Assembly (NCBI GenBank): GCA_023957755.1
Contig: JAMLGT010000008.1
Coordinates: 62,001-126,000 of the forward strand
Direction: 5' to 3'
DNA from: Chitinophagaceae bacterium
GTDB lineage: Bacteria > Bacteroidota > Bacteroidia > Chitinophagales > Chitinophagaceae
DNA: 64,000 nucleotides
Part shown: in pieces, positions 1 through 64,000 of the stretch
Layout: each line of letters begins with the position of its first letter
How positions within the stretch are numbered: position 1 is the stretch's first letter
Position numbers and translations under genes: made by a program
The notes under the pieces: model-generated
Seen by the model: only the letters and a program-made list of their open reading frames with translations
Databases searched by the model: none
What the model was told of the DNA's origin: nothing

Positions 1-587
1 TTATAGTTTTTTGCGTAGATGATGGCGGTACTATCGGGGTTAAAAGAGGCCCAGGAGAGCTCCGCCTTGGTAGTATCCTGAATCTCTGTAATATTTCCGG
101 TAGCAAGGTCATACTTAAGTGTGTAAGTCTTTTTCTTCATGGTATCTGCCTTGTTTTTCAGGTCTTTTCTTTCTTCGGCAGTCTTTACAGTATCTTTCTT
201 GCTTGCCACCTTAAAAGTAAAAGAGCGTTCGTCATCGGCAAACTTAATGTTGGAAATTCCCAGATGTGCTGCATCATGTGGATCCCATGTAATGGCACTT
301 AGTTTTCTGGCCAGATCGGCATTGTCGAATAGTGGTGTTTTAGTTCTTTTGGCAGGGTCCACCAGATACCACTTTTGGGATTTGGTATCGCTGTAAGTGT
401 ACCAGAATTTGCCTGACTTCAGCCACATAGGATTTACCGTTGTGGAAAAAACCAGTTTTCTGAGTTTGGCAGGCGAATATTTTGCTGCCTGCTCAAAATT
501 AGCTTTGGGTACATTCTTATCCCGGCTTTGAGAAAAAGCGGCTGTTACATCAAAGCATAAAAAGAAAAACAATAATCTCTTAAGCAT
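1..587 (-). CDS. S9 family peptidase (DPP IV-like), N-terminal part, cut by window edge
   Basis: The reading frame opens with an ATG at 587 and runs without a stop to base 1, giving 195 residues. It begins with a hydrophobic Sec signal (MLKRLLFFFLCF...). The rest resembles the N-terminal beta-propeller of Bacteroidota dipeptidyl peptidases of the S9 family, with stretches such as KFWYTYSDTKSQKWYLVDP and SAITWDPHDAAHLG. The catalytic alpha/beta-hydrolase domain would lie beyond the left edge, so activity cannot be judged. By family, the enzyme would be a periplasmic or secreted serine peptidase releasing dipeptides. Family call is from sequence resemblance only. Confidence 0.75.
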   Translation of the reverse strand, partial: MLKRLLFFFLCFDVTAAFSQSRDKNVPKANFEQAAKYSPAKLRKLVFSTTVNPMWLKSGKFWYTYSDTKSQKWYLVDPAKRTKTPLFDNADLARKLSAITWDPHDAAHLGISNIKFADDERSFTFKVASKKDTVKTAEERKDLKNKADTMKKKTYTLKYDLATGNITEIQDTTKAELSWASFNPDSTAIIYAKNY

Positions 588-786
588 ATTAGAATTTTTA
601 AGTGGTGAAATTTAAAGAAAATTCAAGTGCAGTTTTGATTTAAGTTTTGAGCGGAGTAGTATTGTTTTGAATGGAGTTTTAGCAAGTACAGATTATACTT
701 AATGTTTATGACTTGAACAGGATTCAAATAATTGATTTGTAGTTATCTTCGACGACAGCCGGAAAGCTATTATACCCAAAAGCAAT

Positions 787-1293
787 ATGATAATGAAGAT
801 GATGAGTGCAATAGTACTATGTATTATCAGTGTCGCAGCCTGTACGCAAACCAGCAACATTTCCGGAAATCAGAATGCAGAGGCTGTGGCATCTTACTAT
901 TATCGCCTGCCAGGTACCATTGCCGTGGATGAGAACGGCAATGAAATACCACCGATAATTGATACGGTTTATACAGTTTATGTAATTACAAAAGATTCTG
1001 TGGATCATTGGGAAACTGCTTGTATAAAGGGAAAGTATTTTGATGCGTATGCTACACTTAGCAGTAGGGATGGGGTAGTTCTGGAGTCTGCAGAAGCTAC
1101 AGATGAAAAAATTAATATTGAAGTGCCACCGCAATCCAGGTTATGGATTGTATCGCTGTCCCCTCGTGTAGATAGCAAGGAACCAAAGCCTGAACATGGC
1201 GGGCTTGCCTGGATTGAGTTTGCGATTGCAGGGAAGAAATATTTGTGCCCAATTAAGAAATTGATTCGTGTGGAAGGCATTCCGTCTGTCTGA
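787..1293 (+). CDS. putative small lipoprotein, function unknown
   Basis: This 168-residue protein starts with a lipoprotein signal: a short hydrophobic stretch ends in a lipobox VAAC with the lipidated cysteine near residue 19. ATG codons at 787 and 793 could both serve as start. The mature part is rich in beta-type residues and has no motif I recognise. It stands alone between the divergent S9 peptidase and the large secreted protein. An overlapping frame at 732-932 and antisense frames have no signal peptide or family resemblance, so this frame is preferred. Confidence 0.6.
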   Translation: MIMKMMSAIVLCIISVAACTQTSNISGNQNAEAVASYYYRLPGTIAVDENGNEIPPIIDTVYTVYVITKDSVDHWETACIKGKYFDAYATLSSRDGVVLESAEATDEKINIEVPPQSRLWIVSLSPRVDSKEPKPEHGGLAWIEFAIAGKKYLCPIKKLIRVEGIPSV

Positions 1294-1564
1294 CTGGTAT
1301 TCACAGGAAGCATTGCGTATTGCGCACTTAATGGTGAACTGAACTCCATAAACATCCTTTTAATTTTTAATACAATGCAGGGATTATGTCCATTAGTGCG
1401 ACCTGGGTGTACGAATCTTTTTTGGGTTTGCCCTGGTTTCCTATTGTGAACCAATGTGTTGGCATGTTAGATGTGGATATTTTCCTGATTAATATTTTGA
1501 TTAGCAGCAAGCTGTTATTTTTATTTTTCCCTACCTTTTGCAAGAAATCAAAGAATTAACTTTT

Positions 1565-4500
1565 ATGAAGAAACCATTACTCAGCCTGTTTGTTATCTTC
1601 CTTTCTACGGTGTCGGGTTACCTGATTTGGAAAACCCTGAATGGAAACACTTCGGTAGATTATTCAGGTAAACTTGAAAGGGTAGTAAGAAAGAAGACAC
1701 CTAAACCCATTGAACAAACGGGAATTTATGAATCGCAGTTACGCGATTACGAACTTACGAGAGATATTTCTCTTGGATATGTACCTAAAGACCGATTGGT
1801 TAGCCTTACTTCTGAACTTATGAAAGCAGAGGTGATGAGGGGTGGCAGAGGTAGCAGCGCTCTGGGAATCACCTTGGAGGAACGGGGCCCTTATGCTGAT
1901 ATCGCCGGCCCCCAGGGGAATTACAGGATTGAAAATACTTCTACTGCAGGAAGGGTGCGTGCGGTGTGGGTGGATCTTGCTGATCCCACATTTCATACGG
2001 TTTGGGTCGGGGGTGTGGCAGGAGGTATTTGGAAGACAACAGATATCCAGAATACAGATCCCACATGGACCTTAGTAAGTGATTATTTTGACAACATGGC
2101 TATTGGAGGAATTTGTCAGGACCCTACGAATCATAACATCATGTATTTCGGAACAGGTGAAAAAACTAACAATTTAGACAGAGTGAGAGGAGGGGGAGTT
2201 TGGAAGAGTACTGATCATGGCGTTACCTGGAACCTGCTCCCTTCGACTACCGGTTTTATCAATGTTTCCAAAATCCTGTGCGATAATGCAGGAAATGTAT
2301 ATGTGGCCACTATTGGTTCCACAGGACTTCGCAGGTCAACTGACAAAGGAGCTACATGGACAAATATTTCGCCCATTGGGAAGACTACATATATTACTGA
2401 TATGGAACTCAGTGCTACAGGCAGGCTTCATATCGTTTGCGGATATAGAAGTAGTGCCGGCGAAAGTGGCCCGATGTACACAGACAATCCCTCTACGGTA
2501 ACTTCTTCTACATGGAATGCGCCGGTTACAACATTTCCGGCTCAGTACAACTCAGATATAGCCGTAGCCGGAAATATTTTATATGCACTCCCTGCCAATT
2601 CATCCTGGGGCACCCCCACACTTTATAAATCTATTGATGGGGGAGTTAATTGGGCATCTACAGGAGCCACTATTCCTTCGGATGCCTATAGTGGTATAGC
2701 ATGGTATTGTTTAGCCCTGGCAGTGAATCCTGCAAATACCAACAACGTGATTGTGGGTGGATTAAACGTTTTCAGAACTACTGATGGCGGTAATAGCTGG
2801 AACAAGATTTCCCTCTGGGCAGGTTCAGGTCCATATTCTTATGTCCATGCAGATCAGCAGTATGCTGTATGGAATGGTGACCAGATAATAGTGGCTTCTG
2901 ATGGAGGCATCAGTCTTTCTCAGGATGGAGGCTACACCTTTAAGAATAGAAACACCGGTTTGCGTATTAAACAATTTTATTCAGTGGCATCACATCCGAC
3001 AGACTATAACTATTTTCTGGGAGGAACCCAGGATAATGGTTCACATAAATTGTATAAACCTGGTTTGGATTCATCTATTGAAGTAACCGGTGGTGATGGG
3101 GCGTTTGTACACATAGATCAGATAGATCCGCAATATCAATTCACCTCTTATGTTTATAACCAGTATCGAAGAAGTACTGACGGTGGTAAATCATGGACAG
3201 GGGTCGATTATTCGACTACTATAGGAAGTTTTATTAATCCTACGGATTATGATTCCAGAAGTAAGACCATGTATTGTGGAGCAGATAATAACCGGTTTAT
3301 CAGATGGGATAATGCAATCTCGGGAAGGTCTTTCACTGCTGTACCGCTTTCATCATTGGGAGGGACTATCAGGCATGTCTCTGTATCGCCTTACACACTT
3401 AACAGAGTGTTTTTTGGCTCTAGCTCAGGTAAGATTATTCGTGTAGATAATGCAAATGATGACAATACCCTAACGGCTACTACCATTAAATCAGGAACTC
3501 CCACTTCCAATATATCATGTATCGCAGTCGGCACAAATGATAATAATCTTTTGGCTACATATTCCAATTATGGTGCACAACATGTCTGGCTCACTAATGA
3601 TGGCGGCACCTCGTGGACAAATGTTAGTGGTAACCTGCCGGATATGCCGGTATGGTGGGCTGTATTCTATCCTGAAAGTAATACAAAGGCAATCATTGCC
3701 ACTGAAGCAGGTGTATGGGAGACTGATAACCTGAATGGTTCAAGTACTGTGTGGGAGCGGAATACCACCTTTCCTTTTGTAAGAACAGATATGTTGAAAT
3801 ACAGGAGAGGAGATAATTCTCTTGCCGCCGCAACTCATGGCAGGGGTATCTTTACTGCGCAACTTCCGACATTGCCGCCTTATGCCCGTTTTGCGTTTAG
3901 CTCGATGTCGTTTAAGGAAACGACTGAAAGCACTACTGATGGATGCAGATACTACAAGGATTATTTAGTAAATGTGGTTTTAGATGCTGCAGCTTCGGGA
4001 AGTGAAACACTTACCGTTAATTTAAAACCAGGTGGTACGGCAATAGAAGGGCAGGATTTTGAATTTACTACAAATGGAAACTTTACCAGTCCTTCGCACA
4101 CAATTACTGTACCTGTAGGGAGCAAAGGCCCCTATCCTGTGTCTATAAGGATTTACAATGATGCTGAAGTGGAATCTGCTGAGACCTTTACACTCAGTCT
4201 TTCCGTATCCGGTACCACCAATGCATTGGTGTCGCCTAGTTTTGGCGAAAATATTATAGAAATCAGAAATGGCATCAGTGCCCCATCATTCGAATTGAAG
4301 GAATCAGTATTTATGTTAGGAGGTCGGCAATATTATATGGCAGTTCCGGATATCGTTTTGGATATCAACATGAAAAGTAGAAGGAGTCAGAGTATCTACC
4401 GGGCTGCTGAATTGCGTGATCTGGGCATGAGAAAAGGAGTTATTAAATCAATCGGATTGGATATTGAAAAATATTCCATTTCAGCATATAAGAATCTGAA

Positions 4501-5872
4501 TATCAAATTAGGAACCTCGACCTATAATTATCCCTATGACGCCACAGGTTTTCACTTTACCAATACGACTGTTTACAAATCGTATGCCTCATATAATACG
4601 GTTAACGGTATTAATACATTTGTATTTGATCATCCGTTTGAGTGGGATGGAGTATCAAATGTGGTAATAGAAATTTGCTATGACAATCTTTTGGCAGGTT
4701 CAGAATCTAGAGATAAGGTAATCGGTTATGGAGATGGCAGTGGAATTGATGTGGCTGGAATTATCGGGCAAAACAATATCAATTGTGATGAAGAATTTAG
4801 TCTCCCATGGAAGTATAATACTAGTGGAATAAGACCCAGGGTTGAATACGGTTACCTGGGTAGCGACAACAACATCGCTACATCAGGTACAAGAACCGAA
4901 ACGGTGTATAACAATGGCATCTATTATTTTTATAATGGTGATGATGTGATTAGTAGAATTAAAGACGCCACCACCTCATTGGGCTGTGTGACTTCCCAAA
5001 TTTTAGCTACCGGAACAGACTGGCTTCCGTATGCTAATAAATCCCGATCTGCAAAAGTATTCCAGATTACTCCGGGATCAAGCACGGCAAGCTACAATGT
5101 AGGGATTTATCTCACTACCGCGGAAATGGGGGGACGTACGCCTGCTGATGTCGTGTTGGTAAAAACCGATGCAACTGCAATTAATCCTTCAGGAGGACAT
5201 TCGTCCGATACCCAATTAGGATTTACCACCTATGAGACGTACGATCAGGGTTATTTGTTTATAGCATCATTTACCGGATTCACCTCTAATACTAAATTCT
5301 TCCTTTCAGAAAAGGATGTGGTGATACCAGTGAAGTTGCAAAGCTTTACTGGAGCTATCCATAATGATTATGCCGTATTAAATTGGAAGACAGCGTCAGA
5401 ACAAAACACTTCCTATTTTGAAGTGCAGAAATCGAGCAATGGAAGTACCGGTTTCACTTCGATTGGCAGGGTGAATGCAGCCGGGAATAGTAATACTGTT
5501 AGGGATTATTCCCTTACAGATAATCGTTTGGCTGCACAGAACTATTACAGATTAAAGATTGTAGATAAGGATGGCAGGTATGAGTACAGTAATACGTTGC
5601 TATTACGCTATTCAGGCCCTCAAAAGCTCACTGTAGTGGGTAATCCGTTCAGGAATGAGATAAAATTGCATTTTGCCAGAGTGCCTGAAGGAAAGGTTAA
5701 AGCAGCACTGTTTAATACGTCGGGGGCAAGAGTATTTAGTGAAGAATATGCCGGCTCTGACGTGATTTCAGTAATGCCTGATAATATGAATAGACTTTCC
5801 GAGGGGATTTATATTCTCAGAGTAAGCGCAGATGGGAGGGTATATACAGAAAGGGTTTTGAAGCGGAAATAA
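1565..5872 (+). CDS. giant secreted Asp-box/Calx-beta protein with T9SS sorting domain (copy 1)
   Basis: The protein has 1,435 residues when started at the ATG at 1565; a TTG 27 bp upstream in frame is less likely because the signal segment MKKPLLSLFVIFLSTVSG follows the ATG directly. Residues about 130-770 form a propeller-like region with many Asp-boxes (STDHGVTW near 215, STDKGATW, SIDGGVNW, TTDGGNSW, STDGGKSW, TNDGGTSW), as in VPS10/sortilin-like and sialidase-like proteins. A Calx-beta-like module sits around 805-885. The C-terminus (about 1,350-1,435) is a T9SS sorting domain ending in a basic tail, so the protein should be exported to the surface. No catalytic residues are evident; binding or glycan hydrolysis are both possible. 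A close paralog follows directly. Confidence 0.85.
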   Translation: MKKPLLSLFVIFLSTVSGYLIWKTLNGNTSVDYSGKLERVVRKKTPKPIEQTGIYESQLRDYELTRDISLGYVPKDRLVSLTSELMKAEVMRGGRGSSALGITLEERGPYADIAGPQGNYRIENTSTAGRVRAVWVDLADPTFHTVWVGGVAGGIWKTTDIQNTDPTWTLVSDYFDNMAIGGICQDPTNHNIMYFGTGEKTNNLDRVRGGGVWKSTDHGVTWNLLPSTTGFINVSKILCDNAGNVYVATIGSTGLRRSTDKGATWTNISPIGKTTYITDMELSATGRLHIVCGYRSSAGESGPMYTDNPSTVTSSTWNAPVTTFPAQYNSDIAVAGNILYALPANSSWGTPTLYKSIDGGVNWASTGATIPSDAYSGIAWYCLALAVNPANTNNVIVGGLNVFRTTDGGNSWNKISLWAGSGPYSYVHADQQYAVWNGDQIIVASDGGISLSQDGGYTFKNRNTGLRIKQFYSVASHPTDYNYFLGGTQDNGSHKLYKPGLDSSIEVTGGDGAFVHIDQIDPQYQFTSYVYNQYRRSTDGGKSWTGVDYSTTIGSFINPTDYDSRSKTMYCGADNNRFIRWDNAISGRSFTAVPLSSLGGTIRHVSVSPYTLNRVFFGSSSGKIIRVDNANDDNTLTATTIKSGTPTSNISCIAVGTNDNNLLATYSNYGAQHVWLTNDGGTSWTNVSGNLPDMPVWWAVFYPESNTKAIIATEAGVWETDNLNGSSTVWERNTTFPFVRTDMLKYRRGDNSLAAATHGRGIFTAQLPTLPPYARFAFSSMSFKETTESTTDGCRYYKDYLVNVVLDAAASGSETLTVNLKPGGTAIEGQDFEFTTNGNFTSPSHTITVPVGSKGPYPVSIRIYNDAEVESAETFTLSLSVSGTTNALVSPSFGENIIEIRNGISAPSFELKESVFMLGGRQYYMAVPDIVLDINMKSRRSQSIYRAAELRDLGMRKGVIKSIGLDIEKYSISAYKNLNIKLGTSTYNYPYDATGFHFTNTTVYKSYASYNTVNGINTFVFDHPFEWDGVSNVVIEICYDNLLAGSESRDKVIGYGDGSGIDVAGIIGQNNINCDEEFSLPWKYNTSGIRPRVEYGYLGSDNNIATSGTRTETVYNNGIYYFYNGDDVISRIKDATTSLGCVTSQILATGTDWLPYANKSRSAKVFQITPGSSTASYNVGIYLTTAEMGGRTPADVVLVKTDATAINPSGGHSSDTQLGFTTYETYDQGYLFIASFTGFTSNTKFFLSEKDVVIPVKLQSFTGAIHNDYAVLNWKTASEQNTSYFEVQKSSNGSTGFTSIGRVNAAGNSNTVRDYSLTDNRLAAQNYYRLKIVDKDGRYEYSNTLLLRYSGPQKLTVVGNPFRNEIKLHFARVPEGKVKAALFNTSGARVFSEEYAGSDVISVMPDNMNRLSEGIYILRVSADGRVYTERVLKRK
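5414..5785 (+). repeat. near-identical 372-bp repeat, copy 1 of 2
   Basis: This segment at the 3' end of the first giant gene matches 10009-10380 in the second with only three differences that I could find, while sequence on both sides is clearly diverged. It encodes the end of the linker domain and most of the T9SS sorting domain. Confidence 0.9.
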
Positions 5873-5901
5873 TTTTCACGAGTTCATTTTTGAATTACTA
5901 A

Positions 5902-5930
5902 GGCTGCTCTGAAAAGAGCAGTCTTTTTTT
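5902..5930 (+). terminator. rho-independent terminator after first giant gene
   Basis: A 9-bp stem (5902-5910 with 5915-5923, one G-T pair) with a GAAA loop is followed directly by a run of T. It lies 30 bp past the stop codon of the upstream gene, so the two paralogous genes are probably separate transcripts. Confidence 0.85.
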
Positions 5931-6108
5931 ATTTTTATTTTTTCATATTTGTTAAAAAATTAATCCTATCTTTATTCTTCCACGTACCAAGAAGACTGCG
6001 TTCAATAACCATGCTCTCCAATCCTGAGATAAACTGATTAATGGCCTTATAAACATCTCGAAAAGGGCAGGTGCAATCTATTATTAAATTAACTAAATCA
6101 TTTTATTT

Positions 6109-9100
6109 ATGAGATTGAGAAAATTACTATCAGCAGTTTCGGTGATTTTATTTGCAGGTGTTATCGGATATTTTTTCTGGAAGAATTCTACTGTGCCCCG
6201 GTATAAAATGGAGATTCTTTCGGATGATGCACGAGTATTTCTTCCCAAGCGGGAGAAACCGATGGAACAAACAGGCCTTTATGAATCGCAGTTAAGAGAT
6301 TGGGAACTTACACGGGATTTGAAATTAGGCTATGTGCCAAAAGAAAGGTTGATGGCTGTAGTGTCTGATGTGATGAAGGCAGATGCCATGAGAGGATTTG
6401 CGAAGACAAGTGCGTTGGGGATTTCATGGGTTGAAAGAGGGCCTCATGCTGATCGTCCCGGACCTTATGGCAACTCCAGGGTGCTCAATTCTGTGACGGC
6501 GGGAAGAATCAGGGCAATGTGGGTTGATCTGGCAGATGCCACGAAACAAACGGTCTGGGTTGGTGGTGTGGCAGGCGGACTTTGGAAAACCACGAATATA
6601 GATGATCCCAATGCGTCATGGACACTCGTGAGTGACTACTTCGATAATATGGCGATTGGAGGGATCTGTCAGGATCCCACTAATACTAATATTATGTATT
6701 TCGGAACAGGAGAGAAGGCTGCCAACCTTGACCGGGTTCGAGGTGGAGGAATTTGGAAGAGTACGGATCATGGTGTAACCTGGAATTTATTGCCATCAAC
6801 AAAAGGGTTTTGGAATATAAGTAAGTTATTGTGTGATGCATCAGGGAATTTGTATGCCTCCACTTTAGAGGGTGGTGCGGGATTGTTACGGTCGGGCGAT
6901 GGAGGAGTTACGTGGGTAAACATAACTCCTGCAGGTATGTCGACAAATGTATCCGACATGATTATCAGTAGTACAGGCAGGCTGCATGCATTTTTTGGGT
7001 ATGCATACTTTGAGGGGTCCGGAACTACTAAAGGATATAGATACACAGCTAATCCGGCAACTGTGACGGCTGCAACCTGGAGTATGCCGGTTACGGTTCC
7101 CACAGCTTTGTCGAGTGCTTTGAACATAGCATTTGCCAGTTCGGGAGATGTGATTTATGGGCTGCCTTCCAATAGCAGCCACCAGACACCTGATGTAGTG
7201 AAATCAACCGATGGTGGAGAGAACTGGGTTACGATAAACTCCACTTCGTTACCTGCTACCTCGACAGGACTCAGCTATGGACAAGGATGGTATTGCCTTG
7301 CGGTGGCAGTAGATCCGGCTGATCCTGACAAGGCAATTGTAGGTGGTATGAATGTTTATAGAACGACCGATGGAGGTGTCACATGGTCAAGGGTATCCAT
7401 GTGGTATGGTACGGGTCCAACGTCTTATGTACATGCCGATCAGCAATATGCTTTATGGGATGGAGACAGGGTGCTCGTCGCTTCTGACGGAGGGGTAGGT
7501 ATTTCGCTCGATGGCGGTGCCACATTCACTGAGAGAAGTACGGGGCTTCGCATAAAACAGTTCTATAGTATTGCGGCGCATCCGACAAATTTGAATTATT
7601 ATATGGGTGGGACACAGGATAATGGCACTCAGGTACTCTTCAAGCCGGGGTTAGATTCTGCAATTGAAGTCACCGGAGGAGATGGAGGTTTTTCGCATAT
7701 TGATCAGATAGATCCGCAATACCACTTTACAGCTTATACGTATAACCAATACAGGCGAAGTATTGATGGTGGTAATACCTGGAGTAGTGTGAATTATTCA
7801 AACTCAATCGGGGCGTTTATTAATCCGACTGATTATGATTCAAGAGCTAAGAAAATGTATTGCGCAGCATCAGTTGATCAAATTCTAAGGTGGGAGAATC
7901 CAACTTCAGGAAGCACTTTCACTCCTATGGCAATATCCGGATTAGGAGGCAGGGCCACCCATATTACAGTGTCGCCATATACGCCCAACAGGGTGTTTCT
8001 GGGTTCCTCTTCAGGAGCGATTGTAAGGGTTGATGATGCTAATGGATCAGAATATACGGTTACAAAGATTAACCACGGTACTCCCGGAGCTAACGTTTCC
8101 TGTATTGCGCCCGGTACAAATGACAATAACCTGCTTGCAACTTTTAGCAATTACGGTGTGGCACATGTATGGCATTCTACAGATGGAGGAAATTCATGGA
8201 CAAATGTTTCAGGTAATCTGCCTGATATTCCCGTTTGGTGGGTACTCTTCTATCCGGAGAGCAACTCGAAAGCAATTATTGCGACAGACGCAGGAGTCTG
8301 GGAAACGGATAATCTTAATGGTACCTCAACTATCTGGGAGAGAAACTCTTCTTTTCCATTTGTTCGGACAGATATGATGAAGTATAGAAAGACAGACAAC
8401 TCTCTGGTAGCCGCTACACATGGTAGGGGAGTTTTCTCTGCACTGCTGCCTAAAATATCACCCTATATCAGATTTCAATCTGCCACCCTCGCATACAAAG
8501 AGAAGACTAAGGATACGGTTGATGTTAGTAGATATTATAAGGATTATGAATTGGCCCTGGCCATTGCTTCGCCACCCACAGGGGATGCTAATGTAACCAT
8601 AACCCTGAACCCGGGAGGCACTGCTACTCAGGGTATTGATTTTGCATTTACAACTAATGGCGATTTTAATGCCCCATCAAATACTTTGGTTTTCCCATCA
8701 GGGAAAACAACAAATCAATATGTTACAATAAGAGTATTTGATGATGCCGAAGACGAACCATCAGAGAATTTCACTCTTCAATTGACAGTTTCAGGAAGTA
8801 CAGATGCTTCAGCTTCTCCTAGTGGAAACCAATGTGTAATTGAAATAGAGAATAGTAAAGGAGCGCCGGGAGCAAATTCTTCCGGCGATGTATCGAACGT
8901 AGTTGGGACATATACTTATAGCCTTGGCTCTGGAGAAAATCAGTATCCGCTTGACATAAGGCTCGAAAAACGAAAAGCTCAAATAATTTACTGGGCTGAC
9001 GAACTGAACACTTATGGATTTAATAATTCCGGTACAATTAAGCGTATTGGGCTTGATTTATTAAAATACTCTACGTTGCCGTATCGAAACTTAACTATAA

Positions 9101-10467
9101 AAATGGGATTGACAGATAAGAGGTTTTTGTATGATGCGGGTACCGCTGAAGTTAACCAATTATTAAACGGAACGGTAGTTAAGACTATATCAGAGTATTA
9201 TACCGTAGCGGGAATAAATGAGTGGGCCTTGGATCAGCCATTCGACTGGGATGGCGTTTCAAACATTATAGTAGAGTTGTGTTATGATAATGCGGAGGTG
9301 AGATCAACTGCAGTGCAGGATAAGACCGTTGGTTACCCAAGTGGAGGAACTACGAGTCAGGCTGCCTTTTTTTGGCAGAATGATTTAGCTTGTGATAATC
9401 CTTTAACTAGCTTTGGGTATTATGGTTCAGGCGTTAAGCCGAGAATGTATATTGAGTTAGAGGAGAATACTACTAATAAGATTGCTACCACCGGAAGCAG
9501 AGTTGAATACCTCTCTAACAATGGTGATTATTATTTCTATAAAGGGAGTGAAATTATTAACTCTATAAAAAGTGCCTCGAAGGCATTAGGTACAGTCAGT
9601 TCAGAAATTATCGCTTCCGGAAATGACTGGCAGCCTTACGGTACCAAACTCAGGTCAGGAAAGGTGTATGAGATATCTCCTTCTCAAAACAGTGATGCAT
9701 CCTATACTATTGGACTCTACTATACTACAGCAGAGTTGGGAGGTATGAATCCTGCTGATCTGGCAATTGCCAAAACCAATGCCACTACGCTGGGCCCCGG
9801 TGTGGAACCGGATACAAAGATCGGGACTACCACCTTCGAGGCTTATGACAATGGGTATTTATTTACAGGTTCCTTTAATGGGTTTTCCAAGTTTTTCCTG
9901 GTAGAGAAGAGTATAGTTGTTCCAGTAAAACTTACTGACTTCAGAGGTGTAGTTCAGGATGATAAGGGAGTATTAAGCTGGAAAACATCCTCTGAGCAAA
10001 ATTCTGCATATTTTGAAGTGCAGAAATCGAGCAATGGAAGTACCGGTTTCACTTCGATTGGCAGGGTGAATGCAGCCGGAAATAGTAGTACTGTTAGGAA
10101 TTATTCCCTTACAGATAATCGTTTGGCTGCACAGAACTATTACAGATTAAAGATTGTAGATAAGGATGGCAGGTATGAGTACAGTAATACGTTGCTATTA
10201 CGCTATTCAGGCCCTCAAAAGCTCACTGTAGTGGGTAATCCGTTCAGGAATGAGATAAAATTGCATTTTGCCAGAGTGCCTGAAGGAAAGGTTAAAGCAG
10301 CACTGTTTAATACGTCGGGGGCAAGAGTATTTAGTGAAGAATATGCCGGCTCTGACGTGATTTCAGTAATGCCTGATAATGGTAATAAATTGTCTGTGGG
10401 CACCTACATTCTGAAGGTGTATGCTGACAGAAAGGTATATACACAAAAGGTTATAAAGAGGAAATAA
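6109..10467 (+). CDS. giant secreted Asp-box/Calx-beta protein with T9SS sorting domain (copy 2)
   Basis: This 1,452-residue protein is a full-length paralog of its upstream neighbour with the same order: N-terminal hydrophobic signal (LLSAVSVILFAGVIGYFFW), an Asp-box propeller region to about residue 775 (STDHGVTW, STDGGENW, TTDGGVTW, SIDGGNTW, STDGGNSW), a Calx-beta-like module near 815-900, a beta-rich middle, and a T9SS C-terminal domain. The two differ most between about residues 915 and 1,180, while the last 140 residues are nearly identical. It has its own terminator, so each copy is likely transcribed singly. Role is unknown: a surface-exposed or released binding protein or glycosidase is the best guess. 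Confidence 0.85.
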   Translation: MRLRKLLSAVSVILFAGVIGYFFWKNSTVPRYKMEILSDDARVFLPKREKPMEQTGLYESQLRDWELTRDLKLGYVPKERLMAVVSDVMKADAMRGFAKTSALGISWVERGPHADRPGPYGNSRVLNSVTAGRIRAMWVDLADATKQTVWVGGVAGGLWKTTNIDDPNASWTLVSDYFDNMAIGGICQDPTNTNIMYFGTGEKAANLDRVRGGGIWKSTDHGVTWNLLPSTKGFWNISKLLCDASGNLYASTLEGGAGLLRSGDGGVTWVNITPAGMSTNVSDMIISSTGRLHAFFGYAYFEGSGTTKGYRYTANPATVTAATWSMPVTVPTALSSALNIAFASSGDVIYGLPSNSSHQTPDVVKSTDGGENWVTINSTSLPATSTGLSYGQGWYCLAVAVDPADPDKAIVGGMNVYRTTDGGVTWSRVSMWYGTGPTSYVHADQQYALWDGDRVLVASDGGVGISLDGGATFTERSTGLRIKQFYSIAAHPTNLNYYMGGTQDNGTQVLFKPGLDSAIEVTGGDGGFSHIDQIDPQYHFTAYTYNQYRRSIDGGNTWSSVNYSNSIGAFINPTDYDSRAKKMYCAASVDQILRWENPTSGSTFTPMAISGLGGRATHITVSPYTPNRVFLGSSSGAIVRVDDANGSEYTVTKINHGTPGANVSCIAPGTNDNNLLATFSNYGVAHVWHSTDGGNSWTNVSGNLPDIPVWWVLFYPESNSKAIIATDAGVWETDNLNGTSTIWERNSSFPFVRTDMMKYRKTDNSLVAATHGRGVFSALLPKISPYIRFQSATLAYKEKTKDTVDVSRYYKDYELALAIASPPTGDANVTITLNPGGTATQGIDFAFTTNGDFNAPSNTLVFPSGKTTNQYVTIRVFDDAEDEPSENFTLQLTVSGSTDASASPSGNQCVIEIENSKGAPGANSSGDVSNVVGTYTYSLGSGENQYPLDIRLEKRKAQIIYWADELNTYGFNNSGTIKRIGLDLLKYSTLPYRNLTIKMGLTDKRFLYDAGTAEVNQLLNGTVVKTISEYYTVAGINEWALDQPFDWDGVSNIIVELCYDNAEVRSTAVQDKTVGYPSGGTTSQAAFFWQNDLACDNPLTSFGYYGSGVKPRMYIELEENTTNKIATTGSRVEYLSNNGDYYFYKGSEIINSIKSASKALGTVSSEIIASGNDWQPYGTKLRSGKVYEISPSQNSDASYTIGLYYTTAELGGMNPADLAIAKTNATTLGPGVEPDTKIGTTTFEAYDNGYLFTGSFNGFSKFFLVEKSIVVPVKLTDFRGVVQDDKGVLSWKTSSEQNSAYFEVQKSSNGSTGFTSIGRVNAAGNSSTVRNYSLTDNRLAAQNYYRLKIVDKDGRYEYSNTLLLRYSGPQKLTVVGNPFRNEIKLHFARVPEGKVKAALFNTSGARVFSEEYAGSDVISVMPDNGNKLSVGTYILKVYADRKVYTQKVIKRK
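10009..10380 (+). repeat. near-identical 372-bp repeat, copy 2 of 2
   Basis: Partner of 5414-5785. The match starts and stops sharply within both coding regions. Differences seen are one in the codon before AATAGT, one inside it and one in the GGATTA/GAATTA position; all lie within about 30 bp. Confidence 0.9.
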
Positions 10468-10490
10468 CCGTATGTTGTAAACTCATTGAA

Positions 10491-10528
10491 AGGTCGCTTC
10501 AAAAAAATACAGGAGCGGCCTTTTTTTT
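10491..10528 (+). terminator. rho-independent terminator after second giant gene
   Basis: The arms GGTCGCTTC (10492-10500) and GGAGCGGCC (10512-10520) pair with G-T wobbles across an A-rich loop and are followed by eight T residues (10521-10528). It separates the giant gene from the following uptake operon. Confidence 0.85.
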
Positions 10529-10585
10529 CGAGTCATATTTTGTTCCTTTACTACCTCTTTACGAAAGAGCAGATTTAAAACTCAA

Positions 10586-13003
10586 ATGATCAAAATGAAA
10601 ACTGTTTTACTTACTGCATTTCAGTTCATTCTTGTTTATTCCCTTTCAGCCCAGTCTTATAAGGTGAATGGAAGAGTGACCGATGCAGAAACGGGGGATC
10701 CGTTGCGGAATGCCACGATATGGGTTTCGGGCACACAGGGTACTATTACAGATAAGGATGGAAATTTCGAAATAACGTGTAATGGTATTGTAAAGCTTGT
10801 TATATCCTATATAGGTTATGAAACGTATAATAAACAGGTGGACCGTGGAGCGCACCTGGAGATTTCATTAAGCCAGTTGTCTAAAAATCTAAATGCGGTA
10901 GAATTGGTATTTACAGCTGATCCTAATAAAAAGTTGTTATATCAGCCACAATCAATTGCAAAGCTCAGTGATGTGGAATTGAACAGGGGCACCGGCATCC
11001 TGATGGATGATGCAATCAACATAAACATCCCCGGAGTAATGATGGAACGAAGGACGTTTTCGGCCGGGCAGCAATTTAACCTGAGAGGATATGGGAATGG
11101 CGCAAATGGAACGAGTAACATTAGCAGCAACTTTGATGGTCAGGGCTATAAGGTATATCTGAATGGCATCCCTGTAACTTCAGCAGAAGGCATCACTGTG
11201 ATGGACGATATTGATTATGGCTCTATTGGTAACGTAGAAGTGCTTAAAGGGCCTTCAGGTACACTTTATGGCCAGGCTATTTCAGGGGTGGTGAATATGA
11301 AAACCAAAAGAGCTGAGCCCGGTAAGGTATCTATAGGGCAGAATGTAATGTTTGGCAGCTATGGAATGCAACGCTATACTACCCATGTAGAAATAGGTAA
11401 AGAACGTGCTTCATTTATGGCAAATTATGGAAAGCAGTTATTCTCAGGGTTTATGCCACACACCCGGTCCAGAAAGGATTTTGTAAATATGATAGGTGAA
11501 TTTACTCCGGGACTAAATCAAACAATCAATGCTTACTTCGGATTTAGTTACAGCTATGATGAGCGAAATGGCGAGTTGTCTCAATCACAGTGGGATAACA
11601 ATGACTTTTCAGGTAATGCCAAGTATATAAAGAATAATGCGCACAGCAATGTGATAACCGTTCGTGCAGGAGTAGGGCATACCTATCGATTTGGCAATTC
11701 TGTATCTAATACCACATCCTTGTTTGGCACAGGTTCATTTACGAATGCCAGCTCTTCCGGCGGTGGATGGACAGACCTCAACTCACTCAACTATGGTATG
11801 CGCTCTACAATCGATATGAACTTTTTATTGAAGGAAGGGCATGCGCTTTCAGGAGTTACCGGTGTGGAATTGCAAATGCAAAACGGACATACAATCGGGT
11901 ATAGTATGGTGCCTGATAGTTTTAATCTGGCCGGTTATAACATTATAGGCCCTATGACAAGTAATAAACAAACCATATCGGGGACGGCCTCCGTATTTTC
12001 TGAATGGACATTAAATTTTCCACAGGAGTTTTCTGTTACTGCCGGGATAGGATGGAGTGGTTTGGGGATAGAATTGGATGACCGTTTTTATGTGGCATCT
12101 AATAATAATCCATCTAATCCAAATGTAGTGCATAAACCCACTAAGTATAAGAATTCATTCGATAATATGTTTTCACCAAGGATTGCGCTGAACAAAGTAT
12201 TCTCAAAGGCGATTTCTGTGTACGCGTCCTATAGCAGTGCCTATAAGGCTCCTGTAAGTTCTTACTTCTTTATTCCGCAAACCGGACAGATTGTAGCAGG
12301 ATTGAAACCCGAGACAGGCTCCCAGATAGAAGTAGGGACTAAAGGAAATTTTCCGAATGAAAAGCTGTCGTATCAATTGGCAGTGTTTAATACAGTTTAT
12401 TCCAATAAGCTGACGGCAGTGGCAGTTCCTGATGCTACGAATACCTCCAAGGCATATTCCTATATGGTGAATGGAGGCAGGCAAAATCACTGGGGGATTG
12501 AAGGACAGCTCAGAGGAGATGTGTACAGGTCTGCCGGGTTTGTGAAGTCACTGGTTCCATTTGTGAATTTCACCTATTCTAACTTTAAATATGGGAAGTT
12601 TCTTTTTCAGAAGCTGAGTACTGACAAAAAATCCGCAGAGACTGTTGATTACAGCAATAAGGTTGTGGTAGGTACACCTCCTTTTATGTTTAACGTGGGT
12701 TTTGATTTATGGACAAATCCCGGTTTGTATTTTAATACTACCTATTCTCACAGGGATAAGATGTATTACACTTCTGATAATCTGCACCAAACAGATGATT
12801 ATGAATTGCTGAATGCAAAAGCCGGATATTCAAAATCGATTGCCGGGCATTACGGTGTGGATGTGTTTTTTGGATTGAATAATATCACAGCGCATAAAAA
12901 CTATGCGATGGTGTTTATGAATCAGCCTTCACTGAACGCCTATCTGGCAGCCCCTTATAAGATGAATTATTTTGGAGGGGTAAATCTGAAATACATATTT
13001 TAA
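10586..13003 (+). CDS. TonB-dependent outer-membrane receptor, probably for heme or an iron chelate
   Basis: The 805-residue protein has a Sec signal ending near SLSAQS, a carboxypeptidase-regulatory-like beta-sandwich (about 25-105, with VNGRVTDAETGDPLRNATI), a plug domain (about 130-235, with VEVLKGPSGTLYGQAISGVV) and a 22-strand-type barrel ending in an aromatic residue (NLKYIF). It is the first gene of an operon with a binding protein, permease and ATPase, 15 bp from the next gene, so it should pass the same ligand through the outer membrane. The HmuT/HmuV-like neighbours suggest heme; a siderophore or cobalamin cannot be excluded. I saw no convincing Fur box in the short upstream region. 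Confidence 0.85.
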   Translation: MIKMKTVLLTAFQFILVYSLSAQSYKVNGRVTDAETGDPLRNATIWVSGTQGTITDKDGNFEITCNGIVKLVISYIGYETYNKQVDRGAHLEISLSQLSKNLNAVELVFTADPNKKLLYQPQSIAKLSDVELNRGTGILMDDAININIPGVMMERRTFSAGQQFNLRGYGNGANGTSNISSNFDGQGYKVYLNGIPVTSAEGITVMDDIDYGSIGNVEVLKGPSGTLYGQAISGVVNMKTKRAEPGKVSIGQNVMFGSYGMQRYTTHVEIGKERASFMANYGKQLFSGFMPHTRSRKDFVNMIGEFTPGLNQTINAYFGFSYSYDERNGELSQSQWDNNDFSGNAKYIKNNAHSNVITVRAGVGHTYRFGNSVSNTTSLFGTGSFTNASSSGGGWTDLNSLNYGMRSTIDMNFLLKEGHALSGVTGVELQMQNGHTIGYSMVPDSFNLAGYNIIGPMTSNKQTISGTASVFSEWTLNFPQEFSVTAGIGWSGLGIELDDRFYVASNNNPSNPNVVHKPTKYKNSFDNMFSPRIALNKVFSKAISVYASYSSAYKAPVSSYFFIPQTGQIVAGLKPETGSQIEVGTKGNFPNEKLSYQLAVFNTVYSNKLTAVAVPDATNTSKAYSYMVNGGRQNHWGIEGQLRGDVYRSAGFVKSLVPFVNFTYSNFKYGKFLFQKLSTDKKSAETVDYSNKVVVGTPPFMFNVGFDLWTNPGLYFNTTYSHRDKMYYTSDNLHQTDDYELLNAKAGYSKSIAGHYGVDVFFGLNNITAHKNYAMVFMNQPSLNAYLAAPYKMNYFGGVNLKYIF

Positions 13004-13018
13004 TTAAGATCTGAGAAA

Positions 13019-13891
13019 ATGAAGTATATCTATTTGTTACTTTGTACGACACTTTTGCTTTCGTGCGACAGGTTCGGAAATAAAGATAAAAATGAAAGTG
13101 AGACAGTGCGAATTGTGGTAATTTCAAAACAGTATAATGAAATTATCTGGGATCTTGGTGCACAGCAACCTGTGGTAGCGGTTGACATTTCAAGCACATA
13201 TCCGGAAGAAGTGAAGAAACTGCCGACTGTAGGATATCACAGAGCATTGAGTGCAGAAGGGATCCTCTCCATGAAACCTACCCTTATTCTGCATGACAAC
13301 AACATTGCTCCTGAACACGTGGTAAAACAGCTGGAGGAACTTAAGATACCGATGAAGACATTTGAAAATAAGGCGAATGATATTGAAGGAACGAGGAATC
13401 TTATTAAAGAGATAGGGGCTTATTTTCATAAGGAACAGAAAGCGCAGGCACTGTGCGACAGTTTAGATGCAGATATGGCATCTGCATTGGAAGCAGCTAA
13501 ACAATACACTGACACTCCAAGAGTAATGGTGATACATTTCGGACAGGCCACCAATGCTTATTTATTGGTAACAGGAAAGAGTATTGCCGGTAGAATGGTG
13601 GAGTGGGCAGGAGGGAGAATGGCAATCAATGATGATAAAGGGATGAAAAAACTCTCTGCCGAAGTAGTAGCTGCATCTGATCCTGACGTGATTCTGGTTA
13701 CGGATGAAGGTATGAGCCGGTTGGGCTCAGTGGAAAAGGTGAAGGAACTCCCCGGTGTGGCCGATACGAAAGCGGCGAAGGATAATCGTATATTCACAGT
13801 GGACAGGCATGATATTATTTATCTGGGGCCGGGGTCGGGCAAAAGTGTTTTAAAGATTGAGCAGCTAATTCATAAAGGTGAAAAAAAGTAA
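13019..13891 (+). CDS. hmuT: heme-type ABC transporter substrate-binding lipoprotein
   Basis: This 290-residue protein has a lipoprotein signal (LLLSC, lipidated cysteine 16), fitting a binding protein tethered in the periplasm. It has the two-lobe helical-backbone layout of the BtuF/FhuD/HmuT group. The stretch with GYHRALSAEGILSMKPT is characteristic of the HmuT-type hemin binders, followed by a long linker helix and a C-terminal lobe with DPDVILVTDEG. It hands ligand to the permease encoded immediately downstream, whose start overlaps this gene by 14 bp. The heme assignment rests on family resemblance, not on a demonstrated ligand site. Confidence 0.8.
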   Translation: MKYIYLLLCTTLLLSCDRFGNKDKNESETVRIVVISKQYNEIIWDLGAQQPVVAVDISSTYPEEVKKLPTVGYHRALSAEGILSMKPTLILHDNNIAPEHVVKQLEELKIPMKTFENKANDIEGTRNLIKEIGAYFHKEQKAQALCDSLDADMASALEAAKQYTDTPRVMVIHFGQATNAYLLVTGKSIAGRMVEWAGGRMAINDDKGMKKLSAEVVAASDPDVILVTDEGMSRLGSVEKVKELPGVADTKAAKDNRIFTVDRHDIIYLGPGSGKSVLKIEQLIHKGEKK

Positions 13892-14909
13892 GACTGATAT
13901 CTACCTGTTTCCGGTGCTCATTGTTTTATTGATTGTCACCTTTATTTTATCCGCCGGATTTGGAGCAGTCAATATCACCACTGATGAGATGTTTTCTGCA
14001 CTTAAGAAGTGGGCAGCGCACTCAGATGATAAGACACTTAATGAACGAATTTTTCTGAACCTGAGATTGCCCAGAGCAATTCTTTGTGTATTTGTCGGAG
14101 CCAGCCTTGCTGTGGGAGGTACGCTTCTACAGGCTTTGTTCCGAAACCCTATCGTGGAGCCGGGGTTAATAGGCACCTCCAGTGGAGCAGCATTTGGTTC
14201 CGCTTTTTATTTTACACTAGGTGCTTCACTTGGCTTTAATACTTCGGCCTGGGGATTGCCCATAGCGGCTTTTGTGGGTGGAGTGCTGGCTACCTACCTG
14301 GTATTTGGATTGTCGCAGTCGAAAGATTCCGGGAAGCACAGCGTAGTTGTTTTGTTGTTAATCGGTATCGCAATTAATGCGCTTTGCCTGAGCGGCATTG
14401 GATTCCTGTCGTATATTTCTACAGATCCTCAGGCGAGGTCGATTACTTTTTGGAGTATGGGTACACTTTCAGGGGCAAACTGGAATTCCGTTTTGATTGT
14501 TGGGATTGCTACCGCCGTTTGTATCATTATGGCGTTGCGTTATTCGAATCCACTGAATGCGCTTATGTTGGGAGAAAATGAGGCGATGTTTCTTGGAGTA
14601 AAAATTAACAGATTGAAGCTGATAGTATTATCGATAGATGTGTTGATGATTGCAGTAGCCACAGCTTTTGTGGGAGTCATCGGCTTTGTGGGGTTGGTAG
14701 TGCCACATCTGATGAGGATACTTAAGGGCGCAGATAACAGGTATCTTATTCGGAGTACTGCATTGGGTGGAGCTATTATGCTAGGACTTGCTGATTTATT
14801 AGCACGCAACCTTTTTGTACCTGCCGAACTTCCCATCGGAATTGTGACCTCAATCGTGGGAGTTCCTGTTTTTATAATAATGTTGAGAAGCCGAAAATAT
14901 ATTTTTTAA
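13878..14909 (+). CDS. hmuU: FecCD-family ABC permease, heme type
   Basis: The 343-residue integral membrane protein has about ten hydrophobic segments and FecCD signatures such as LRLPRAILCVFVGASLAVGG, GLIGTSSGAAFGSAF and GFVGLVVPHLMRI. The start is a GTG at 13878 inside the end of the upstream gene; no in-frame ATG occurs for about 37 codons, and the GTG places a short basic N-terminus ahead of the first membrane helix, so translational coupling is likely. It forms the inner-membrane channel for the ligand delivered by the preceding lipoprotein and powered by the next gene product. Confidence 0.85.
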   Translation: MKKSKTDIYLFPVLIVLLIVTFILSAGFGAVNITTDEMFSALKKWAAHSDDKTLNERIFLNLRLPRAILCVFVGASLAVGGTLLQALFRNPIVEPGLIGTSSGAAFGSAFYFTLGASLGFNTSAWGLPIAAFVGGVLATYLVFGLSQSKDSGKHSVVVLLLIGIAINALCLSGIGFLSYISTDPQARSITFWSMGTLSGANWNSVLIVGIATAVCIIMALRYSNPLNALMLGENEAMFLGVKINRLKLIVLSIDVLMIAVATAFVGVIGFVGLVVPHLMRILKGADNRYLIRSTALGGAIMLGLADLLARNLFVPAELPIGIVTSIVGVPVFIIMLRSRKYIF

Positions 14910-15683
14910 ATGCTGGAGGCTGCACACATATCGTATAGGATTCGTCAGAAGAAACTATTAGACGATATTTCTGTAAAGTTTGAAGCTGGAAAGATTCATC
15001 TGATTCTGGGTCCCAATGGGGCCGGGAAATCCACTTTTGTAAAAATTATTAGTGGTGCTTTCCGCCCCTCTGATGGTGCGGTAATCTATGCTGGTAGGAA
15101 TATAAAAGACATTAATGTAAAGGGGCTGTCGCATATCCGGGCTGTACTGTCTCAGAGTGTTGAACTTGCTTTTTCTTTGACAGTAAGGGAGGTGGTAATG
15201 ATGGGGCGGTATCCTTACTTTACAGGCACACCCGGAGCACTAGATCTGGATGTGTGTGAAGAGGTAATTCAGTTTTTTGATCTGGACAATTTGAAAGATA
15301 GGGATTATATGTCGCTGAGTGGGGGAGAACAACAACGTGTGCACTTTGCCAGAGTGGCCGCACAATTATGGGATCAGAAGGTGGAAGCACATAAGTATTT
15401 GATTTTGGATGAGCCGCTGACTTTTCTGGATGTGTATTACCAATTTGACTTCATGGACAAGCTGGTGGGTTTAGCCAGAGAACGTAATTGGACAGTGGTG
15501 GGCGTAGTGCACGATTTAAATCTTGCTGGAAAATATGCAGATAGCATTTTATTATTGCACAAGGGTAAAGTAGTTGCACAGGGATCCAGGGAAGCAGTAT
15601 TAACTGTAGAGCACATACGGAATACTTATAATCTGGCTCCGCATGTGGCACTGGAGAATGGTATGGTGAGGGTACATTTTTAG
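14910..15683 (+). CDS. hmuV: ABC transporter ATP-binding protein, HmuV type
   Basis: The 257-residue ATPase has Walker A LGPNGAGKST, a Q-loop near AVLSQSVELAFSLTV, the VVMMGRYPYF stretch typical of iron-complex importers, signature [19 protein letters not shown], Walker B YLILDEPL and H-loop VVGVVHDLN. Its ATG directly follows the stop codon of the permease with no gap. It should energise import of heme or a related iron complex at the cytoplasmic face. It is the last gene of the operon; a strong inverted repeat lies downstream. Confidence 0.88.
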   Translation: MLEAAHISYRIRQKKLLDDISVKFEAGKIHLILGPNGAGKSTFVKIISGAFRPSDGAVIYAGRNIKDINVKGLSHIRAVLSQSVELAFSLTVREVVMMGRYPYFTGTPGALDLDVCEEVIQFFDLDNLKDRDYMSLSGGEQQRVHFARVAAQLWDQKVEAHKYLILDEPLTFLDVYYQFDFMDKLVGLARERNWTVVGVVHDLNLAGKYADSILLLHKGKVVAQGSREAVLTVEHIRNTYNLAPHVALENGMVRVHF

Positions 15684-15738
15684 GTCGGGGAGAAAAAACG
15701 TTCCCGATATTTTATGGCTTGTCAGAGAGCCGTAAACA

Positions 15739-15772
15739 AAATATTACCACCCGCAAACAGATGGTAATATTT
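15739..15772. terminator. inverted repeat between convergent genes, likely two-way terminator
   Basis: Arms of 11 bp (15739-15749 and 15762-15772, AAATATTACCA and its complement) flank a 12-base loop between the heme operon and the convergent M56 gene. Neither side has a strong T run, so termination is inferred from position. Confidence 0.5.
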
Positions 15773-15788
15773 AAGATTGTTCCCGCCT

Positions 15789-17564
15789 TTAGCTTTTAGG
15801 AAGTGCAGGGATTAATTGTGGGATATCTATCCCAAATTTTTCTTTGAAATTTTTTCTGTGGACAGTTGTGGATATATCAATGATTTGGACTTTCCGGTCA
15901 GGATAGATGAGAAACGCTTTTTCCGGCTTTTCATTGATTGTTTTAATAATAATATTGGATGTGCCTTTTGGCAGCCTTATGTCCTCTAACTTTTGGCTCG
16001 TAATGTGTTTGCCATTTACATTTTCGAGGATTACAGGCCATTCCGATAAGCGTGATAATGTCTCGGCAGAAACAGGGAGAGGTTGTAATGGCGGTGGAGG
16101 TGGTGGCTGATTGTTTACTGACTTTCGCACAGGTTTAGGAGGAGCAGGGGGAGGTGGCGGCGGTAGAATATTTCCAAACTTCCTGATGAATTCAGCTTTA
16201 GCAGATGGCGTAGAAATATCAAACTCTTTACTGCTTCCATCTTTGTAATGGATAGTAGCAGTAGAATCCTTTCTGTTAGATTGTTTGATTTTCACAGATA
16301 CGCTCCTGATATTTTCAGGAAGTCCATTATTTTTTCCAGATCTTTCAGTTACTGCTTTGGGAGGCAAAGGTGGTGGAGGAGGTGGCGGCGGCAAAGGCGT
16401 AACTTTCTTACGCTGATCATAGGTCATTTTCTCATATAAGTCAAGCACTCGGGTTATCTTAGTTTCTTTATTCCATTTAAAGGTCCCTTTACTATCTCTT
16501 CCGCGGCCGAGTAAAGATTCGTATTCGCGGATCTCCGCCTCCGAAGCTCCGGGGCCTTCAGGGAAACTGTTTATGGGGGAGTGCGTAGCAAATGGCACCG
16601 ATTTATTTTCTTCCTTATTCACAGCGCTTTTATTTTTCGGTATGGTATCATTTGCCATACTGTAGGTGTGCATATCAATTGCAGTTGTCTGCCCTGCCCG
16701 GGAGATTTTTCCTGCCCCCATGAAGATGGCTACACCTAATACGGGTAGCACGGAAATACCAAGTAGCATACTCCGCTTTTTGTTGAATTGTTTTTGAAGC
16801 ATGATTAATCGTTTTTTTGTGAGGATGAAATTAAAACTGCTTACCAGTCCCATATCTGAAAGACGGGCTGCACGCTGTAGCAAAATGTTTTTATAGTCCT
16901 GAATGCTATAAGCGTGACTGATTACCTCTGCATCGGCAAGCAATTCGTGGTTTATTTTGATGGCTCGTTTGAAGAAGTATAGTACAGGGTTGAACCAGGT
17001 TACTACAGTGATAAGTTCTGTAAGTAGTATGTCCCAACTGTGTTTTTGGCGGATGTGTGCTAACTCATGTTCAAGCACTTCGGCTTCAATGTTTCCATTT
17101 TCAAATTCAGTTTTGCTCAGGTAAATCGTATCCCAGAAGCTATAAGGCACAGAATCCTTTTTTAATAATACAATTCGAGTGTTTCTGTAAAAGACATTTT
17201 CATTGGTACTTCTCGCTTTGCGAATCTTGTAGAAATTAAATATCAGTCGCACGAGAAAGAATATACTGACGATCCCTGATATTAAGACTGGCATCAAAGG
17301 AATTGACAATAATAAGGTGTCGTTAGTGACCGGACCTGGTGCAACTGTTGAAGTAGGTATGTTAGTGAGAAAACTGTATTCGGGAATTACAGAAACAGGT
17401 GCTTTAACTGTAAGTGTGATTAATGGAATCAGAAAAGAAATAATCAGGCTTGAAAGCAGGTAGAATCTGTTAAACACCAGCATTTTCTCACGGTGCAACA
17501 GCAATGCATACAGTCCGTAGAAGATTGCAGTACATATAATGACCTTTAGAAAGTAGATAAGCAT
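15789..17564 (-). CDS. M56-family (BlaR1-like) membrane metallopeptidase
   Basis: This 591-residue protein starts with three to four membrane helices and carries the zinc protease motif HELAH at residues 166-170 in a cytoplasmic loop, followed by another helix near 268-285. The C-terminal half is periplasmic in prediction and contains three proline clusters (about 390-402, 468-477, 487-497) between short repeated beta-type modules. It lacks a penicillin-binding sensor domain, so it is not a classical beta-lactam receptor. By family it would cleave or inactivate the BlaI repressor encoded one base upstream after sensing an envelope signal. Confidence 0.8.
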   Translation of the reverse strand: MLIYFLKVIICTAIFYGLYALLLHREKMLVFNRFYLLSSLIISFLIPLITLTVKAPVSVIPEYSFLTNIPTSTVAPGPVTNDTLLLSIPLMPVLISGIVSIFFLVRLIFNFYKIRKARSTNENVFYRNTRIVLLKKDSVPYSFWDTIYLSKTEFENGNIEAEVLEHELAHIRQKHSWDILLTELITVVTWFNPVLYFFKRAIKINHELLADAEVISHAYSIQDYKNILLQRAARLSDMGLVSSFNFILTKKRLIMLQKQFNKKRSMLLGISVLPVLGVAIFMGAGKISRAGQTTAIDMHTYSMANDTIPKNKSAVNKEENKSVPFATHSPINSFPEGPGASEAEIREYESLLGRGRDSKGTFKWNKETKITRVLDLYEKMTYDQRKKVTPLPPPPPPPPLPPKAVTERSGKNNGLPENIRSVSVKIKQSNRKDSTATIHYKDGSSKEFDISTPSAKAEFIRKFGNILPPPPPPAPPKPVRKSVNNQPPPPPPLQPLPVSAETLSRLSEWPVILENVNGKHITSQKLEDIRLPKGTSNIIIKTINEKPEKAFLIYPDRKVQIIDISTTVHRKNFKEKFGIDIPQLIPALPKS

Positions 17565-17565
17565 G

Positions 17566-17937
17566 TTATTTCTTTTTTTGAATTTCAGAATCGATAAGTT
17601 TCCGGAGTTGCTCTAACTGCTCCTTTGTGAGTTTGGTTTCTTTCGTGAAGAAGGAAGCAAACTGGATTACGGAATCGTCAAAATAATCTTTGATCATAGT
17701 GTGGACCCTTTTAGAGAAATATTCAGATTTTTTTATCAGTGGATAATATTCTCTGGAATTTCCCATTTGATTGTACCCGATTGCTTTTTTCTCAATCATT
17801 CGCTTTAAGAGTGTAGCGACTGTAGTGCTTGCAGGTTTGGGTTCAGGGAAACAATCGATGAGATCCTTCATAAATGCTTTTTCCTTTTGCCAGATGAATT
17901 CCATCAGTTGCTCCTCAGATTTAGATAGCTTAATCAT
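17566..17937 (-). CDS. BlaI/MecI/CopY-family transcriptional repressor
   Basis: The 123-residue protein has the winged-helix layout of BlaI repressors: KLSKSEEQLMEFIWQ at the N-terminus, the helix PKPASTTVATLLKRMIEKK as recognition region, and a C-terminal dimerisation half rich in charged residues. It is the first gene of a two-gene operon, with one base between its stop and the start of the M56 gene. Two copies of a TACA-AA-TGTA-type operator lie directly upstream, indicating autoregulation. Confidence 0.88.
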   Translation of the reverse strand: MIKLSKSEEQLMEFIWQKEKAFMKDLIDCFPEPKPASTTVATLLKRMIEKKAIGYNQMGNSREYYPLIKKSEYFSKRVHTMIKDYFDDSVIQFASFFTKETKLTKEQLEQLRKLIDSEIQKKK

Positions 17938-17938
17938 T

Positions 17939-17970
17939 CTACAAATATAGATTTAGTTCTACAAATGTAG
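17939..17970. promoter_or_regulatory. double BlaI-type operator
   Basis: CTACAAATGTAG at 17959-17970 is a perfect 5-bp inverted repeat around AA, the core known for BlaI/MecI sites. CTACAAATATAG at 17939-17950 is a second copy with one changed arm base, 20 bp away and touching the start codon region of the repressor gene. Two sites at this spacing suggest cooperative autorepression. Confidence 0.75.
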
Positions 17971-18181
17971 AGTTAAATTTGAAAAGAAAAAATATTTTTT
18001 GGGAAAAGAGGAATATAATCTGTCAGGAATATAGTGGCCAAATTTCCGGATCAGATATACGGGGATTCGGAAATCAGTTTAATGTGTGAGTAAGCCAGGG
18101 GGAAAAATATATGGTGGGCTGTTTTTTTAAGCACTTAAATTATGGAGTGGGCACCTTTGCCGTGCAGTACCCTGAAACAAG

Positions 18182-18212
18182 GACATCCTGCCGGATTACG
18201 ATGCAGGATGTC
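18182..18212 (-). terminator. perfect 9-bp hairpin downstream of tRNA-Pro
   Basis: GACATCCTG at 18182-18190 and its complement at 18204-18212 form a hairpin with a 13-base loop 22 bp past the 3' end of the tRNA. On the minus strand it is followed by a weak T-rich stretch (CTTGTTT), so it is a plausible terminator or processing signal for the tRNA transcript. Confidence 0.45.
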
Positions 18213-18234
18213 ACTGTTTTCTTATTGATTTTAG

Positions 18235-18308
18235 TCGGGTAGACAAGATTCGAACTTGCGACCCCACGCCCCCCAGACGTGTGCGCTACCGGGCTGCGCC
18301 ACTACCCG
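18235..18308 (-). tRNA. tRNA-Pro (anticodon GGG)
   Basis: The minus strand folds as a 74-nt cloverleaf: acceptor CGGGTAG with CTACCCG, D arm GCGC/GCGC, anticodon stem CACGT/GCGTG with loop CTGGGGG, and T arm GCAAG/CTTGT with loop TTCGAAT, discriminator A. The anticodon reads GGG, so it decodes proline CCC/CCU. CCA is not encoded. Confidence 0.93.
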
Positions 18309-18321
18309 AATTTAGGAAGTG

Positions 18322-18329
18322 CAAATTTA
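18322..18329 (-). promoter_or_regulatory. TAnnTTTG -7 box for tRNA-Pro
   Basis: The minus strand reads TAAATTTG 14 bases ahead of the mature tRNA 5' end, a full match to the Bacteroidota -7 consensus. No clear -33 TTTG is visible at the usual distance. Confidence 0.5.
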
Positions 18330-18447
18330 AGGTGGATTCTTCAGAAAGAAGTTGTTTGGTCAGGGAAATCTTTTTGAATACAGAATTATTCGTCTGCCTT
18401 TGGTTAGTTAGAGAAGAAAGCCAGCTTGTTTTTGCCACGTGCGAAAA

Positions 18448-18480
18448 TTGGTGGAAACCTGTAAACTTATTTTACATTTG
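18448..18480 (+). promoter_or_regulatory. candidate promoter for the glycan gene pair
   Basis: TTG at 18448-18450 and TACATTTG at 18473-18480 are spaced 22 bp, close to the Bacteroidota -33/-7 layout. Transcription would begin near 18487 and leave an untranslated leader of roughly 130 nt before the epimerase gene. Confidence 0.45.
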
Positions 18481-18614
18481 TCGTGAAAGATTACTACTGC
18501 GAATGGGAGTATATTAATCAAATCAGGACAGCCACCTGCTTTTGCGGTCAGGCGACTTCCTGAGACTACATTTCAAAGGTGTACATTCTCCGGAATTAAA
18601 TCTATTCTAAGAAG

Positions 18615-19688
18615 ATGAGAGGTAGAAAAGTAATTCATATTGTAGGCAAAAGGCCCGAGTTTATTAAGCTTGCCATGCTTTATAATTACATCAGAAATAA
18701 TACATCGTTAAGACAGATGGTTATTCATACCGGGCAGCATAATTCTGCTAATATGAGTGATATTTTTTTTGAGGAGTTGAGGTTGCCCGAGCCGGATGTG
18801 ATGCTGGGAGTCAGAGCACATAACGCACATGAGTTTATCGGTAAACTGGCCGGGGAGATAACTACTTTGCTCAATCAGGAGGAGCGTGATGCGGTGGTAC
18901 TTACTTATGGTGACACTAATAGCACGTTGGCGGGTGCATTATCTGCACGAAGGGCTGGAATGTTATTGCTGCATTTTGAATCAGGAGTACGCACAGGCGA
19001 CTTTACTATGCCGGAAGAGATAAACAGGGTGTTGACGGATCGGTTGTCTGATGTACATTATTGTTGTACCGGGGAAAATCTTGATAACCTTAAAAAGGAA
19101 GGTTATGGTAGTGTGATTCCCAGTGAATTATTATGGACAGGTGACCTTATGCTGGATGCGTTCATTAAAATTGAAGCCGGCAGGAATCGTGCCCCCGGCT
19201 CGGGGAGTTATATTGCCGCTACTATTCATCGGGCTGGCAACATTCTCGACAGGGAAAAGCTGTCAGCCATTATATCTGCGCTAAATACGCTTCACAGGAG
19301 TATGCAGGTGGTGATACCCTTGCACCCTCATACAGGAAAGCGTTTGCGCGAATTCGGGATTGAGTTAAGGTGCGCAGTACTAGAACCCTTGGGATATCAT
19401 GAGATGAAGCGGTTTTTGTGTGATGCGGAATATGTGGTTACTGATAGCGGGGGAGTGGCGCGTGAAGCCTATTTTGCCAGAAAGAGGTCAATGGTTGTAA
19501 TGGGGCATCCGTTCTGGCCGGAGATAATAAGGGCAAATGCGGCTGTCAGATGTAACCCTGAAACTGCCGAAATTCTTGCCGGTTTCGACCGGGTTAGGCA
19601 ACTACCTGAGATAGCGGGCCATCCAATTTTTGGAGATGGAAAAGCAGCACAAAAAATTTCCGATCACCTGGTTAATTATCTCTCCTGA
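18615..19688 (+). CDS. wecB: UDP-N-acetylglucosamine 2-epimerase (non-hydrolysing type)
   Basis: The 357-residue cytoplasmic enzyme has the GT-B-like fold signatures of the family: VGKRPEFIKLAML at the N-terminus, HTGQH, YGDTNSTLAGALSA, then HFESGVRTGD followed by MPEEINRVLTDRLSD, and VTDSGGVAREA in the C-terminal domain. It interconverts UDP-GlcNAc and UDP-ManNAc, feeding surface polysaccharide assembly. Its stop overlaps the start of the following glycosyltransferase by one base, so the pair is co-translated. Variation around the canonical ESGLRS motif (ESGVRTGD) means a related sugar specificity is possible. Confidence 0.85.
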   Translation: MRGRKVIHIVGKRPEFIKLAMLYNYIRNNTSLRQMVIHTGQHNSANMSDIFFEELRLPEPDVMLGVRAHNAHEFIGKLAGEITTLLNQEERDAVVLTYGDTNSTLAGALSARRAGMLLLHFESGVRTGDFTMPEEINRVLTDRLSDVHYCCTGENLDNLKKEGYGSVIPSELLWTGDLMLDAFIKIEAGRNRAPGSGSYIAATIHRAGNILDREKLSAIISALNTLHRSMQVVIPLHPHTGKRLREFGIELRCAVLEPLGYHEMKRFLCDAEYVVTDSGGVAREAYFARKRSMVVMGHPFWPEIIRANAAVRCNPETAEILAGFDRVRQLPEIAGHPIFGDGKAAQKISDHLVNYLS

Positions 19689-20809
19689 TGAGTAGCCCTC
19701 GAAAAAGAATTATAGTCTCAGTGATATCTGACCTTGCCACCGATCAGAGAGTGATAAGGATTGCCACCACTTTACAGAAAATGGGATTTGAAGTGTATGT
19801 ATTAGCGAGGTCTTTCAAAACAAGTTTACCGTTAGAAATCTATCCTTTTAGGGCCAATCGGATTCGATGTTATTTTAGCAAAGGAACTTTACAGTATGCA
19901 GAGTTTATGACCAAACTATTTTTCAGGTTATTATTTAAAAGGGCAGACTACTTTCTCGCAAATGATTTAGATACGTTGCTTCCCAATTTTTGGGTATCGA
20001 GGCTAAGAGGGAAATACCTTTTTTATGATACGCATGAGTATTTTACCGGTGTGCCGGAACTGGCTGCCTCTCCGGTGAAGAAAAAGGTCTGGAAGAAACT
20101 GGAAGATTATATCATGCCCAGGCTTAAAACGATATATACAGTAAACGACTCAGTAAAACGTGAATATGAAAGTGAGTATAATGTCCATCTAGGCGTAGTA
20201 AGAAACCTGCCTGTTACCGTAAATGTAACACCTGCCCCTGTGCCTGAACACTGGAGAGGTAAAATTATTTTATTGGCCCAGGGTGCCGGATTGAATGAAG
20301 GCCGGAGTTGTATCGAAATGATTGACGCTTTGCCATTACTTGATGATAGATTTCACCTGGTATTTATCGGTGGGGGGAATGCGTGGGAGAAATTAAAAAA
20401 AAGGAGAAAAGAGATGCAACTGGAGCATAGGATTGATATGATGGAAAAGATGCTGCCATCAAAACTGAAGTCCTTTACTCCGCTTGCCCATCTGGGTATG
20501 AGTCTTGACAATTTCACAGATAAGAATTTTCTATACAGCCTGCCTAACAAGATTTTTGACTATATGCAGGCAGGCGTTCCGGTGTTTGCTACCGCCATTC
20601 CTGAGGTGAAACGCATTATCGATCAGTATGATTGTGGTATTACTATTTATGACACTTCTCCCCAACACATTGCGAAACTCATTACTGAGTTAATGAATGA
20701 CGAAACCAGATATGCCAGGTTGAAAGCTAATGCGCTGGCTGCTTCCAGAGAGTTTTCCTGGGAGAAGGAGCAAGTGAAACTAAGGGCAATCTATCAGAAT
20801 TTTCTATAA
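19688..20809 (+). CDS. GT4-family glycosyltransferase
   Basis: The 373-residue protein has a GT-B layout: an N-terminal domain opening with SVISDLATDQRVIRIATTL, a middle region with YDTHEYFTGVPEL, and a C-terminal nucleotide-sugar domain with LVFIGGG and the NKIFDYMQAGVPVFATAIPE stretch containing the family glutamate. It would transfer a sugar to a lipid- or glycan-linked acceptor at the inner membrane. Translational coupling to the UDP-GlcNAc 2-epimerase suggests a ManNAc- or related donor, which is inference. Confidence 0.85.
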   Translation: MSSPRKRIIVSVISDLATDQRVIRIATTLQKMGFEVYVLARSFKTSLPLEIYPFRANRIRCYFSKGTLQYAEFMTKLFFRLLFKRADYFLANDLDTLLPNFWVSRLRGKYLFYDTHEYFTGVPELAASPVKKKVWKKLEDYIMPRLKTIYTVNDSVKREYESEYNVHLGVVRNLPVTVNVTPAPVPEHWRGKIILLAQGAGLNEGRSCIEMIDALPLLDDRFHLVFIGGGNAWEKLKKRRKEMQLEHRIDMMEKMLPSKLKSFTPLAHLGMSLDNFTDKNFLYSLPNKIFDYMQAGVPVFATAIPEVKRIIDQYDCGITIYDTSPQHIAKLITELMNDETRYARLKANALAASREFSWEKEQVKLRAIYQNFL

Positions 20810-20817
20810 CCTTATCA

Positions 20818-21426
20818 CTACCCGAATACCTCCTGAAGGATTTTTTTTGTATCCTCAAAATTACGATGGAGATAGGCCGGTATGCCAGTCTCAGCAGCTG
20901 CATGCACCAGCATTTCCCGATCATCAAAATAAATACACTCATCAGGATTGATTTGCGCAATTCCGAGTGCTAATTGAAAGATTCCCGGGTTAGGCTTCCT
21001 CATACCCACCTCACAGGAAGAAATGAAGGCATCGAAGAAGCGTTGCAGTTGAAATTTGCGTATTCTATATTGGTTGAGTTCTCTGGGTTCATTATTTATT
21101 GAAATTACTCTGATATCAGGGTGTTTTTTTTTCCATTCTACCAGATACGGAAGCATTTCAGGCAGTTCCTGCGAGCGGGAGTACATGAAGTCTGTAAAAT
21201 CTTTTGTACTGAAATTTCGAGATTCATAAAACACTGCAGTATTGAGATATTGTGCAAGTGTAATTCTTCCGATTTCGTACACGTTGAAAATAAAGTCATG
21301 GCGGTGCTCCATTTCATCAAAATCCAGATTAAAAACTCTGCACGCCTCTTTGCGGCTTACTTTATCCCATCCGTTAGTTAGTAATACCCCACCTATATCC
21401 GAGAAAAGTACTTTTGTTTTATTCAT
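20818..21426 (-). CDS. HAD-superfamily hydrolase
   Basis: The 202-residue protein carries HAD motif I as FSDIGGVLL (nucleophile Asp10, with Gly where many members have a second Asp), motif II near VISINNE, motif III in GMRKPNPGIF and motif IV YFDDRE. The cap is the small helical type seen in YihX-like sugar phosphatases and epoxide-hydrolase-like members. The Gly at the acid/base position occurs in this subfamily but could alter activity. It overlaps the upstream rpiB gene by 8 bp, suggesting a sugar-phosphate substrate. Confidence 0.8.
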   Translation of the reverse strand: MNKTKVLFSDIGGVLLTNGWDKVSRKEACRVFNLDFDEMEHRHDFIFNVYEIGRITLAQYLNTAVFYESRNFSTKDFTDFMYSRSQELPEMLPYLVEWKKKHPDIRVISINNEPRELNQYRIRKFQLQRFFDAFISSCEVGMRKPNPGIFQLALGIAQINPDECIYFDDREMLVHAAAETGIPAYLHRNFEDTKKILQEVFG

Positions 21427-21874
21427 GATTCTTTAATTCAACTGATTTAACCTTGCCTAATCTTCTGTTATGCCTTTCCAGTCCTGAGAAATTGGCTTCC
21501 AGAAATGTCTTTACGAGTAGTTCTGCATACACATCTGCTACCACTCTGCCTCCAAGGCAAATTATATTCATATTGTCGTCCTCAACACCCTGCCTGGCAG
21601 AAAAACAGTCAGTTACCAATGCAGCTCTTACACCTTTTACTTTGTTAGCAGCGATAGAAGCGCCAATGCCGCTTCCACACACAGCAATTCCTCTGGTTAA
21701 TTTACCTTCAGAAACTGCATTAGCGAGTGGAAAAACAAAATCGGGATAGTCATCACCCTTGTTATATTCAAAAGCACCGTAATCAGTTACCTCGTGCCCC
21801 TCTGCCTTAAGATAGTTTTTTATTTTTTCCTTTAGTTCGTATCCACCATGGTCGGCTGCCAGTCCAATCTTCAT
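21419..21874 (-). CDS. rpiB: ribose-5-phosphate isomerase B
   Basis: The 151-residue enzyme has the RpiB/LacAB hallmarks: ADHGGYELKE at the N-terminus, the phosphate loop and catalytic Cys66 in AVCGSGIGASIAANK, and DDNMNIICLGGR. It interconverts ribose 5-phosphate and ribulose 5-phosphate in the pentose phosphate pathway. Length is normal for the family. The downstream HAD hydrolase gene starts inside its last codons, so the two form an operon. Confidence 0.93.
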   Translation of the reverse strand: MKIGLAADHGGYELKEKIKNYLKAEGHEVTDYGAFEYNKGDDYPDFVFPLANAVSEGKLTRGIAVCGSGIGASIAANKVKGVRAALVTDCFSARQGVEDDNMNIICLGGRVVADVYAELLVKTFLEANFSGLERHNRRLGKVKSVELKNHE

Positions 21875-21975
21875 AATTGCCCAATTTTATAATTAATGGT
21901 TATAATCTGCAATTTCATTACAATTCTTGTGCTAATTTGTGACATTGTGAGTAAATAGCATAGAATAATTTGAAT

Positions 21976-22449
21976 ATGACCAGAGAAGAAAAGTTTATGT
22001 TGGAGGCTGTGAAGCTGGCCGGCAAAGGAGTGATGGCGAATGAGGGAGGCCCATTTGGATGTGTAATAGTAAAAGGTGACGAAATTGTTGGGAGAGGAAA
22101 TAACAGGGTATTGACGGATAACGATCCGACATCTCATGCGGAGGTAGTGGCCATCAGGGATGCCTGTGCCCGGTTGGGGACGTATCAGTTGGATGACTGT
22201 GAAATCTATGCCAGTTGCGAACCCTGTCCGATGTGTCTGGGGGCTATTTATTGGGCACGCCCTAAGGTGGTGTACTATGCAGGAACGAAGGATGATGCGG
22301 CTAAAAGCGGATTTGATGATAGCTTTATCTATAGAGAAATAGAATTGCCTCGTGAGCAGAGAAAAATACCTTTTCTGAAGATTCAGTTGAGCGATGCTTT
22401 GGCACCATTCAGAGTATGGGATGAGAAATCAGATAAGAAAGAATATTAA
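21976..22449 (+). CDS. guaD: guanine deaminase, cytidine-deaminase-like fold
   Basis: Starting at the ATG at 21976 the enzyme has 157 residues. Zinc ligands are visible as HAEV (His54, Glu56) and SCEPCPMC (Cys84, Cys87). The YWARPKVVYYAG and KSGFDDSFIYREI stretches match the Bacillus GuaD type rather than tRNA or cytosine deaminases. It would convert guanine to xanthine and ammonia in the cytosol. An in-frame TTG two codons upstream is a weaker start. A small gene follows after 22 bp on the same strand. Confidence 0.85.
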   Translation: MTREEKFMLEAVKLAGKGVMANEGGPFGCVIVKGDEIVGRGNNRVLTDNDPTSHAEVVAIRDACARLGTYQLDDCEIYASCEPCPMCLGAIYWARPKVVYYAGTKDDAAKSGFDDSFIYREIELPREQRKIPFLKIQLSDALAPFRVWDEKSDKKEY

Positions 22450-22471
22450 TCAAGACCAAAACAAATATTTT

Positions 22472-22729
22472 ATGTCATGCAATTTTGAGATTCCGGTAAA
22501 AGACAATGTGGATGCAGCACTTGAGAAAGCCCGAAAGGCTGTAGAGAGCCAGAATGGAACTTTTACAGGCGATAATAATTCAGGCAGTTTTGAGCTGAAT
22601 GTTTTTGGGAACTTCATCAAAGGAAGTTATACTATCAAGGATCAGATGTTGAACCTGGAGATTACTGATAAACCCTTTTTTGTGCCCTGTAATATGATTG
22701 AAAGCTTTCTTATGAAACAGATATCCTGA
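22472..22729 (+). CDS. small conserved-looking protein, tentative PHA-granule-regulator-like
   Basis: From the ATG at 22472 the product has 85 residues. A longer in-frame opening at 22394 would overlap the deaminase gene and lacks sense as a protein start. The chain alternates a helix (DAALEKARKAVESQ) with a beta-sheet half (GSFELNVFGNFIKGSYTIKDQMLNLEIT), vaguely like the polyhydroxyalkanoate system small protein family. That resemblance is weak and no function is claimed. Its stop abuts the stop of the convergent response regulator gene. Confidence 0.65.
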   Translation: MSCNFEIPVKDNVDAALEKARKAVESQNGTFTGDNNSGSFELNVFGNFIKGSYTIKDQMLNLEITDKPFFVPCNMIESFLMKQIS

Positions 22730-23098
22730 CTACTTTTTGCGAGAAAGGATAGTGTGAATTTTTTTCAGAAGCGCTTTTATTTCAAAAGGCTTTGCAAGAA
22801 AGCCATTGGCTCCAAACTCTTCGGTGGCGGAGTTCGAAAGTTGTGAAAACCCTGATAGAATAAGAATGGGTATATGGCGGGTAAACCCGGAAGATTTTAA
22901 TTTGTTGCAGATATTAAGCCCATCGTGTGTATGCATAAAAACATCGAGCATTATCAGGTCAGGTTCGTTTTTATGCAGGTATTTTTCAGCATCTTCCCAA
23001 TTAGAGTAAGGCTTCACTGTGTACCCTTTTTCTTCCAGAGAGTTTTTCGTGAGTGTCAGCAGATCCAAATCATCATCTATCATTAAAATAAGTGGCAT
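22730..23098 (-). CDS. single-domain response regulator
   Basis: The 122-residue protein is only a receiver domain: acidic pair at Asp8-Asp10, phosphoacceptor Asp52 in IMLDVFM, Ser82 at the switch position and Lys103 in LAKPFE. No output domain follows, so it would act by protein contact, as CheY- or relay-type regulators do. No histidine kinase is in the window. It is transcribed alone, divergent from the polysaccharide deacetylase gene. Confidence 0.9.
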   Translation of the reverse strand: MPLILMIDDDLDLLTLTKNSLEEKGYTVKPYSNWEDAEKYLHKNEPDLIMLDVFMHTHDGLNICNKLKSSGFTRHIPILILSGFSQLSNSATEEFGANGFLAKPFEIKALLKKIHTILSRKK

Positions 23099-23185
23099 AT
23101 CAGACCCCTAACAAATAGCGTGCAGGTTTTTATAACCAGGGAAACTCAATCATCAGAACAACAAACGTTTTAACTATTTTTGAAT

Positions 23186-24490
23186 ATGCTTTTATTTTAC
23201 TGTGAAAGGATAACGCCGCGTATTCGCTATGTAGTAAAGTGGATAATGCATGAGTTCAATTGTGAGGTTTCTTTTACAGAAAGCAAGATTGAATATCTGG
23301 CATATCATGGTGCAGGGATTGCCTATACGAATGGCGCAATGGAAGAGGGGAGTGGTATGCAAATTTTTCCTTCCGGTTTTTTGGAGGAACATGGAGTGAA
23401 GCAATTTGTGCCTACTCTGCGAAGAACTGAAAATGGAATTCATCTTTTTCCTGATGATAGTGAATTGCAATTTGATATTCTGAGTGCAGTTTTTTATCTC
23501 ATCTCGAGATATGAAGAATATTTGCCCTTCGAGTCGGATCGATATGGCAGGTTCAAGGCTTCGGATAGCATTGCCTATAGGAATGAGTTCTTACAAGTGC
23601 CAATAGTGGATACGTGGATTAATGGGTTGGGGGATTTACTTCAAAAAAAATTTCCTCAACTTAGAATAGAGAGGTCGCCTTTTCGCACGTTGTTTACCTA
23701 CGATATAGATGTGGCTTTTAAGTATTTGGCTCGAGGTGCTGGAAAGTCTTTATTGGCAGCAGGCAGAGATACGCTAAGAGGGAAATGGAAAGAGGTTATT
23801 GAGCGGAGCAGGGTTTTACGGGGAAGGAAGTCTGATCCATGGGATGTGTATGATTGGATAAAGAAAGAATTGAATACCGCAGGGATTGAAGGAATTTTTT
23901 TCTTTTTGACCGCCGACGTCGCACAGTATGATCATAATGTGGATGTGAGCAGAAATGAAATCAAGGACAGGATATTTACACATACTGAGATGGCTATTGA
24001 AATGGGGATTCATCCTTCGTTTCGTTCCTCTGAAATTAACGGGCTCACTATTAAAGAGAAAAAAAAGCTGGAAAAATATCTTGCGCGGACTGTTACTTCA
24101 AGCAGGCAGCATTTTCTGAAATTCAGACTGCCGGATACTTATCGTGAATTGATTGAGTGTGGAATTGAGAGAGATTTTTCGATGGCTTTTCCGGAGATTT
24201 CAGGATTTCGTGCAGGCACTTCGCGTCCGTTCCCATTTTACGATTTGCTTAAAGAGCAGGAGACATCACTGATGATCTATCCGTCGTGCTGGATGGATGC
24301 AACGTATATCAATTATGACATTCAATCGGCAGATAAAGCAGAAAAAGAGGCATTGAGGTTACTTGAAACAGTTAAGGCTGTGGGGGGATACTTCATTCCC
24401 ATTTTTCACAATAATGTATTAGAAGACGAGAGGTATCGTAGTATTCATCATTTACTCCTGGATAATATTGCTGATGCAAACAAACGATGA
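23186..24490 (+). CDS. polysaccharide deacetylase family protein with DUF7033-like N-terminus
   Basis: The 434-residue protein (ATG at 23186; the TTG two codons earlier is not needed) has an N-terminal domain typical of Bacteroidota homologs, with ILSAVFYLISRYEEYLPFESD. A NodB-like barrel follows, with the metal motif start TYDIDVAF and HPSFRSSEIN as second metal region, ending with IPIFHNN. Family members remove acetyl groups from cell-surface or biofilm glycans. No signal peptide is visible, so it would act in the cytoplasm or at the inner membrane. The following glycosyltransferase supports a role in surface glycan synthesis. Confidence 0.75.
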   Translation: MLLFYCERITPRIRYVVKWIMHEFNCEVSFTESKIEYLAYHGAGIAYTNGAMEEGSGMQIFPSGFLEEHGVKQFVPTLRRTENGIHLFPDDSELQFDILSAVFYLISRYEEYLPFESDRYGRFKASDSIAYRNEFLQVPIVDTWINGLGDLLQKKFPQLRIERSPFRTLFTYDIDVAFKYLARGAGKSLLAAGRDTLRGKWKEVIERSRVLRGRKSDPWDVYDWIKKELNTAGIEGIFFFLTADVAQYDHNVDVSRNEIKDRIFTHTEMAIEMGIHPSFRSSEINGLTIKEKKKLEKYLARTVTSSRQHFLKFRLPDTYRELIECGIERDFSMAFPEISGFRAGTSRPFPFYDLLKEQETSLMIYPSCWMDATYINYDIQSADKAEKEALRLLETVKAVGGYFIPIFHNNVLEDERYRSIHHLLLDNIADANKR

Positions 24491-24526
24491 GTAAGTCCGG
24501 TTGAGTAATTAAGTAAAAAGAAAGAG

Positions 24527-25642
24527 TTGAACACACATCTCCATATCGTCTGCTTTGATGTACCTTATCCACCGGATTATGGCGGAGTGGTGGATTTGTT
24601 TTATAAGATTAAGTACCTCCATGATGCAGGTGTGAAAATTCACTTACACTGTTTTGAGTATGGCAGAGGCAGGCAGGAAGTCTTAAAGCAGTTTTGTGAG
24701 GAGGTATATTATTACCCCAGGAAGAAAGTGGTATTTCCCCTGCTGCCTTTTATTGTAGCATCTCGAAAGAATCGGATGTTAAAGAATCGGTTATTAGCCG
24801 ATGGCTATCCGATTCTCCTGGAGGGGGTGCATTGCTCCTATCATTTATTCAAGGGGGATCTGCCGGCCAACAGATGCTGGGTGAGACTTCATAATGTAGA
24901 GTGGAAATATTATGCGAATCTGGCAAAGAGTTCTGGAGTTTTTCTTAAATCATTATATTTTTTGTGGGAGTCATGGATGCTAAAACGTTACGAAGAAAGG
25001 CTGGCATTCAAGGGCAGGTTTTTGTGCCTGAATAGGGAAGATTTAGAGGTGTATCAGTCTATGGGAGCAGAGAGGGTGGAATATCTTCCTTTGTTTGTGG
25101 AGAACGGAGGCAAGGTTTTTTCTGAAGAAGGTTGGGGAGATTATTGCCTGTATCACGGGAATCTCTCGGTACCTGAAAACGAGAAGGTAGTCACTTTCCT
25201 CGTTCAGGAGGTATTTGCGCATCTTCAGGTAAAGTTTGTTGTGGCAGGTAAGAATCCTTCGACCCGGCTAATGACATTATGTCGAAACCACCATGTGGAA
25301 TGTATTGCAAACCCTTCTGAAACTGAGTTAAATAATTTGATCCGGGAAGCACAATTGAATGTATTGCCCTCTGCAAACAACACAGGCATTAAGGTGAAGA
25401 TTATTAATGCCCTTTCGAAGGGGAGGTTTGTGATGACGAACAAAGTAGGAGTAGATAAAGCCGGCTCCTGGAAGGCTTTGTGCATTGTGGCTAATAAAGC
25501 GCCAGAATGGCGAGAATCAGTCATTAGCGCAATGGAGAAGCATTTTACATTGGAGGATATAGCCCGGCGTCAGGAAGTGTTGTCCGGGGAATTTTCTGCA
25601 GTAGCCAATACTCAAAAGTTGATATCGTTTATCTTTAGTTGA
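24527..25642 (+). CDS. glycosyltransferase, GT-B fold, TTG start
   Basis: The 371-residue protein starts with HLHIVCFDVPYPPDYGGVVD, the donor/acceptor loop at the very N-terminus of GT4-like enzymes, so the start must lie just before it. The only start codon there is TTG at 24527; the first in-frame ATG is about 85 codons later. The C-terminal half has YHGNLSVPEN, FVVAGKNPS and the NVLPSANNTGIKVKIINALS region with the donor-binding loop. It follows the deacetylase by 36 bp and its last 8 bp overlap the convergent ftsE-like gene. Substrate unknown. Confidence 0.78.
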   Translation: MNTHLHIVCFDVPYPPDYGGVVDLFYKIKYLHDAGVKIHLHCFEYGRGRQEVLKQFCEEVYYYPRKKVVFPLLPFIVASRKNRMLKNRLLADGYPILLEGVHCSYHLFKGDLPANRCWVRLHNVEWKYYANLAKSSGVFLKSLYFLWESWMLKRYEERLAFKGRFLCLNREDLEVYQSMGAERVEYLPLFVENGGKVFSEEGWGDYCLYHGNLSVPENEKVVTFLVQEVFAHLQVKFVVAGKNPSTRLMTLCRNHHVECIANPSETELNNLIREAQLNVLPSANNTGIKVKIINALSKGRFVMTNKVGVDKAGSWKALCIVANKAPEWRESVISAMEKHFTLEDIARRQEVLSGEFSAVANTQKLISFIFS

Positions 25643-26339
25643 CTTCCACAGTGGCGTGGTCATAAACCTTTCCATTTTCCGTCTTCAGTGTACGGGCTGG
25701 GAATTTCTTGATTACTGGGTAGTCGTGTGTAGCCATCATAACTGCAGTGCCGTAATCTCTGGAAATACTGATTAGTAATCTCATAATTTCATCCGAAGTG
25801 GCAGGGTCGAGGTTTCCGGTTGGTTCATCAGCGAGAATTAGTTTGGGAGAGTTTAGCAGCGCTCTTGCTATTGCTACACGTTGTTGCTCTCCGCCGCTTA
25901 ATTCAAAAGGCATTTTGAAGCCTTTAGTTTTTAATCCTACTTTACCCAGTACATCCTCGATCTTTTCATCCATCAGTTTCTTGTCTTTCCAGCCGGTGGC
26001 ACGAAGTACGAATTTGAGATTTTCGTTTACATTTCTATCAGTCATTAGTTGAAAGTCCTGAAATACTACTCCTAAGTTTCTTCTCAGGAATGGCACCTTC
26101 TTCCAATCCATTTTCTTTAATTCGTAATCTACCACGGTAGCGTCGCCACTTCTAAGGTCAAGATCGCCATACAGGGTTTTTAACAGCGAGCTTTTTCCGG
26201 TGCCGGTCTTTCCGACAATGTACACGAATTCACCCTTTCTTACTTCCAGATTTACATCACCTAAAATCAGTGAGTTGCCCTGATAGATCTGGGCATTTTG
26301 CATTTTTACGATTACGTCCGACATATTCAAGTTATCCAT
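25635..26339 (-). CDS. ftsE: FtsE-like ABC ATPase
   Basis: The 234-residue ATPase has Walker [11 protein letters not shown] (about 43-52), Q-loop [14 protein letters not shown], signature [18 protein letters not shown], Walker [13 protein letters not shown] and H-loop ATHDY. The [11 protein letters not shown] segment is typical of FtsE of Bacteroidota. FtsE pairs with the membrane protein FtsX at the division site and controls peptidoglycan hydrolases; ftsX is not adjacent here. Confusion with LolD-type ATPases is possible, but the length and loops favour FtsE. Confidence 0.8.
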
Positions 26340-26440
26340 TAATATGGTGTGGGTAAAGTTAGAGTTATAATTATATTTTCAGAAAAAGAAAAATTATTCA
26401 TCTGTTAAATTCCGGAAGAAAAACCCTTGCGGAAATCGTG

Positions 26441-26448
26441 TACCTTTG
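26441..26448 (+). promoter_or_regulatory. TAnnTTTG -7 box for hutHU
   Basis: TACCTTTG is a full match to the Bacteroidota -7 box and sits 21 bp ahead of the hutH ATG, giving a short leader. It also contains the upstream TTG, which is therefore unlikely to be the start codon. No TTTG is visible at -33, hinting at an activated promoter. Confidence 0.45.
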
Positions 26449-26469
26449 AGAACGATTTTTTTTACAAAT

Positions 26470-27963
26470 ATGGACCATTATCATCTGCAAATTGATGCAG
26501 AAACACTTACCTACGAAGATTTAGAAAGCTATTTAAAGCACAAGGCAAATATATCGGTAACCCCTCAGGCATTGAATTCAATTGCCAGATGCAGGGAATA
26601 TCTGGATAGAAAGCTTGGATCAGGAGATGAACTTTTTTATGGCATCAATACCGGTTTTGGATTCTTGCAAAATGTCAGCATTGATAGATCTCAGTTAACC
26701 GAACTACAGGACAACCTGCTCAAATCGCATGCCTGTGGAGTAGGGGATGAAGTGCCTCAGGAAATAGTGAGGCTTATGTTGATGTTGAAGATTAAATCGC
26801 TAAGCTATGGCCATTCCGGTGTGTGTGTGGATATTGTAAAGCGGTTGTCGGATTTCCATAACAGTGGTGTATTGCCGGTGGTCTATACCAAGGGATCTTT
26901 GGGGGCATCAGGAGATCTGGCGCCTCTGAGCCACCTTGCATTGCCTCTTATCGGAGAGGGGGAAGTGAATTTCAGAGGGAGGAGGTTAGCTACCCGGGAA
27001 GCATTAAAAGAGCTAAGCCTACAACCTTTAAGACTTAAGAGTAAGGAAGGGCTTGCATTAATAAATGGCACACAATTTATGAGTGCCTATGGAATGTATT
27101 CGCTGGTTAAGAGCAAAAAGCTCCTGGACTGGGCTAACATGATTGCTGCTATTTCGATAGATGCATTTTCGTGCAATACGAATTTCCTGAATGAGCATAT
27201 CCATGCGGTGCGACCTCATAAGGGGCAGATTGCAATAGCTGCGCATATCAGAGAGATTCTGGCCGGAAGCGAAATCTGCAGTACAGCCAAGGCTAATTTG
27301 CAGGATCCCTATTCATTTAGATGTATTCCTCAGGTGCACGGGGCCTCCAGAGATACTTTTGATTTTGTGAAGAATACCTTACTCACTGAGGTCAATTCAG
27401 TAACAGATAATCCTAACATCTTCCCGGATGATGATCTCATCATCAGTGGAGGAAATTTTCATGGCCAGCCGCTTGCACTTTCGCTGGATTATCTCGCTAT
27501 TGCAATGAGTGAGATTGGCAATATTTCTGAAAGGAGAACGTATCAGTTACTAAGCGGCCAGCGCAACCTGCCTTTGTTTCTGATCCATAATTCAGGGTTG
27601 AACTCAGGCCTGATGATTCCACAATACGCAGCGGCATCGCTGGTGAGTGAGAATAAGCAATTGAGTACTCCTGCAAGTGTGGATTCCATTTCGTCATCCA
27701 ATAATCAGGAAGACCATGTGAGCATGGGCGCTAATGCTGCTACAAAGTGCCTCAGAGTAGTGCAAAACGTGCAGGGGATTCTGGCCATTGAGTTGCTTAC
27801 AGCCTGCCAGGCGCTTGACTTTACAAGGCCGTCGAAATCGTCTGCAAAAGTTGAAGAGGTGTTTGCTGCTTTTCGTAAGGAGGTGACGTTTAATGGGTCA
27901 GACAGAATTCTGCATGATGACATTCAAAAAGCAATTTCATTCATTGACAATTATGAACTCTAA
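26470..27963 (+). CDS. hutH: histidine ammonia-lyase
   Basis: The 497-residue enzyme begins at the ATG at 26470; an in-frame TTG at 26446 lies in the promoter box. The self-formed MIO cofactor triad Ala-Ser-Gly is at 146-148 in GSLGASGDLAPLSHL, with the active-site loop FYGINTGFG and later NPNIFPDDDLIISGGNFHGQ and QEDHVSMG. It converts histidine to urocanate and ammonia, the first step of histidine breakdown. The urocanate hydratase gene follows after 12 bp; hutI and hutG are not in the window. Confidence 0.95.
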   Translation: MDHYHLQIDAETLTYEDLESYLKHKANISVTPQALNSIARCREYLDRKLGSGDELFYGINTGFGFLQNVSIDRSQLTELQDNLLKSHACGVGDEVPQEIVRLMLMLKIKSLSYGHSGVCVDIVKRLSDFHNSGVLPVVYTKGSLGASGDLAPLSHLALPLIGEGEVNFRGRRLATREALKELSLQPLRLKSKEGLALINGTQFMSAYGMYSLVKSKKLLDWANMIAAISIDAFSCNTNFLNEHIHAVRPHKGQIAIAAHIREILAGSEICSTAKANLQDPYSFRCIPQVHGASRDTFDFVKNTLLTEVNSVTDNPNIFPDDDLIISGGNFHGQPLALSLDYLAIAMSEIGNISERRTYQLLSGQRNLPLFLIHNSGLNSGLMIPQYAAASLVSENKQLSTPASVDSISSSNNQEDHVSMGANAATKCLRVVQNVQGILAIELLTACQALDFTRPSKSSAKVEEVFAAFRKEVTFNGSDRILHDDIQKAISFIDNYEL

Positions 27964-27975
27964 AATAAAAAAGTT

Positions 27976-29661
27976 ATGACGGCAGTTAAGAGACATTATG
28001 ATCCGGTGAAGTATAAGACACCCACAGGATCCCAATTAAATTGTAAGGGATGGAGCCAGGAAGCTGCATTGCGCATGCTACTGAATAACATCAATCCGGA
28101 AGTAGCCGAAAAACCTGATGAATTGATTGTATATGGCGGCAGGGGTAAAGCTGCCAGAAATTTTGAGAGTCTGGATAAGATTATTGCAGCATTAAAAGTA
28201 TTGGAGAATGATGAATCGCTTCTGGTACAAAGCGGGAAGCCGGTAGCCATAATGAAAACGCATGAAAACTCACCCAGAGTACTCATTTCCAATTCTCAGT
28301 TAGTGCCAAAGTGGGCTACATGGGAGCACTTTGATGAGTTAGAAAAAAAAGGGCTGATGATGTATGGGCAGATGACTGCCGGATCATGGATTTATATCGG
28401 TAGTCAGGGTATTGTGCAGGGTACTTATGAAACATTTGCAGAGATAGCGCGGCGAAAATTTAATCACTCACTGAAGGGAACGCTGAGTGTGACCGCCGGA
28501 CTGGGGGGCATGGGAGGTGCCCAACCTTTGGCAATTACTATGAATGGAGGTGTGTGTCTTGCTGCTGAGGTGGAAAAATGGAGGATAGAGAAGAGAATCG
28601 AAACCCGGTATCTTGATGAGATGGCCACGGATATAGACCAGGCAATTGACAAGGCAATAGAGGCGAAACAAGAAGGAATAGCCTGGAGCATTGGAGTATT
28701 GTGCAATGCGGTGGATTTGCTTGAAAGAATAAAGACCAGAGGTGTGTCCATTGATGTCCTTACGGACCAAACTTCTGCACATGATCCGCTGGTAGGATAC
28801 ATCCCTCAGGGATTGAGTGTGGAAGAGGCTAATGTATTGCGTGAAGCCAATCCGGACGAGTATGTAAAGCGTTCGCTTAATTCAATGAGGCGGCATGTGG
28901 AATTAATGATCGACCTGATGCATGCCGGATCTGAAACCTTTGACTATGGTAATAATCTGAGGGCAGGAGCCTATGAAGCAGGCTTGAAGAATGCATTTGA
29001 TTTTCCGGGGTTTGTACCTGCTTATATCCGGCCTTTATTTTGTGAAGGAAAAGGGCCTTTCAGGTGGGCGGCATTAAGTGGCGATCCGAATGATATTTAT
29101 GAAACAGATAAAGTACTGACATCGCTCTTCCCTGAGAATAAAAGTTTGATTAACTGGCTGACTCTCGCAAAAGAGAAAATTGCATTTCAAGGCCTGCCTG
29201 CTCGAATTTGTTGGCTTGGCCAGGGAGAAAGAGAAAAAGCAGGACTTGCATTTAATGAACTGGTAAGCACAGGAAAGGTGAAAGCCCCTATTGTTATAGG
29301 CCGCGATCATCTGGATACCGGTTCTGTGGCCAGCCCGAACAGGGAAACAGAGTCTATGATGGATGGAAGCGACGCAGTGGCAGACTGGCCCATTTTGAAT
29401 CTATTGGTGAATACTGCCGGAGGTGCCAGTTGGGTAAGCCTGCATCACGGCGGTGGGGTAGGTATTGGTTATAGCATTCATGCCGGGATGGTGATTGTAG
29501 CAGATGGAACCCAAATGGCTGCTGACAAATTGAGCAGGGTACTTCGCAACGATCCGGGGCTGGGCGTGATAAGGCATGCAGATGCAGGATATGAGTTAGC
29601 TAAAGAGGTAGCTTTAAAAAATAACCTTGATTTGGATCAGGAATTGGGAAAAAGAAAATAG
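27976..29661 (+). CDS. hutU: urocanate hydratase
   Basis: The 561-residue protein matches the urocanase family throughout: [32 protein letters not shown] (NAD-binding start), [36 protein letters not shown], and [10 protein letters not shown]. It hydrates urocanate to imidazolonepropionate using bound NAD. Length is standard for the bacterial enzyme. It is co-transcribed with hutH. The last step genes must be elsewhere, so this is a partial hut operon. Confidence 0.95.
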
Positions 29662-29669
29662 AAAAAGAG

Positions 29670-29726
29670 TTTGATTTTTCATGGAAAAAGTATAAATTTG
29701 TATTGAGAAAAGTAAAAGTTTATACT
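29670..29726 (+). promoter_or_regulatory. promoter with overlapping inverted repeat for toxin-antitoxin operon
   Basis: TTTG at 29670-29673 and TAAATTTG at 29693-29700 are 19 bp apart, an excellent Bacteroidota -33/-7 pair. The arms AGTATAAA (29689-29696) and TTTATACT (29719-29726) form an inverted repeat that covers the -7 box and ends at the ATG of the antitoxin. This layout fits autorepression by the antitoxin. Confidence 0.65.
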
Positions 29727-30197
29727 ATGCCCAAAAAATACTCCCTCCCAAAAGACGAACAAGCGCTTAATATAGCGAGTGAGCCCGCTGTACTATTTGA
29801 GGCATCCAGCCGAAGAGAAAATCACTTATCACTCTCCGAAAAAGTGAATGTGGTCAGGTCTGGTATATCCAAAAAAGACCTGGAATCACTGAAGTCCAAG
29901 ACTTCTATGGATTATACTGAGTTGGCAAGAGCGCTGTCAGTTACAAGAGCTACCCTCATCAACAAAAAAAAGAATGAACGATTCGGGCTTTCTCTTAGTG
30001 AGAGGATACTCGATATTGCTGAGCTATATGCCTATGGTTTTGAAGTCTTTGAAGATGAAGAATCTTTCAAAAGATGGATGGATACCCCCAATAAAGCCCT
30101 TAATTTTCAGAAGCCGATTGATCTACTCGATAACCAATTTGGCCGCGAGGAAGTTCGAAATATAATAGGCCGTATCGAATATGGAGTTTATTCATAG
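29727..30197 (+). CDS. Xre/MbcA/ParS-type antitoxin
   Basis: The 156-residue protein (ATG at 29727; the TTG eight codons earlier lies inside the operator region) has an N-terminal Xre-like helix-turn-helix (KVNVVRSGISKKDLESLKSK, then YTELARALSVTRATLINKKK) and a C-terminal DUF2384-type region with AELYAYGFEVFEDEESFKRW and a closing stretch that covers the toxin. It would neutralise the RES toxin encoded 2 bp downstream and bind the inverted repeat at its own promoter. Confidence 0.87.
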   Translation: MPKKYSLPKDEQALNIASEPAVLFEASSRRENHLSLSEKVNVVRSGISKKDLESLKSKTSMDYTELARALSVTRATLINKKKNERFGLSLSERILDIAELYAYGFEVFEDEESFKRWMDTPNKALNFQKPIDLLDNQFGREEVRNIIGRIEYGVYS

Positions 30198-30199
30198 TT

Positions 30200-30655
30200 A
30201 TGAATGTCTATCGAATTTCCAGGAGCAGGTACGCTGAAGATTTAACCGGAGAGGGCGCACGGTTATTTGGAGGCAGATGGAATAGTAAGAATGTACCATG
30301 TATCTATGCTTCCGAGTCCAGAGCTTTGGCAATGGTGGAATATTCCGTAAACGTAAATATGCATGATATTCCACGGGCACTTTCTCTTGTCACTTACGAA
30401 ATAGATGCTAAGAAGGTTGTGGAAATAGATGAAGAATTTCTTCCCGGAAATTGGAGAAATAGCCCTATTCCTAAACAAACTCAGAGTTTCGGAAGCTTAT
30501 TATTATCTGAAAAAAAATATGAAATAGTACGAATACCATCTGTGGTAATTCCTGAAGAATTTAATTTCTTAATTAATCCTAATCATCATAAGGGGAAGAT
30601 AAAGATAGTTTCCATCACCGACTTTCTTTATGATATCAGACTGAAAAAAGTATAG
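30200..30655 (+). CDS. RES-domain toxin
   Basis: The 151-residue protein shows the RES family pattern: VYRISRSRYAEDLTGEGAR at the N-terminus, GGRWNSKNVPCIYASES with the Arg and Tyr region, ALAMVEYSVN with the Glu, and a C-terminal core ending in SITDFLYDIRL. RES toxins degrade cellular NAD+ by phosphorolysis or hydrolysis. It is co-translated with the upstream antitoxin, a normal arrangement for this family. All key regions look intact. Confidence 0.87.
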   Translation: MNVYRISRSRYAEDLTGEGARLFGGRWNSKNVPCIYASESRALAMVEYSVNVNMHDIPRALSLVTYEIDAKKVVEIDEEFLPGNWRNSPIPKQTQSFGSLLLSEKKYEIVRIPSVVIPEEFNFLINPNHHKGKIKIVSITDFLYDIRLKKV

Positions 30656-30657
30656 CA

Positions 30658-31146
30658 CTAAAGCAGGGAGTTATCTTCCCCATTCATTAGCTCGTATTGT
30701 GTATCTACTTTTAGTTTTGTTCCGTCTGCGGCCTCAGTGGCTAACTGGTCGCATCTATTGTTGTAAATATTTTCAGCATGCCCCTTAACCCAATGAAATT
30801 TTATTTTGAACTTCTTTGATAGCTGGTAATAACGTTTCCACAGATCAACATTTTTCTTACCACCTTTGAAGTTTGTATTGATCCACTTGTTCAGCCATCC
30901 TTTTGAAATTGCATCCACTACATATTTGCTGTCTGTGAATAAGTCGATCTCTATTTCGGGATTTTTTACTGATTCCAATGCCTTGATTACTGCCAGCAGT
31001 TCCATTCGGTTGTTGGTAGTGAGCCTGTATCCTTCAGATAGATCTTTTCTATGAGGGCCATACATCATCACTATGCCATATCCGCCGGGACCGGGATTCC
31101 CACGAGCGGCACCGTCGGTATAAATAGTTATCTTTTTCTCTGCCAT
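30658..31146 (-). CDS. rnhA: ribonuclease HI
   Basis: The 162-residue enzyme has the RNase H catalytic pattern: YTDGAARGNPGPGG (Asp11), NNRMELLAVIKAL (Glu49), LFTDSKYVVDAI (Asp72), and HWVKGHAENIYNNRCDQLA with the final acidic residue. It removes the RNA strand of RNA-DNA hybrids. It lies 3 bp after the carboxyltransferase gene on the same strand and converges with the RES toxin gene two bases away. Confidence 0.93.
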   Translation of the reverse strand: MAEKKITIYTDGAARGNPGPGGYGIVMMYGPHRKDLSEGYRLTTNNRMELLAVIKALESVKNPEIEIDLFTDSKYVVDAISKGWLNKWINTNFKGGKKNVDLWKRYYQLSKKFKIKFHWVKGHAENIYNNRCDQLATEAADGTKLKVDTQYELMNGEDNSLL

Positions 31147-31149
31147 AAA

Positions 31150-32784
31150 TTAGACCTGTATTACTCCGGTTTTGAACTCAGGGATGTCGGGGTTGTGATT
31201 TGCAGCAGCTATGTTTTCTGAAATGATGGTCCTGGTCTCTTTCGGGTCAATGATCGCATCTACCCACAACCGTGCAGCAGCATATGTGGCTGTTGTCTGA
31301 TGGTTGTATCTGGAAATCATCTTTTCAAGTAGTTCCTTTTCTCTTTCTTCGGTGATTTCTTCTCCTTTCTTTTTCAGAGATGCCACTTCGATTTGTAGTA
31401 GTGTTTTAGCGGCCTGTTCGCCTCCCATAACGGCTATCTTGGCCGAAGGCCATGCATAGATAAATCTGGGATCATAGGCCTTACCGCACATGGCATAATT
31501 GCCGGCTCCATAAGAATTGCCAATGATGAATGTGATCTTTGGTACTACAGAATTAGCAACTGCATTTACCATCTTGGCTCCATCCTTAATGATGCCGCTG
31601 TGCTCACTTCGGGTACCCACCATAAATCCGGTTATATCCTGAAAGAAGATTAACGGAATTTTCTTTTGGTTGCAGTTCATTATAAAGCGGGCTCCCTTGT
31701 CGGCACTGTCATTGTAGATTACCCCTCCCATCTGCAATTCACCTTTTGAGGTCTTGATATTTAATCTCTGATTGGCCACTATTCCTACCGCCCATCCATC
31801 TATTCTCGCATAACCACAAACGATAGTTTTGCCATATTCTTTTTTAAACTCATCAAAACTATCCGCATCTACAATTGTCTCGATAATTTCCCTGGCATCG
31901 TAAGGTGTCTTATTGTCTTTGGAGTGAATTCCGTAAACCTCTTCTGTATTTTTCTGGGGAGCCACAGGGGTAATTCTGTCGAAGCCTGCTTCCGGTTGGG
32001 TTCCCATCTTGCTTACGATTCGCTTGATGTGGTCGAGGCATTCCTGTTCGTTGTCAAACTGGTAATCAGCTATGCCACTGATTGCATTATGGGTGTGTGC
32101 CCCACCCAGCGTTTCGGTATCAGTAGTTTCTCCAATAGCTGCTTTTACCAGATAAGGGCCTGCAAGAAATATGGATCCATGATCTTCGCCAGATACCATC
32201 AGTGTTTCATCGCTCATTATAGGGAGGTAGGCACCACCAGCCACGCATGGGCCTAATACTGCAGCTATTTGAGTAATACCCATTGCACTCATCCGCGCAT
32301 TATTCCTGAATATCCTGCCAAAATGTTCTTTATCGGGAAAAATTTCATCTTGCATTGGTAAAAATACTCCTGCGCTATCTACCAGATAAATCACAGGCAG
32401 TTTATTCTCCATTGCAATTTCCTGCATTCGGAGGTTCTTCTTTCCTGTGATTGGGAACCATGCGCCGGCTTTTACTGTCTGGTCGTTTGCCAATACCACA
32501 CATTGCTTTCCTGAAACATACCCGATACCGGCTACTACACCTCCTGCAGGGCATCCGCCATATTCCTTATACATTTCAAATCCTGCGAAAGCACCAATCT
32601 CGATAAAGGGTTTATCTGAATCCAGAAGATACTTAAGCCTTTCTCTTGCCGTCAGTTTATTACGTTCTTTTTGTTTCTGAATAGCCTTGTCTCCTCCACC
32701 TTTTTTAATGTCGTCAAGCAGGTTATCAATTCTTTTCCACTCCAGTTTGTTTTCATCTTCACGCTTGTTACGTTCTATATCCAT
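31150..32784 (-). CDS. acyl-CoA carboxylase carboxyltransferase (beta) subunit
   Basis: The 544-residue protein belongs to the biotin-dependent carboxyltransferase family: RNKLTARERLKYLLD near the N-terminus, CPAGGVVAGIGYVSG, VDSAGVFLPMQDE, GPCVAGGAYLPIMSDE, and GNSYGAGNYAMCGKAYDPR in the second crotonase-like half. The SIFLAGPYLVKAAIGE stretch and length resemble methylcrotonyl-CoA carboxylase beta subunits, pointing to leucine breakdown. Propionyl- or other acyl-CoA substrates are possible. No biotin carboxylase subunit is encoded nearby. It lies 10 bp after a serine hydrolase gene. Confidence 0.85.
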   Translation of the reverse strand: MDIERNKREDENKLEWKRIDNLLDDIKKGGGDKAIQKQKERNKLTARERLKYLLDSDKPFIEIGAFAGFEMYKEYGGCPAGGVVAGIGYVSGKQCVVLANDQTVKAGAWFPITGKKNLRMQEIAMENKLPVIYLVDSAGVFLPMQDEIFPDKEHFGRIFRNNARMSAMGITQIAAVLGPCVAGGAYLPIMSDETLMVSGEDHGSIFLAGPYLVKAAIGETTDTETLGGAHTHNAISGIADYQFDNEQECLDHIKRIVSKMGTQPEAGFDRITPVAPQKNTEEVYGIHSKDNKTPYDAREIIETIVDADSFDEFKKEYGKTIVCGYARIDGWAVGIVANQRLNIKTSKGELQMGGVIYNDSADKGARFIMNCNQKKIPLIFFQDITGFMVGTRSEHSGIIKDGAKMVNAVANSVVPKITFIIGNSYGAGNYAMCGKAYDPRFIYAWPSAKIAVMGGEQAAKTLLQIEVASLKKKGEEITEEREKELLEKMISRYNHQTTATYAAARLWVDAIIDPKETRTIISENIAAANHNPDIPEFKTGVIQV

Positions 32785-32794
32785 TGTAAGTATC

Positions 32795-34336
32795 TTATTT
32801 TATTCTGCTAAAATTCAAGTCTTGAAAGTCAAAGCTAAAGTCAGTAAGTGGTGATATAGCTTCCATTGTAATCTTGTCAGGTCTTCCCTCAAAATCCAGT
32901 CCGAAATTCACAAACGCATCTGCATCCAGGCTTCTATCTTCCCATCGTACTACAAAATTGTTGCCTTTGTAGTAGTACATAGGGCCATGTAGTTTGGGTG
33001 ATTTTTCAGCCTGAAAGTAGAGTTGATTTCCTTTTTGGGAGATAGTTATTTTACCAAACCAGGGATCAATATAATTTCCAGCAAACTTTGATGTTTCAGG
33101 TTGCACTCCTGCTGATGCAGCCTTAATTTCATTTTCAATCTTGTCCGTGATTTCTTTTGCATTTTTTTCGGACGCTTTTAACCTGTTTTGGTAAATCTGA
33201 ATCCAGTCTCTTTTTTCAACCCCATAATAGGCGTCTTTTATGGTGTTTGTCACAGTATAAAAAGCGGCACCTGACTGTTGATTGGTGAATACAATAATTC
33301 CAAGCTTCAAATCCGGAATAAGGGTTACCTGTGTTACGATACCCAGCAGGCCTCCGGTATGTGTGGCCACCTTATGACCATTTTCGTCGCTGAGTCCCCA
33401 TCCTAATCCATATCCTGAAAAATTAGTTTTGTATGGCCCTGATGGATTTGGCTGGGTAACGGTGTGGATATTCCACATTTCAGCCTGTCTTGCAGGACTG
33501 AATAGTTGATTGTTTGCACCGTATTTGCCATAGTTGAGTTGAGTGATGGCCCATTTACTCATGTCATACACACTACTGTATATTCCTCCTGCGGCATTGA
33601 GGTTGCCATTCAATTCGCGTGCTACTGTCTGCACCACGCCATTGATTGGGACGTGAGGATCGATAATGTTATCCATTGATTTTAACCTCTCATAAGCCCC
33701 TGCACTTTCATTCATTCCAAGTGGCGAAAAAATGTTTTTCTCTACAAACGCTTCCCAACTCATTCCTGCGATTCTTTCTACCACTTCGCCGGCCACCATG
33801 TACAGGAGATTGTCATAGTCGTATTTGGTTCTGAATTGCGAGACGGGTTTCAGGTATCTCAGATTATGAATGATGTCAGCTTTTGAAAATTTTGGACGCC
33901 CAGGCCAAAACATCAGGTCGCCGGCGCCAAGCCCCAGCCCACTTCTGTGAGTGAGCAGGTCTTCAATTAAGAAGTTTTCAGTGACGAAGGGAGCATAGAG
34001 TTTGAACTCCGGAATGATATCTCTTACCAGGGTTGTCCATTTTAGTTTGCCCTGGTCTATCAGTATGGCAAGTGCGGCCGAAGTAAACGCTTTGGAATTG
34101 CTTGCTATGGCAAATCTGGTATGCTCGTTAACTTTTTCACCTGTTTTAAGACTGGTAACTCCGTATCCTTTCTGATGTATGACTTTGCCATCTTTTACTA
34201 CCGCAACTGCAATCCCGGGCACATTGAAGGCTTTGAGTACTTTCTCCGAAACAGAATCTATTTGTCTGGAAGAAATCTGTGCAGTCAAAGTAAATGTGAG
34301 TGCGAAAAAGAAAGTTGAGAGGGCTAATTTTTTCAT
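32795..34336 (-). CDS. serine hydrolase of the class C beta-lactamase/PBP family
   Basis: The 513-residue protein has a Sec signal (to about residue 20), the nucleophile motif Ser79-x-x-Lys82 in IASNSKAFTSAALA, a Tyr motif in KYDYDNLLYMVAGEVVE, and HTGG in place of KTG. The last 100 residues form a DUF3471-like beta domain. Such enzymes are periplasmic esterases, D-aminopeptidases or peptidases, rarely beta-lactamases. A terminator precedes the gene on its strand, and it may be co-transcribed with the carboxyltransferase and rnhA downstream. Confidence 0.85.
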   Translation of the reverse strand: MKKLALSTFFFALTFTLTAQISSRQIDSVSEKVLKAFNVPGIAVAVVKDGKVIHQKGYGVTSLKTGEKVNEHTRFAIASNSKAFTSAALAILIDQGKLKWTTLVRDIIPEFKLYAPFVTENFLIEDLLTHRSGLGLGAGDLMFWPGRPKFSKADIIHNLRYLKPVSQFRTKYDYDNLLYMVAGEVVERIAGMSWEAFVEKNIFSPLGMNESAGAYERLKSMDNIIDPHVPINGVVQTVARELNGNLNAAGGIYSSVYDMSKWAITQLNYGKYGANNQLFSPARQAEMWNIHTVTQPNPSGPYKTNFSGYGLGWGLSDENGHKVATHTGGLLGIVTQVTLIPDLKLGIIVFTNQQSGAAFYTVTNTIKDAYYGVEKRDWIQIYQNRLKASEKNAKEITDKIENEIKAASAGVQPETSKFAGNYIDPWFGKITISQKGNQLYFQAEKSPKLHGPMYYYKGNNFVVRWEDRSLDADAFVNFGLDFEGRPDKITMEAISPLTDFSFDFQDLNFSRIK

Positions 34337-34414
34337 TGCGAATATTTTGGTAAAAATAGGAAAAGTAGGGAAGGATAAAGTGTAGAAATCTGCCCGGACA
34401 AAGTGCGATGGTGC

Positions 34415-34444
34415 AAAAAAAGCGGTAGGATTGTTCCTGCCGCT
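34415..34444 (-). terminator. terminator after the 3.7-kb T9SS gene
   Basis: On the minus strand, AGCGGCAGGA and TCCTACCGCT pair as a 10-bp stem with one G-T pair and a four-base loop, followed by seven T residues (34415-34421). It lies about 33 bp past the stop of the large surface protein gene. Confidence 0.88.
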
Positions 34445-34476
34445 GTGTTTTGGTGATGAGGTTTTTTTGAAGTATC

Positions 34477-37400
34477 CTAATATAAGATAGTCATAGTTTT
34501 CTGGCTACCGTCAGGATATTTAATTTCCAGATTATAGTTGCCGTGATTCATTCCGGGGTTCCATTTTATTCTTTCGTTTTGAATTCCTCCGGGATATTCA
34601 AATGAGTGGGTAGATAATACCTGACCGGCAGTATTGAGAATTCTTGCAGTATATTTTCCGGCTGGTTCGTTTGCTATTCTGATATTGATAAAACTACCTG
34701 ATACAGGATTGGGTGAAATCATTAATGAAGGAGTGGCATTTCCGTAATATACACGCGCAATTTCCGAGTATTTGGTGGCGCCGCTGAAGTCTGTACTTCT
34801 TACCTTGTAATAGTTATATCCATCTGAAGGTTTGTCATCTGTGGCCTTATAGGTGGACTGGCCATTAGCTTTTATTTCGGCAATATCTGTGAAGTCAATA
34901 CCATCAATTGATTTCATTACCACGTATGTATTAACGTTATTTTCGTTTCCAACGTTCCACATAATATCGATAATAGTATTGGACTTAGAAGCATTTATCT
35001 TCAGGAATGTTACAGGTAGTGCTCCTCTTGTAGAGAACACTATCCTGAATCTGTCAGCTGCCCTGGAGCCGCTTGTACCGGTAACCTGAAATGGAATTTC
35101 GGTATTCCCTTCAAGTGCAACCTCAGTTCTGGATTGGGTGAAGTTATCTTCCAGCCACGCTGTTAACCCTGATTCGGAAAGATTGAGTGTATTGAATGAT
35201 AACTTATAAGATCCGGCTGAAAGGCCGGTTAGATTGTATTGGATTGTATCTGAAATACGGATTATTGATTTTCTCTCGACAGCGAGAAGTCTGTTGTCTT
35301 GTTTTACAGATAAGTTGATCCCGGAATTAATAAGTTTTCTTGCATCTTCAATATTCACTTCGTCTGAAAATTCATTGTCGAAGATTTGAGTTGTACCATC
35401 CATCGGGGTACCATCAGCCATTAGCAATCTTGAAGAGAGTACCGATATGGGTTCTGCCTCTCTGTTTCCCCGATAAAAGGCTTTATTAGTATTGGTCTCA
35501 GCCTTGTAAGCCTCTTTGAATATGAGGTCATAACTCGACGATGGTTCAGTTTGAACAAAGAATGCCTGCCCGCTCAATATAAAATTATTAGTTTTAGCAG
35601 GATCGAATATGCCGCCATCAGACGAAACATAATCCCCGGCCAGATACGTGTATGCTTCATATTTTCCCAGATCATACGTTCCCGACGGGTTAGGATTCCA
35701 GATATAAAATGTGCCTGTAGTGCCCAATCCGTCCACAAGCCTTACATCTACTGCTGAAGCATAAGGATTTCCAATTGCATAAAAACCATCTGTTTTTGGT
35801 GGAACGGTAATAGTTTTGGTGCCAAGCGAAAGGGTCCCCTTGCTGCGGAGTATGGTTGGTGTAGCTGGATCCCACATGCCACTGACGGATCTGTCACCTC
35901 TAACAAATACCATCCATCCGGACCCCTGAAAAAGGTTGTCTGTAGCATTTATAGCGCCTTTCCAGCTATTGTTCGTATAATCATAATGTTTTATTGCTGG
36001 AGACGGGGAGTAACTATCCCATCCAGTTCCTGACGGTGAAGTAAGTTGGATACCGTATCCTGTGGGTGTGCTACCGTTTTCCATCCAACTGCCTTTAATA
36101 GTTTGTCCACTGGTAGGAGTAGCCAGTAGATGCCATTTTTTTCCGTGTTGACCAATACCGGTTCCCACATTAATGAATCTTTCGACAATCACGTCGCCGG
36201 TTATAGTTGCAAGTGCATTGCCACTGATGTCCACGGGAACTTCTGAGAGTGATGCGGTACCAAATTCATTCGATCTCAGTGCAAGATATCCGCTATTTAT
36301 TATGAGTTGGGATCCACTGCCCAGGGATAATTCACCTGCCTGGCCTTCAGCATTGTATCCACCAGTGATATAAAGTGTGTCGCCAAGTGTTTTTGAAAGA
36401 TTTGCTTTCGCATTGTTAGCTATTGTCAAATCTTTCAGGTAGTTACCTTTATTAGAAGTGTAGAATCTCAATAAGACATCAGAGCCTTTTACGGTTATAT
36501 TAGATGTGTCAGATCCTGCGAGTCTTCCTGAAGCGTACGAAATATCATTGACTGTAAGTGTATGCCCCTTTATTTCAAGACGTCCATTGGTAAGGGTGAG
36601 CAAATCTGTAGGCTCGGCGTCGTTGCTTAGTTCCACGTTTGAACTGTTGTTGATGGTGAGCGACTTTTGTGTGGCAGGAAGCCCGCTGCCCGTTACCTGA
36701 TGCGAGGTGCCATTATATACATAATGGGCATCCGAACTATAACTTCTTGTTCCTGTACACTGTATGTTTCCTGTGGCTCCGGAAGAAGTAATTCCATCCG
36801 GCGACCCGATTGTCAGGGTGCCATCATCATCTAACTGGAATCCCTTAATGCCTACTAGCGCATAATTTCCTGTAACAAGGTTTGCAAAATTCCGTACGAC
36901 AAACTTATTTCCATGGTTTATATCGTTTCCCAGAATCCAGGTAGCATTTTTTTCCAAAAAGACTTTTGCTTTTGTTTCAATCACACCGGTATTCGTGATG
37001 GTAGTGGGAATGATTCCTCCAATCCGTATTGTCAAGCCGTTATAGGTTGGGGTGGAGTAAATCACCTGAGGAGTGCCGACTCCACCTGAATAATATACTG
37101 TCGATGCCTTAATGAAATTGTAGGTAGTGAATCCACCCGGAAAATTGCTACCCTGTGGCAATGAGGCATCCGGCAGGCCTCCATTGGAAACTGATGAAAG
37201 TCCCTGGACATAAAGCTTGCTGGAGTCGTCCATAAGGAAAGTGCCACCAGATGTTTGCCTGTTAAATTGTGTTCCATCACTGAGCCTTAGGGTTCCGTGT
37301 TTTATCAGCGACAAATCGCCCGTGATATTTCCGGGAATATTGCTTCCCCCAGGCGTCAGAATAGTGATTTCCCGAACTATCACATTGTGAAATCTTGCAG

Positions 37401-38139
37401 TTTTTGAGGTGTTATAGTTTAAGTGGATAATTGAGTCACCCACTATGGTTTTCTCAAAGATTGCAGTTCCCGGAGCATTGTCTATTTCTGCGCTAGGTCC
37501 CAGTGTCACATTGGCACCAAATTGCATCACGCTGTTTACATTGCCAACAAAACGAGCTGTGCCACCCGATGTATTTCCGAGCGTTACATTATCCAGAAAC
37601 GACACATGTCCTGCCTGGGATCCCGTGGGGTCAGTTCCAATTTCGATGGTAGCGCCGGGTTCTACGTTGATGATTGCATTCCCGTTTATTGTAAGGGTAT
37701 TTTTGTTAGTGAATAGGGTAGCAGTTTTACCTGAAACTGTTACCTTAAATAATAAGCCATTAGCCTCTCCGTTTGCACTCATTCGGATATCTGCGTCACT
37801 ATTAATCGATATTACCACACTATCACAAGCTGTGGGGGGAGTTCCGGATGCGTTATTATCGATTGCTGAATTGTCCACAGACCAGTTTTTAACATTGGTC
37901 CATTGAGAGTTTGCCCCCGAATTGAGGCCATAAGAGCTTCCGGTACCTCTCCAGTAATATATATGTGGAGTAGGGCATCCATTTAAATTAGTCTTCCCTG
38001 CTGAGTGTATTTCAGGGCTATTACCTTCTGTCCTTAAAGTTGGATTTGTGGATTTGGAGGGTTCAGACTTTTTTAGATCTCCTGCAAAAAGGTGCATACT
38101 GATGCAAAGGAGACTGGTTAAGGTAAGAACTTTTTTCAT
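34477..38139 (-). CDS. large beta-rich secreted protein with T9SS sorting domain
   Basis: The 1,220-residue protein has a Sec signal (LTLTSLLCISMHLFAGD) and a GCPTPHIYYWRGTG...NWS opening common in Bacteroidota surface proteins. Residues about 100-620 look like a repetitive parallel-beta solenoid built of short strands with TLTING- and NVTLGNTSGG-type turns. A jellyroll-like middle follows, and the C-terminus (about 1,140-1,220) is a T9SS domain with MISPNPVSGSFINIRI and ARILNTAGQVL. It is probably a cell-surface adhesin or glycan-binding protein. No catalytic motif was seen. It is monocistronic, with an upstream region rich in palindromes. Confidence 0.8.
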   Translation of the reverse strand: MKKVLTLTSLLCISMHLFAGDLKKSEPSKSTNPTLRTEGNSPEIHSAGKTNLNGCPTPHIYYWRGTGSSYGLNSGANSQWTNVKNWSVDNSAIDNNASGTPPTACDSVVISINSDADIRMSANGEANGLLFKVTVSGKTATLFTNKNTLTINGNAIINVEPGATIEIGTDPTGSQAGHVSFLDNVTLGNTSGGTARFVGNVNSVMQFGANVTLGPSAEIDNAPGTAIFEKTIVGDSIIHLNYNTSKTARFHNVIVREITILTPGGSNIPGNITGDLSLIKHGTLRLSDGTQFNRQTSGGTFLMDDSSKLYVQGLSSVSNGGLPDASLPQGSNFPGGFTTYNFIKASTVYYSGGVGTPQVIYSTPTYNGLTIRIGGIIPTTITNTGVIETKAKVFLEKNATWILGNDINHGNKFVVRNFANLVTGNYALVGIKGFQLDDDGTLTIGSPDGITSSGATGNIQCTGTRSYSSDAHYVYNGTSHQVTGSGLPATQKSLTINNSSNVELSNDAEPTDLLTLTNGRLEIKGHTLTVNDISYASGRLAGSDTSNITVKGSDVLLRFYTSNKGNYLKDLTIANNAKANLSKTLGDTLYITGGYNAEGQAGELSLGSGSQLIINSGYLALRSNEFGTASLSEVPVDISGNALATITGDVIVERFINVGTGIGQHGKKWHLLATPTSGQTIKGSWMENGSTPTGYGIQLTSPSGTGWDSYSPSPAIKHYDYTNNSWKGAINATDNLFQGSGWMVFVRGDRSVSGMWDPATPTILRSKGTLSLGTKTITVPPKTDGFYAIGNPYASAVDVRLVDGLGTTGTFYIWNPNPSGTYDLGKYEAYTYLAGDYVSSDGGIFDPAKTNNFILSGQAFFVQTEPSSSYDLIFKEAYKAETNTNKAFYRGNREAEPISVLSSRLLMADGTPMDGTTQIFDNEFSDEVNIEDARKLINSGINLSVKQDNRLLAVERKSIIRISDTIQYNLTGLSAGSYKLSFNTLNLSESGLTAWLEDNFTQSRTEVALEGNTEIPFQVTGTSGSRAADRFRIVFSTRGALPVTFLKINASKSNTIIDIMWNVGNENNVNTYVVMKSIDGIDFTDIAEIKANGQSTYKATDDKPSDGYNYYKVRSTDFSGATKYSEIARVYYGNATPSLMISPNPVSGSFINIRIANEPAGKYTARILNTAGQVLSTHSFEYPGGIQNERIKWNPGMNHGNYNLEIKYPDGSQKTMTILY

Positions 38140-38374
38140 AGTCGGAAGTGTTTAAATGTCCACACTCTACCGTTTAAAAGCGATAGCTGCCATTCAACAG
38201 AAAAACGCCGTAGGACTAGGAATATTATAGAAAATATTAAGATTTTGGTTCGTTCTTAAAACGAACTCTTATCCGGTTCCTAATAGATAACACATATAAA
38301 TATAAATTTATATGCATATAATGTGATTCAGTGATTTGTTGACATTAAAGTTATTTATATATAAAAAAAGGATA
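38140..38374. other. AT-rich intergenic region with two palindromes
   Basis: GTTCGTT (38248-38254) and AACGAAC (38260-38266) form a 7-bp inverted repeat, and ATATAAATTTATAT (38300-38313) is a perfect palindrome. Neither has a T run suited to termination, so operators upstream of the large surface protein gene are the better guess. Confidence 0.45.
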
Positions 38375-39430
38375 TTATTTTTCTTTAAGAATTCGCATTA
38401 CAAAACTTTCCCTGCTTTCTCCGTTTGTCGTATTTATTTTCATGCCATCGATTATAAATTTCCCCTTAATACCTATGGTGGTAGCGCGATCCATTAGCGC
38501 CTTGCTGTGTAGTGGATGGTGGTTTAGTTCCCCTGTGTTTTTGGGGAAAGTGTCCGGGCGCCCTTGGTTGAGAACATAAAATTCAGGATCGTCTGCAGTC
38601 ATCAGACTGAGCATATCGATAGCATGCCTATATTTCAGCGTATTTGAGGAATTCACTTTTTCCCAGCTATCTATCCCATAGAAGTTCATGATTCTGTCCT
38701 TTCCAATCATATTTACTATATAATCCTCATCAACACCTTCAGCCCTGAATGGGAGAAAAATCTTTTCGGCCCAACTTCCCAGGTCGTAGGTGGCCTGAGT
38801 GCTCATAACTACGATGCCACTCACTCGTGTGGACTCACGATTTACAGGATCATTATTTTGCTTATCAGCCATCTCATCATGAAATCCTAACCATAGACTA
38901 GTGCCTGCTCCTGCGGATGACCCCATAAGTACTACTTTGTTTTTATCTATGTTTAATTCTTTTGAATGATAACGAATAAATTGTAATGCTCTCTTACTGT
39001 CATTCAGGCATTGCATCACTCCGTGCTTACTTTCCCGGGTAAGAAGTGTGTAGTTTATGCTGGCGAATGCAATGTTATTTGAAAGAAATGTCCTGATCAT
39101 TTCTTTAGAGGCTGCACCTCTTAGTGGATCAGCTTTATCACCCTGTAGAAATCCACCTCCGTGAATAAACATTACCAGGCCTGAAGGGTTTATGTTTTTG
39201 GGAAGGAAAATATCAAATCGGGTTTCCGTGCCGTTGTCATAGGGTATGTCCTTATAAAAGCTTGCTTCAATATTTCCAAGTTCAATTGGGGATAGGCTGG
39301 GTTGAGGAAGCTTGAGAGTAGAAGTATCAGAAATGCTGCCTGTTGTTGCAGTGGTCTTGCAGGATGCGAACACAAGGATTGAGAAAAGTGCAATCAGTAC
39401 ATACGAAATTGCAAATTTTGTAGATTTCAT
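38375..39430 (-). CDS. alpha/beta-hydrolase lipoprotein (esterase-like)
   Basis: The 351-residue protein has a lipoprotein signal (VFASC, lipidated Cys24), the oxyanion motif HGGG at 90-93 and a nucleophile elbow GSSAG with Ser172. A likely catalytic His lies in GELNHHPLHSKALM. It resembles the hormone-sensitive-lipase/acetyl-esterase group, so deacetylation of a glycan is a reasonable role. It lies 49 bp after a clan-A-like glycosidase gene on the same strand and marks the left edge of the sulfatase locus. Confidence 0.75.
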   Translation of the reverse strand: MKSTKFAISYVLIALFSILVFASCKTTATTGSISDTSTLKLPQPSLSPIELGNIEASFYKDIPYDNGTETRFDIFLPKNINPSGLVMFIHGGGFLQGDKADPLRGAASKEMIRTFLSNNIAFASINYTLLTRESKHGVMQCLNDSKRALQFIRYHSKELNIDKNKVVLMGSSAGAGTSLWLGFHDEMADKQNNDPVNRESTRVSGIVVMSTQATYDLGSWAEKIFLPFRAEGVDEDYIVNMIGKDRIMNFYGIDSWEKVNSSNTLKYRHAIDMLSLMTADDPEFYVLNQGRPDTFPKNTGELNHHPLHSKALMDRATTIGIKGKFIIDGMKINTTNGESRESFVMRILKEK

Positions 39431-39479
39431 TTTTTCTATGATTGGTACTTATGGTGGTTAATTATTATTATAGTGCCCG

Positions 39480-40460
39480 TTAATTTCTATGACCGTGTTG
39501 AACACGGTCCAAATACACTTTGCCTTCAGCAGTGAAGGTAGCTCCCTTTGTTGTAGGATCGAGTTTTGAATGTTTGAGATTTGATCCTATTATGGTGTGA
39601 TTGAGTACCATAACAACCCCGGGTAATTTTTCAATATAGTCTGCCAGTTTGCTCAGGTTAGGCAGATAATCTTCTCTATCGGGACTGACCATGCTGCCAT
39701 ATTCAGTAATCCATATTGGCTTATTGTTTGGATTATAATAAGCTTTTTGAAAATCAGCTATTCTCCCTTCAACGGTATTACCTTCAGATAGATATATATG
39801 ATAAGTAAAAGCATCAATGTCTCTTATTCTATCTGCTGTTTCCCGGTTCCATGTAGATTGTCTTGCAATTTTGCTTGTCTTACCTATATGTAATGCAGCA
39901 ATCCTAGCATTTGGGAATGCCTTCCTTAGCTTTGGTACCCAAATGTTTACCGTATCTGCATAGGCGTTACCATCTGGAAATTGGGTCTCATACCCATGAA
40001 TTTGTGAATAGAGTTCGTTACCCAGTTCCAGAAATTTGATTTCTATCCCCAGCGATTTAGCTTTGTTAAGCATCGCGATTTGGTCATCTGCCGAACTGTT
40101 TACAACATCCAGGTCAAATACGGCCTGGGCTCCGGTGGCTTCAATAAGCTTTTTGAGGTCTTCTATAGGATGCACAATATCATTCTTTCCGGGCTTGCTA
40201 AATGTACCTGTTTTCCAATTCCAACCGTGGGTAATGGTGCCTCCCGGGTACCTAATGATTTGAGGCTTAAGCTCTTTGATGTTGCTAATAAGCGATTGAC
40301 TGTTGAGAGGAGGAAGGAATCTCCAGTTTTGATTAAATCCTATCAGCCTTCCTTCATGTGCAATGGGTTTCTCATCATCAGGAAGCGTAGAAGTTGTTTT
40401 TGTTGACTTGCAGAATGGGAGAGTGAAGAACAGGATAATCAGGAAGGGTAGGTTTTTCAT
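39480..40460 (-). CDS. putative clan GH-A glycoside hydrolase, paralog 1
   Basis: The 326-residue protein has an N-terminal export signal with Cys17 as possible lipidation site. The core looks like a TIM-barrel retaining glycosidase: IIRYPGGTITHGWNWKTG, the acid/base-type motif LELGNEL (Glu149) and the nucleophile-type motif WITEYG (Glu253). The RYPGG opening recalls GH51, GH39 and GH79 enzymes, but I cannot place the family. Two paralogs in the window share all these motifs. It is first in a probable pair with the esterase-like gene, and the shared 13-bp element lies 95 bp upstream. Confidence 0.72.
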   Translation of the reverse strand: MKNLPFLIILFFTLPFCKSTKTTSTLPDDEKPIAHEGRLIGFNQNWRFLPPLNSQSLISNIKELKPQIIRYPGGTITHGWNWKTGTFSKPGKNDIVHPIEDLKKLIEATGAQAVFDLDVVNSSADDQIAMLNKAKSLGIEIKFLELGNELYSQIHGYETQFPDGNAYADTVNIWVPKLRKAFPNARIAALHIGKTSKIARQSTWNRETADRIRDIDAFTYHIYLSEGNTVEGRIADFQKAYYNPNNKPIWITEYGSMVSPDREDYLPNLSKLADYIEKLPGVVMVLNHTIIGSNLKHSKLDPTTKGATFTAEGKVYLDRVQHGHRN

Positions 40461-40554
40461 AAAAGTTTAATGAAGCTTAAATGACAAATTTTTTGATAAA
40501 AAGGTGATGGTTTTTCTTCACCTAAAAATAGACAATGAAATATCTACAGACCTA

Positions 40555-40567
40555 GTATTATTTTAAC
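40555..40567 (-). promoter_or_regulatory. shared PUL element, copy 1 (variant)
   Basis: The minus strand reads GTTAAAATAATAC, two differences from the GATAAAATAGTAC form. TATTTTTA, one base off TAnnTTTG, begins 24 bp downstream (40530-40523), about 63 bp before the start codon of the glycosidase gene at 40460. Confidence 0.45.
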
Positions 40568-40636
40568 TGATTCAGAAAGGAATCCTTGAGGAAATTAATT
40601 GCACCTTTATTTCTGAATGTTTTGATTTGCCTGCTT

Positions 40637-41626
40637 TTATTTGCTTCTTTCCTTTGCAATCTCTATAAACATTTTCCCTTCATCGGTAAATTTTGTGCCG
40701 TTTTCCTTTCTTGTGAGTTTCGATCTATTCACTCCAGCACTGACCATAGCGTGATTGAGCGCCATTGTTATGGGGGGATAGGATTCTACAAAATCGATTA
40801 ATTTTTTCAAATTTTCCAGATAACCCGGGCTATTGTAATTGGCCATATTTCCGTACTCGGTAATCCAGACAGGCTTATTGTCAGGGTTGAAGTAAACTTC
40901 CAGAAATTGTTTCTTCCTGAATTCAAAGTCCTTCTTCTCCGGGATATAAATATGATAGGTGAAGGCGTCTATATCTTTTATTCTCTTTGCAGTTTGTTCG
41001 TTCCATGTCAATTGCCGCTGGTTAGTACCCGGCTTGCCTATATGTACAGCCGCAATTTTTGCTTTTGGGAATGCAGCTCTTATTTTCGGTACCCACGCGT
41101 TTACTGTATCTGCATAGGCATTTCCATCAGGAAACCATTTTTCGTAGCCATGTAGTCTGGAATATAACTCATTTCCCAGTTCTATGAATTCCACATCAAC
41201 TCCAAGTGCATTAGCTTTTTCGAGCATGGCCAGTTGGTCTTCAAAGGTGCTGTACACTACATCGAGATCGAAAACAATTTTTACCCCTGTAAGGTCCACC
41301 AATTTTTTCACGTCCTCAATAGGATGAATAAAGTCCTCAGGAAGCGGGTCTTTATGGGTTCCTGTTCTCCAGTGCCATCCGTGGGTCACGGTGCCTCCGG
41401 GATATCTGATAGTCTGCGGAGCCAGTTCCTTTATGTTGTTTATAAAGGTGGTATTATCCAGTGAAGGCAGATATCTCCAATTTTGGTTAAATCCTGTGAG
41501 TAAGTTTGACTGCTGATGCGGTTCTTTCTTTTTTGACTGAGTCTGAGTCTCCTGAGAAGTGGCACAGGATGAAGTGAAGAATAGAAGTGTAATTAGCGTA
41601 TAGAGTTTTGAAATGGTGGTGGACAT
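40637..41626 (-). CDS. putative clan GH-A glycoside hydrolase, paralog 2
   Basis: The 329-residue lipoprotein (TSSC, Cys21) is closely similar to the gene product encoded just downstream: NQNWRYLPSLDN, TIRYPGGTVTHGWHWRTG, IELGNEL (Glu153) and WITEYG (Glu257). Those two glutamates are at the expected distance for a retaining TIM-barrel enzyme. The compact size, about 300 mature residues, fits a single catalytic domain. It has its own copy of the shared element upstream, so it may be transcribed separately from paralog 1. Confidence 0.72.
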   Translation of the reverse strand: MSTTISKLYTLITLLFFTSSCATSQETQTQSKKKEPHQQSNLLTGFNQNWRYLPSLDNTTFINNIKELAPQTIRYPGGTVTHGWHWRTGTHKDPLPEDFIHPIEDVKKLVDLTGVKIVFDLDVVYSTFEDQLAMLEKANALGVDVEFIELGNELYSRLHGYEKWFPDGNAYADTVNAWVPKIRAAFPKAKIAAVHIGKPGTNQRQLTWNEQTAKRIKDIDAFTYHIYIPEKKDFEFRKKQFLEVYFNPDNKPVWITEYGNMANYNSPGYLENLKKLIDFVESYPPITMALNHAMVSAGVNRSKLTRKENGTKFTDEGKMFIEIAKERSK

Positions 41627-41712
41627 AGTTATTAGGCGTTGAAAGTTATTGAATGAAGAGATTATGTTGAAACCTAAATTGTGAAATTATTTCGAATTAT
41701 TTAATGGGATAA

Positions 41713-41725
41713 GTACTATTTTATC
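41713..41725 (-). promoter_or_regulatory. shared PUL element, copy 2
   Basis: The minus strand reads GATAAAATAGTAC exactly. A weak -7-like TAATTTCA begins 23 bp downstream, about 55 bp before the start codon at 41626. The site lies inside a longer interrupted palindrome, GGATAA...TTATCC (41707-41726). Confidence 0.55.
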
Positions 41726-41853
41726 CAATCCATAAAAGAACAATTTTAACTGGCATTTGTAAGTGGCTATCGAATAGAACTAATCACAATAGAATACTTT
41801 GGAAGTGAAAGTTCTTTAGTGGAAGAGTCTTTTGGTACTATTGGGAAGCCAGA

Positions 41854-41866
41854 GATAAAATAGTAT
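41854..41866 (+). promoter_or_regulatory. shared PUL element, copy 3
   Basis: The plus strand reads GATAAAATAGTAT, one base off the full form. A perfect TAnnTTTG box, TATATTTG, begins 24 bp downstream at 41891. An inverted half copy, GTACTATT, lies at 41835-41842. It should drive the sulfatase operon starting at 42119. Confidence 0.6.
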
Positions 41867-42118
41867 TACAAAGTGAGCTTGTAGTATTTTTATATTTGCT
41901 TTAGATGTTCCGAAAGTATTGAAGGTTGAAAGAATGACTTCCGGAAAACTGAGAATTAAGGATGGTTTTTGGTTTGGAAGAAATAGATAAAGTGAAATTA
42001 TATCATGATATGAATCTCCTTTTTAACATTCTCTTCCACACGATATCATTTTAAAAATGCTCTATTCATTCTGTGGATAGAGGGGGGCTGATTGTAAATC
42101 GTTAGAATATTTGCTCAA

Positions 42119-43678
42119 ATGAAAATTTCTCTTGGTTTTATATTATTGTTTTTGCTGGGAATCTCTTCCGACAGATGCACTCAAAATGAGGAGGCTGAGA
42201 AGCCTAATATTTTGTATATAATGGCTGATGACTTAGCCTTTCAGGCTATTAGCGCGTATGGTGGATTGTATAAGGAAATCGCACCTACTCCTAATATTGA
42301 CAGGCTGGCAAAGGAAGGAATGTTATTCAGTAACGCATTTTGTACAAACAGTATTTGTGGGCCAAGCAGGGCGGTGATACTAACAGGAAAATATAGTCAC
42401 CTAAATGGATTTTATAAGAACGAAGGGGGCGATCCTTTTGATAGCACTCAGGTAACTTTCCCAAAGTTGCTCCAGAGTGCAGGATATGCAACAGCGGTGA
42501 TCGGGAAGTGGCATTTATGGAGTCAGCCTACAGGGTTTGATTATTTTAAGTATCACATTGATAATGCGGAGCAGGGGGTATATTGGAATCCTACGTTCAA
42601 TGAAAATGGAAAATCAGTTTCCGAAAAGGGTTATGCCACCACACTCACAGGCGATTTTGCAATTAACTGGCTTGATAATTTGAGAGATAAGTCCAAACCT
42701 TTTTGTCTTCTCTATCAGTTTAAGGCTCCCCATCGTCCCTGGGATCCGGATAGTATGAATCTTGATTTGTTTGGTTCTGCAGAAATGCCTTTTCCTTCAA
42801 CCTTTGATGATAATTATGCTACAAGGGAACTTACTGCCGGCAAAACCATGATGACCATCGAAGGCTATCTTTCAAACAGGGATCTAAAACTTACGCCCCC
42901 TCCGGGTCTTGGAGGAAAAGAATTGGCAAAGTGGAATGTACAGGGGGTTAGGGGAGAATACGTCTCGCCTTCTGACACCTTAAAAGGGGAGGCTTTGAAG
43001 CGCTGGAAATTTCAACGATATATTAAAGATTACCTCGCCACTGTTAAATCTCTTGATGATAATGTAGGTAGAATATTGGAATATCTGGATAACCATAATC
43101 TTACAAAGAATACCATTGTTGTTTTCACATCAGATCAAGGTTTTTACCTTGGGGAACATGGGTGGTATGATAAGAGATTTATGTACGAAGAGTCGCTGAG
43201 GATGCCTCTCATAATCCGATATCCCGGTAAAATAAAACCCGGTAGTAAGTCTGATGGGATGGTGGTGAATATTGATTATGCCCCCACCCTGCTTAGTCTT
43301 GCAGGTGTGAAGGTGCCTGAAGAAATGCAGGGAGAAAGTTTTGAATCCTTATTTACGGGTAGGGTGCCATCCGGGTGGCGAAACTCAATGTACTACCATT
43401 ATTATGAGTATCCTAAATGGCACAATGTGCAGCCTCATTATGGGATTCGAACGGATAGATACAAACTCATTCATTTCTATTATGATATAGATGTGTGGGA
43501 GTTTTATGATCTCCAATCGGATCCTCATGAACTAAATAATAGCTACAACAATCCAAAATATAAAGAGGTAATCTCTAATTTGAAAACCCAGTTAGCTGAT
43601 TTACAAAAGAAGTATAAGGACACGGCTACTCTGGATGAAATGCGGGAAGTTACCACAAAGGGTATGGTGAAATACTAA
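42119..43678 (+). CDS. S1-family sulfatase 1 (Cys type)
   Basis: The 519-residue protein has an export signal and the N-terminal metal site MADDLAF (Asp37-Asp38). The formylglycine precursor Cys80 lies in SICGPSRAVILTG, a full C-x-P-S-R signature. KWHLW and the metal site FTSDQGFYLGEHGWYDKR are present. The insert with LTPPPGLGGKELAKW and the overall layout resemble N-acetylglucosamine-6-sulfatase-like members, a tentative hint. It should remove sulfate esters from glycan fragments in the periplasm. It heads an operon of three sulfatases, a hydrolase and a fourth sulfatase. Confidence 0.88.
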   Translation: MKISLGFILLFLLGISSDRCTQNEEAEKPNILYIMADDLAFQAISAYGGLYKEIAPTPNIDRLAKEGMLFSNAFCTNSICGPSRAVILTGKYSHLNGFYKNEGGDPFDSTQVTFPKLLQSAGYATAVIGKWHLWSQPTGFDYFKYHIDNAEQGVYWNPTFNENGKSVSEKGYATTLTGDFAINWLDNLRDKSKPFCLLYQFKAPHRPWDPDSMNLDLFGSAEMPFPSTFDDNYATRELTAGKTMMTIEGYLSNRDLKLTPPPGLGGKELAKWNVQGVRGEYVSPSDTLKGEALKRWKFQRYIKDYLATVKSLDDNVGRILEYLDNHNLTKNTIVVFTSDQGFYLGEHGWYDKRFMYEESLRMPLIIRYPGKIKPGSKSDGMVVNIDYAPTLLSLAGVKVPEEMQGESFESLFTGRVPSGWRNSMYYHYYEYPKWHNVQPHYGIRTDRYKLIHFYYDIDVWEFYDLQSDPHELNNSYNNPKYKEVISNLKTQLADLQKKYKDTATLDEMREVTTKGMVKY

Positions 43679-43706
43679 TATCAAATTATTAAGCGATAAA
43701 GTACCA

Positions 43707-45218
43707 ATGAGTATGATTAGATATTTGAGAAGCCTGGGGACGGCAATAATGATTTTAATAGTCCATACGGCTTTTTCTCAAAAGGTAGAGAAGAAGCCCA
43801 ATATTTTGCTTATAATATCTGATGACTTGCGAACAGAGTTAAATTGCTATGGTGAATCTTACATAAAATCTCCTAACATTGATAAACTGGCAAATGAAGG
43901 GACTGTCTTTACCAGTGCTTATGTGCAACAGGCTGTTTGTGCCGCATCCCGCGCAAGCTTTCTTACTGGAGTACGACCTAATACAACCGGTGTAGATTAT
44001 CCTTACAGCGAATATTTTGTAAATACTTTCTGGCCTTCACACCCGTCGATTGCAGAGTATTTTGAAAGGCAGAATTATGAAGTCCGCACTTTTGGGAAAA
44101 TTAATCATGGCCCTCAGGATAAGATTAAGACTTTGAACTATATTCCAAAAGGTTTGAAATTTTATGCATCGGAAGAGAATATCAAATTAGGTGGGCCAAA
44201 GGGCAGAAGCAAAGAAACTCCTCCGTTTGAGAATGCGGATGTGCCTGACGAGGCGTATCAGGATGGGATGATAGCTAAGGAGGCTGTTAAAGCAATTAAA
44301 GATCTAGCAGGAGGAAAAGAACCGTTTTTTCTGGCGGTAGGGTTCAAGAAACCTCATCTGCCGTTTTGTGCGCCCAAAAAATATTGGGATATGTACAATG
44401 ACAGTGAAATTCAATTAGCTGTCAATCCAGAACTGCCTAAAGGTGCACCTTCCTACGCAGTGTCTCAGAAAGAACTTAATTCTTATAGGACTCCTCCAAA
44501 AGTAAATGGAGAGTTTTCGCCAGAGTACCAGAAAACACTAAAGCATGGTTATGCAGCATGTGTTTCGTATGTGGATGCGCAGGTTGGTAAACTCATGAAC
44601 CAGCTTAAGGAAAGCAAAGCACTTGAAAACACCATTGTTATTTTTATGTCAGATCATGGATGGCATCTGGGTGAACAGGGAACATGGGGTAAGCAGACTA
44701 ATTACGAAAATGCAACAAGAGCACCTTTGATTATCTCATTGCCCGGGAAGGCGAGAGGGGTAAGGGTGAATCAATTTGTGGAATACGTGGATATCTATCC
44801 AACACTTGTGGAATTAGCAGGTTTTGAGCCTGCTGATTATCTGGAGGGAAATAGTTTTCTGCCATTGTTCGATAATCCATCGAAGGAATGGAAGAGCGCG
44901 GCATTCAGCCAGTTTCCGCGTAATGGATTTGAAGGATATGCTATCAGAACGAAAGACTTCAGATATGTGGAATGGAGGGCAGACAAGGATAGCAGCGTGA
45001 TGTCCATAGAGTTGTATGATCATAGGTCAGATCCGATCGAGTCTGTCAATGTAGCGTCAGAAAAGAAGTATGGGGAGGTGGTGAAGAAATTAGCAGCAAG
45101 ACTTAAAGCCGGATGGAAGGCTGCATTGCCTGCAGGTGTTTATAACTATTCTAATAACAGGCCCGCTCCACCGTCTGTTGGCTGGGGACCTGAAGCAAAG
45201 TCGGGCGATGGAGGGTAG
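43707..45218 (+). CDS. S1-family sulfatase 2 (iduronate-2-sulfatase-like)
   Basis: The 503-residue protein has a Sec signal ending near AFSQ, the metal site ISDDLRT and formylglycine precursor Cys78 in VCAASRASFLTG. The Ala at the usual Pro position (C-A-A-S-R) and the stretch FKKPHLPFCAPKKYWDMY are typical of iduronate-2-sulfatase-like members. FMSDHGWHLGEQGTWGK forms the later metal site. If specificity follows the family, the target carries 2-O-sulfated uronate, but subfamily members act on other sugars too. It starts 28 bp after the preceding sulfatase gene. Confidence 0.88.
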   Translation: MSMIRYLRSLGTAIMILIVHTAFSQKVEKKPNILLIISDDLRTELNCYGESYIKSPNIDKLANEGTVFTSAYVQQAVCAASRASFLTGVRPNTTGVDYPYSEYFVNTFWPSHPSIAEYFERQNYEVRTFGKINHGPQDKIKTLNYIPKGLKFYASEENIKLGGPKGRSKETPPFENADVPDEAYQDGMIAKEAVKAIKDLAGGKEPFFLAVGFKKPHLPFCAPKKYWDMYNDSEIQLAVNPELPKGAPSYAVSQKELNSYRTPPKVNGEFSPEYQKTLKHGYAACVSYVDAQVGKLMNQLKESKALENTIVIFMSDHGWHLGEQGTWGKQTNYENATRAPLIISLPGKARGVRVNQFVEYVDIYPTLVELAGFEPADYLEGNSFLPLFDNPSKEWKSAAFSQFPRNGFEGYAIRTKDFRYVEWRADKDSSVMSIELYDHRSDPIESVNVASEKKYGEVVKKLAARLKAGWKAALPAGVYNYSNNRPAPPSVGWGPEAKSGDGG

Positions 45219-45242
45219 CTGTTTGACTGAAAATGTTTTATT

Positions 45243-46751
45243 ATGAAGATTTTACGTTTTTCCATATTGATGTTTTCGCTTGTTCTCTTTTCTACGGCAA
45301 TATTTGCACAAAATCCGCTGCAGCCAAATATTGTAGTTATCATGGCGGATGATATGGGATACGGTGATATTTCGGCATTAAATCCGGATTCAAAAATTCA
45401 AACACCTGTACTGGATCAGCTTATTAAGGAAGGCCGGTCTCTTTCTGAGGCACATACAAGTGCAGCATTATGTACGCCTGCACGTTATGCATTTCTGACA
45501 GGTAGATATAATTTCCGAACAGGCATTACCGGTGTGGCAAGCGGATATTCAAAACCCATGATCGAGTACGAAAGGGAAACAGTCGCTTCTCTTTTAAAGA
45601 AGGCAGGTTACCAGACTGCCATTATTGGTAAGTGGCATTTGGGCCTTGAGTGGTTGCCGCTAGATTCTTCGAGGCCTGTTTTTACAAAAGATGATTTCAT
45701 GCCCGAAAATCTCAATGTAGATTATTCAAGGCCGGTTAGGGGAGTGAATGAAGTAGGTTTTGATTATTCATTCATTTCTCCTGCAGGTAATAATCTGGCA
45801 CCTTATTGCTTTATACGGAATGGACAGGTGGTTAACATGCCAACTGCTCAAATCGAGTCGCAGGTTACGGGAGCTTATTTTAACGACTATGAAAAAAGGC
45901 ATAATGGTGGTGCCATAGCACCTGATTACAAGTTGATAAATACTTTGGAAACGCTTACCGGTGAGGCAGTGAATTATTTAGAGGATGCTTCAAAGAATAA
46001 TAAGCCTTTTTTTCTATTTTTTTCGTTAACAGCACCTCACTTCCCCTGGGTACCTCAAAAGAGATTCGTGGGCCGATCAGCTGCCGGCTCCTATGGTGAT
46101 TTTGTAACTGAAATAGATGCAACAGTTGGAACCATACTCGACAAAATCAAAGCTCTGGGAGCAGATGACAACACGCTGGTGATCTTTACGGCGGATAATG
46201 GAGGTGCTACACCTGAAGGGTTCACCGAGAAATATCATCACGAAATGAATTATGGCAGGCGAGGCCAGAAAGGAGAAATATGGGAAGGGGGCGTTCGTGT
46301 ACCTTTTATTGTTAGATGGCCGGGTGTTGTGAAGAATGGGAAGAGTTCGGATAAAAGAATAAGCTTTACAGATATGTTAGCATCGTTTGCCCATATCGCA
46401 GGTACAGAGATAAATAGAAAGTTTGGTGAAGATAGCTATGATGTATCCTCTGTTATTTTGGGTACAAGAAATGAAAGAAGGGTGGAAAGAGGCGCTATTG
46501 TTAATCAGAGTGGAAATGTCAGGGGGCTTTCGATTACTGAGAATGGATGGAAATTGATTCCCTACGGTTATGGAAGGCATGGATTAATACCCGCCGAAGG
46601 TGGTCAGCCCAAAGGACAACTATATGACCTTAATAATGATAAGATGGAAACAAAGAATCTTTATAACCATCATCCGGAAATTGTTAGCAGGTTATCCTCC
46701 CTTTTAGAAAAGTATATTAGTGAAGGTTATAGCCGGCCTGGCAAACAGTAA
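45243..46751 (+). CDS. S1-family sulfatase 3 (arylsulfatase-like)
   Basis: The 502-residue protein has a Sec signal ending near IFAQ, the metal site MADDMGYGD, formylglycine precursor Cys77 in LCTPARYAFLTGRYNFRTG, KWHLG and the later metal site FTADNGGATPEG. The YGRRGQKGEIWEGGVRVPF loop is typical of arylsulfatase A-like enzymes. It lies 24 bp after the second sulfatase gene and 13 bp before an alpha/beta hydrolase gene, so all are one operon. Substrate cannot be read from the sequence. Confidence 0.88.
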   Translation: MKILRFSILMFSLVLFSTAIFAQNPLQPNIVVIMADDMGYGDISALNPDSKIQTPVLDQLIKEGRSLSEAHTSAALCTPARYAFLTGRYNFRTGITGVASGYSKPMIEYERETVASLLKKAGYQTAIIGKWHLGLEWLPLDSSRPVFTKDDFMPENLNVDYSRPVRGVNEVGFDYSFISPAGNNLAPYCFIRNGQVVNMPTAQIESQVTGAYFNDYEKRHNGGAIAPDYKLINTLETLTGEAVNYLEDASKNNKPFFLFFSLTAPHFPWVPQKRFVGRSAAGSYGDFVTEIDATVGTILDKIKALGADDNTLVIFTADNGGATPEGFTEKYHHEMNYGRRGQKGEIWEGGVRVPFIVRWPGVVKNGKSSDKRISFTDMLASFAHIAGTEINRKFGEDSYDVSSVILGTRNERRVERGAIVNQSGNVRGLSITENGWKLIPYGYGRHGLIPAEGGQPKGQLYDLNNDKMETKNLYNHHPEIVSRLSSLLEKYISEGYSRPGKQ

Positions 46752-46764
46752 AATCGATTAATCT

Positions 46765-47484
46765 ATGAAACAGCTTATTTATAGTTTGTTATTGTTTTCT
46801 TCCGTTGCAGTTTATGGGCAGAAGGCAGTACCTACTCGATCCCATGTTAAGTATGGAGATGGTGAGAATAGTTGGCTCAATATATATCAGGCCAAAAGCG
46901 ATGTTCCTACTCCGGTAGTAGTCTGGGCGCATGCCAATGGACAGGATGTTACAGCCGATAATTTTCCGGCAGGTGTGTGGAAAGCCTTGCAGGCAGCCGG
47001 AATTTCTGTAATTAGTTGGGAGTCGGTACCCAGAATTACCCAAGTGGAAGAAGTAGGCCAGGGAGAAAAGGATTTTGATGCAGTTATGAATTGGTTAAAT
47101 ACCCATTACAAGGAATATAATATTGATGTCAATAAGGTTGTTATTTCGGGTCAGTCCAGAGGTTCTATTATTTCTTTTGCCGGGGCCAATAAATTTTCTG
47201 TAAATATCAGGGGGGCTTATTTTGTGCAGGCACTTCCCAATATGGCCTGGAAAGTCCGGGATTTTACAGAAGATATTTCCCAATCGTCTCCGCTGATGGT
47301 AATGGCTTATGCTGAGGCTCCTGGCAGTAAAGATGGGCATACCCCGGATAATGGTAAAAAGATTGAAAACAGATATAAGGAATTAGGGATAGCGAATCGA
47401 TTTACACTGTATCATTCATTAGGCAAAGAGGGGCTTTATAGTCATTTGGCGGCGTTTGTGAAAAAAGTAACTGTTGAAAAATGA
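46765..47484 (+). CDS. exported alpha/beta hydrolase
   Basis: The 239-residue protein has a Sec signal ending near VAVYGQ and a small alpha/beta-hydrolase core: VVVWAHANGQ as oxyanion region, nucleophile Ser131 in SGQSRGS, and a His in LYSHLAAF near the end. It may be a carbohydrate esterase acting on acyl groups of the same substrate as the sulfatases. The next sulfatase gene starts within its stop codon (ATGA overlap), showing translational coupling. Confidence 0.75.
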   Translation: MKQLIYSLLLFSSVAVYGQKAVPTRSHVKYGDGENSWLNIYQAKSDVPTPVVVWAHANGQDVTADNFPAGVWKALQAAGISVISWESVPRITQVEEVGQGEKDFDAVMNWLNTHYKEYNIDVNKVVISGQSRGSIISFAGANKFSVNIRGAYFVQALPNMAWKVRDFTEDISQSSPLMVMAYAEAPGSKDGHTPDNGKKIENRYKELGIANRFTLYHSLGKEGLYSHLAAFVKKVTVEK

Positions 47485-49304
47485 AACATAGTAGAAAGTT
47501 GATATTTCTTTCATTAACAGCCGGTGTGATGATGACATTGGTACCCGAATTTGGGTTTTCCCAGGATAAAAGTATGGGAAGCCGGCCTAATATTCTTTTG
47601 ATCCAGACCGATGACATGGGTTACGACGATATGAGTTTTAATGGACGGAAAGATCTGGAAACTCCGCACCTCGATAAACTGGCTTCTCAATCGGTCCGAT
47701 TTACTGATTTTACAGTGGCTTCTGTTTGTGCGCCGTCGAGGGCGATGTTGTTAACCGGGCGGCATTTTCTGAAGACAGGGGTAGCTGGTGTGCATGGAGG
47801 TCATGACTTTATTAACCTTGATGAAACACTCCTACCAGAGCTTTTTAAGGAGGCGGGGTATGCCACTGGGATGTTTGGGAAATGGCATAGTGGAAAAACA
47901 GATGGTTATTTTCCGTGGGACAGGGGTTTTGATGAAGCCTATATGGCAAAACTGTACCAGTATTTTCCAAGTGAAGGAAGATATAATGACGTTGCAGTAA
48001 AGGAACAGAGATGGTCCACCGAAGTAATAACTGATTATGGCATTGACTTTATCAGGAAACACAAGGATAAACCTTTCTTTGCTTACGTCTCTTATTTTGA
48101 TCCTCATGGGCTGTGGAGGGCTCCTGAAGAAAAAGTAAAAAAATATCTGGATAAAGGTCTGGCGCGTGGGTATGCTACCTTGTGTGCAATGGTAGATCTG
48201 GTTGATGGAGAGATAGGCAGATTGCTTGCTTCTTTGGACAAAGAAGGTCTTGCAGGGAATACGATTGTTGTATTCATGAGCGATAATGGCCCACAGCGAT
48301 CAGATCGAAATCTGGGAGTACTTTCTGAATCCGAATGGGAACAAAGAAATCCCAGTGGTTTCCCGGGATGGAAAGCAACAAACTGGGCTAACGGTGTTAA
48401 ATCGCCCTTGTTTTTCAGGTGGCCTGGTCATTACAAACCGGGATACGTACCACGTCTGGTGGACATGACTGATATACTACCTACGATGATGGATCTAATT
48501 GGAGAGCGTACCTATAAGACAAGGCACCCTCTTGACGGGAGAAGTATTAAACCATATCTGTCTTACCATTTAGATGTGCTACCTGAAAAGAAAGTCTATC
48601 TTGCAAAATGGTTCGTTCAAGTGGGGACGGCAAAAGGAGAGTCTTATCTGCCGATTTCTCCGGGTGTTAGATCCAGGATTCGATTTGACGATCAGACCCT
48701 TGCAGTTAGAGATGAACATTTCGTATTGTTGATGAATCCAAGTCGTCAGCCAAGACCTGATATTTCCGGGAACCCTCTTTTGTTTGATTTGACCCGTGAT
48801 AGCCTGGAAACAGAAAACGTGGCCTCACGCTTTCCTGAGAAAGTGAAATCCATGACTGAAGATTTGAGGGCATGGTATAAGGACATTGTGGAAAATCAAA
48901 AATCTTTTCAGGCTCCCTGGTTTCAAATAGGCTGGAAAGGGAAGCGTGTAGTAGAAGTGCCTGCTTACGGTACAAACTGTATTTCTGGTAACCTGATAAA
49001 CAGTGACCATTTTCTTGGAAACTGGAAAGGAGTGGGGGATAAAGCAACCTACCAATTCAATGTGCTTCTGCCGGGAAAATACAGAATAGAGTTGTTTACT
49101 TCAGATACAGTAGGTGAAGGAATGTCTATGAAATTTTCTTTTGAGAAAAAAGCAATTGTTAAGGAATTAGTTCCCCAGACCCAGCAGCTGGTTGGAGAAT
49201 TGTTCTTTAATAAGGGGGAAGGGATATTCACAATAGAACTGACGAAAAACAGAGACAATGCAGTCATTAACCGGATGACTGAAATACGCCTCACCAGGCT
49301 TTAA
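47481..49304 (+). CDS. S1-family sulfatase 4 with C-terminal beta domain
   Basis: The 607-residue protein has a Sec signal ending near FGFSQ, metal site TDDMGYDD and formylglycine precursor Cys83 in VCAPSRAMLLTG, plus KWHSG and FMSDNGPQRSDRN. Beyond the normal sulfatase end near residue 480 is a beta-sandwich-like module of about 120 residues (GYGTNCISGN to the end) that resembles carbohydrate-binding or accessory domains fused to sulfatases. It is the last gene of the five-gene operon and converges on the minus-strand sulfatase gene. Confidence 0.87.
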   Translation: MKHSRKLIFLSLTAGVMMTLVPEFGFSQDKSMGSRPNILLIQTDDMGYDDMSFNGRKDLETPHLDKLASQSVRFTDFTVASVCAPSRAMLLTGRHFLKTGVAGVHGGHDFINLDETLLPELFKEAGYATGMFGKWHSGKTDGYFPWDRGFDEAYMAKLYQYFPSEGRYNDVAVKEQRWSTEVITDYGIDFIRKHKDKPFFAYVSYFDPHGLWRAPEEKVKKYLDKGLARGYATLCAMVDLVDGEIGRLLASLDKEGLAGNTIVVFMSDNGPQRSDRNLGVLSESEWEQRNPSGFPGWKATNWANGVKSPLFFRWPGHYKPGYVPRLVDMTDILPTMMDLIGERTYKTRHPLDGRSIKPYLSYHLDVLPEKKVYLAKWFVQVGTAKGESYLPISPGVRSRIRFDDQTLAVRDEHFVLLMNPSRQPRPDISGNPLLFDLTRDSLETENVASRFPEKVKSMTEDLRAWYKDIVENQKSFQAPWFQIGWKGKRVVEVPAYGTNCISGNLINSDHFLGNWKGVGDKATYQFNVLLPGKYRIELFTSDTVGEGMSMKFSFEKKAIVKELVPQTQQLVGELFFNKGEGIFTIELTKNRDNAVINRMTEIRLTRL

Positions 49305-49345
49305 TTTCTGTTTAATGGTTTCTGATTAATTGCCTAACAAAAACG

Positions 49346-50713
49346 TTATCTATACTCGTTATACGCTGAGAAAGACTTAAATATTTCTTCCATCTGTTTA
49401 GCTTTTTCGGGGTTGCTCTGGATCAAATTAGTGCGTTCTGCGGGATCAGCGTCCAGGTCGAAAAGCTCTGAAATAGCAGCTATTATTTCGCCAGTCGCGG
49501 GGTTCTTCCATTCAGGAGCGTCCCGATATTTCCATTTTCCCAGTTTTACGGCTTCGGGTTTTCCGTGATTCACGATAAAAATAGGTTTGTGTATAAAATC
49601 CATGTCCCCATTTGTGCCTGTCAATAGTGCGGCAATGCTTTGCCCATCCAATTGCTTTCCTATCGGGATCTTTGAATTTGTCCATTCAGCTATAGTAGGT
49701 AGTAAATCAAGATTACTTATTGGCACAGACGATTTTATTTTCTTATTAATGTCTCTTGAGGAGAATACAATAAAAGGTACTCTTGCACCCCCTTCATAAG
49801 AGAGTGCTTTCGCACCTCGGAATATTCCGGCTGTTCCTGCATGATTTCTTTTTGTTACGCCATCTTTTTCTATCCGTGGCGGATACAAGCTCCAGGGACC
49901 ATTGTCACTTGAGAAGATGATGATTGTATTGTCCAATAAATTTTTATTCTTTAGTGCCTGAACAATTTTTCTGGTGCTTTCATCTATTTCAGAAACCACA
50001 GCTCCTAATGGCCCACCAGCCTTGCTTCTGTTTTCAGACAGCTGTGCTGCATAGTACACAGGAAGGTGGGGCATGTTGTGTGCTACATATAAAAGGAAGG
50101 GTTTGTCGGGATTTTGGTTTTCTATCACTCTGACTGCCTCCTTTGTGTAGGTTTGAGTAAGTATAGAATCATGAGGTGCATAAATTTCAGGGGTACTGTT
50201 TCTGAAGAGTTTAATGACAGTATCGGTCTGTACGTATGGCTTTCGATAGTCATGGCTGTATAGCATTCCAAAGAAGAAATCGAACCCCTGACCGTTAGGT
50301 TTATTAAAATGATGCTGATCTCCCAGATGCCATTTTCCTACCATAGCAGTATAATACCCGTTATCTCTTAACATTTCGGCAATGGTAACCTCTTCATCAG
50401 GCAGTCCAAGGGTAGACCCTGGTGCAATAGGGTCGGGCAGGTTATATCTGGATGCATATCTTCCTGTGAGCAATGACGCTCGCGAGGGAGTACAGGAAGG
50501 ACTCGATACAATGTAATTATTGGATACGAATCCTTCATTCCCCAGGCTGTCCAGAAAAGGTGTTTTAATTACAGGGTTACCATAAATTCCCAGATCAGAA
50601 TATCCCATATCGTCTGTAAGTATAAGTACGATGTTTGGTTTTATCTGTCCTTCAGTTTGGGAGATGAACAATGCACTTAAGAAAGTAATGGATAGAATGA
50701 AAACTGATTTCAT
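49346..50713 (-). CDS. S1-family sulfatase 5, on the opposite strand
   Basis: The 455-residue protein has a Sec signal ending near QTEGQ, metal site LTDDMGYSD, formylglycine precursor Cys74 in SCTPSRASLLTGRYASR, KWHLG and FSSDNGPWSL. It is the shortest sulfatase of the locus and contains only the catalytic fold. It is monocistronic, facing the plus-strand sulfatase operon. I found no copy of the shared 13-bp element in its upstream region, unlike every other unit of the locus whose promoter lies in the window. Confidence 0.88.
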   Translation of the reverse strand: MKSVFILSITFLSALFISQTEGQIKPNIVLILTDDMGYSDLGIYGNPVIKTPFLDSLGNEGFVSNNYIVSSPSCTPSRASLLTGRYASRYNLPDPIAPGSTLGLPDEEVTIAEMLRDNGYYTAMVGKWHLGDQHHFNKPNGQGFDFFFGMLYSHDYRKPYVQTDTVIKLFRNSTPEIYAPHDSILTQTYTKEAVRVIENQNPDKPFLLYVAHNMPHLPVYYAAQLSENRSKAGGPLGAVVSEIDESTRKIVQALKNKNLLDNTIIIFSSDNGPWSLYPPRIEKDGVTKRNHAGTAGIFRGAKALSYEGGARVPFIVFSSRDINKKIKSSVPISNLDLLPTIAEWTNSKIPIGKQLDGQSIAALLTGTNGDMDFIHKPIFIVNHGKPEAVKLGKWKYRDAPEWKNPATGEIIAAISELFDLDADPAERTNLIQSNPEKAKQMEEIFKSFSAYNEYR

Positions 50714-50817
50714 AAATAATCAGGCTATTGGCTAATCAAATGACTGTTGAAAATTACTCTAAAAAGGGGACTGTTCACCAGATTTGCGGTTAACAGGAAT
50801 TTGAGGCGTAATGAAAT

Positions 50818-50830
50818 GATAAAATAGTAC
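50818..50830 (+). promoter_or_regulatory. shared PUL element, copy 4
   Basis: GATAAAATAGTAC lies 104 bp ahead of the sulfatase start at 50935. No -7 box is at 23-24 bp; TACATATG (50847-50854) and TATATTTT (50863-50870) are imperfect candidates at 16 and 32 bp, so promoter spacing differs here or the true box is degenerate. Confidence 0.5.
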
Positions 50831-50934
50831 ATGCTGGAATAGGCACTACATATGGAGTAAGTTATATTTTTACAGGGAATGGTTGATGGCTTTCACCATT
50901 ATTTTGAATTGTCTCTTCAAAATAGAAATCAGGA

Positions 50935-52710
50935 ATGGGTCTTATTAAAAAATATATCATCAGGTTGATACTTGTGCTTATTTGGGCTATTCCCTGCTTT
51001 GGAGGGTTTGCCCGGAGTAGCCTTACGATGGAGCGTCAAAGTAAACCCAATGTGATATTGATTTTGGTTGACGATATGGGATATGGTGATTTGTCGTGTC
51101 TGGGAGGCCCATATCTGAAAACACCCGCGATAGATAAGTTGTATGCAGAGAGTGTTCGCCTTACTGATTTTCATGTAGATCCTACATGCGCACCTACACG
51201 GGCATCACTCTTTACCGGGAAGTATTCAGCAAAGACCGGAGTATGGCATACTTTAGCAGGCAGATCATTTCCTGATAAAGACGAAGTATTCCTATCTGAA
51301 ATATTTGTAGAGAATGGATATCATACAGGGATATTCGGAAAGTGGCATCTGGGAGATAATTACCCCTACCTTCCTCAATACCGTGGGTTTCATGAAGTGC
51401 TGACCTTCAGGGGTGGTGGAGTAGGGCAGATTGATGATTTCTGGCACAACGATTATTTTGATGATATATATGTTCACAATGGAAAGAATGAGTTCTTTGA
51501 AGGTTATTGCACAGATGTTTGGTTTGAAAATGCAATTAATTTTATAGAAAGGAATAAGGCCGCTCCATTCTTTTGTTACATATCTGCTAATGCGCCTCAT
51601 TATCCGTATAATGTTCCCAATAAATATACACTTCCTATGAGAGAGAAGGGGATTGATGATAATACTTCAAGGTATTTAGGGATGATTTCCAATATTGATG
51701 AGAATATCCAAAAGTTATCCCTTCAACTTGAGAAGCTTGCATTGTTAGAAAATACAATAATTATTTTTATGTCTGACAATGGCAGGTCGGCCGTGTCACT
51801 TCCAAAGCCCGGGCAGCCTTACTTTTTTAATGCCGGAATGCGAGGATTGAAAGGAAGTAGTTACGATGGTGGACACAGAGTTCCCTTTTTTATCAGATGG
51901 CCGGGAGGAGGGATAGAGGGGGGTAAGGATATAAACACCTTGCTGGCCGGGTTTGATCTGATGCCCACCTTGATAAATCTTTGTGGGTTAAGAAATGAAC
52001 ACAAAATCGATTTTGATGGCAGGAGCTTTCTGCCACTTTTAAAGGATAACCGGGCTTCATGGGAGGAAAGGACACTTGTTGTTCACAACCAGCGTACTGA
52101 ATCACCTGTTAAGTGGAGAAATTGTGTAGTCATGACAAGCCGTTACAGATTGGTAAATGGAAAAGAACTTTATGATATAAAAGAAGATCCCGGACAGAAT
52201 AAAGATATTTCTTCAGAGAATACGCTGTTAGTAGAACAGTTGCGTATGGAGTACGAAAAATGGTGGCAGGATATTTCTAATCGTTTTCAACAGTTTAACA
52301 GGTTCTACTTGGGTGATGATTTAGAGAATCCGACCTCATTGTCATTGGTAGATTGGCATGTAGATACATTATTTAGGATTTGGGATCAGGATGTTGTGCG
52401 TCAGAGAAACTTTGGGAATGGGTTTTGGGCAGTCAAAATTGTAAAGGATGGAATTTATGAGTTTACTTGCAGAACCTTTCCCAGGCAGGAAGATACAAGG
52501 CTGGATGTGGTCAGAGTGAGAATAAAAGTTGGCGGGCACGATGTAGAACAATCTTGTGATCCGGGTACTTCTGAAGTTAAAGTGAAAATTCCGCTTCGAG
52601 CCGGAGAAACTTTCCTTCAAACATGGTTTTATGAACCAGGAGGCAAAAGTTATGGTATCCCCTTTCTATATGTCGAGCGATTAAAGGAATTGATTTTGTT
52701 CACCAAATAA
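50935..52710 (+). CDS. S1-family sulfatase 6 with C-terminal beta domain
   Basis: The 591-residue protein has an N-terminal export signal, metal site VDDMGYGDLS, formylglycine precursor Cys85 in TCAPTRASLFTGKYSAKTG, KWHLG and FMSDNGRSAVS. Residues after about 465 form an extra beta-type module rich in Trp and Phe (SLVDWHVDTLF to the end), comparable in place to that of sulfatase 4. The next gene, a GH29-family protein, begins 4 bp after its stop, so both act in one operon and probably on the same glycan. Confidence 0.87.
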   Translation: MGLIKKYIIRLILVLIWAIPCFGGFARSSLTMERQSKPNVILILVDDMGYGDLSCLGGPYLKTPAIDKLYAESVRLTDFHVDPTCAPTRASLFTGKYSAKTGVWHTLAGRSFPDKDEVFLSEIFVENGYHTGIFGKWHLGDNYPYLPQYRGFHEVLTFRGGGVGQIDDFWHNDYFDDIYVHNGKNEFFEGYCTDVWFENAINFIERNKAAPFFCYISANAPHYPYNVPNKYTLPMREKGIDDNTSRYLGMISNIDENIQKLSLQLEKLALLENTIIIFMSDNGRSAVSLPKPGQPYFFNAGMRGLKGSSYDGGHRVPFFIRWPGGGIEGGKDINTLLAGFDLMPTLINLCGLRNEHKIDFDGRSFLPLLKDNRASWEERTLVVHNQRTESPVKWRNCVVMTSRYRLVNGKELYDIKEDPGQNKDISSENTLLVEQLRMEYEKWWQDISNRFQQFNRFYLGDDLENPTSLSLVDWHVDTLFRIWDQDVVRQRNFGNGFWAVKIVKDGIYEFTCRTFPRQEDTRLDVVRVRIKVGGHDVEQSCDPGTSEVKVKIPLRAGETFLQTWFYEPGGKSYGIPFLYVERLKELILFTK

Positions 52711-52714
52711 ATAA

Positions 52715-54148
52715 ATGAATGAAATGAAAAGATTTTTTTTGTCTCTGGTAGGTATATTTTTTATCTCTATTGTGGATATTTCCCAGGTCATGGCACAGCC
52801 TGAAGAAGGCAGATGGAAACCATCCTGGGACAATCTGAAGCAACATAAGGCACCTGAGTGGCTCCTGGATGCCAAGATTGGAATTCAGTATGTAGGCGCT
52901 CCCCGTACCTTTAACGATCAGGATTATTGGAACTGGAGCAGGGCGCAGCAGCGGGCGCGCCAACTGGCCGCGGAGGAAGGTTATGAGAGCATTACAGAAA
53001 TTGATCGCAAGGCAAAGAATCTGAATGTGGATTATGTTTGGCCAATAGAATATGACGATCCCAAATCAGCGCTTTCTGCTTATGTTGATTTGGGAGCAAA
53101 GTTCATTGTCTCAATGGAGGCGGCTGTAATATATGGAACCGAGGGACTTCGTATGACAAATGCTGAGATTCAGGAGGCCAGACGGCTGGGTTTGAAAGTT
53201 GGGTTACATTATAATTTCCAGCGATGGGGAGGTCAACCCTCCATCGGTGATCCGGGTTTTGTTAATTGGATGATACCTTCTTTGAAGAAGGCTATTTCAG
53301 AGACTGAAGCAGATTTTCTGTTCTTTGATGGCAAACAGCTACCCTCCTCATATTTGAAAACGCCACAATTGGTTTCGTGGTACTATAACTGGGCAGATAA
53401 GAATGATAAGGAAGTCTGGGTAAATGATGACCTGGGTAGTGAGTTTGGGCCTTTTGAGGCACCCTGTGATGTAATTGGATTTGAATGTATGACTATGAAT
53501 GGGGTTTCTGTACAGCCCTGGCTTCTTTGGGATTGCCTTCGAAACGAATGGAATTGTTGGGTCAATGAATATGGAATGCATGTGAGGACTGGAGATAAAT
53601 GGCAATGGATGTATAAGCCTACTGATGAACTTCTTCAGGTGTTTATCGATGCAGTTAGCAAAGGAGGTGGGTGGTTGATTCAGATGATTAATACAGAAAC
53701 AGCATGGCGAACTCTTGCTCCGATAGGTGAATGGCTAAAAATAAACGGAGAAGCAATTTATAATACCCGACCTTATCGTGATGCTGTCCCGAATGTCAAG
53801 ACTGCACCCAATAGAGAAGAGGTGAAGTTAAATGGGAGATTTGATCCCTCTTTAAAGACGCAGGACTGGTGGTATAAGTGGAGTTTTGTGTTCAAAGAGT
53901 CGCTAAAGGGGGCACCATGGTATTTAAACAAGTCGAAGGATGGCAGCACTTTATATGCTATTCATTGGGGATGGCCCGGCGCATCCGTACTTCTCCAGGA
54001 TATAAAGCCTGTTAAAGGATCTGATATCTATTTGTTAGGGTCTTCCGATAAACTGAAATGGAAGCAGGTGGGTAATGATGTGCTCATACAAACTCCTAAA
54101 GATAAACCATGTGATTATGCGTATTCTTTCAGGGTGCAGCTAAAGTAA
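52715..54148 (+). CDS. divergent GH29-family (alpha-L-fucosidase-like) protein
   Basis: The 477-residue protein has a Sec signal ending near QVMAQ. Several regions match GH29: PEWLLDAKIGIQ, LGAKFIVSMEA, ARRLGLKVGLHYNFQRW, the nucleophile region FLFFDGKQ (Asp205), and AVSKGGGWLIQM followed by GEWLKINGEAIYNTRPY. The usual HWG after the first motif and the HHDGF substrate motif after the second are absent. It may act on a modified fucoside, a different sugar, or have lost activity. It is co-transcribed with sulfatase 6 and followed after 94 bp by a sugar isomerase-like gene. Confidence 0.78.
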   Translation: MNEMKRFFLSLVGIFFISIVDISQVMAQPEEGRWKPSWDNLKQHKAPEWLLDAKIGIQYVGAPRTFNDQDYWNWSRAQQRARQLAAEEGYESITEIDRKAKNLNVDYVWPIEYDDPKSALSAYVDLGAKFIVSMEAAVIYGTEGLRMTNAEIQEARRLGLKVGLHYNFQRWGGQPSIGDPGFVNWMIPSLKKAISETEADFLFFDGKQLPSSYLKTPQLVSWYYNWADKNDKEVWVNDDLGSEFGPFEAPCDVIGFECMTMNGVSVQPWLLWDCLRNEWNCWVNEYGMHVRTGDKWQWMYKPTDELLQVFIDAVSKGGGWLIQMINTETAWRTLAPIGEWLKINGEAIYNTRPYRDAVPNVKTAPNREEVKLNGRFDPSLKTQDWWYKWSFVFKESLKGAPWYLNKSKDGSTLYAIHWGWPGASVLLQDIKPVKGSDIYLLGSSDKLKWKQVGNDVLIQTPKDKPCDYAYSFRVQLK

Positions 54149-54242
54149 GATACCCTGGTTGTTGTGGGTCGTGCATTTTGCACTCTATTACGATGTGCGG
54201 ATTTGAAAGAAAGAATATTCTCAATTAAAAGTAAATAAGCAG

Positions 54243-55067
54243 ATGAAAAAAATATGGATTGTAATCTTCTTGTTAGTAACTCAGTATTGCGGATTCTCAC
54301 AAGTGTTTCCGGAAGACAGGTTGGGCTGGAAAGTGGGGGTACAGACCTATACATTTAAGGAGTTTAGCTTTTACGAGGCGTTGAGTAAAGCTGATAGCTG
54401 TGGGGTACGGTATCTTGAATGTTTCAGAAATATGCAAATAGGAGGCGGGCTTGAAGGAAAGATGGACTTCAATATGGATGAAGCAAAAAAGATACAAATT
54501 AAAAAATGGCTTACCGACCGTAAAATGAGATTAACAGGTTATGGTGTGGTCAACCTCAAATCAGAAGAGGCTTGGCGTAAACTCTTTGAGTTCGGAAAGT
54601 ATATGGGAATTGAAACTTTTACTGCAGAACCGGAAGAACAATTTTTGCCATTCCTTTCTAATCTGTGTGATGAATTCGAAATTAACCTGGCAATTCATAA
54701 TCATGCCTATCCATCGCACTACTGGTATCCGCCTGTAATATTACAGGCAATAAACCATGAGTTGAGTGACAGAATTGGTGCATGTGCGGATTTAGGGCAT
54801 TGGGTTAGGTCGGGATTGAACCCTGTAGCCTGCCTGCAGTTGTTAGGTGATAAGGTTAAGTGGGTTCACATGAAGGATATTAGTGTTTATGGTGAAGAAG
54901 GACATTCGGTAGTCTGGGGGAAAGGAGTAATAAATCTTCCCCAAGTCATAGAAACTTTAAAGAGGGTAGGCTTCAGTGGACAACTCAGTGCCGAATATGA
55001 GTATAATTGGTTTCATAACACAATTGATGTGAAGCAAAGTATCAGCTTTTTCAGAAGTCTATTATAG
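54243..55067 (+). CDS. exported sugar phosphate isomerase/epimerase-like TIM barrel
   Basis: The 274-residue protein has a clear Sec signal (MKKIWIVIFLLVTQYCGFSQ) ahead of an AP-endonuclease-2/xylose-isomerase-like barrel: GWKVGVQTYTFKEFSF, LTGYGVVNL, LAIHNHAYPSHYW, GACADLGHWVRSG, VKWVHMKDI and LSAEYEYNW. The metal ligands of the fold (Glu, His, Asp, Glu) appear to be kept. Exported members are common in Bacteroidota sugar loci but their substrates are mostly unknown. It probably modifies a free sugar released in the periplasm. It follows the GH29-like gene on the same strand. Confidence 0.75.
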   Translation: MKKIWIVIFLLVTQYCGFSQVFPEDRLGWKVGVQTYTFKEFSFYEALSKADSCGVRYLECFRNMQIGGGLEGKMDFNMDEAKKIQIKKWLTDRKMRLTGYGVVNLKSEEAWRKLFEFGKYMGIETFTAEPEEQFLPFLSNLCDEFEINLAIHNHAYPSHYWYPPVILQAINHELSDRIGACADLGHWVRSGLNPVACLQLLGDKVKWVHMKDISVYGEEGHSVVWGKGVINLPQVIETLKRVGFSGQLSAEYEYNWFHNTIDVKQSISFFRSLL

Positions 55068-55189
55068 GTAGTAATAAGTTTCTGTAATTTCTTTCCCATA
55101 TTTTTTGTGCGGACTCAGACATTTCTAGTGAATGATTGTACTAGAATTGAAGATGGATTTGTCGCGCATTTGGCCATCGGTAAAGGTTT

Positions 55190-55202
55190 GATAAAATAGT
55201 AC
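55190..55202 (+). promoter_or_regulatory. shared PUL element, copy 5
   Basis: GATAAAATAGTAC is identical to copies 2 and 4. A perfect TAnnTTTG box, TACATTTG (55226-55233), begins 23 bp downstream, and the SusC-like start codon is 99 bp past the element. Confidence 0.62.
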
Positions 55203-55225
55203 AAGGATACCCTAATCTCTGGTAG

Positions 55226-55233
55226 TACATTTG
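55226..55233 (+). promoter_or_regulatory. TAnnTTTG -7 box of the susCD operon
   Basis: TACATTTG matches the Bacteroidota -7 consensus; transcription would start near 55240 with a leader of about 60 nt. There is no TTTG at -33; the shared element ends just upstream of that position instead, as expected for activator-dependent promoters. Confidence 0.55.
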
Positions 55234-55301
55234 GATAATTATATCCTCGGACAGTTCGTGTTCTTTTCTTTACAAATTTTTGAAAATAAAAATTATACTT
55301 T

Positions 55302-58300
55302 ATGATTGAAGGTGCAACTAAAATCAGCTCAATCTTTTTGAAAAAATTTCTTCCGTTTCTGAGCTTCCTTCTTTTTGCAGGAATAGCATATGGACAGCAG
55401 GGAAACCGCGTTTCAGGAAAGGTTACAGGTGTTAATGGAGAGCCTTTGGAAAGCGCAACAATTGCAGTGAAAGGACAGAATGTTTCTACAATTTCCAATG
55501 CGAAAGGAGAGTATGTGATTACCGGATCATTTGGGCCCAATTCGATACTGGTTTTCAGCTTTACCGGTTATCAGACCAGGGAAGAGAAAGTGGGAGATAA
55601 AAAAGTGATAAATGTGGAACTGAAACTCGAAGACCAGACACTTGATGATGTCGTGATTATTGGATATGGAGAGGTAAAACGGAAAGATCTTACCGGGGCA
55701 ATTTCAGTAATCAAACCGTCAGAGAATGCTACCCAACAGTTTACTTCTGTGGATGCATTAATTAGGGGAAGGGCTGCCGGGGTACAGGTTACACAAAGTA
55801 ATGGTGCGCCCGGGGGGGCATTGAGCGTAAAGATCAGAGGTGCCAATTCATTAAGGGGCGATAATGAACCACTATATGTGGTAGATGGAGTGATTATTAA
55901 TGATGCTGCGCTGGATACAAAAGATGTGTTTGCTTCCGGTAAGAATGCCAGTAACCAGGAAAGTCAAAATGGATTAACAGGTATTAACCCTATGGATATT
56001 GAATCTATCGAGATCCTGAAAGATGCATCTGCAACTGCTATTTACGGTTCACGGGGTGCGAATGGTGTTGTGCTGATTACCACCAAACAGGGAGCTGCCG
56101 GAAAGGCGCAGATTAGTTTAATGTCGAATGCCACTTTTGGGAAGGCAAGTAAGGTCATAAAAGTATTAGATGGGCCTGATTATGCAAAGTATCAGAATGA
56201 GTTGGCAGATTACGCCGGTCTGCCTCAGCGATATAATCCTGATACGCTCCAGTATATTTTCTGGCAGAAAGATTTACAGCAGACTGCCATAACTCAGAAC
56301 TACCGCTTGTCTGCATCCGGGGCATCTCAGAATAATCAGACAAAATACTATCTGGCAGGAGGAGTGCTGGATGCAATTGGCCTCATTAAGGAATCAGGCG
56401 TTAGAAATATTGATTTCAGGACAAACATCACCCAACAATTATCTAAGAAACTGAATATTAATTTTGGCGCATCGGGCAGCTTCGTAAATAATAATGCTAC
56501 GAATGGAACTGAGAGGCTAGGGGTAGGCAACAATAGCCTAATTAACCAAATGGTGACCTCTGCACCCGTATTAAATGATCTGCCTGATATCAATGAAGAC
56601 GATATTGATGCTCCCGGAAACCCCAGAGTGTGGCTTACCGACTATGAAGATATTGGGAAAGAACAGAGGATGCGCTTCAATACTGCGATTACGTATAAAA
56701 TTTCCAGTGCATTTTCATACAGATTAAACCTCTCCACAGACTACAGAGAAAAAGAAAGGACCAAGTGGCAGGGAAAGACAACTTTGCCAGGCCAAAAGGC
56801 AAATGGAGCTTTAGGCTTGTCGCAACTACAGCGTAAATATTATCTGGTCGAAAATCTGGTATTCTTTAGAAAGGCGTTGAAAAACAGGGATAGAATTGAT
56901 GCTACTCTGGGAGTTACCTACGATAATGAATTGATTACTTCTTCGAGCGTGTTAAATACGAACTTCTTCACAGGTGCCCTGAAAGCTGAGGGTTTTGGTT
57001 ATGGTGAAGAACTGTTCCCGTATGAACGCGATAAGAGGCAATCAGAAATTTTCTCGACACTTGGAAGAATAAATTATTCATTAAAAGATAAATTTATTAT
57101 AACGGCCTCCGGGAGGCTTGATGGTAGCAGCAAGTTTGCACCGGGGAATAAGTTCTCTTTCTTCCCGGCAGTGGCTATTGCTTATCGATTGATAAATGAA
57201 GATTTTATGAAAGAGCTTGATGCCTTCTCTGATTTTAAAGTAAGGGTAGGATATGGTGAGAGTGGTAACCAGGCTATAGAACCCTACGCAACATTTTCTC
57301 GTTATGGCAGGGTTAACTATTCGGATAATGGTGATAACGTGACTATCGGAACGGTACCAGAGAATCTTGCCAATCCTGATCTTAAGTGGGAAACCACCAG
57401 GCAATTAAACGGTGGGATAGATGTTGGGTTGTTTCAGGGACGATTGTCTGCAACTGTTGATGTTTATTACAAGAAGACAGTTAACCTGCTACAGACACTG
57501 GTGCTTCCACAGTCAAGTGGTTTTGCTTCTATGGTAGTGAATCGGGGAGCTTTAGAAAATAAGGGATTGGAAGTTTCACTTAGTGGCATCATGGTGCAAC
57601 AAAAAGACTGGAACTGGTCCGCTACAGCGAATATATCTTTCAATAAGAATAAGCTGCTTGATCTTGGACTGCCGGTGGGTAGTTTTGGTGCAGTTTCAGG
57701 ATCGGGATTTATAGGAGCCGGAGTATCAACAACCGCGGCTTTCAACGATCCTGCTAATATCTTTCTTGTTGGATATCCGATAGGGATGTTTTATGGTTAC
57801 AAAACAGATGGTGTATTTCAGAACGCCGGTGAAGCTGCCGGTCATAAGGGCATCAATGGGTTACCTTCCCAACCCGGCGACCTGAGGTTCGTGGATTCAG
57901 ACGGTGATGGCTCAATAACTGAGCGTGACAAAGTAATTCTTGGCGACCCTAACCCTAAGTATAGTTTTGGATTTAATACTTCTGTCAGGTATAAACGATT
58001 CACGATGGACTTGTTTATGAATGGCAATTACGGCAACAAAATAGTCAATGGTAACTCTATCAGACTGACCAATATGAGCCCTACTTCCAGGTTCAATGTA
58101 TTGGCAGATGCCTATCATAATGCCTGGACACTTGCTAATCCGACCGATCAGCAGCGTGTGGGATTTGAGAATCTGAATTTTATCGACAGATATGTGGAAG
58201 ATGGCAGTTTCCTTCGGTTGTCCACACTGACCTTTGGTTACAGCATGCCATTTGCTAAGAAAAGTAAATTTATTAAGCAGATTGATTTTACGGTAACCGG

Positions 58301-58445
58301 TTCCAATCTCTTTGTCCTGACGAATTATAGTGGGTTTGACCCGGAAGTGAACAGTTTTACCTTTGATGCACAGCGAATTGGGGTTGACTGGAACTCTTAT
58401 CCACGTACAAGAGGAGTAGGGGTGGGAATTAATTTCAAGTTCTAA
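55302..58445 (+). CDS. SusC-like TonB-dependent glycan importer
   Basis: The 1,047-residue outer-membrane protein has a Sec signal to about residue 36, a carboxypeptidase-regulatory-like domain (VSGKVTGVNGEPLESATIAV), the SusC region with DDVVIIGYGEVKRKDLTGAI, a plug with KIRGANSLRGDNEPLYVVDG and EILKDASATAIYGSRGANGV, and a large barrel ending in INFKF. It should import oligosaccharides through the outer membrane in complex with the SusD-like lipoprotein encoded 12 bp downstream. It is the first gene of a three-gene operon that ends with a sulfatase. Confidence 0.95.
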   Translation: MIEGATKISSIFLKKFLPFLSFLLFAGIAYGQQGNRVSGKVTGVNGEPLESATIAVKGQNVSTISNAKGEYVITGSFGPNSILVFSFTGYQTREEKVGDKKVINVELKLEDQTLDDVVIIGYGEVKRKDLTGAISVIKPSENATQQFTSVDALIRGRAAGVQVTQSNGAPGGALSVKIRGANSLRGDNEPLYVVDGVIINDAALDTKDVFASGKNASNQESQNGLTGINPMDIESIEILKDASATAIYGSRGANGVVLITTKQGAAGKAQISLMSNATFGKASKVIKVLDGPDYAKYQNELADYAGLPQRYNPDTLQYIFWQKDLQQTAITQNYRLSASGASQNNQTKYYLAGGVLDAIGLIKESGVRNIDFRTNITQQLSKKLNINFGASGSFVNNNATNGTERLGVGNNSLINQMVTSAPVLNDLPDINEDDIDAPGNPRVWLTDYEDIGKEQRMRFNTAITYKISSAFSYRLNLSTDYREKERTKWQGKTTLPGQKANGALGLSQLQRKYYLVENLVFFRKALKNRDRIDATLGVTYDNELITSSSVLNTNFFTGALKAEGFGYGEELFPYERDKRQSEIFSTLGRINYSLKDKFIITASGRLDGSSKFAPGNKFSFFPAVAIAYRLINEDFMKELDAFSDFKVRVGYGESGNQAIEPYATFSRYGRVNYSDNGDNVTIGTVPENLANPDLKWETTRQLNGGIDVGLFQGRLSATVDVYYKKTVNLLQTLVLPQSSGFASMVVNRGALENKGLEVSLSGIMVQQKDWNWSATANISFNKNKLLDLGLPVGSFGAVSGSGFIGAGVSTTAAFNDPANIFLVGYPIGMFYGYKTDGVFQNAGEAAGHKGINGLPSQPGDLRFVDSDGDGSITERDKVILGDPNPKYSFGFNTSVRYKRFTMDLFMNGNYGNKIVNGNSIRLTNMSPTSRFNVLADAYHNAWTLANPTDQQRVGFENLNFIDRYVEDGSFLRLSTLTFGYSMPFAKKSKFIKQIDFTVTGSNLFVLTNYSGFDPEVNSFTFDAQRIGVDWNSYPRTRGVGVGINFKF

Positions 58446-58457
58446 AAATCTTAAATC

Positions 58458-60011
58458 ATGATACTGAAAAGATTATTATTTATTTCATTATTTGCATTGG
58501 TCATTATTTCCTGTAATAAGAAGGGGTTCCTTGAGGAGAAGCCGTATAGCTTTTTGAGCTCAGATGCACTGTATAGTTCAGATGCAGGAGCCAGAGCGGC
58601 TCTTACCGGTTGTTGGTCCTCCATTTCTACTTTGCAGGGATATGGCGCTAATTATAGTCTGGTACTCGACCTGACTTCAGGGGGATGGTTTAATCAGGCA
58701 GCGGCTTATAAGGAAATGAATGCATTGACCTATACTGCATCTTCAACCTATTTGGATGCAGTAAGCCCTTATAAAGCGTTTTATGGAGGCATAGCTGTTG
58801 CTAATGATATAATAGCTAAGTTACCTGACGGTAATGTTTCAGCCGGACTTAAGGACAACCTCTTGGGGCAGGCATACCTGATTAGAGGAATGATTTATTT
58901 CAATCTGGTTCGTATGTACGGAGGAGTTCCTCTTCGGTTACTACCCACTACCAAAGAGGATGTGAGTTTGCCGAGGGCATCAAAGAATGATGTGTATGCG
59001 CAGATTATTACAGACCTGGAAAAGGCAGCACAGCTACTTCCATTGAAGGCAGGGCAGGAGGTGGGCCGGCCGGCCAAATATGCTGCTGTAGCTCTTTTAG
59101 GCAAAGTATATATCGCTATGGCTGGTGGAGATAATTCATCACCCTACTGGCAAAAAGCTAAAGATGCACTGTTGGAAGTAGTAAACTCAAATCAATATTC
59201 ATTGGTTCCTAAGTTTCAGGATTTGTGGGACATTAATAAGCAGAATTCACAGGAGTCAATTATTGAAATTCAATTTTCGAGAGATGGTGCGGAGAATTCA
59301 ATGTCGAATTTCTACACACCTACTGGCACTGTAGCTACCCCCCTGGTAACTAATGGCCCTTTTGGTCGTCATAGGCCTAATAAGGAAAGTTATACATGGC
59401 ATACGATTCAATACCCTGGAGATCCCAGAATTGATGCTACCTATTTCCACGATCAACTGACCCGGTTAGATGGAACTATTGTGAAAATTTGGCCTCAAAA
59501 CAAGGCGGGGCAAGGATTTCCTTACATGAAAAAATATGTGGATCCCGGATTTGTTTCCAGAAAGACGAGTTGCAATTTCATTTACCTGAGGTATGCAGAC
59601 GTATTACTTAGCCTGGCAGAAGCCGAGAATGAAATAAATGGGCCTGATAATGCTTATCAATACGTCAATGAAGTATTGAACCGTGCACGTACTAGTATTT
59701 CACCTGCTTCGGTAGAGCCACAGGATTATTCGGGTATGACTCAGGAAGAGTTTCGCACACGTATTATGCTCGAGCGCCGTTATGAACTGATGGGCGAAGT
59801 GCATTTGTGGTATGATACCCGGCGAAGAGGTCAGGATTATCTCTTTAATTTCTTTACCCAGCATAATAATTTCAGTCTGAATGGTGGACTGAATCTAAGT
59901 TTTGATTATAAGTATAACTTAGATGCCAAGTATCTGCTATTGCCTATTCCTTCTTCAGAGATTAATAACAATACTGCAATGACTCCATCTGACCAAAACC
60001 CTGGGTATTAA
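58458..60011 (+). CDS. SusD-like glycan-binding lipoprotein
   Basis: The 517-residue protein has a lipobox IISC (Cys19) and SusD/RagB features: FLEEKPYSFLSSDALY at the N-terminus, TPR-like helices with GQAYLIRGMIYFNLVRMYGG, the region FIYLRYADVLLSLAEAENE, and a C-terminal ERRYELMGEVHLWYDTRRRG. It would form the lid over the SusC channel and bind the target glycan on the cell surface. The sulfatase gene that follows starts one base after its stop. Confidence 0.95.
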   Translation: MILKRLLFISLFALVIISCNKKGFLEEKPYSFLSSDALYSSDAGARAALTGCWSSISTLQGYGANYSLVLDLTSGGWFNQAAAYKEMNALTYTASSTYLDAVSPYKAFYGGIAVANDIIAKLPDGNVSAGLKDNLLGQAYLIRGMIYFNLVRMYGGVPLRLLPTTKEDVSLPRASKNDVYAQIITDLEKAAQLLPLKAGQEVGRPAKYAAVALLGKVYIAMAGGDNSSPYWQKAKDALLEVVNSNQYSLVPKFQDLWDINKQNSQESIIEIQFSRDGAENSMSNFYTPTGTVATPLVTNGPFGRHRPNKESYTWHTIQYPGDPRIDATYFHDQLTRLDGTIVKIWPQNKAGQGFPYMKKYVDPGFVSRKTSCNFIYLRYADVLLSLAEAENEINGPDNAYQYVNEVLNRARTSISPASVEPQDYSGMTQEEFRTRIMLERRYELMGEVHLWYDTRRRGQDYLFNFFTQHNNFSLNGGLNLSFDYKYNLDAKYLLLPIPSSEINNNTAMTPSDQNPGY

Positions 60012-60012
60012 T

Positions 60013-61599
60013 ATGCTTATGACTAATAAAAACAGTAAATACCAATTCGTAAAAAGAGTATCAGGAGGACTCTTTGTAGTTCTCCTGGTTGGTTCGTTCA
60101 TTTTATTTCTTCAGTCGTGTAATGAAAAGAAAGAAGAAGAACGACCCAATATATTGGTCATCCTTACAGATGATCAGGAGTTTAATGAAATAGCAAAGTT
60201 TGGCGGAAAAGTATTGACACCGAATATGGATAGGATCGGCACTGAGGGAGTAGTGCTGGACAGGTTCTATGCCAGTTCGCCCGTATGTACTCCCAGCCGA
60301 TACTCAATGCTGACGGGAAGGTATGCTTCCCGCAATCAGAATATCGTCAGACTCTATCCTCCGGATGAACCCGCTTTTATAAGATGGAATGCAGATATTC
60401 TGGCGGGCCAGGAAAAGACCATTGCTCATATCCTAGGAGATGCAGGCTATTCCACAGGGATGGTAGGGAAATGGCATTTAGGCCAACCAACTCCCGAACT
60501 CACTTATCAGGAGACATGGAATGAGGATTTGAATGATCCTTTTGTAGCACAGCAGGTAAAAATTTTCTATGAGGGAATGAGGGAGTATGTAAAGTATGCA
60601 GGCGGTTTTCAGTATGTTGAAAGCTTGTATGGTAATAATTTGCATGCCTTAGGATTGCCGGAGAAAGACCAGTTACATAATATGGAGTGGGTTACAAGTG
60701 GCGCACTTAATTTCCTCGATCAATACAACCCACAAAAGACAGGGAAGCCATTTTTTCTGTTTTTCTCTCCAACTCCACCACATATTCCTGATGGAGTAGA
60801 GTCGATGTTATCGGATGGCAGAGTGACTGCTGCAGGACTTCTGGAGCATCCTATTGAAGGTGTTCAGCCTTCCAGGGCTGATGTCTTTAGGAGAGTAAAA
60901 GAAGCAGGATTAGATTCTTCTACAGCGCCTATCACATGGCTTGACGATGGTATAGGATCAGTCCTGAAAAAGATTGAAGATTTAAAACAGCTTGAAAATA
61001 CGCTTGTGATTTTTATGAGTGATAACGGTTCTCATCGTGGTAAGATGACATGTTATGAGGATGCTGCGCACATGCCTGCCATGATCATGTGGAAGGGAAA
61101 GATAACACCGGGCAGAAGTTTGCATGACCTGATGTCAAATATTGATATAGTACCCACCATACTGGATATTTGCGGTATATCTAAACCCAATGGTTACATG
61201 GTTGATGGAATTTCATTAAAGAATACTCTTTTGACAGATCAGCCGCTAGATAGAAATTTCTTGTATCTGGAAGTGGTGTATCAGAGGGGTATTGTTACAA
61301 AAGACTGGAAATATCTGGCTACACGGTTCCCAAAATATACGGAAGCATTAATTACCCCTGAAAACAGGAAACATTATTCATTGGAGGGAAGACCGTTGCG
61401 TGACAGATATCAGGCAGAAACATTTTTTCCTGCCTATTTTGACGACGATCAGCTTTATAATTTGACAAACGATCCTAAGGAACAAAAGAACTTGAGTGGA
61501 GAGGCAAAGTATAAAGAAAAGATGGAAGAAATGCGTGGTTATATGAAGAAGGTTGTTTCAACCCTTCCTAATGCATTTGGTGAATTTAGGGTTAAATAG
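60013..61599 (+). CDS. S1-family sulfatase 7, lipoprotein
   Basis: The 528-residue protein has a basic N-terminus, a hydrophobic stretch and a lipobox FLQSC (Cys36), so it is probably membrane-anchored. Metal site LTDDQEFNE, formylglycine precursor Cys92 in VCTPSRYSMLTGRYASR, KWHLG and FMSDNGSHRGKM are present. Its gene follows susD by a single base, suggesting that it acts closely with the import pair, for example removing sulfate from captured oligosaccharides. ATG codons at 60013 and 60019 are both usable. Confidence 0.88.
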   Translation: MLMTNKNSKYQFVKRVSGGLFVVLLVGSFILFLQSCNEKKEEERPNILVILTDDQEFNEIAKFGGKVLTPNMDRIGTEGVVLDRFYASSPVCTPSRYSMLTGRYASRNQNIVRLYPPDEPAFIRWNADILAGQEKTIAHILGDAGYSTGMVGKWHLGQPTPELTYQETWNEDLNDPFVAQQVKIFYEGMREYVKYAGGFQYVESLYGNNLHALGLPEKDQLHNMEWVTSGALNFLDQYNPQKTGKPFFLFFSPTPPHIPDGVESMLSDGRVTAAGLLEHPIEGVQPSRADVFRRVKEAGLDSSTAPITWLDDGIGSVLKKIEDLKQLENTLVIFMSDNGSHRGKMTCYEDAAHMPAMIMWKGKITPGRSLHDLMSNIDIVPTILDICGISKPNGYMVDGISLKNTLLTDQPLDRNFLYLEVVYQRGIVTKDWKYLATRFPKYTEALITPENRKHYSLEGRPLRDRYQAETFFPAYFDDDQLYNLTNDPKEQKNLSGEAKYKEKMEEMRGYMKKVVSTLPNAFGEFRVK

Positions 61600-61658
61600 C
61601 AACCCCTGCTATTATAAATTCTGATTGTTGAGTTGACATTGAGAACCTACAAGAAAAG

Positions 61659-61687
61659 AATGCCTTTCGGTTTGTTCGAAAGGCATT
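61659..61687. terminator. two-way terminator between convergent operons
   Basis: AATGCCTTTCG (61659-61669) and its complement (61677-61687) form an 11-bp stem with a 7-base loop. T-rich sequence follows on the plus strand (TCTGGTTTTAA) and on the minus strand (CTTTTCTT), so it can end the susCD-sulfatase transcript and the opposing glycosidase transcript. Confidence 0.75.
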
Positions 61688-61715
61688 TCTGGTTTTAATA
61701 TTTTTCTATGAATTT

Positions 61716-62726
61716 TCAATTACATGGAATGCTGGTACTGTCCTGCAAAATCCGCCGGTTTTTATACATGATACCTTCCGGTACAAAGCCGCTACCATCA
61801 GCATTTAATTTATCTCCGGGAGGGTTTGCAGCTATAATTGTATGGTTGAGAGATATGTCCGCAAATCCTTCCACATAGTCTGCCAGGGCTTCCAGTTCTG
61901 TATAGTATTCCGGTTCAGTCGGCTGTTTTTGATTTCCGTATTCAGTTATCCATATTTCCTTGCCGGTTATCTGGGACTGTATTGCTCCTTTTACATTTTC
62001 GAAATCTGTAATTCTGTTTTGGAAGGTTTGGGTAGGCTGTATATAAATGTGAAAGGTGTATGCATCTAATTCCACTCCAAGGGCACTAAGTTGAGTTAAT
62101 ACCTTATTATTCCATTGTAATCCGCGCGTATCTGCACCACCTGGGGTTTTTCCATTCAGGCAGGCAGCAATTTTTGCGTTAGGATATGCAGCTTTCAATG
62201 CGAGAACCCATGCGGCTACCCGCGTTGCATACTCTGTCCCTGTGGGGAAGATATCCGGGAAGTTTGATTTCAGGAAAAGTTCGTTTCCAAGTTCAAGGTA
62301 TTTTATTTCAATCCCTAATCCTTCTGCTGTTTGCAGCATCTCAATCTGATCTTCAACTGTGCTGTTCACTATATCCAGATCAAACATCACTTTGGTATTT
62401 GTGTAACTGGAAAGCTCTGCAAGGTGGCTTAATGGATGTTTTACACTATTGTTTCTACCGGGTACCCATCCTTCTCTCCAATCCCATTTGTGCGTTACGG
62501 TTCCTCCCGGATATCTGATCATATCAGGCTTTAATGCCAATAGATTTTGCTTTAGGTCGGTTGTGATGTCAGGAAGGAAACTCCAGTTCTGATTAAATCC
62601 CCTGATGGGCAGTGGTAAAGATGAAGTAGCCTCTTCCGGCTGAGGTTGGTGTGTCCTGGTCCATGAGGCCAGTGCCGTCACTATGATGAATGCAAGGGAT
62701 ACTCTTATTAATCCTTTATTTTTCAT
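61716..62726 (-). CDS. putative clan GH-A glycoside hydrolase, paralog 3
   Basis: From the ATG at 62726 the protein has 336 residues; a TTG seven codons earlier almost touches the upstream stop and is less likely. It has a Sec signal ending near ALAS, then the same pattern as the two left-hand paralogs: GFNQNWSFLPD, MIRYPGGTVTHKWDWREG, LELGNEL (Glu149) and WITEYG (Glu262). The export route differs, as it lacks a lipobox cysteine. It is encoded 21 bp after the T9SS-linked hydrolase gene, so both are likely one operon at the right side of the sulfatase locus. Confidence 0.72.
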   Translation of the reverse strand: MKNKGLIRVSLAFIIVTALASWTRTHQPQPEEATSSLPLPIRGFNQNWSFLPDITTDLKQNLLALKPDMIRYPGGTVTHKWDWREGWVPGRNNSVKHPLSHLAELSSYTNTKVMFDLDIVNSTVEDQIEMLQTAEGLGIEIKYLELGNELFLKSNFPDIFPTGTEYATRVAAWVLALKAAYPNAKIAACLNGKTPGGADTRGLQWNNKVLTQLSALGVELDAYTFHIYIQPTQTFQNRITDFENVKGAIQSQITGKEIWITEYGNQKQPTEPEYYTELEALADYVEGFADISLNHTIIAANPPGDKLNADGSGFVPEGIMYKNRRILQDSTSIPCN

Positions 62727-62747
62727 GAGTTGGATTTTTGAATTCAA

Positions 62748-64000
62748 TTATTGCTTAATTATGGTCTGCCTGGAGATTAACTCTCCTTTTTCAGTTAATA
62801 CTACAGAATACATACCCGAAGGGATGGTAAGTGAAACGGAATGAGTACCGGAGCCTGTGATATTTTTATCAAGCATCATTCTTCCTGACATATCAAAGAT
62901 TCTGAGTTTACCTTCCTGAATAATGTAGTCTGCTTTCAGGTTCAGTGTATTATTCACCAGAGTAGGGAAGAAGGTCACTGATTTACCTTCATTAAATTCC
63001 AATTTTATGACATCACTATAAGAGATGTTTCCGGTTACAGAAGTCAGTTTTAATCTGTAGAAGTTTGTTCCGGATTCGGGTTTGATATCTGTATATGAAT
63101 ATTTTCCGGTGAAGCCGTTATTGCTTATGGGAGTAATTGTGCTCAGTGATTCGAAACGGGTACCATCCTTACTTCTCTCAACTATATAGTTTAAGTGATT
63201 GACCTCAGAAGCCACGCTCCAATTCAGGATAGCTTTTCCATTTTGATTTTTTCCGGTGAATGAAAGTGCTGTCACAGGAAGTGCTTCATATTTTTGGAAT
63301 TGCAACATCCATTCATATACATCCATTCCTCCTTCCGTAAAGCCCGGATCGTAGGTAGCGGTCCATGCATCATGGCCCCTGGCGGTGAAGATGGTCATCT
63401 TGGCGGTTGGTGAACCTGAAGGTTCCTCTGCATTAATTCCATTCACAAATTCTTCGGTATAGCAAACCGGCACGGTGCCATCCAATGAATTATGAGTTGC
63501 CCATACGGGTAGATTGGCTGCAGCCATATTTTGTCTGCGGGTGAGGAGAGGAGGAGTGGCCCCGCTAACAGGAACCATTGCTGATATCCTCCTGGCACAG
63601 TTCACACTCGTCCCTGCATATTCCCACATAAGGCCTGCCCCCATACTAATCCCAGTTAGATACATCCGGGTAGTATCTATGGGGTAGTTGACTTTTGCGT
63701 AGTCCAGAATATCATTTAGATCGTTAGGCGTCGGCCATTGGGTAAACTGGGGTGCGAGTACAATGAAGCGATAGGTGGTTCCTCCCACCGTGAATGATGT
63801 TGGAAAATCTCCATCAACGATTTGCTTTGGCGTTCCTCTGGTCAGCACATTCGGGAGTTCAATTGCCGTTCCGTTTCCTATTTCCCCGACATCGTGGAGG
63901 AAGATTAGGAGTGGATATTTTTGACTGCCGGGTGCATATCCCATGGGTAGGTATTCATAATATCCCTGGGAGTGGGTTGCCATTGAAACTCCGCTTTTGG
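62748..64000 (-). CDS. secreted alpha/beta hydrolase with T9SS sorting domain, 5' end outside window
   Basis: The frame stays open past the internal ATG at 63983 to the right edge (upstream residues KSGVS), so the true start lies outside. The catalytic part resembles PHB-depolymerase/feruloyl-esterase-like hydrolases: PLLIFLHDVGE as oxyanion region, nucleophile Ser in TGISMGAGLMWEY, Asp in NSLDGTVPV and His in RGHDAWTATYD. A linker domain (LPVTALSFTGKNQNGKAILNW) and a T9SS C-terminal domain (FFPTLVNNTLNLKAD to the end) follow. It is likely an exported glycan esterase. Confidence 0.85.
   Translation of the reverse strand, partial: KSGVSMATHSQGYYEYLPMGYAPGSQKYPLLIFLHDVGEIGNGTAIELPNVLTRGTPKQIVDGDFPTSFTVGGTTYRFIVLAPQFTQWPTPNDLNDILDYAKVNYPIDTTRMYLTGISMGAGLMWEYAGTSVNCARRISAMVPVSGATPPLLTRRQNMAAANLPVWATHNSLDGTVPVCYTEEFVNGINAEEPSGSPTAKMTIFTARGHDAWTATYDPGFTEGGMDVYEWMLQFQKYEALPVTALSFTGKNQNGKAILNWSVASEVNHLNYIVERSKDGTRFESLSTITPISNNGFTGKYSYTDIKPESGTNFYRLKLTSVTGNISYSDVIKLEFNEGKSVTFFPTLVNNTLNLKADYIIQEGKLRIFDMSGRMMLDKNITGSGTHSVSLTIPSGMYSVVLTEKGELISRQTIIKQ

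Follow-up and report, generated by a model that had tools for sequence, protein, structure and literature searches.

A 13-bp element, GATAAAATAGTAC, lies upstream of the genes of a large sulfatase locus in this Chitinophagaceae genome. Its distribution among related genomes argues that it is the promoter-proximal recognition site of an AraC-family regulator whose gene belongs to the same locus (70968–71852), a reading to which we assign a probability of roughly 0.87. The window, the whole stretch of DNA that was analysed, comprises 64,000 nucleotides (positions 62001–126000 of contig C34); coordinates in the source locus are given in the window frame, also past its right edge. The initial annotation left the protein that acts on the element unnamed because the window ends too early. 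The AraC-type candidate now proposed lies 7 kb past the right edge.

Gene content and element copies of the sulfatase locus

The genes of the locus are as follows.

39480..41626 (−): two related glycosidase-like genes with Glyco_hydro_cc / GH53-like Pfam matches, an element upstream of each
42119, 43707, 45243, 47481 and 50935 (+): sulfatases (Pfam)
46765 (+): esterase-like gene
49346–50713 (−): sulfatase, no element directed at it
52715 (+): GH29-like gene
55302–58445 (+): SusC
58458–60011 (+): SusD
60013–61599 (+): seventh sulfatase
64596 (+): GH26, past the right edge
65796 (−): AGE epimerase, past the right edge
66986 (−): GH130, past the right edge
68178 (−): MFS-type symporter, past the right edge
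69575 (−): second GH26, past the right edge
70968–71852 (+): AraC-family regulator, 7 kb beyond the right edge
71884 (−): GMC oxidoreductase, past the right edge
75512 (+): GH3, past the right edge

Six of the seven sulfatases sit in element-headed units, the exception being 49346 (−). The features of a beta-mannan locus, namely GH26, GH130, an AGE-type epimerase, a symporter and SusCD, are all present by Pfam. Related SusD proteins in named records come from three Chitinophagaceae metagenome assemblies, one of them Niabella. Pfam was run on 43 of the 58 listed window ORFs, the remaining 15 overlapping or abutting larger ORFs; none of the 43 matched an AraC, hybrid two-component or ECF sigma family, in agreement with the initial annotation. 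The window encodes a BlaI-type repressor (17566–17937), a lone receiver domain (22730–23098) and an Xre-type antitoxin (29703–30197).

The element copies are listed below. Boxes are scored as matches to the six fixed bases of TAnnTTTG, and G134 denotes a second species of the same genus (by the genome grouping used).

40555..40567 (−): GTTAAAATAATAC, before 39480–40460 (−); box 5/6 at +24; least certain copy
41713..41725 (−): GATAAAATAGTAC, before 40637–41626 (−); box 4/6 at +23; counterpart G134 41845 (−)
41854..41866 (+): GATAAAATAGTAT, before the sulfatase unit 42119–49304 (+); box TATATTTG, 6/6 at +24; counterpart G134 42006 (+)
50818..50830 (+): GATAAAATAGTAC, before the sulfatase 50935–52710 (+) and the fucosidase-like gene 52715–54148 (+); counterpart G134 50943 (+)
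55190..55202 (+): GATAAAATAGTAC, before SusC 55302–58445 (+), SusD 58458–60011 (+) and the sulfatase 60013–61599 (+); box TACATTTG, 6/6 at +23; counterpart G134 55192 (+)
64553 (+), 70787 (−) and 70907 (−): three further copies past the window, from a matrix scan

The five copies within the window had been described before, and their coordinates, strands and mismatch counts were all correct on recheck. The distances to the start codons recomputed from the ORF table (94, 86, 252, 104 and 99 bp) likewise agree with the range of 86–252 bp given at the time. The extent of the locus had been underestimated: it holds eight copies in total and reaches 70.9 kb. Each of the five copies in the window would head its own transcription unit, a grouping that we infer. 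The earlier claim of a TAnnTTTG-like box downstream of four of these five holds, though the box of the 41713 copy is weak. The exception is the 50818 copy, with at most 2/6 box bases at +22 to +26 and a box-like TATTTTTA (5/6) at +34. This +34 spacing is common to its G134 counterpart 50943 and corresponds to about one extra helical turn, so the protein would still sit on the same side of the helix. Upstream of the 41713 copy, at a distance of 25 bp, a second but weak copy, GTTAAAATTGTTC, is found at 41738–41750 (−).

The 3.67-Mb assembly (35 contigs) contains three exact copies of GATAAAATAGTAC, every one inside the sulfatase locus and together spanning less than 14 kb, against an expectation of 0.24 per genome and 0.004 per 64 kb (order-2 Markov model). 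With up to one mismatch there are 14 matches genome-wide, four of them in the locus; the reversed pattern gives six. Eight of the ten matches outside the locus fall inside ORFs; the other two are directed away from a SusC-like gene (L008) or precede a gene that by eye resembles a sigma factor (L014). Two copies on contig C9, separated by 14 kb, were considered as a second locus and rejected, both being inside ORFs. The looser pattern GNTAAAAWARTAY matches 24 times in the genome, compared with 15 for the reversed control, and seven of the 24 lie in the locus; none of the other 17 has more than 4/6 box bases at +22 to +26. The outcome named at the outset as a refutation, numerous unrelated hits showing no preference for promoters, was not seen. 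The source genome shows no excess of elements outside the locus that would point to extra regulon members.

Further scans relied on a matrix derived from 11 sites, taken from the source genome and G134. The letters of 64553 and 70907, both first noticed in alignments, were inside the 11; those of 70787 were not. The weakest of the eight source copies by this matrix is 40555 (score 15.9), and beyond the eight, 164 kb of the contig hold only two sites scoring at least as high, both intragenic (−37944, score 16.0; 100159, score 15.9).

The corresponding region of G134 is syntenic (SusC 82% identical) and has elements at 41845 (−), 42006 (+), 50943 (+), 55192 (+), 64705 (+), 70873 (−) and 70991 (−). 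Alignment with related genomes had been proposed at the outset, and in G134 it matches seven of the eight source copies to a counterpart at the corresponding promoter, even as the promoters diverge considerably outside the element. One of the seven, G134 70873, was counted by position: its score of 14.3 is no better than that of some intragenic matches there. The exception among the source copies, 40555, sits between two same-strand genes, and the corresponding gap in G134 is about 30 bp. A closer relative, G383, carries counterparts of 40555, 41713 and 41854; most of its left-hand proteins are 92–94% identical to those of the source, and a 189-aa fragment of its AraC protein is 100% identical. 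Between the source and G134 the AraC proteins are 91% identical, a value above those for the sulfatases, SusCD and the glycosidases of the locus.

These data bear on whether the element could have arisen by chance or been carried along when promoters were duplicated. For such an origin speak the relatedness of the genes at 39480 and 40637 and the lack of enrichment in the whole window at up to three mismatches (29 matches, 25.5 expected from shuffles), so that the case for the element rests on its near-exact copies and their conservation. The DNA flanking the copies is dissimilar from copy to copy, exact copies cluster far beyond expectation, and counterparts exist across species. Together with the orthologue loci and the permuted-matrix control described below, the G134 counterparts led us to reject chance, and we regard this explanation as scarcely credible.

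The regulator and its orthologues

The regulator comprises 294 amino acids, with Pfam matches to HTH_18 (1.1e-21) and HTH_AraC (3.2e-11), both C-terminal; its N-terminal part has no Pfam match and is rich in strands in the structural model. The double helix-turn-helix C-terminal domain of AraC/XylS factors is present both by Pfam and in the model. A Foldseek search with the model returned AraC-family proteins as best matches, although the whole-protein TM score was only about 0.38 of the query. The model superimposes onto AraC-family DNA-binding domains (3lsg, 3oio and 2k9s among them) with r.m.s. deviations of 1.4–2.4 Å, and its N-terminal part matches the sensor domains of RhaR and AraC with TM scores of 0.57–0.66 of the target. 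We considered and rejected an HTCS identity: the protein is 294 aa long and has AraC-type domains only, with neither sensor kinase nor receiver.

Orthologues of the regulator were found in 142 of 394 genomes of the family, the source included (E 1e-60). In a first set of 28 orthologue loci, from which the source and G134 were excluded, 26 have an upstream site scoring at least 12.5. A larger set comprised 40 orthologue loci from 40 genomes and 28 genera, hand-picked from the matches, with regions of up to 20 kb; 16 of these loci overlap with the first set and 24 are new. In 35 of the 40, a site scoring at least 13 is present between −30 and +600 relative to the start of araC. The rest of the same regions contains 31 sites over 762,911 bp, which amounts to 0.026 per equal stretch, and 100 column-permuted matrices found sites in a mean of 1.4 and a maximum of five of the 40 loci. 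The orientation is the usual one in 34 loci (14 of the 16 seen previously and 20 of the 24 new); the site of L107 is weak and reversed. The five loci without a site are L090, L096, L120, L123 and L126, of which L123 and L126 belong to the same genus as the source (by the genome grouping used). A matrix-free count over the 40 upstream regions gave the same picture, the five commonest 9-mers all being pieces of the element. The conserved core is longer in the relatives: GATAAAAWAGTAYTA.

Alternatively, the element may be bound by an unlinked transcription factor, the AraC gene merely travelling with mannan-type genes. GH130 and the regulator do travel together: 77 of the 84 genomes with a close GH130 are also in the regulator list, making linkage to the genes hard to separate from linkage to the regulator. 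Four of the seven GH130 genomes outside that list are represented by contigs of 3.5–13.5 kb (L175–L178), and one of these, L177, has two elements 117 bp apart at the contig's very edge. Two others have only an AraC homologue of 35–39% identity, and neither has an element beside it: L172 has no site anywhere in the locus, and the single site of L173 (score 13.9) is far from the homologue. The last, L174, has three matches of 14–16. In the orthologue loci the element is found right at araC, and 34 of the 40 preserve its placement with respect to that gene. Given these observations and the 21-bp tandem layout typical of AraC proteins (see below), we consider an unlinked factor unlikely.

The same association is seen from the side of SusC. 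Among 30 SusC loci, scores of at least 19 occur only in the source, G134 and five others (L029, L030, L039, L040 and L048), and in these five SusC adjoins a regulator orthologue. The exact 15-mer, searched for anywhere in the genome, is weakly indicative of the regulator, which is present in 25 of 41 carriers compared with 142 of 394 genomes overall. It has 45 matches in the family, 14 of them by eye no more than about 200 bp away from an orthologue. We inspected 12 regions from 11 genomes, mostly matches away from the regulator. The L185 match precedes a SusC and has 5/6 box bases at +24, and the G383 copies belong to the same locus as in the source; most of the other regions lack a good box and contain few genes resembling the source locus.

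In a sample spanning the class, matches to the regulator are present in 27 of 345 genomes. We scanned 27 loci, 23 of which lie outside the family; nine of these 23 have a site scoring at least 13 upstream of araC, in the usual orientation in five. Two of the five have a regulator of 47% identity and, by eye, TATCTTTG at +23. Six more non-family loci have a site on the opposite side of araC. Judged from these loci, the proposed link between element and regulator is looser outside the Chitinophagaceae.

Site arrangement and comparison with known systems

The sites in the 40 orthologue loci fall into two groups. The first consists of 21 araC-side sites at +1 to +62 from araC, the second of 33 promoter-side sites, spread over 32 loci; these lie at +131 to +233 apart from a single one at +487. 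Both groups are present in 19 loci, and the two whole sites are then roughly 100–150 bp apart. A box of at least 5/6 at +23/+24 accompanies 30 of the 33 promoter-side sites but only one of the 21 araC-side sites, and at the control offsets (14–17 and 28–31) no promoter-side site has such a box (0/33). This spacing of 23–24 nt, together with the seven counterparts in G134 and the lack of an excess elsewhere in the source genome, supports the original proposal that the element is the site of a dedicated activator and adjoins the −33 position. Facing the other way, a box TAAATTTG was noticed by eye in the source genome on the araC flank of the araC-side copy, at a distance of 23 nt; a box in this direction is not general at the araC-side copies of the relatives.

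The fixed spacing raises the question of whether the element is itself a core-promoter part, replacing the −33 box for an alternative sigma factor. Bacteroidota promoters have a −7/−33 consensus, and the element does occupy the location of the −33 box, at a fixed distance from the −7 box. But the −7 box conforms to the ordinary consensus, 20 of the 21 araC-side copies lack a box at that distance, and the element copies are paired beside one regulator. A Pfam scan of 43 of the 58 window ORFs and of nine flank proteins matched no sigma factor. We consider a sigma-factor element very unlikely. The sites, their conservation, the fixed box spacing and the linkage to regulator orthologues can, at the level of sequence, be taken as established.

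AraC-family regulators commonly act at paired half-sites: Escherichia coli AraC binds tandem half-sites about 21 bp apart at araBAD, which end close to −35, plus an additional site in the vicinity of araC. The regulator described here differs from E. coli AraC in its predicted recognition sequence, and the promoter in the source is of the Bacteroidota type. When the promoter-side sites of the relatives were scanned with their own matrix at varying offsets, a single clear additional peak appeared, at −21 (mean score −12.95); the background at offsets beyond 8 bp averages −32.1, with a standard deviation of 4.4. The best upstream match lies at −20 to −22 in 17 of the 33 sites. The araC-side sites of the relatives have no −21 peak. 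The second half-site predicted 21 bp upstream in relatives is degenerate. In the source, −21 is the best of 60 offsets for only one of the eight copies, and in G134 for none of seven, although four of these have it among the top nine offsets. The lack of an evident upstream half-site in the source locus is the main weakness of the AraC assignment. The proximal half-site may be strong enough to work by itself; alternatively, the distal half may have degenerated beyond recognition.

Among regulators of glycan loci, the HTCS of Bacteroides thetaiotaomicron are similar in having an AraC-type DNA-binding domain and in acting on SusCD and enzyme genes, and their predicted sites are described as direct repeats averaging 21 bp apart (PMC3878776). 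The source regulator differs from them in being a one-component protein of 294 aa, with only the proximal half-site conserved in its own locus. The same report gives SusR-like regulators direct repeats with centres 67 or 77 bp apart (PMC3878776); we rejected this layout, as the upstream offsets, scored to −44, peak at −21. Another known AraC-type regulator is likewise encoded in a sulfatase-bearing glycan locus, for a different substrate, and its deletion is described as impairing growth on that glycan. A similar gene set is described for the beta-mannan locus of Muricauda sp. MAR_2010_75, with GH26, GH130, an epimerase and a symporter, and with the AraC-type factor FG28_RS02325 among its induced proteins (PMC9860051). 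That locus differs in also containing an HTCS; the comparison is by description only, and the parts of the report considered here mention neither an operator nor a sulfatase. In print, with few subscription papers covered and preprints outside the scope, we found no named operator of the present regulator.

Proposed mechanism and substrate

From the sequences we infer the following scheme of binding, activation, ligand response and autoregulation. A breakdown product of the polysaccharide, probably an imported manno-oligosaccharide, would bind a putative N-terminal cupin-like domain. The ligand-bound regulator would then occupy the element at the −33 position and recruit RNA polymerase to promoters predicted to have a TAnnTTTG-like −7 box 23–24 nt further on and no −33 box. 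With one regulator and an element at each promoter, the glycosidase, sulfatase, SusCD and mannan-enzyme units would thus be switched on together. Relatives usually carry the element twice in the stretch that separates araC from the divergent operon. Of the two, the copy on the promoter side, the only one with a −7 box, would be responsible for activation, and the one next to araC probably has an autoregulatory role.

Proteins of the source locus find SusC in 29, GH26 in 28, GH130 in 22, AGE epimerase in 15 and a sulfatase in one of the 40 orthologue regions; the counts are lower bounds, because the regions end 10 kb from araC. With such neighbours, the regulator appears to go with beta-mannan use, and, judged by the regulator's kin, the source locus would be a beta-mannan locus that also carries sulfatases. 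Co-regulation of the sulfatases by a mannan-locus regulator suggests a sulfated beta-mannan as the substrate. Sulfated mannans have been described, but those in the parts of PMC13063451 and PMC6298971 considered here are alpha-mannans, and the beta-mannan loci of the latter are described there as non-sulfated.

Our broader proposal is that a one-component AraC regulator of beta-mannan use is conserved in the Chitinophagaceae and reaches other Bacteroidia, and that, with its operator in this genus heading the units of a fucosidase-like gene and of six out of seven sulfatases, the natural substrate is an undescribed sulfated, possibly fucosylated beta-mannan; we see the chances of this as evenly balanced. 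An orphan promoter motif thereby becomes a candidate regulator–operator pair, and a large sulfatase locus gains a substrate hypothesis. GATAAAAWAGTAYTA followed by a TAnnTTTG-like box at +23/24 may provide a readable marker for mannan-regulon genes in Bacteroidota.

Leader of the divergent gene and promoter spacing

Among the 40 regions compared around orthologous araC genes in other genomes, TATGAGAAA is present in 15. In many relatives (L094, L095, L099, L101, L104, L115, L117 and others) TTGCTATATGAGAAA is kept at the start of the gene divergent from araC, about 70 nt past the first base of the promoter-side copy of the 13-bp element, the proposed regulator site. Because of this conservation, the leader downstream of the -7 box seems to be very short in these relatives, with a conserved sequence immediately 5' of the start codon.

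At the element copy 50818-50830 (+), the offset of the box-like TATTTTTA relative to the element is +34, not +23/24, both here (50818-50870) and in the syntenic second species G134 (contig C10, 50943). This spacing is about one helical turn beyond the usual one.

Sulfatase matches beside an araC orthologue

In L093 (G065:C2), two stretches that adjoin the araC orthologue and its AGE (epimerase) gene resemble one of the sulfatases in our locus, with matches at 31-33%. L093 is perhaps a second sulfated-mannan locus.

Other genes in the window

1538-10467: two neighbouring proteins of roughly 1,450 aa each, both carrying Sortilin-Vps10/BNR-type repeats
15789-17975: a BlaR-type M56 peptidase paired with a BlaI-type repressor
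19688-20809 and 23180-25642: glycosyltransferase genes, together with one of DUF7033/deacetylase-like type
29703-30655: paired Xre-type antitoxin and RES-domain genes

Two 20-bp units stand in tandem at the start codon of the BlaI-type repressor (17937-17975), a possible operator. The Xre-type/RES-domain pair is likely a toxin-antitoxin module. The repeat proteins are large, surface-type and related-looking. The glycosyltransferase and deacetylase-like genes perhaps form a small surface-polysaccharide cluster, a region somewhat different in G134 when the two species are compared.
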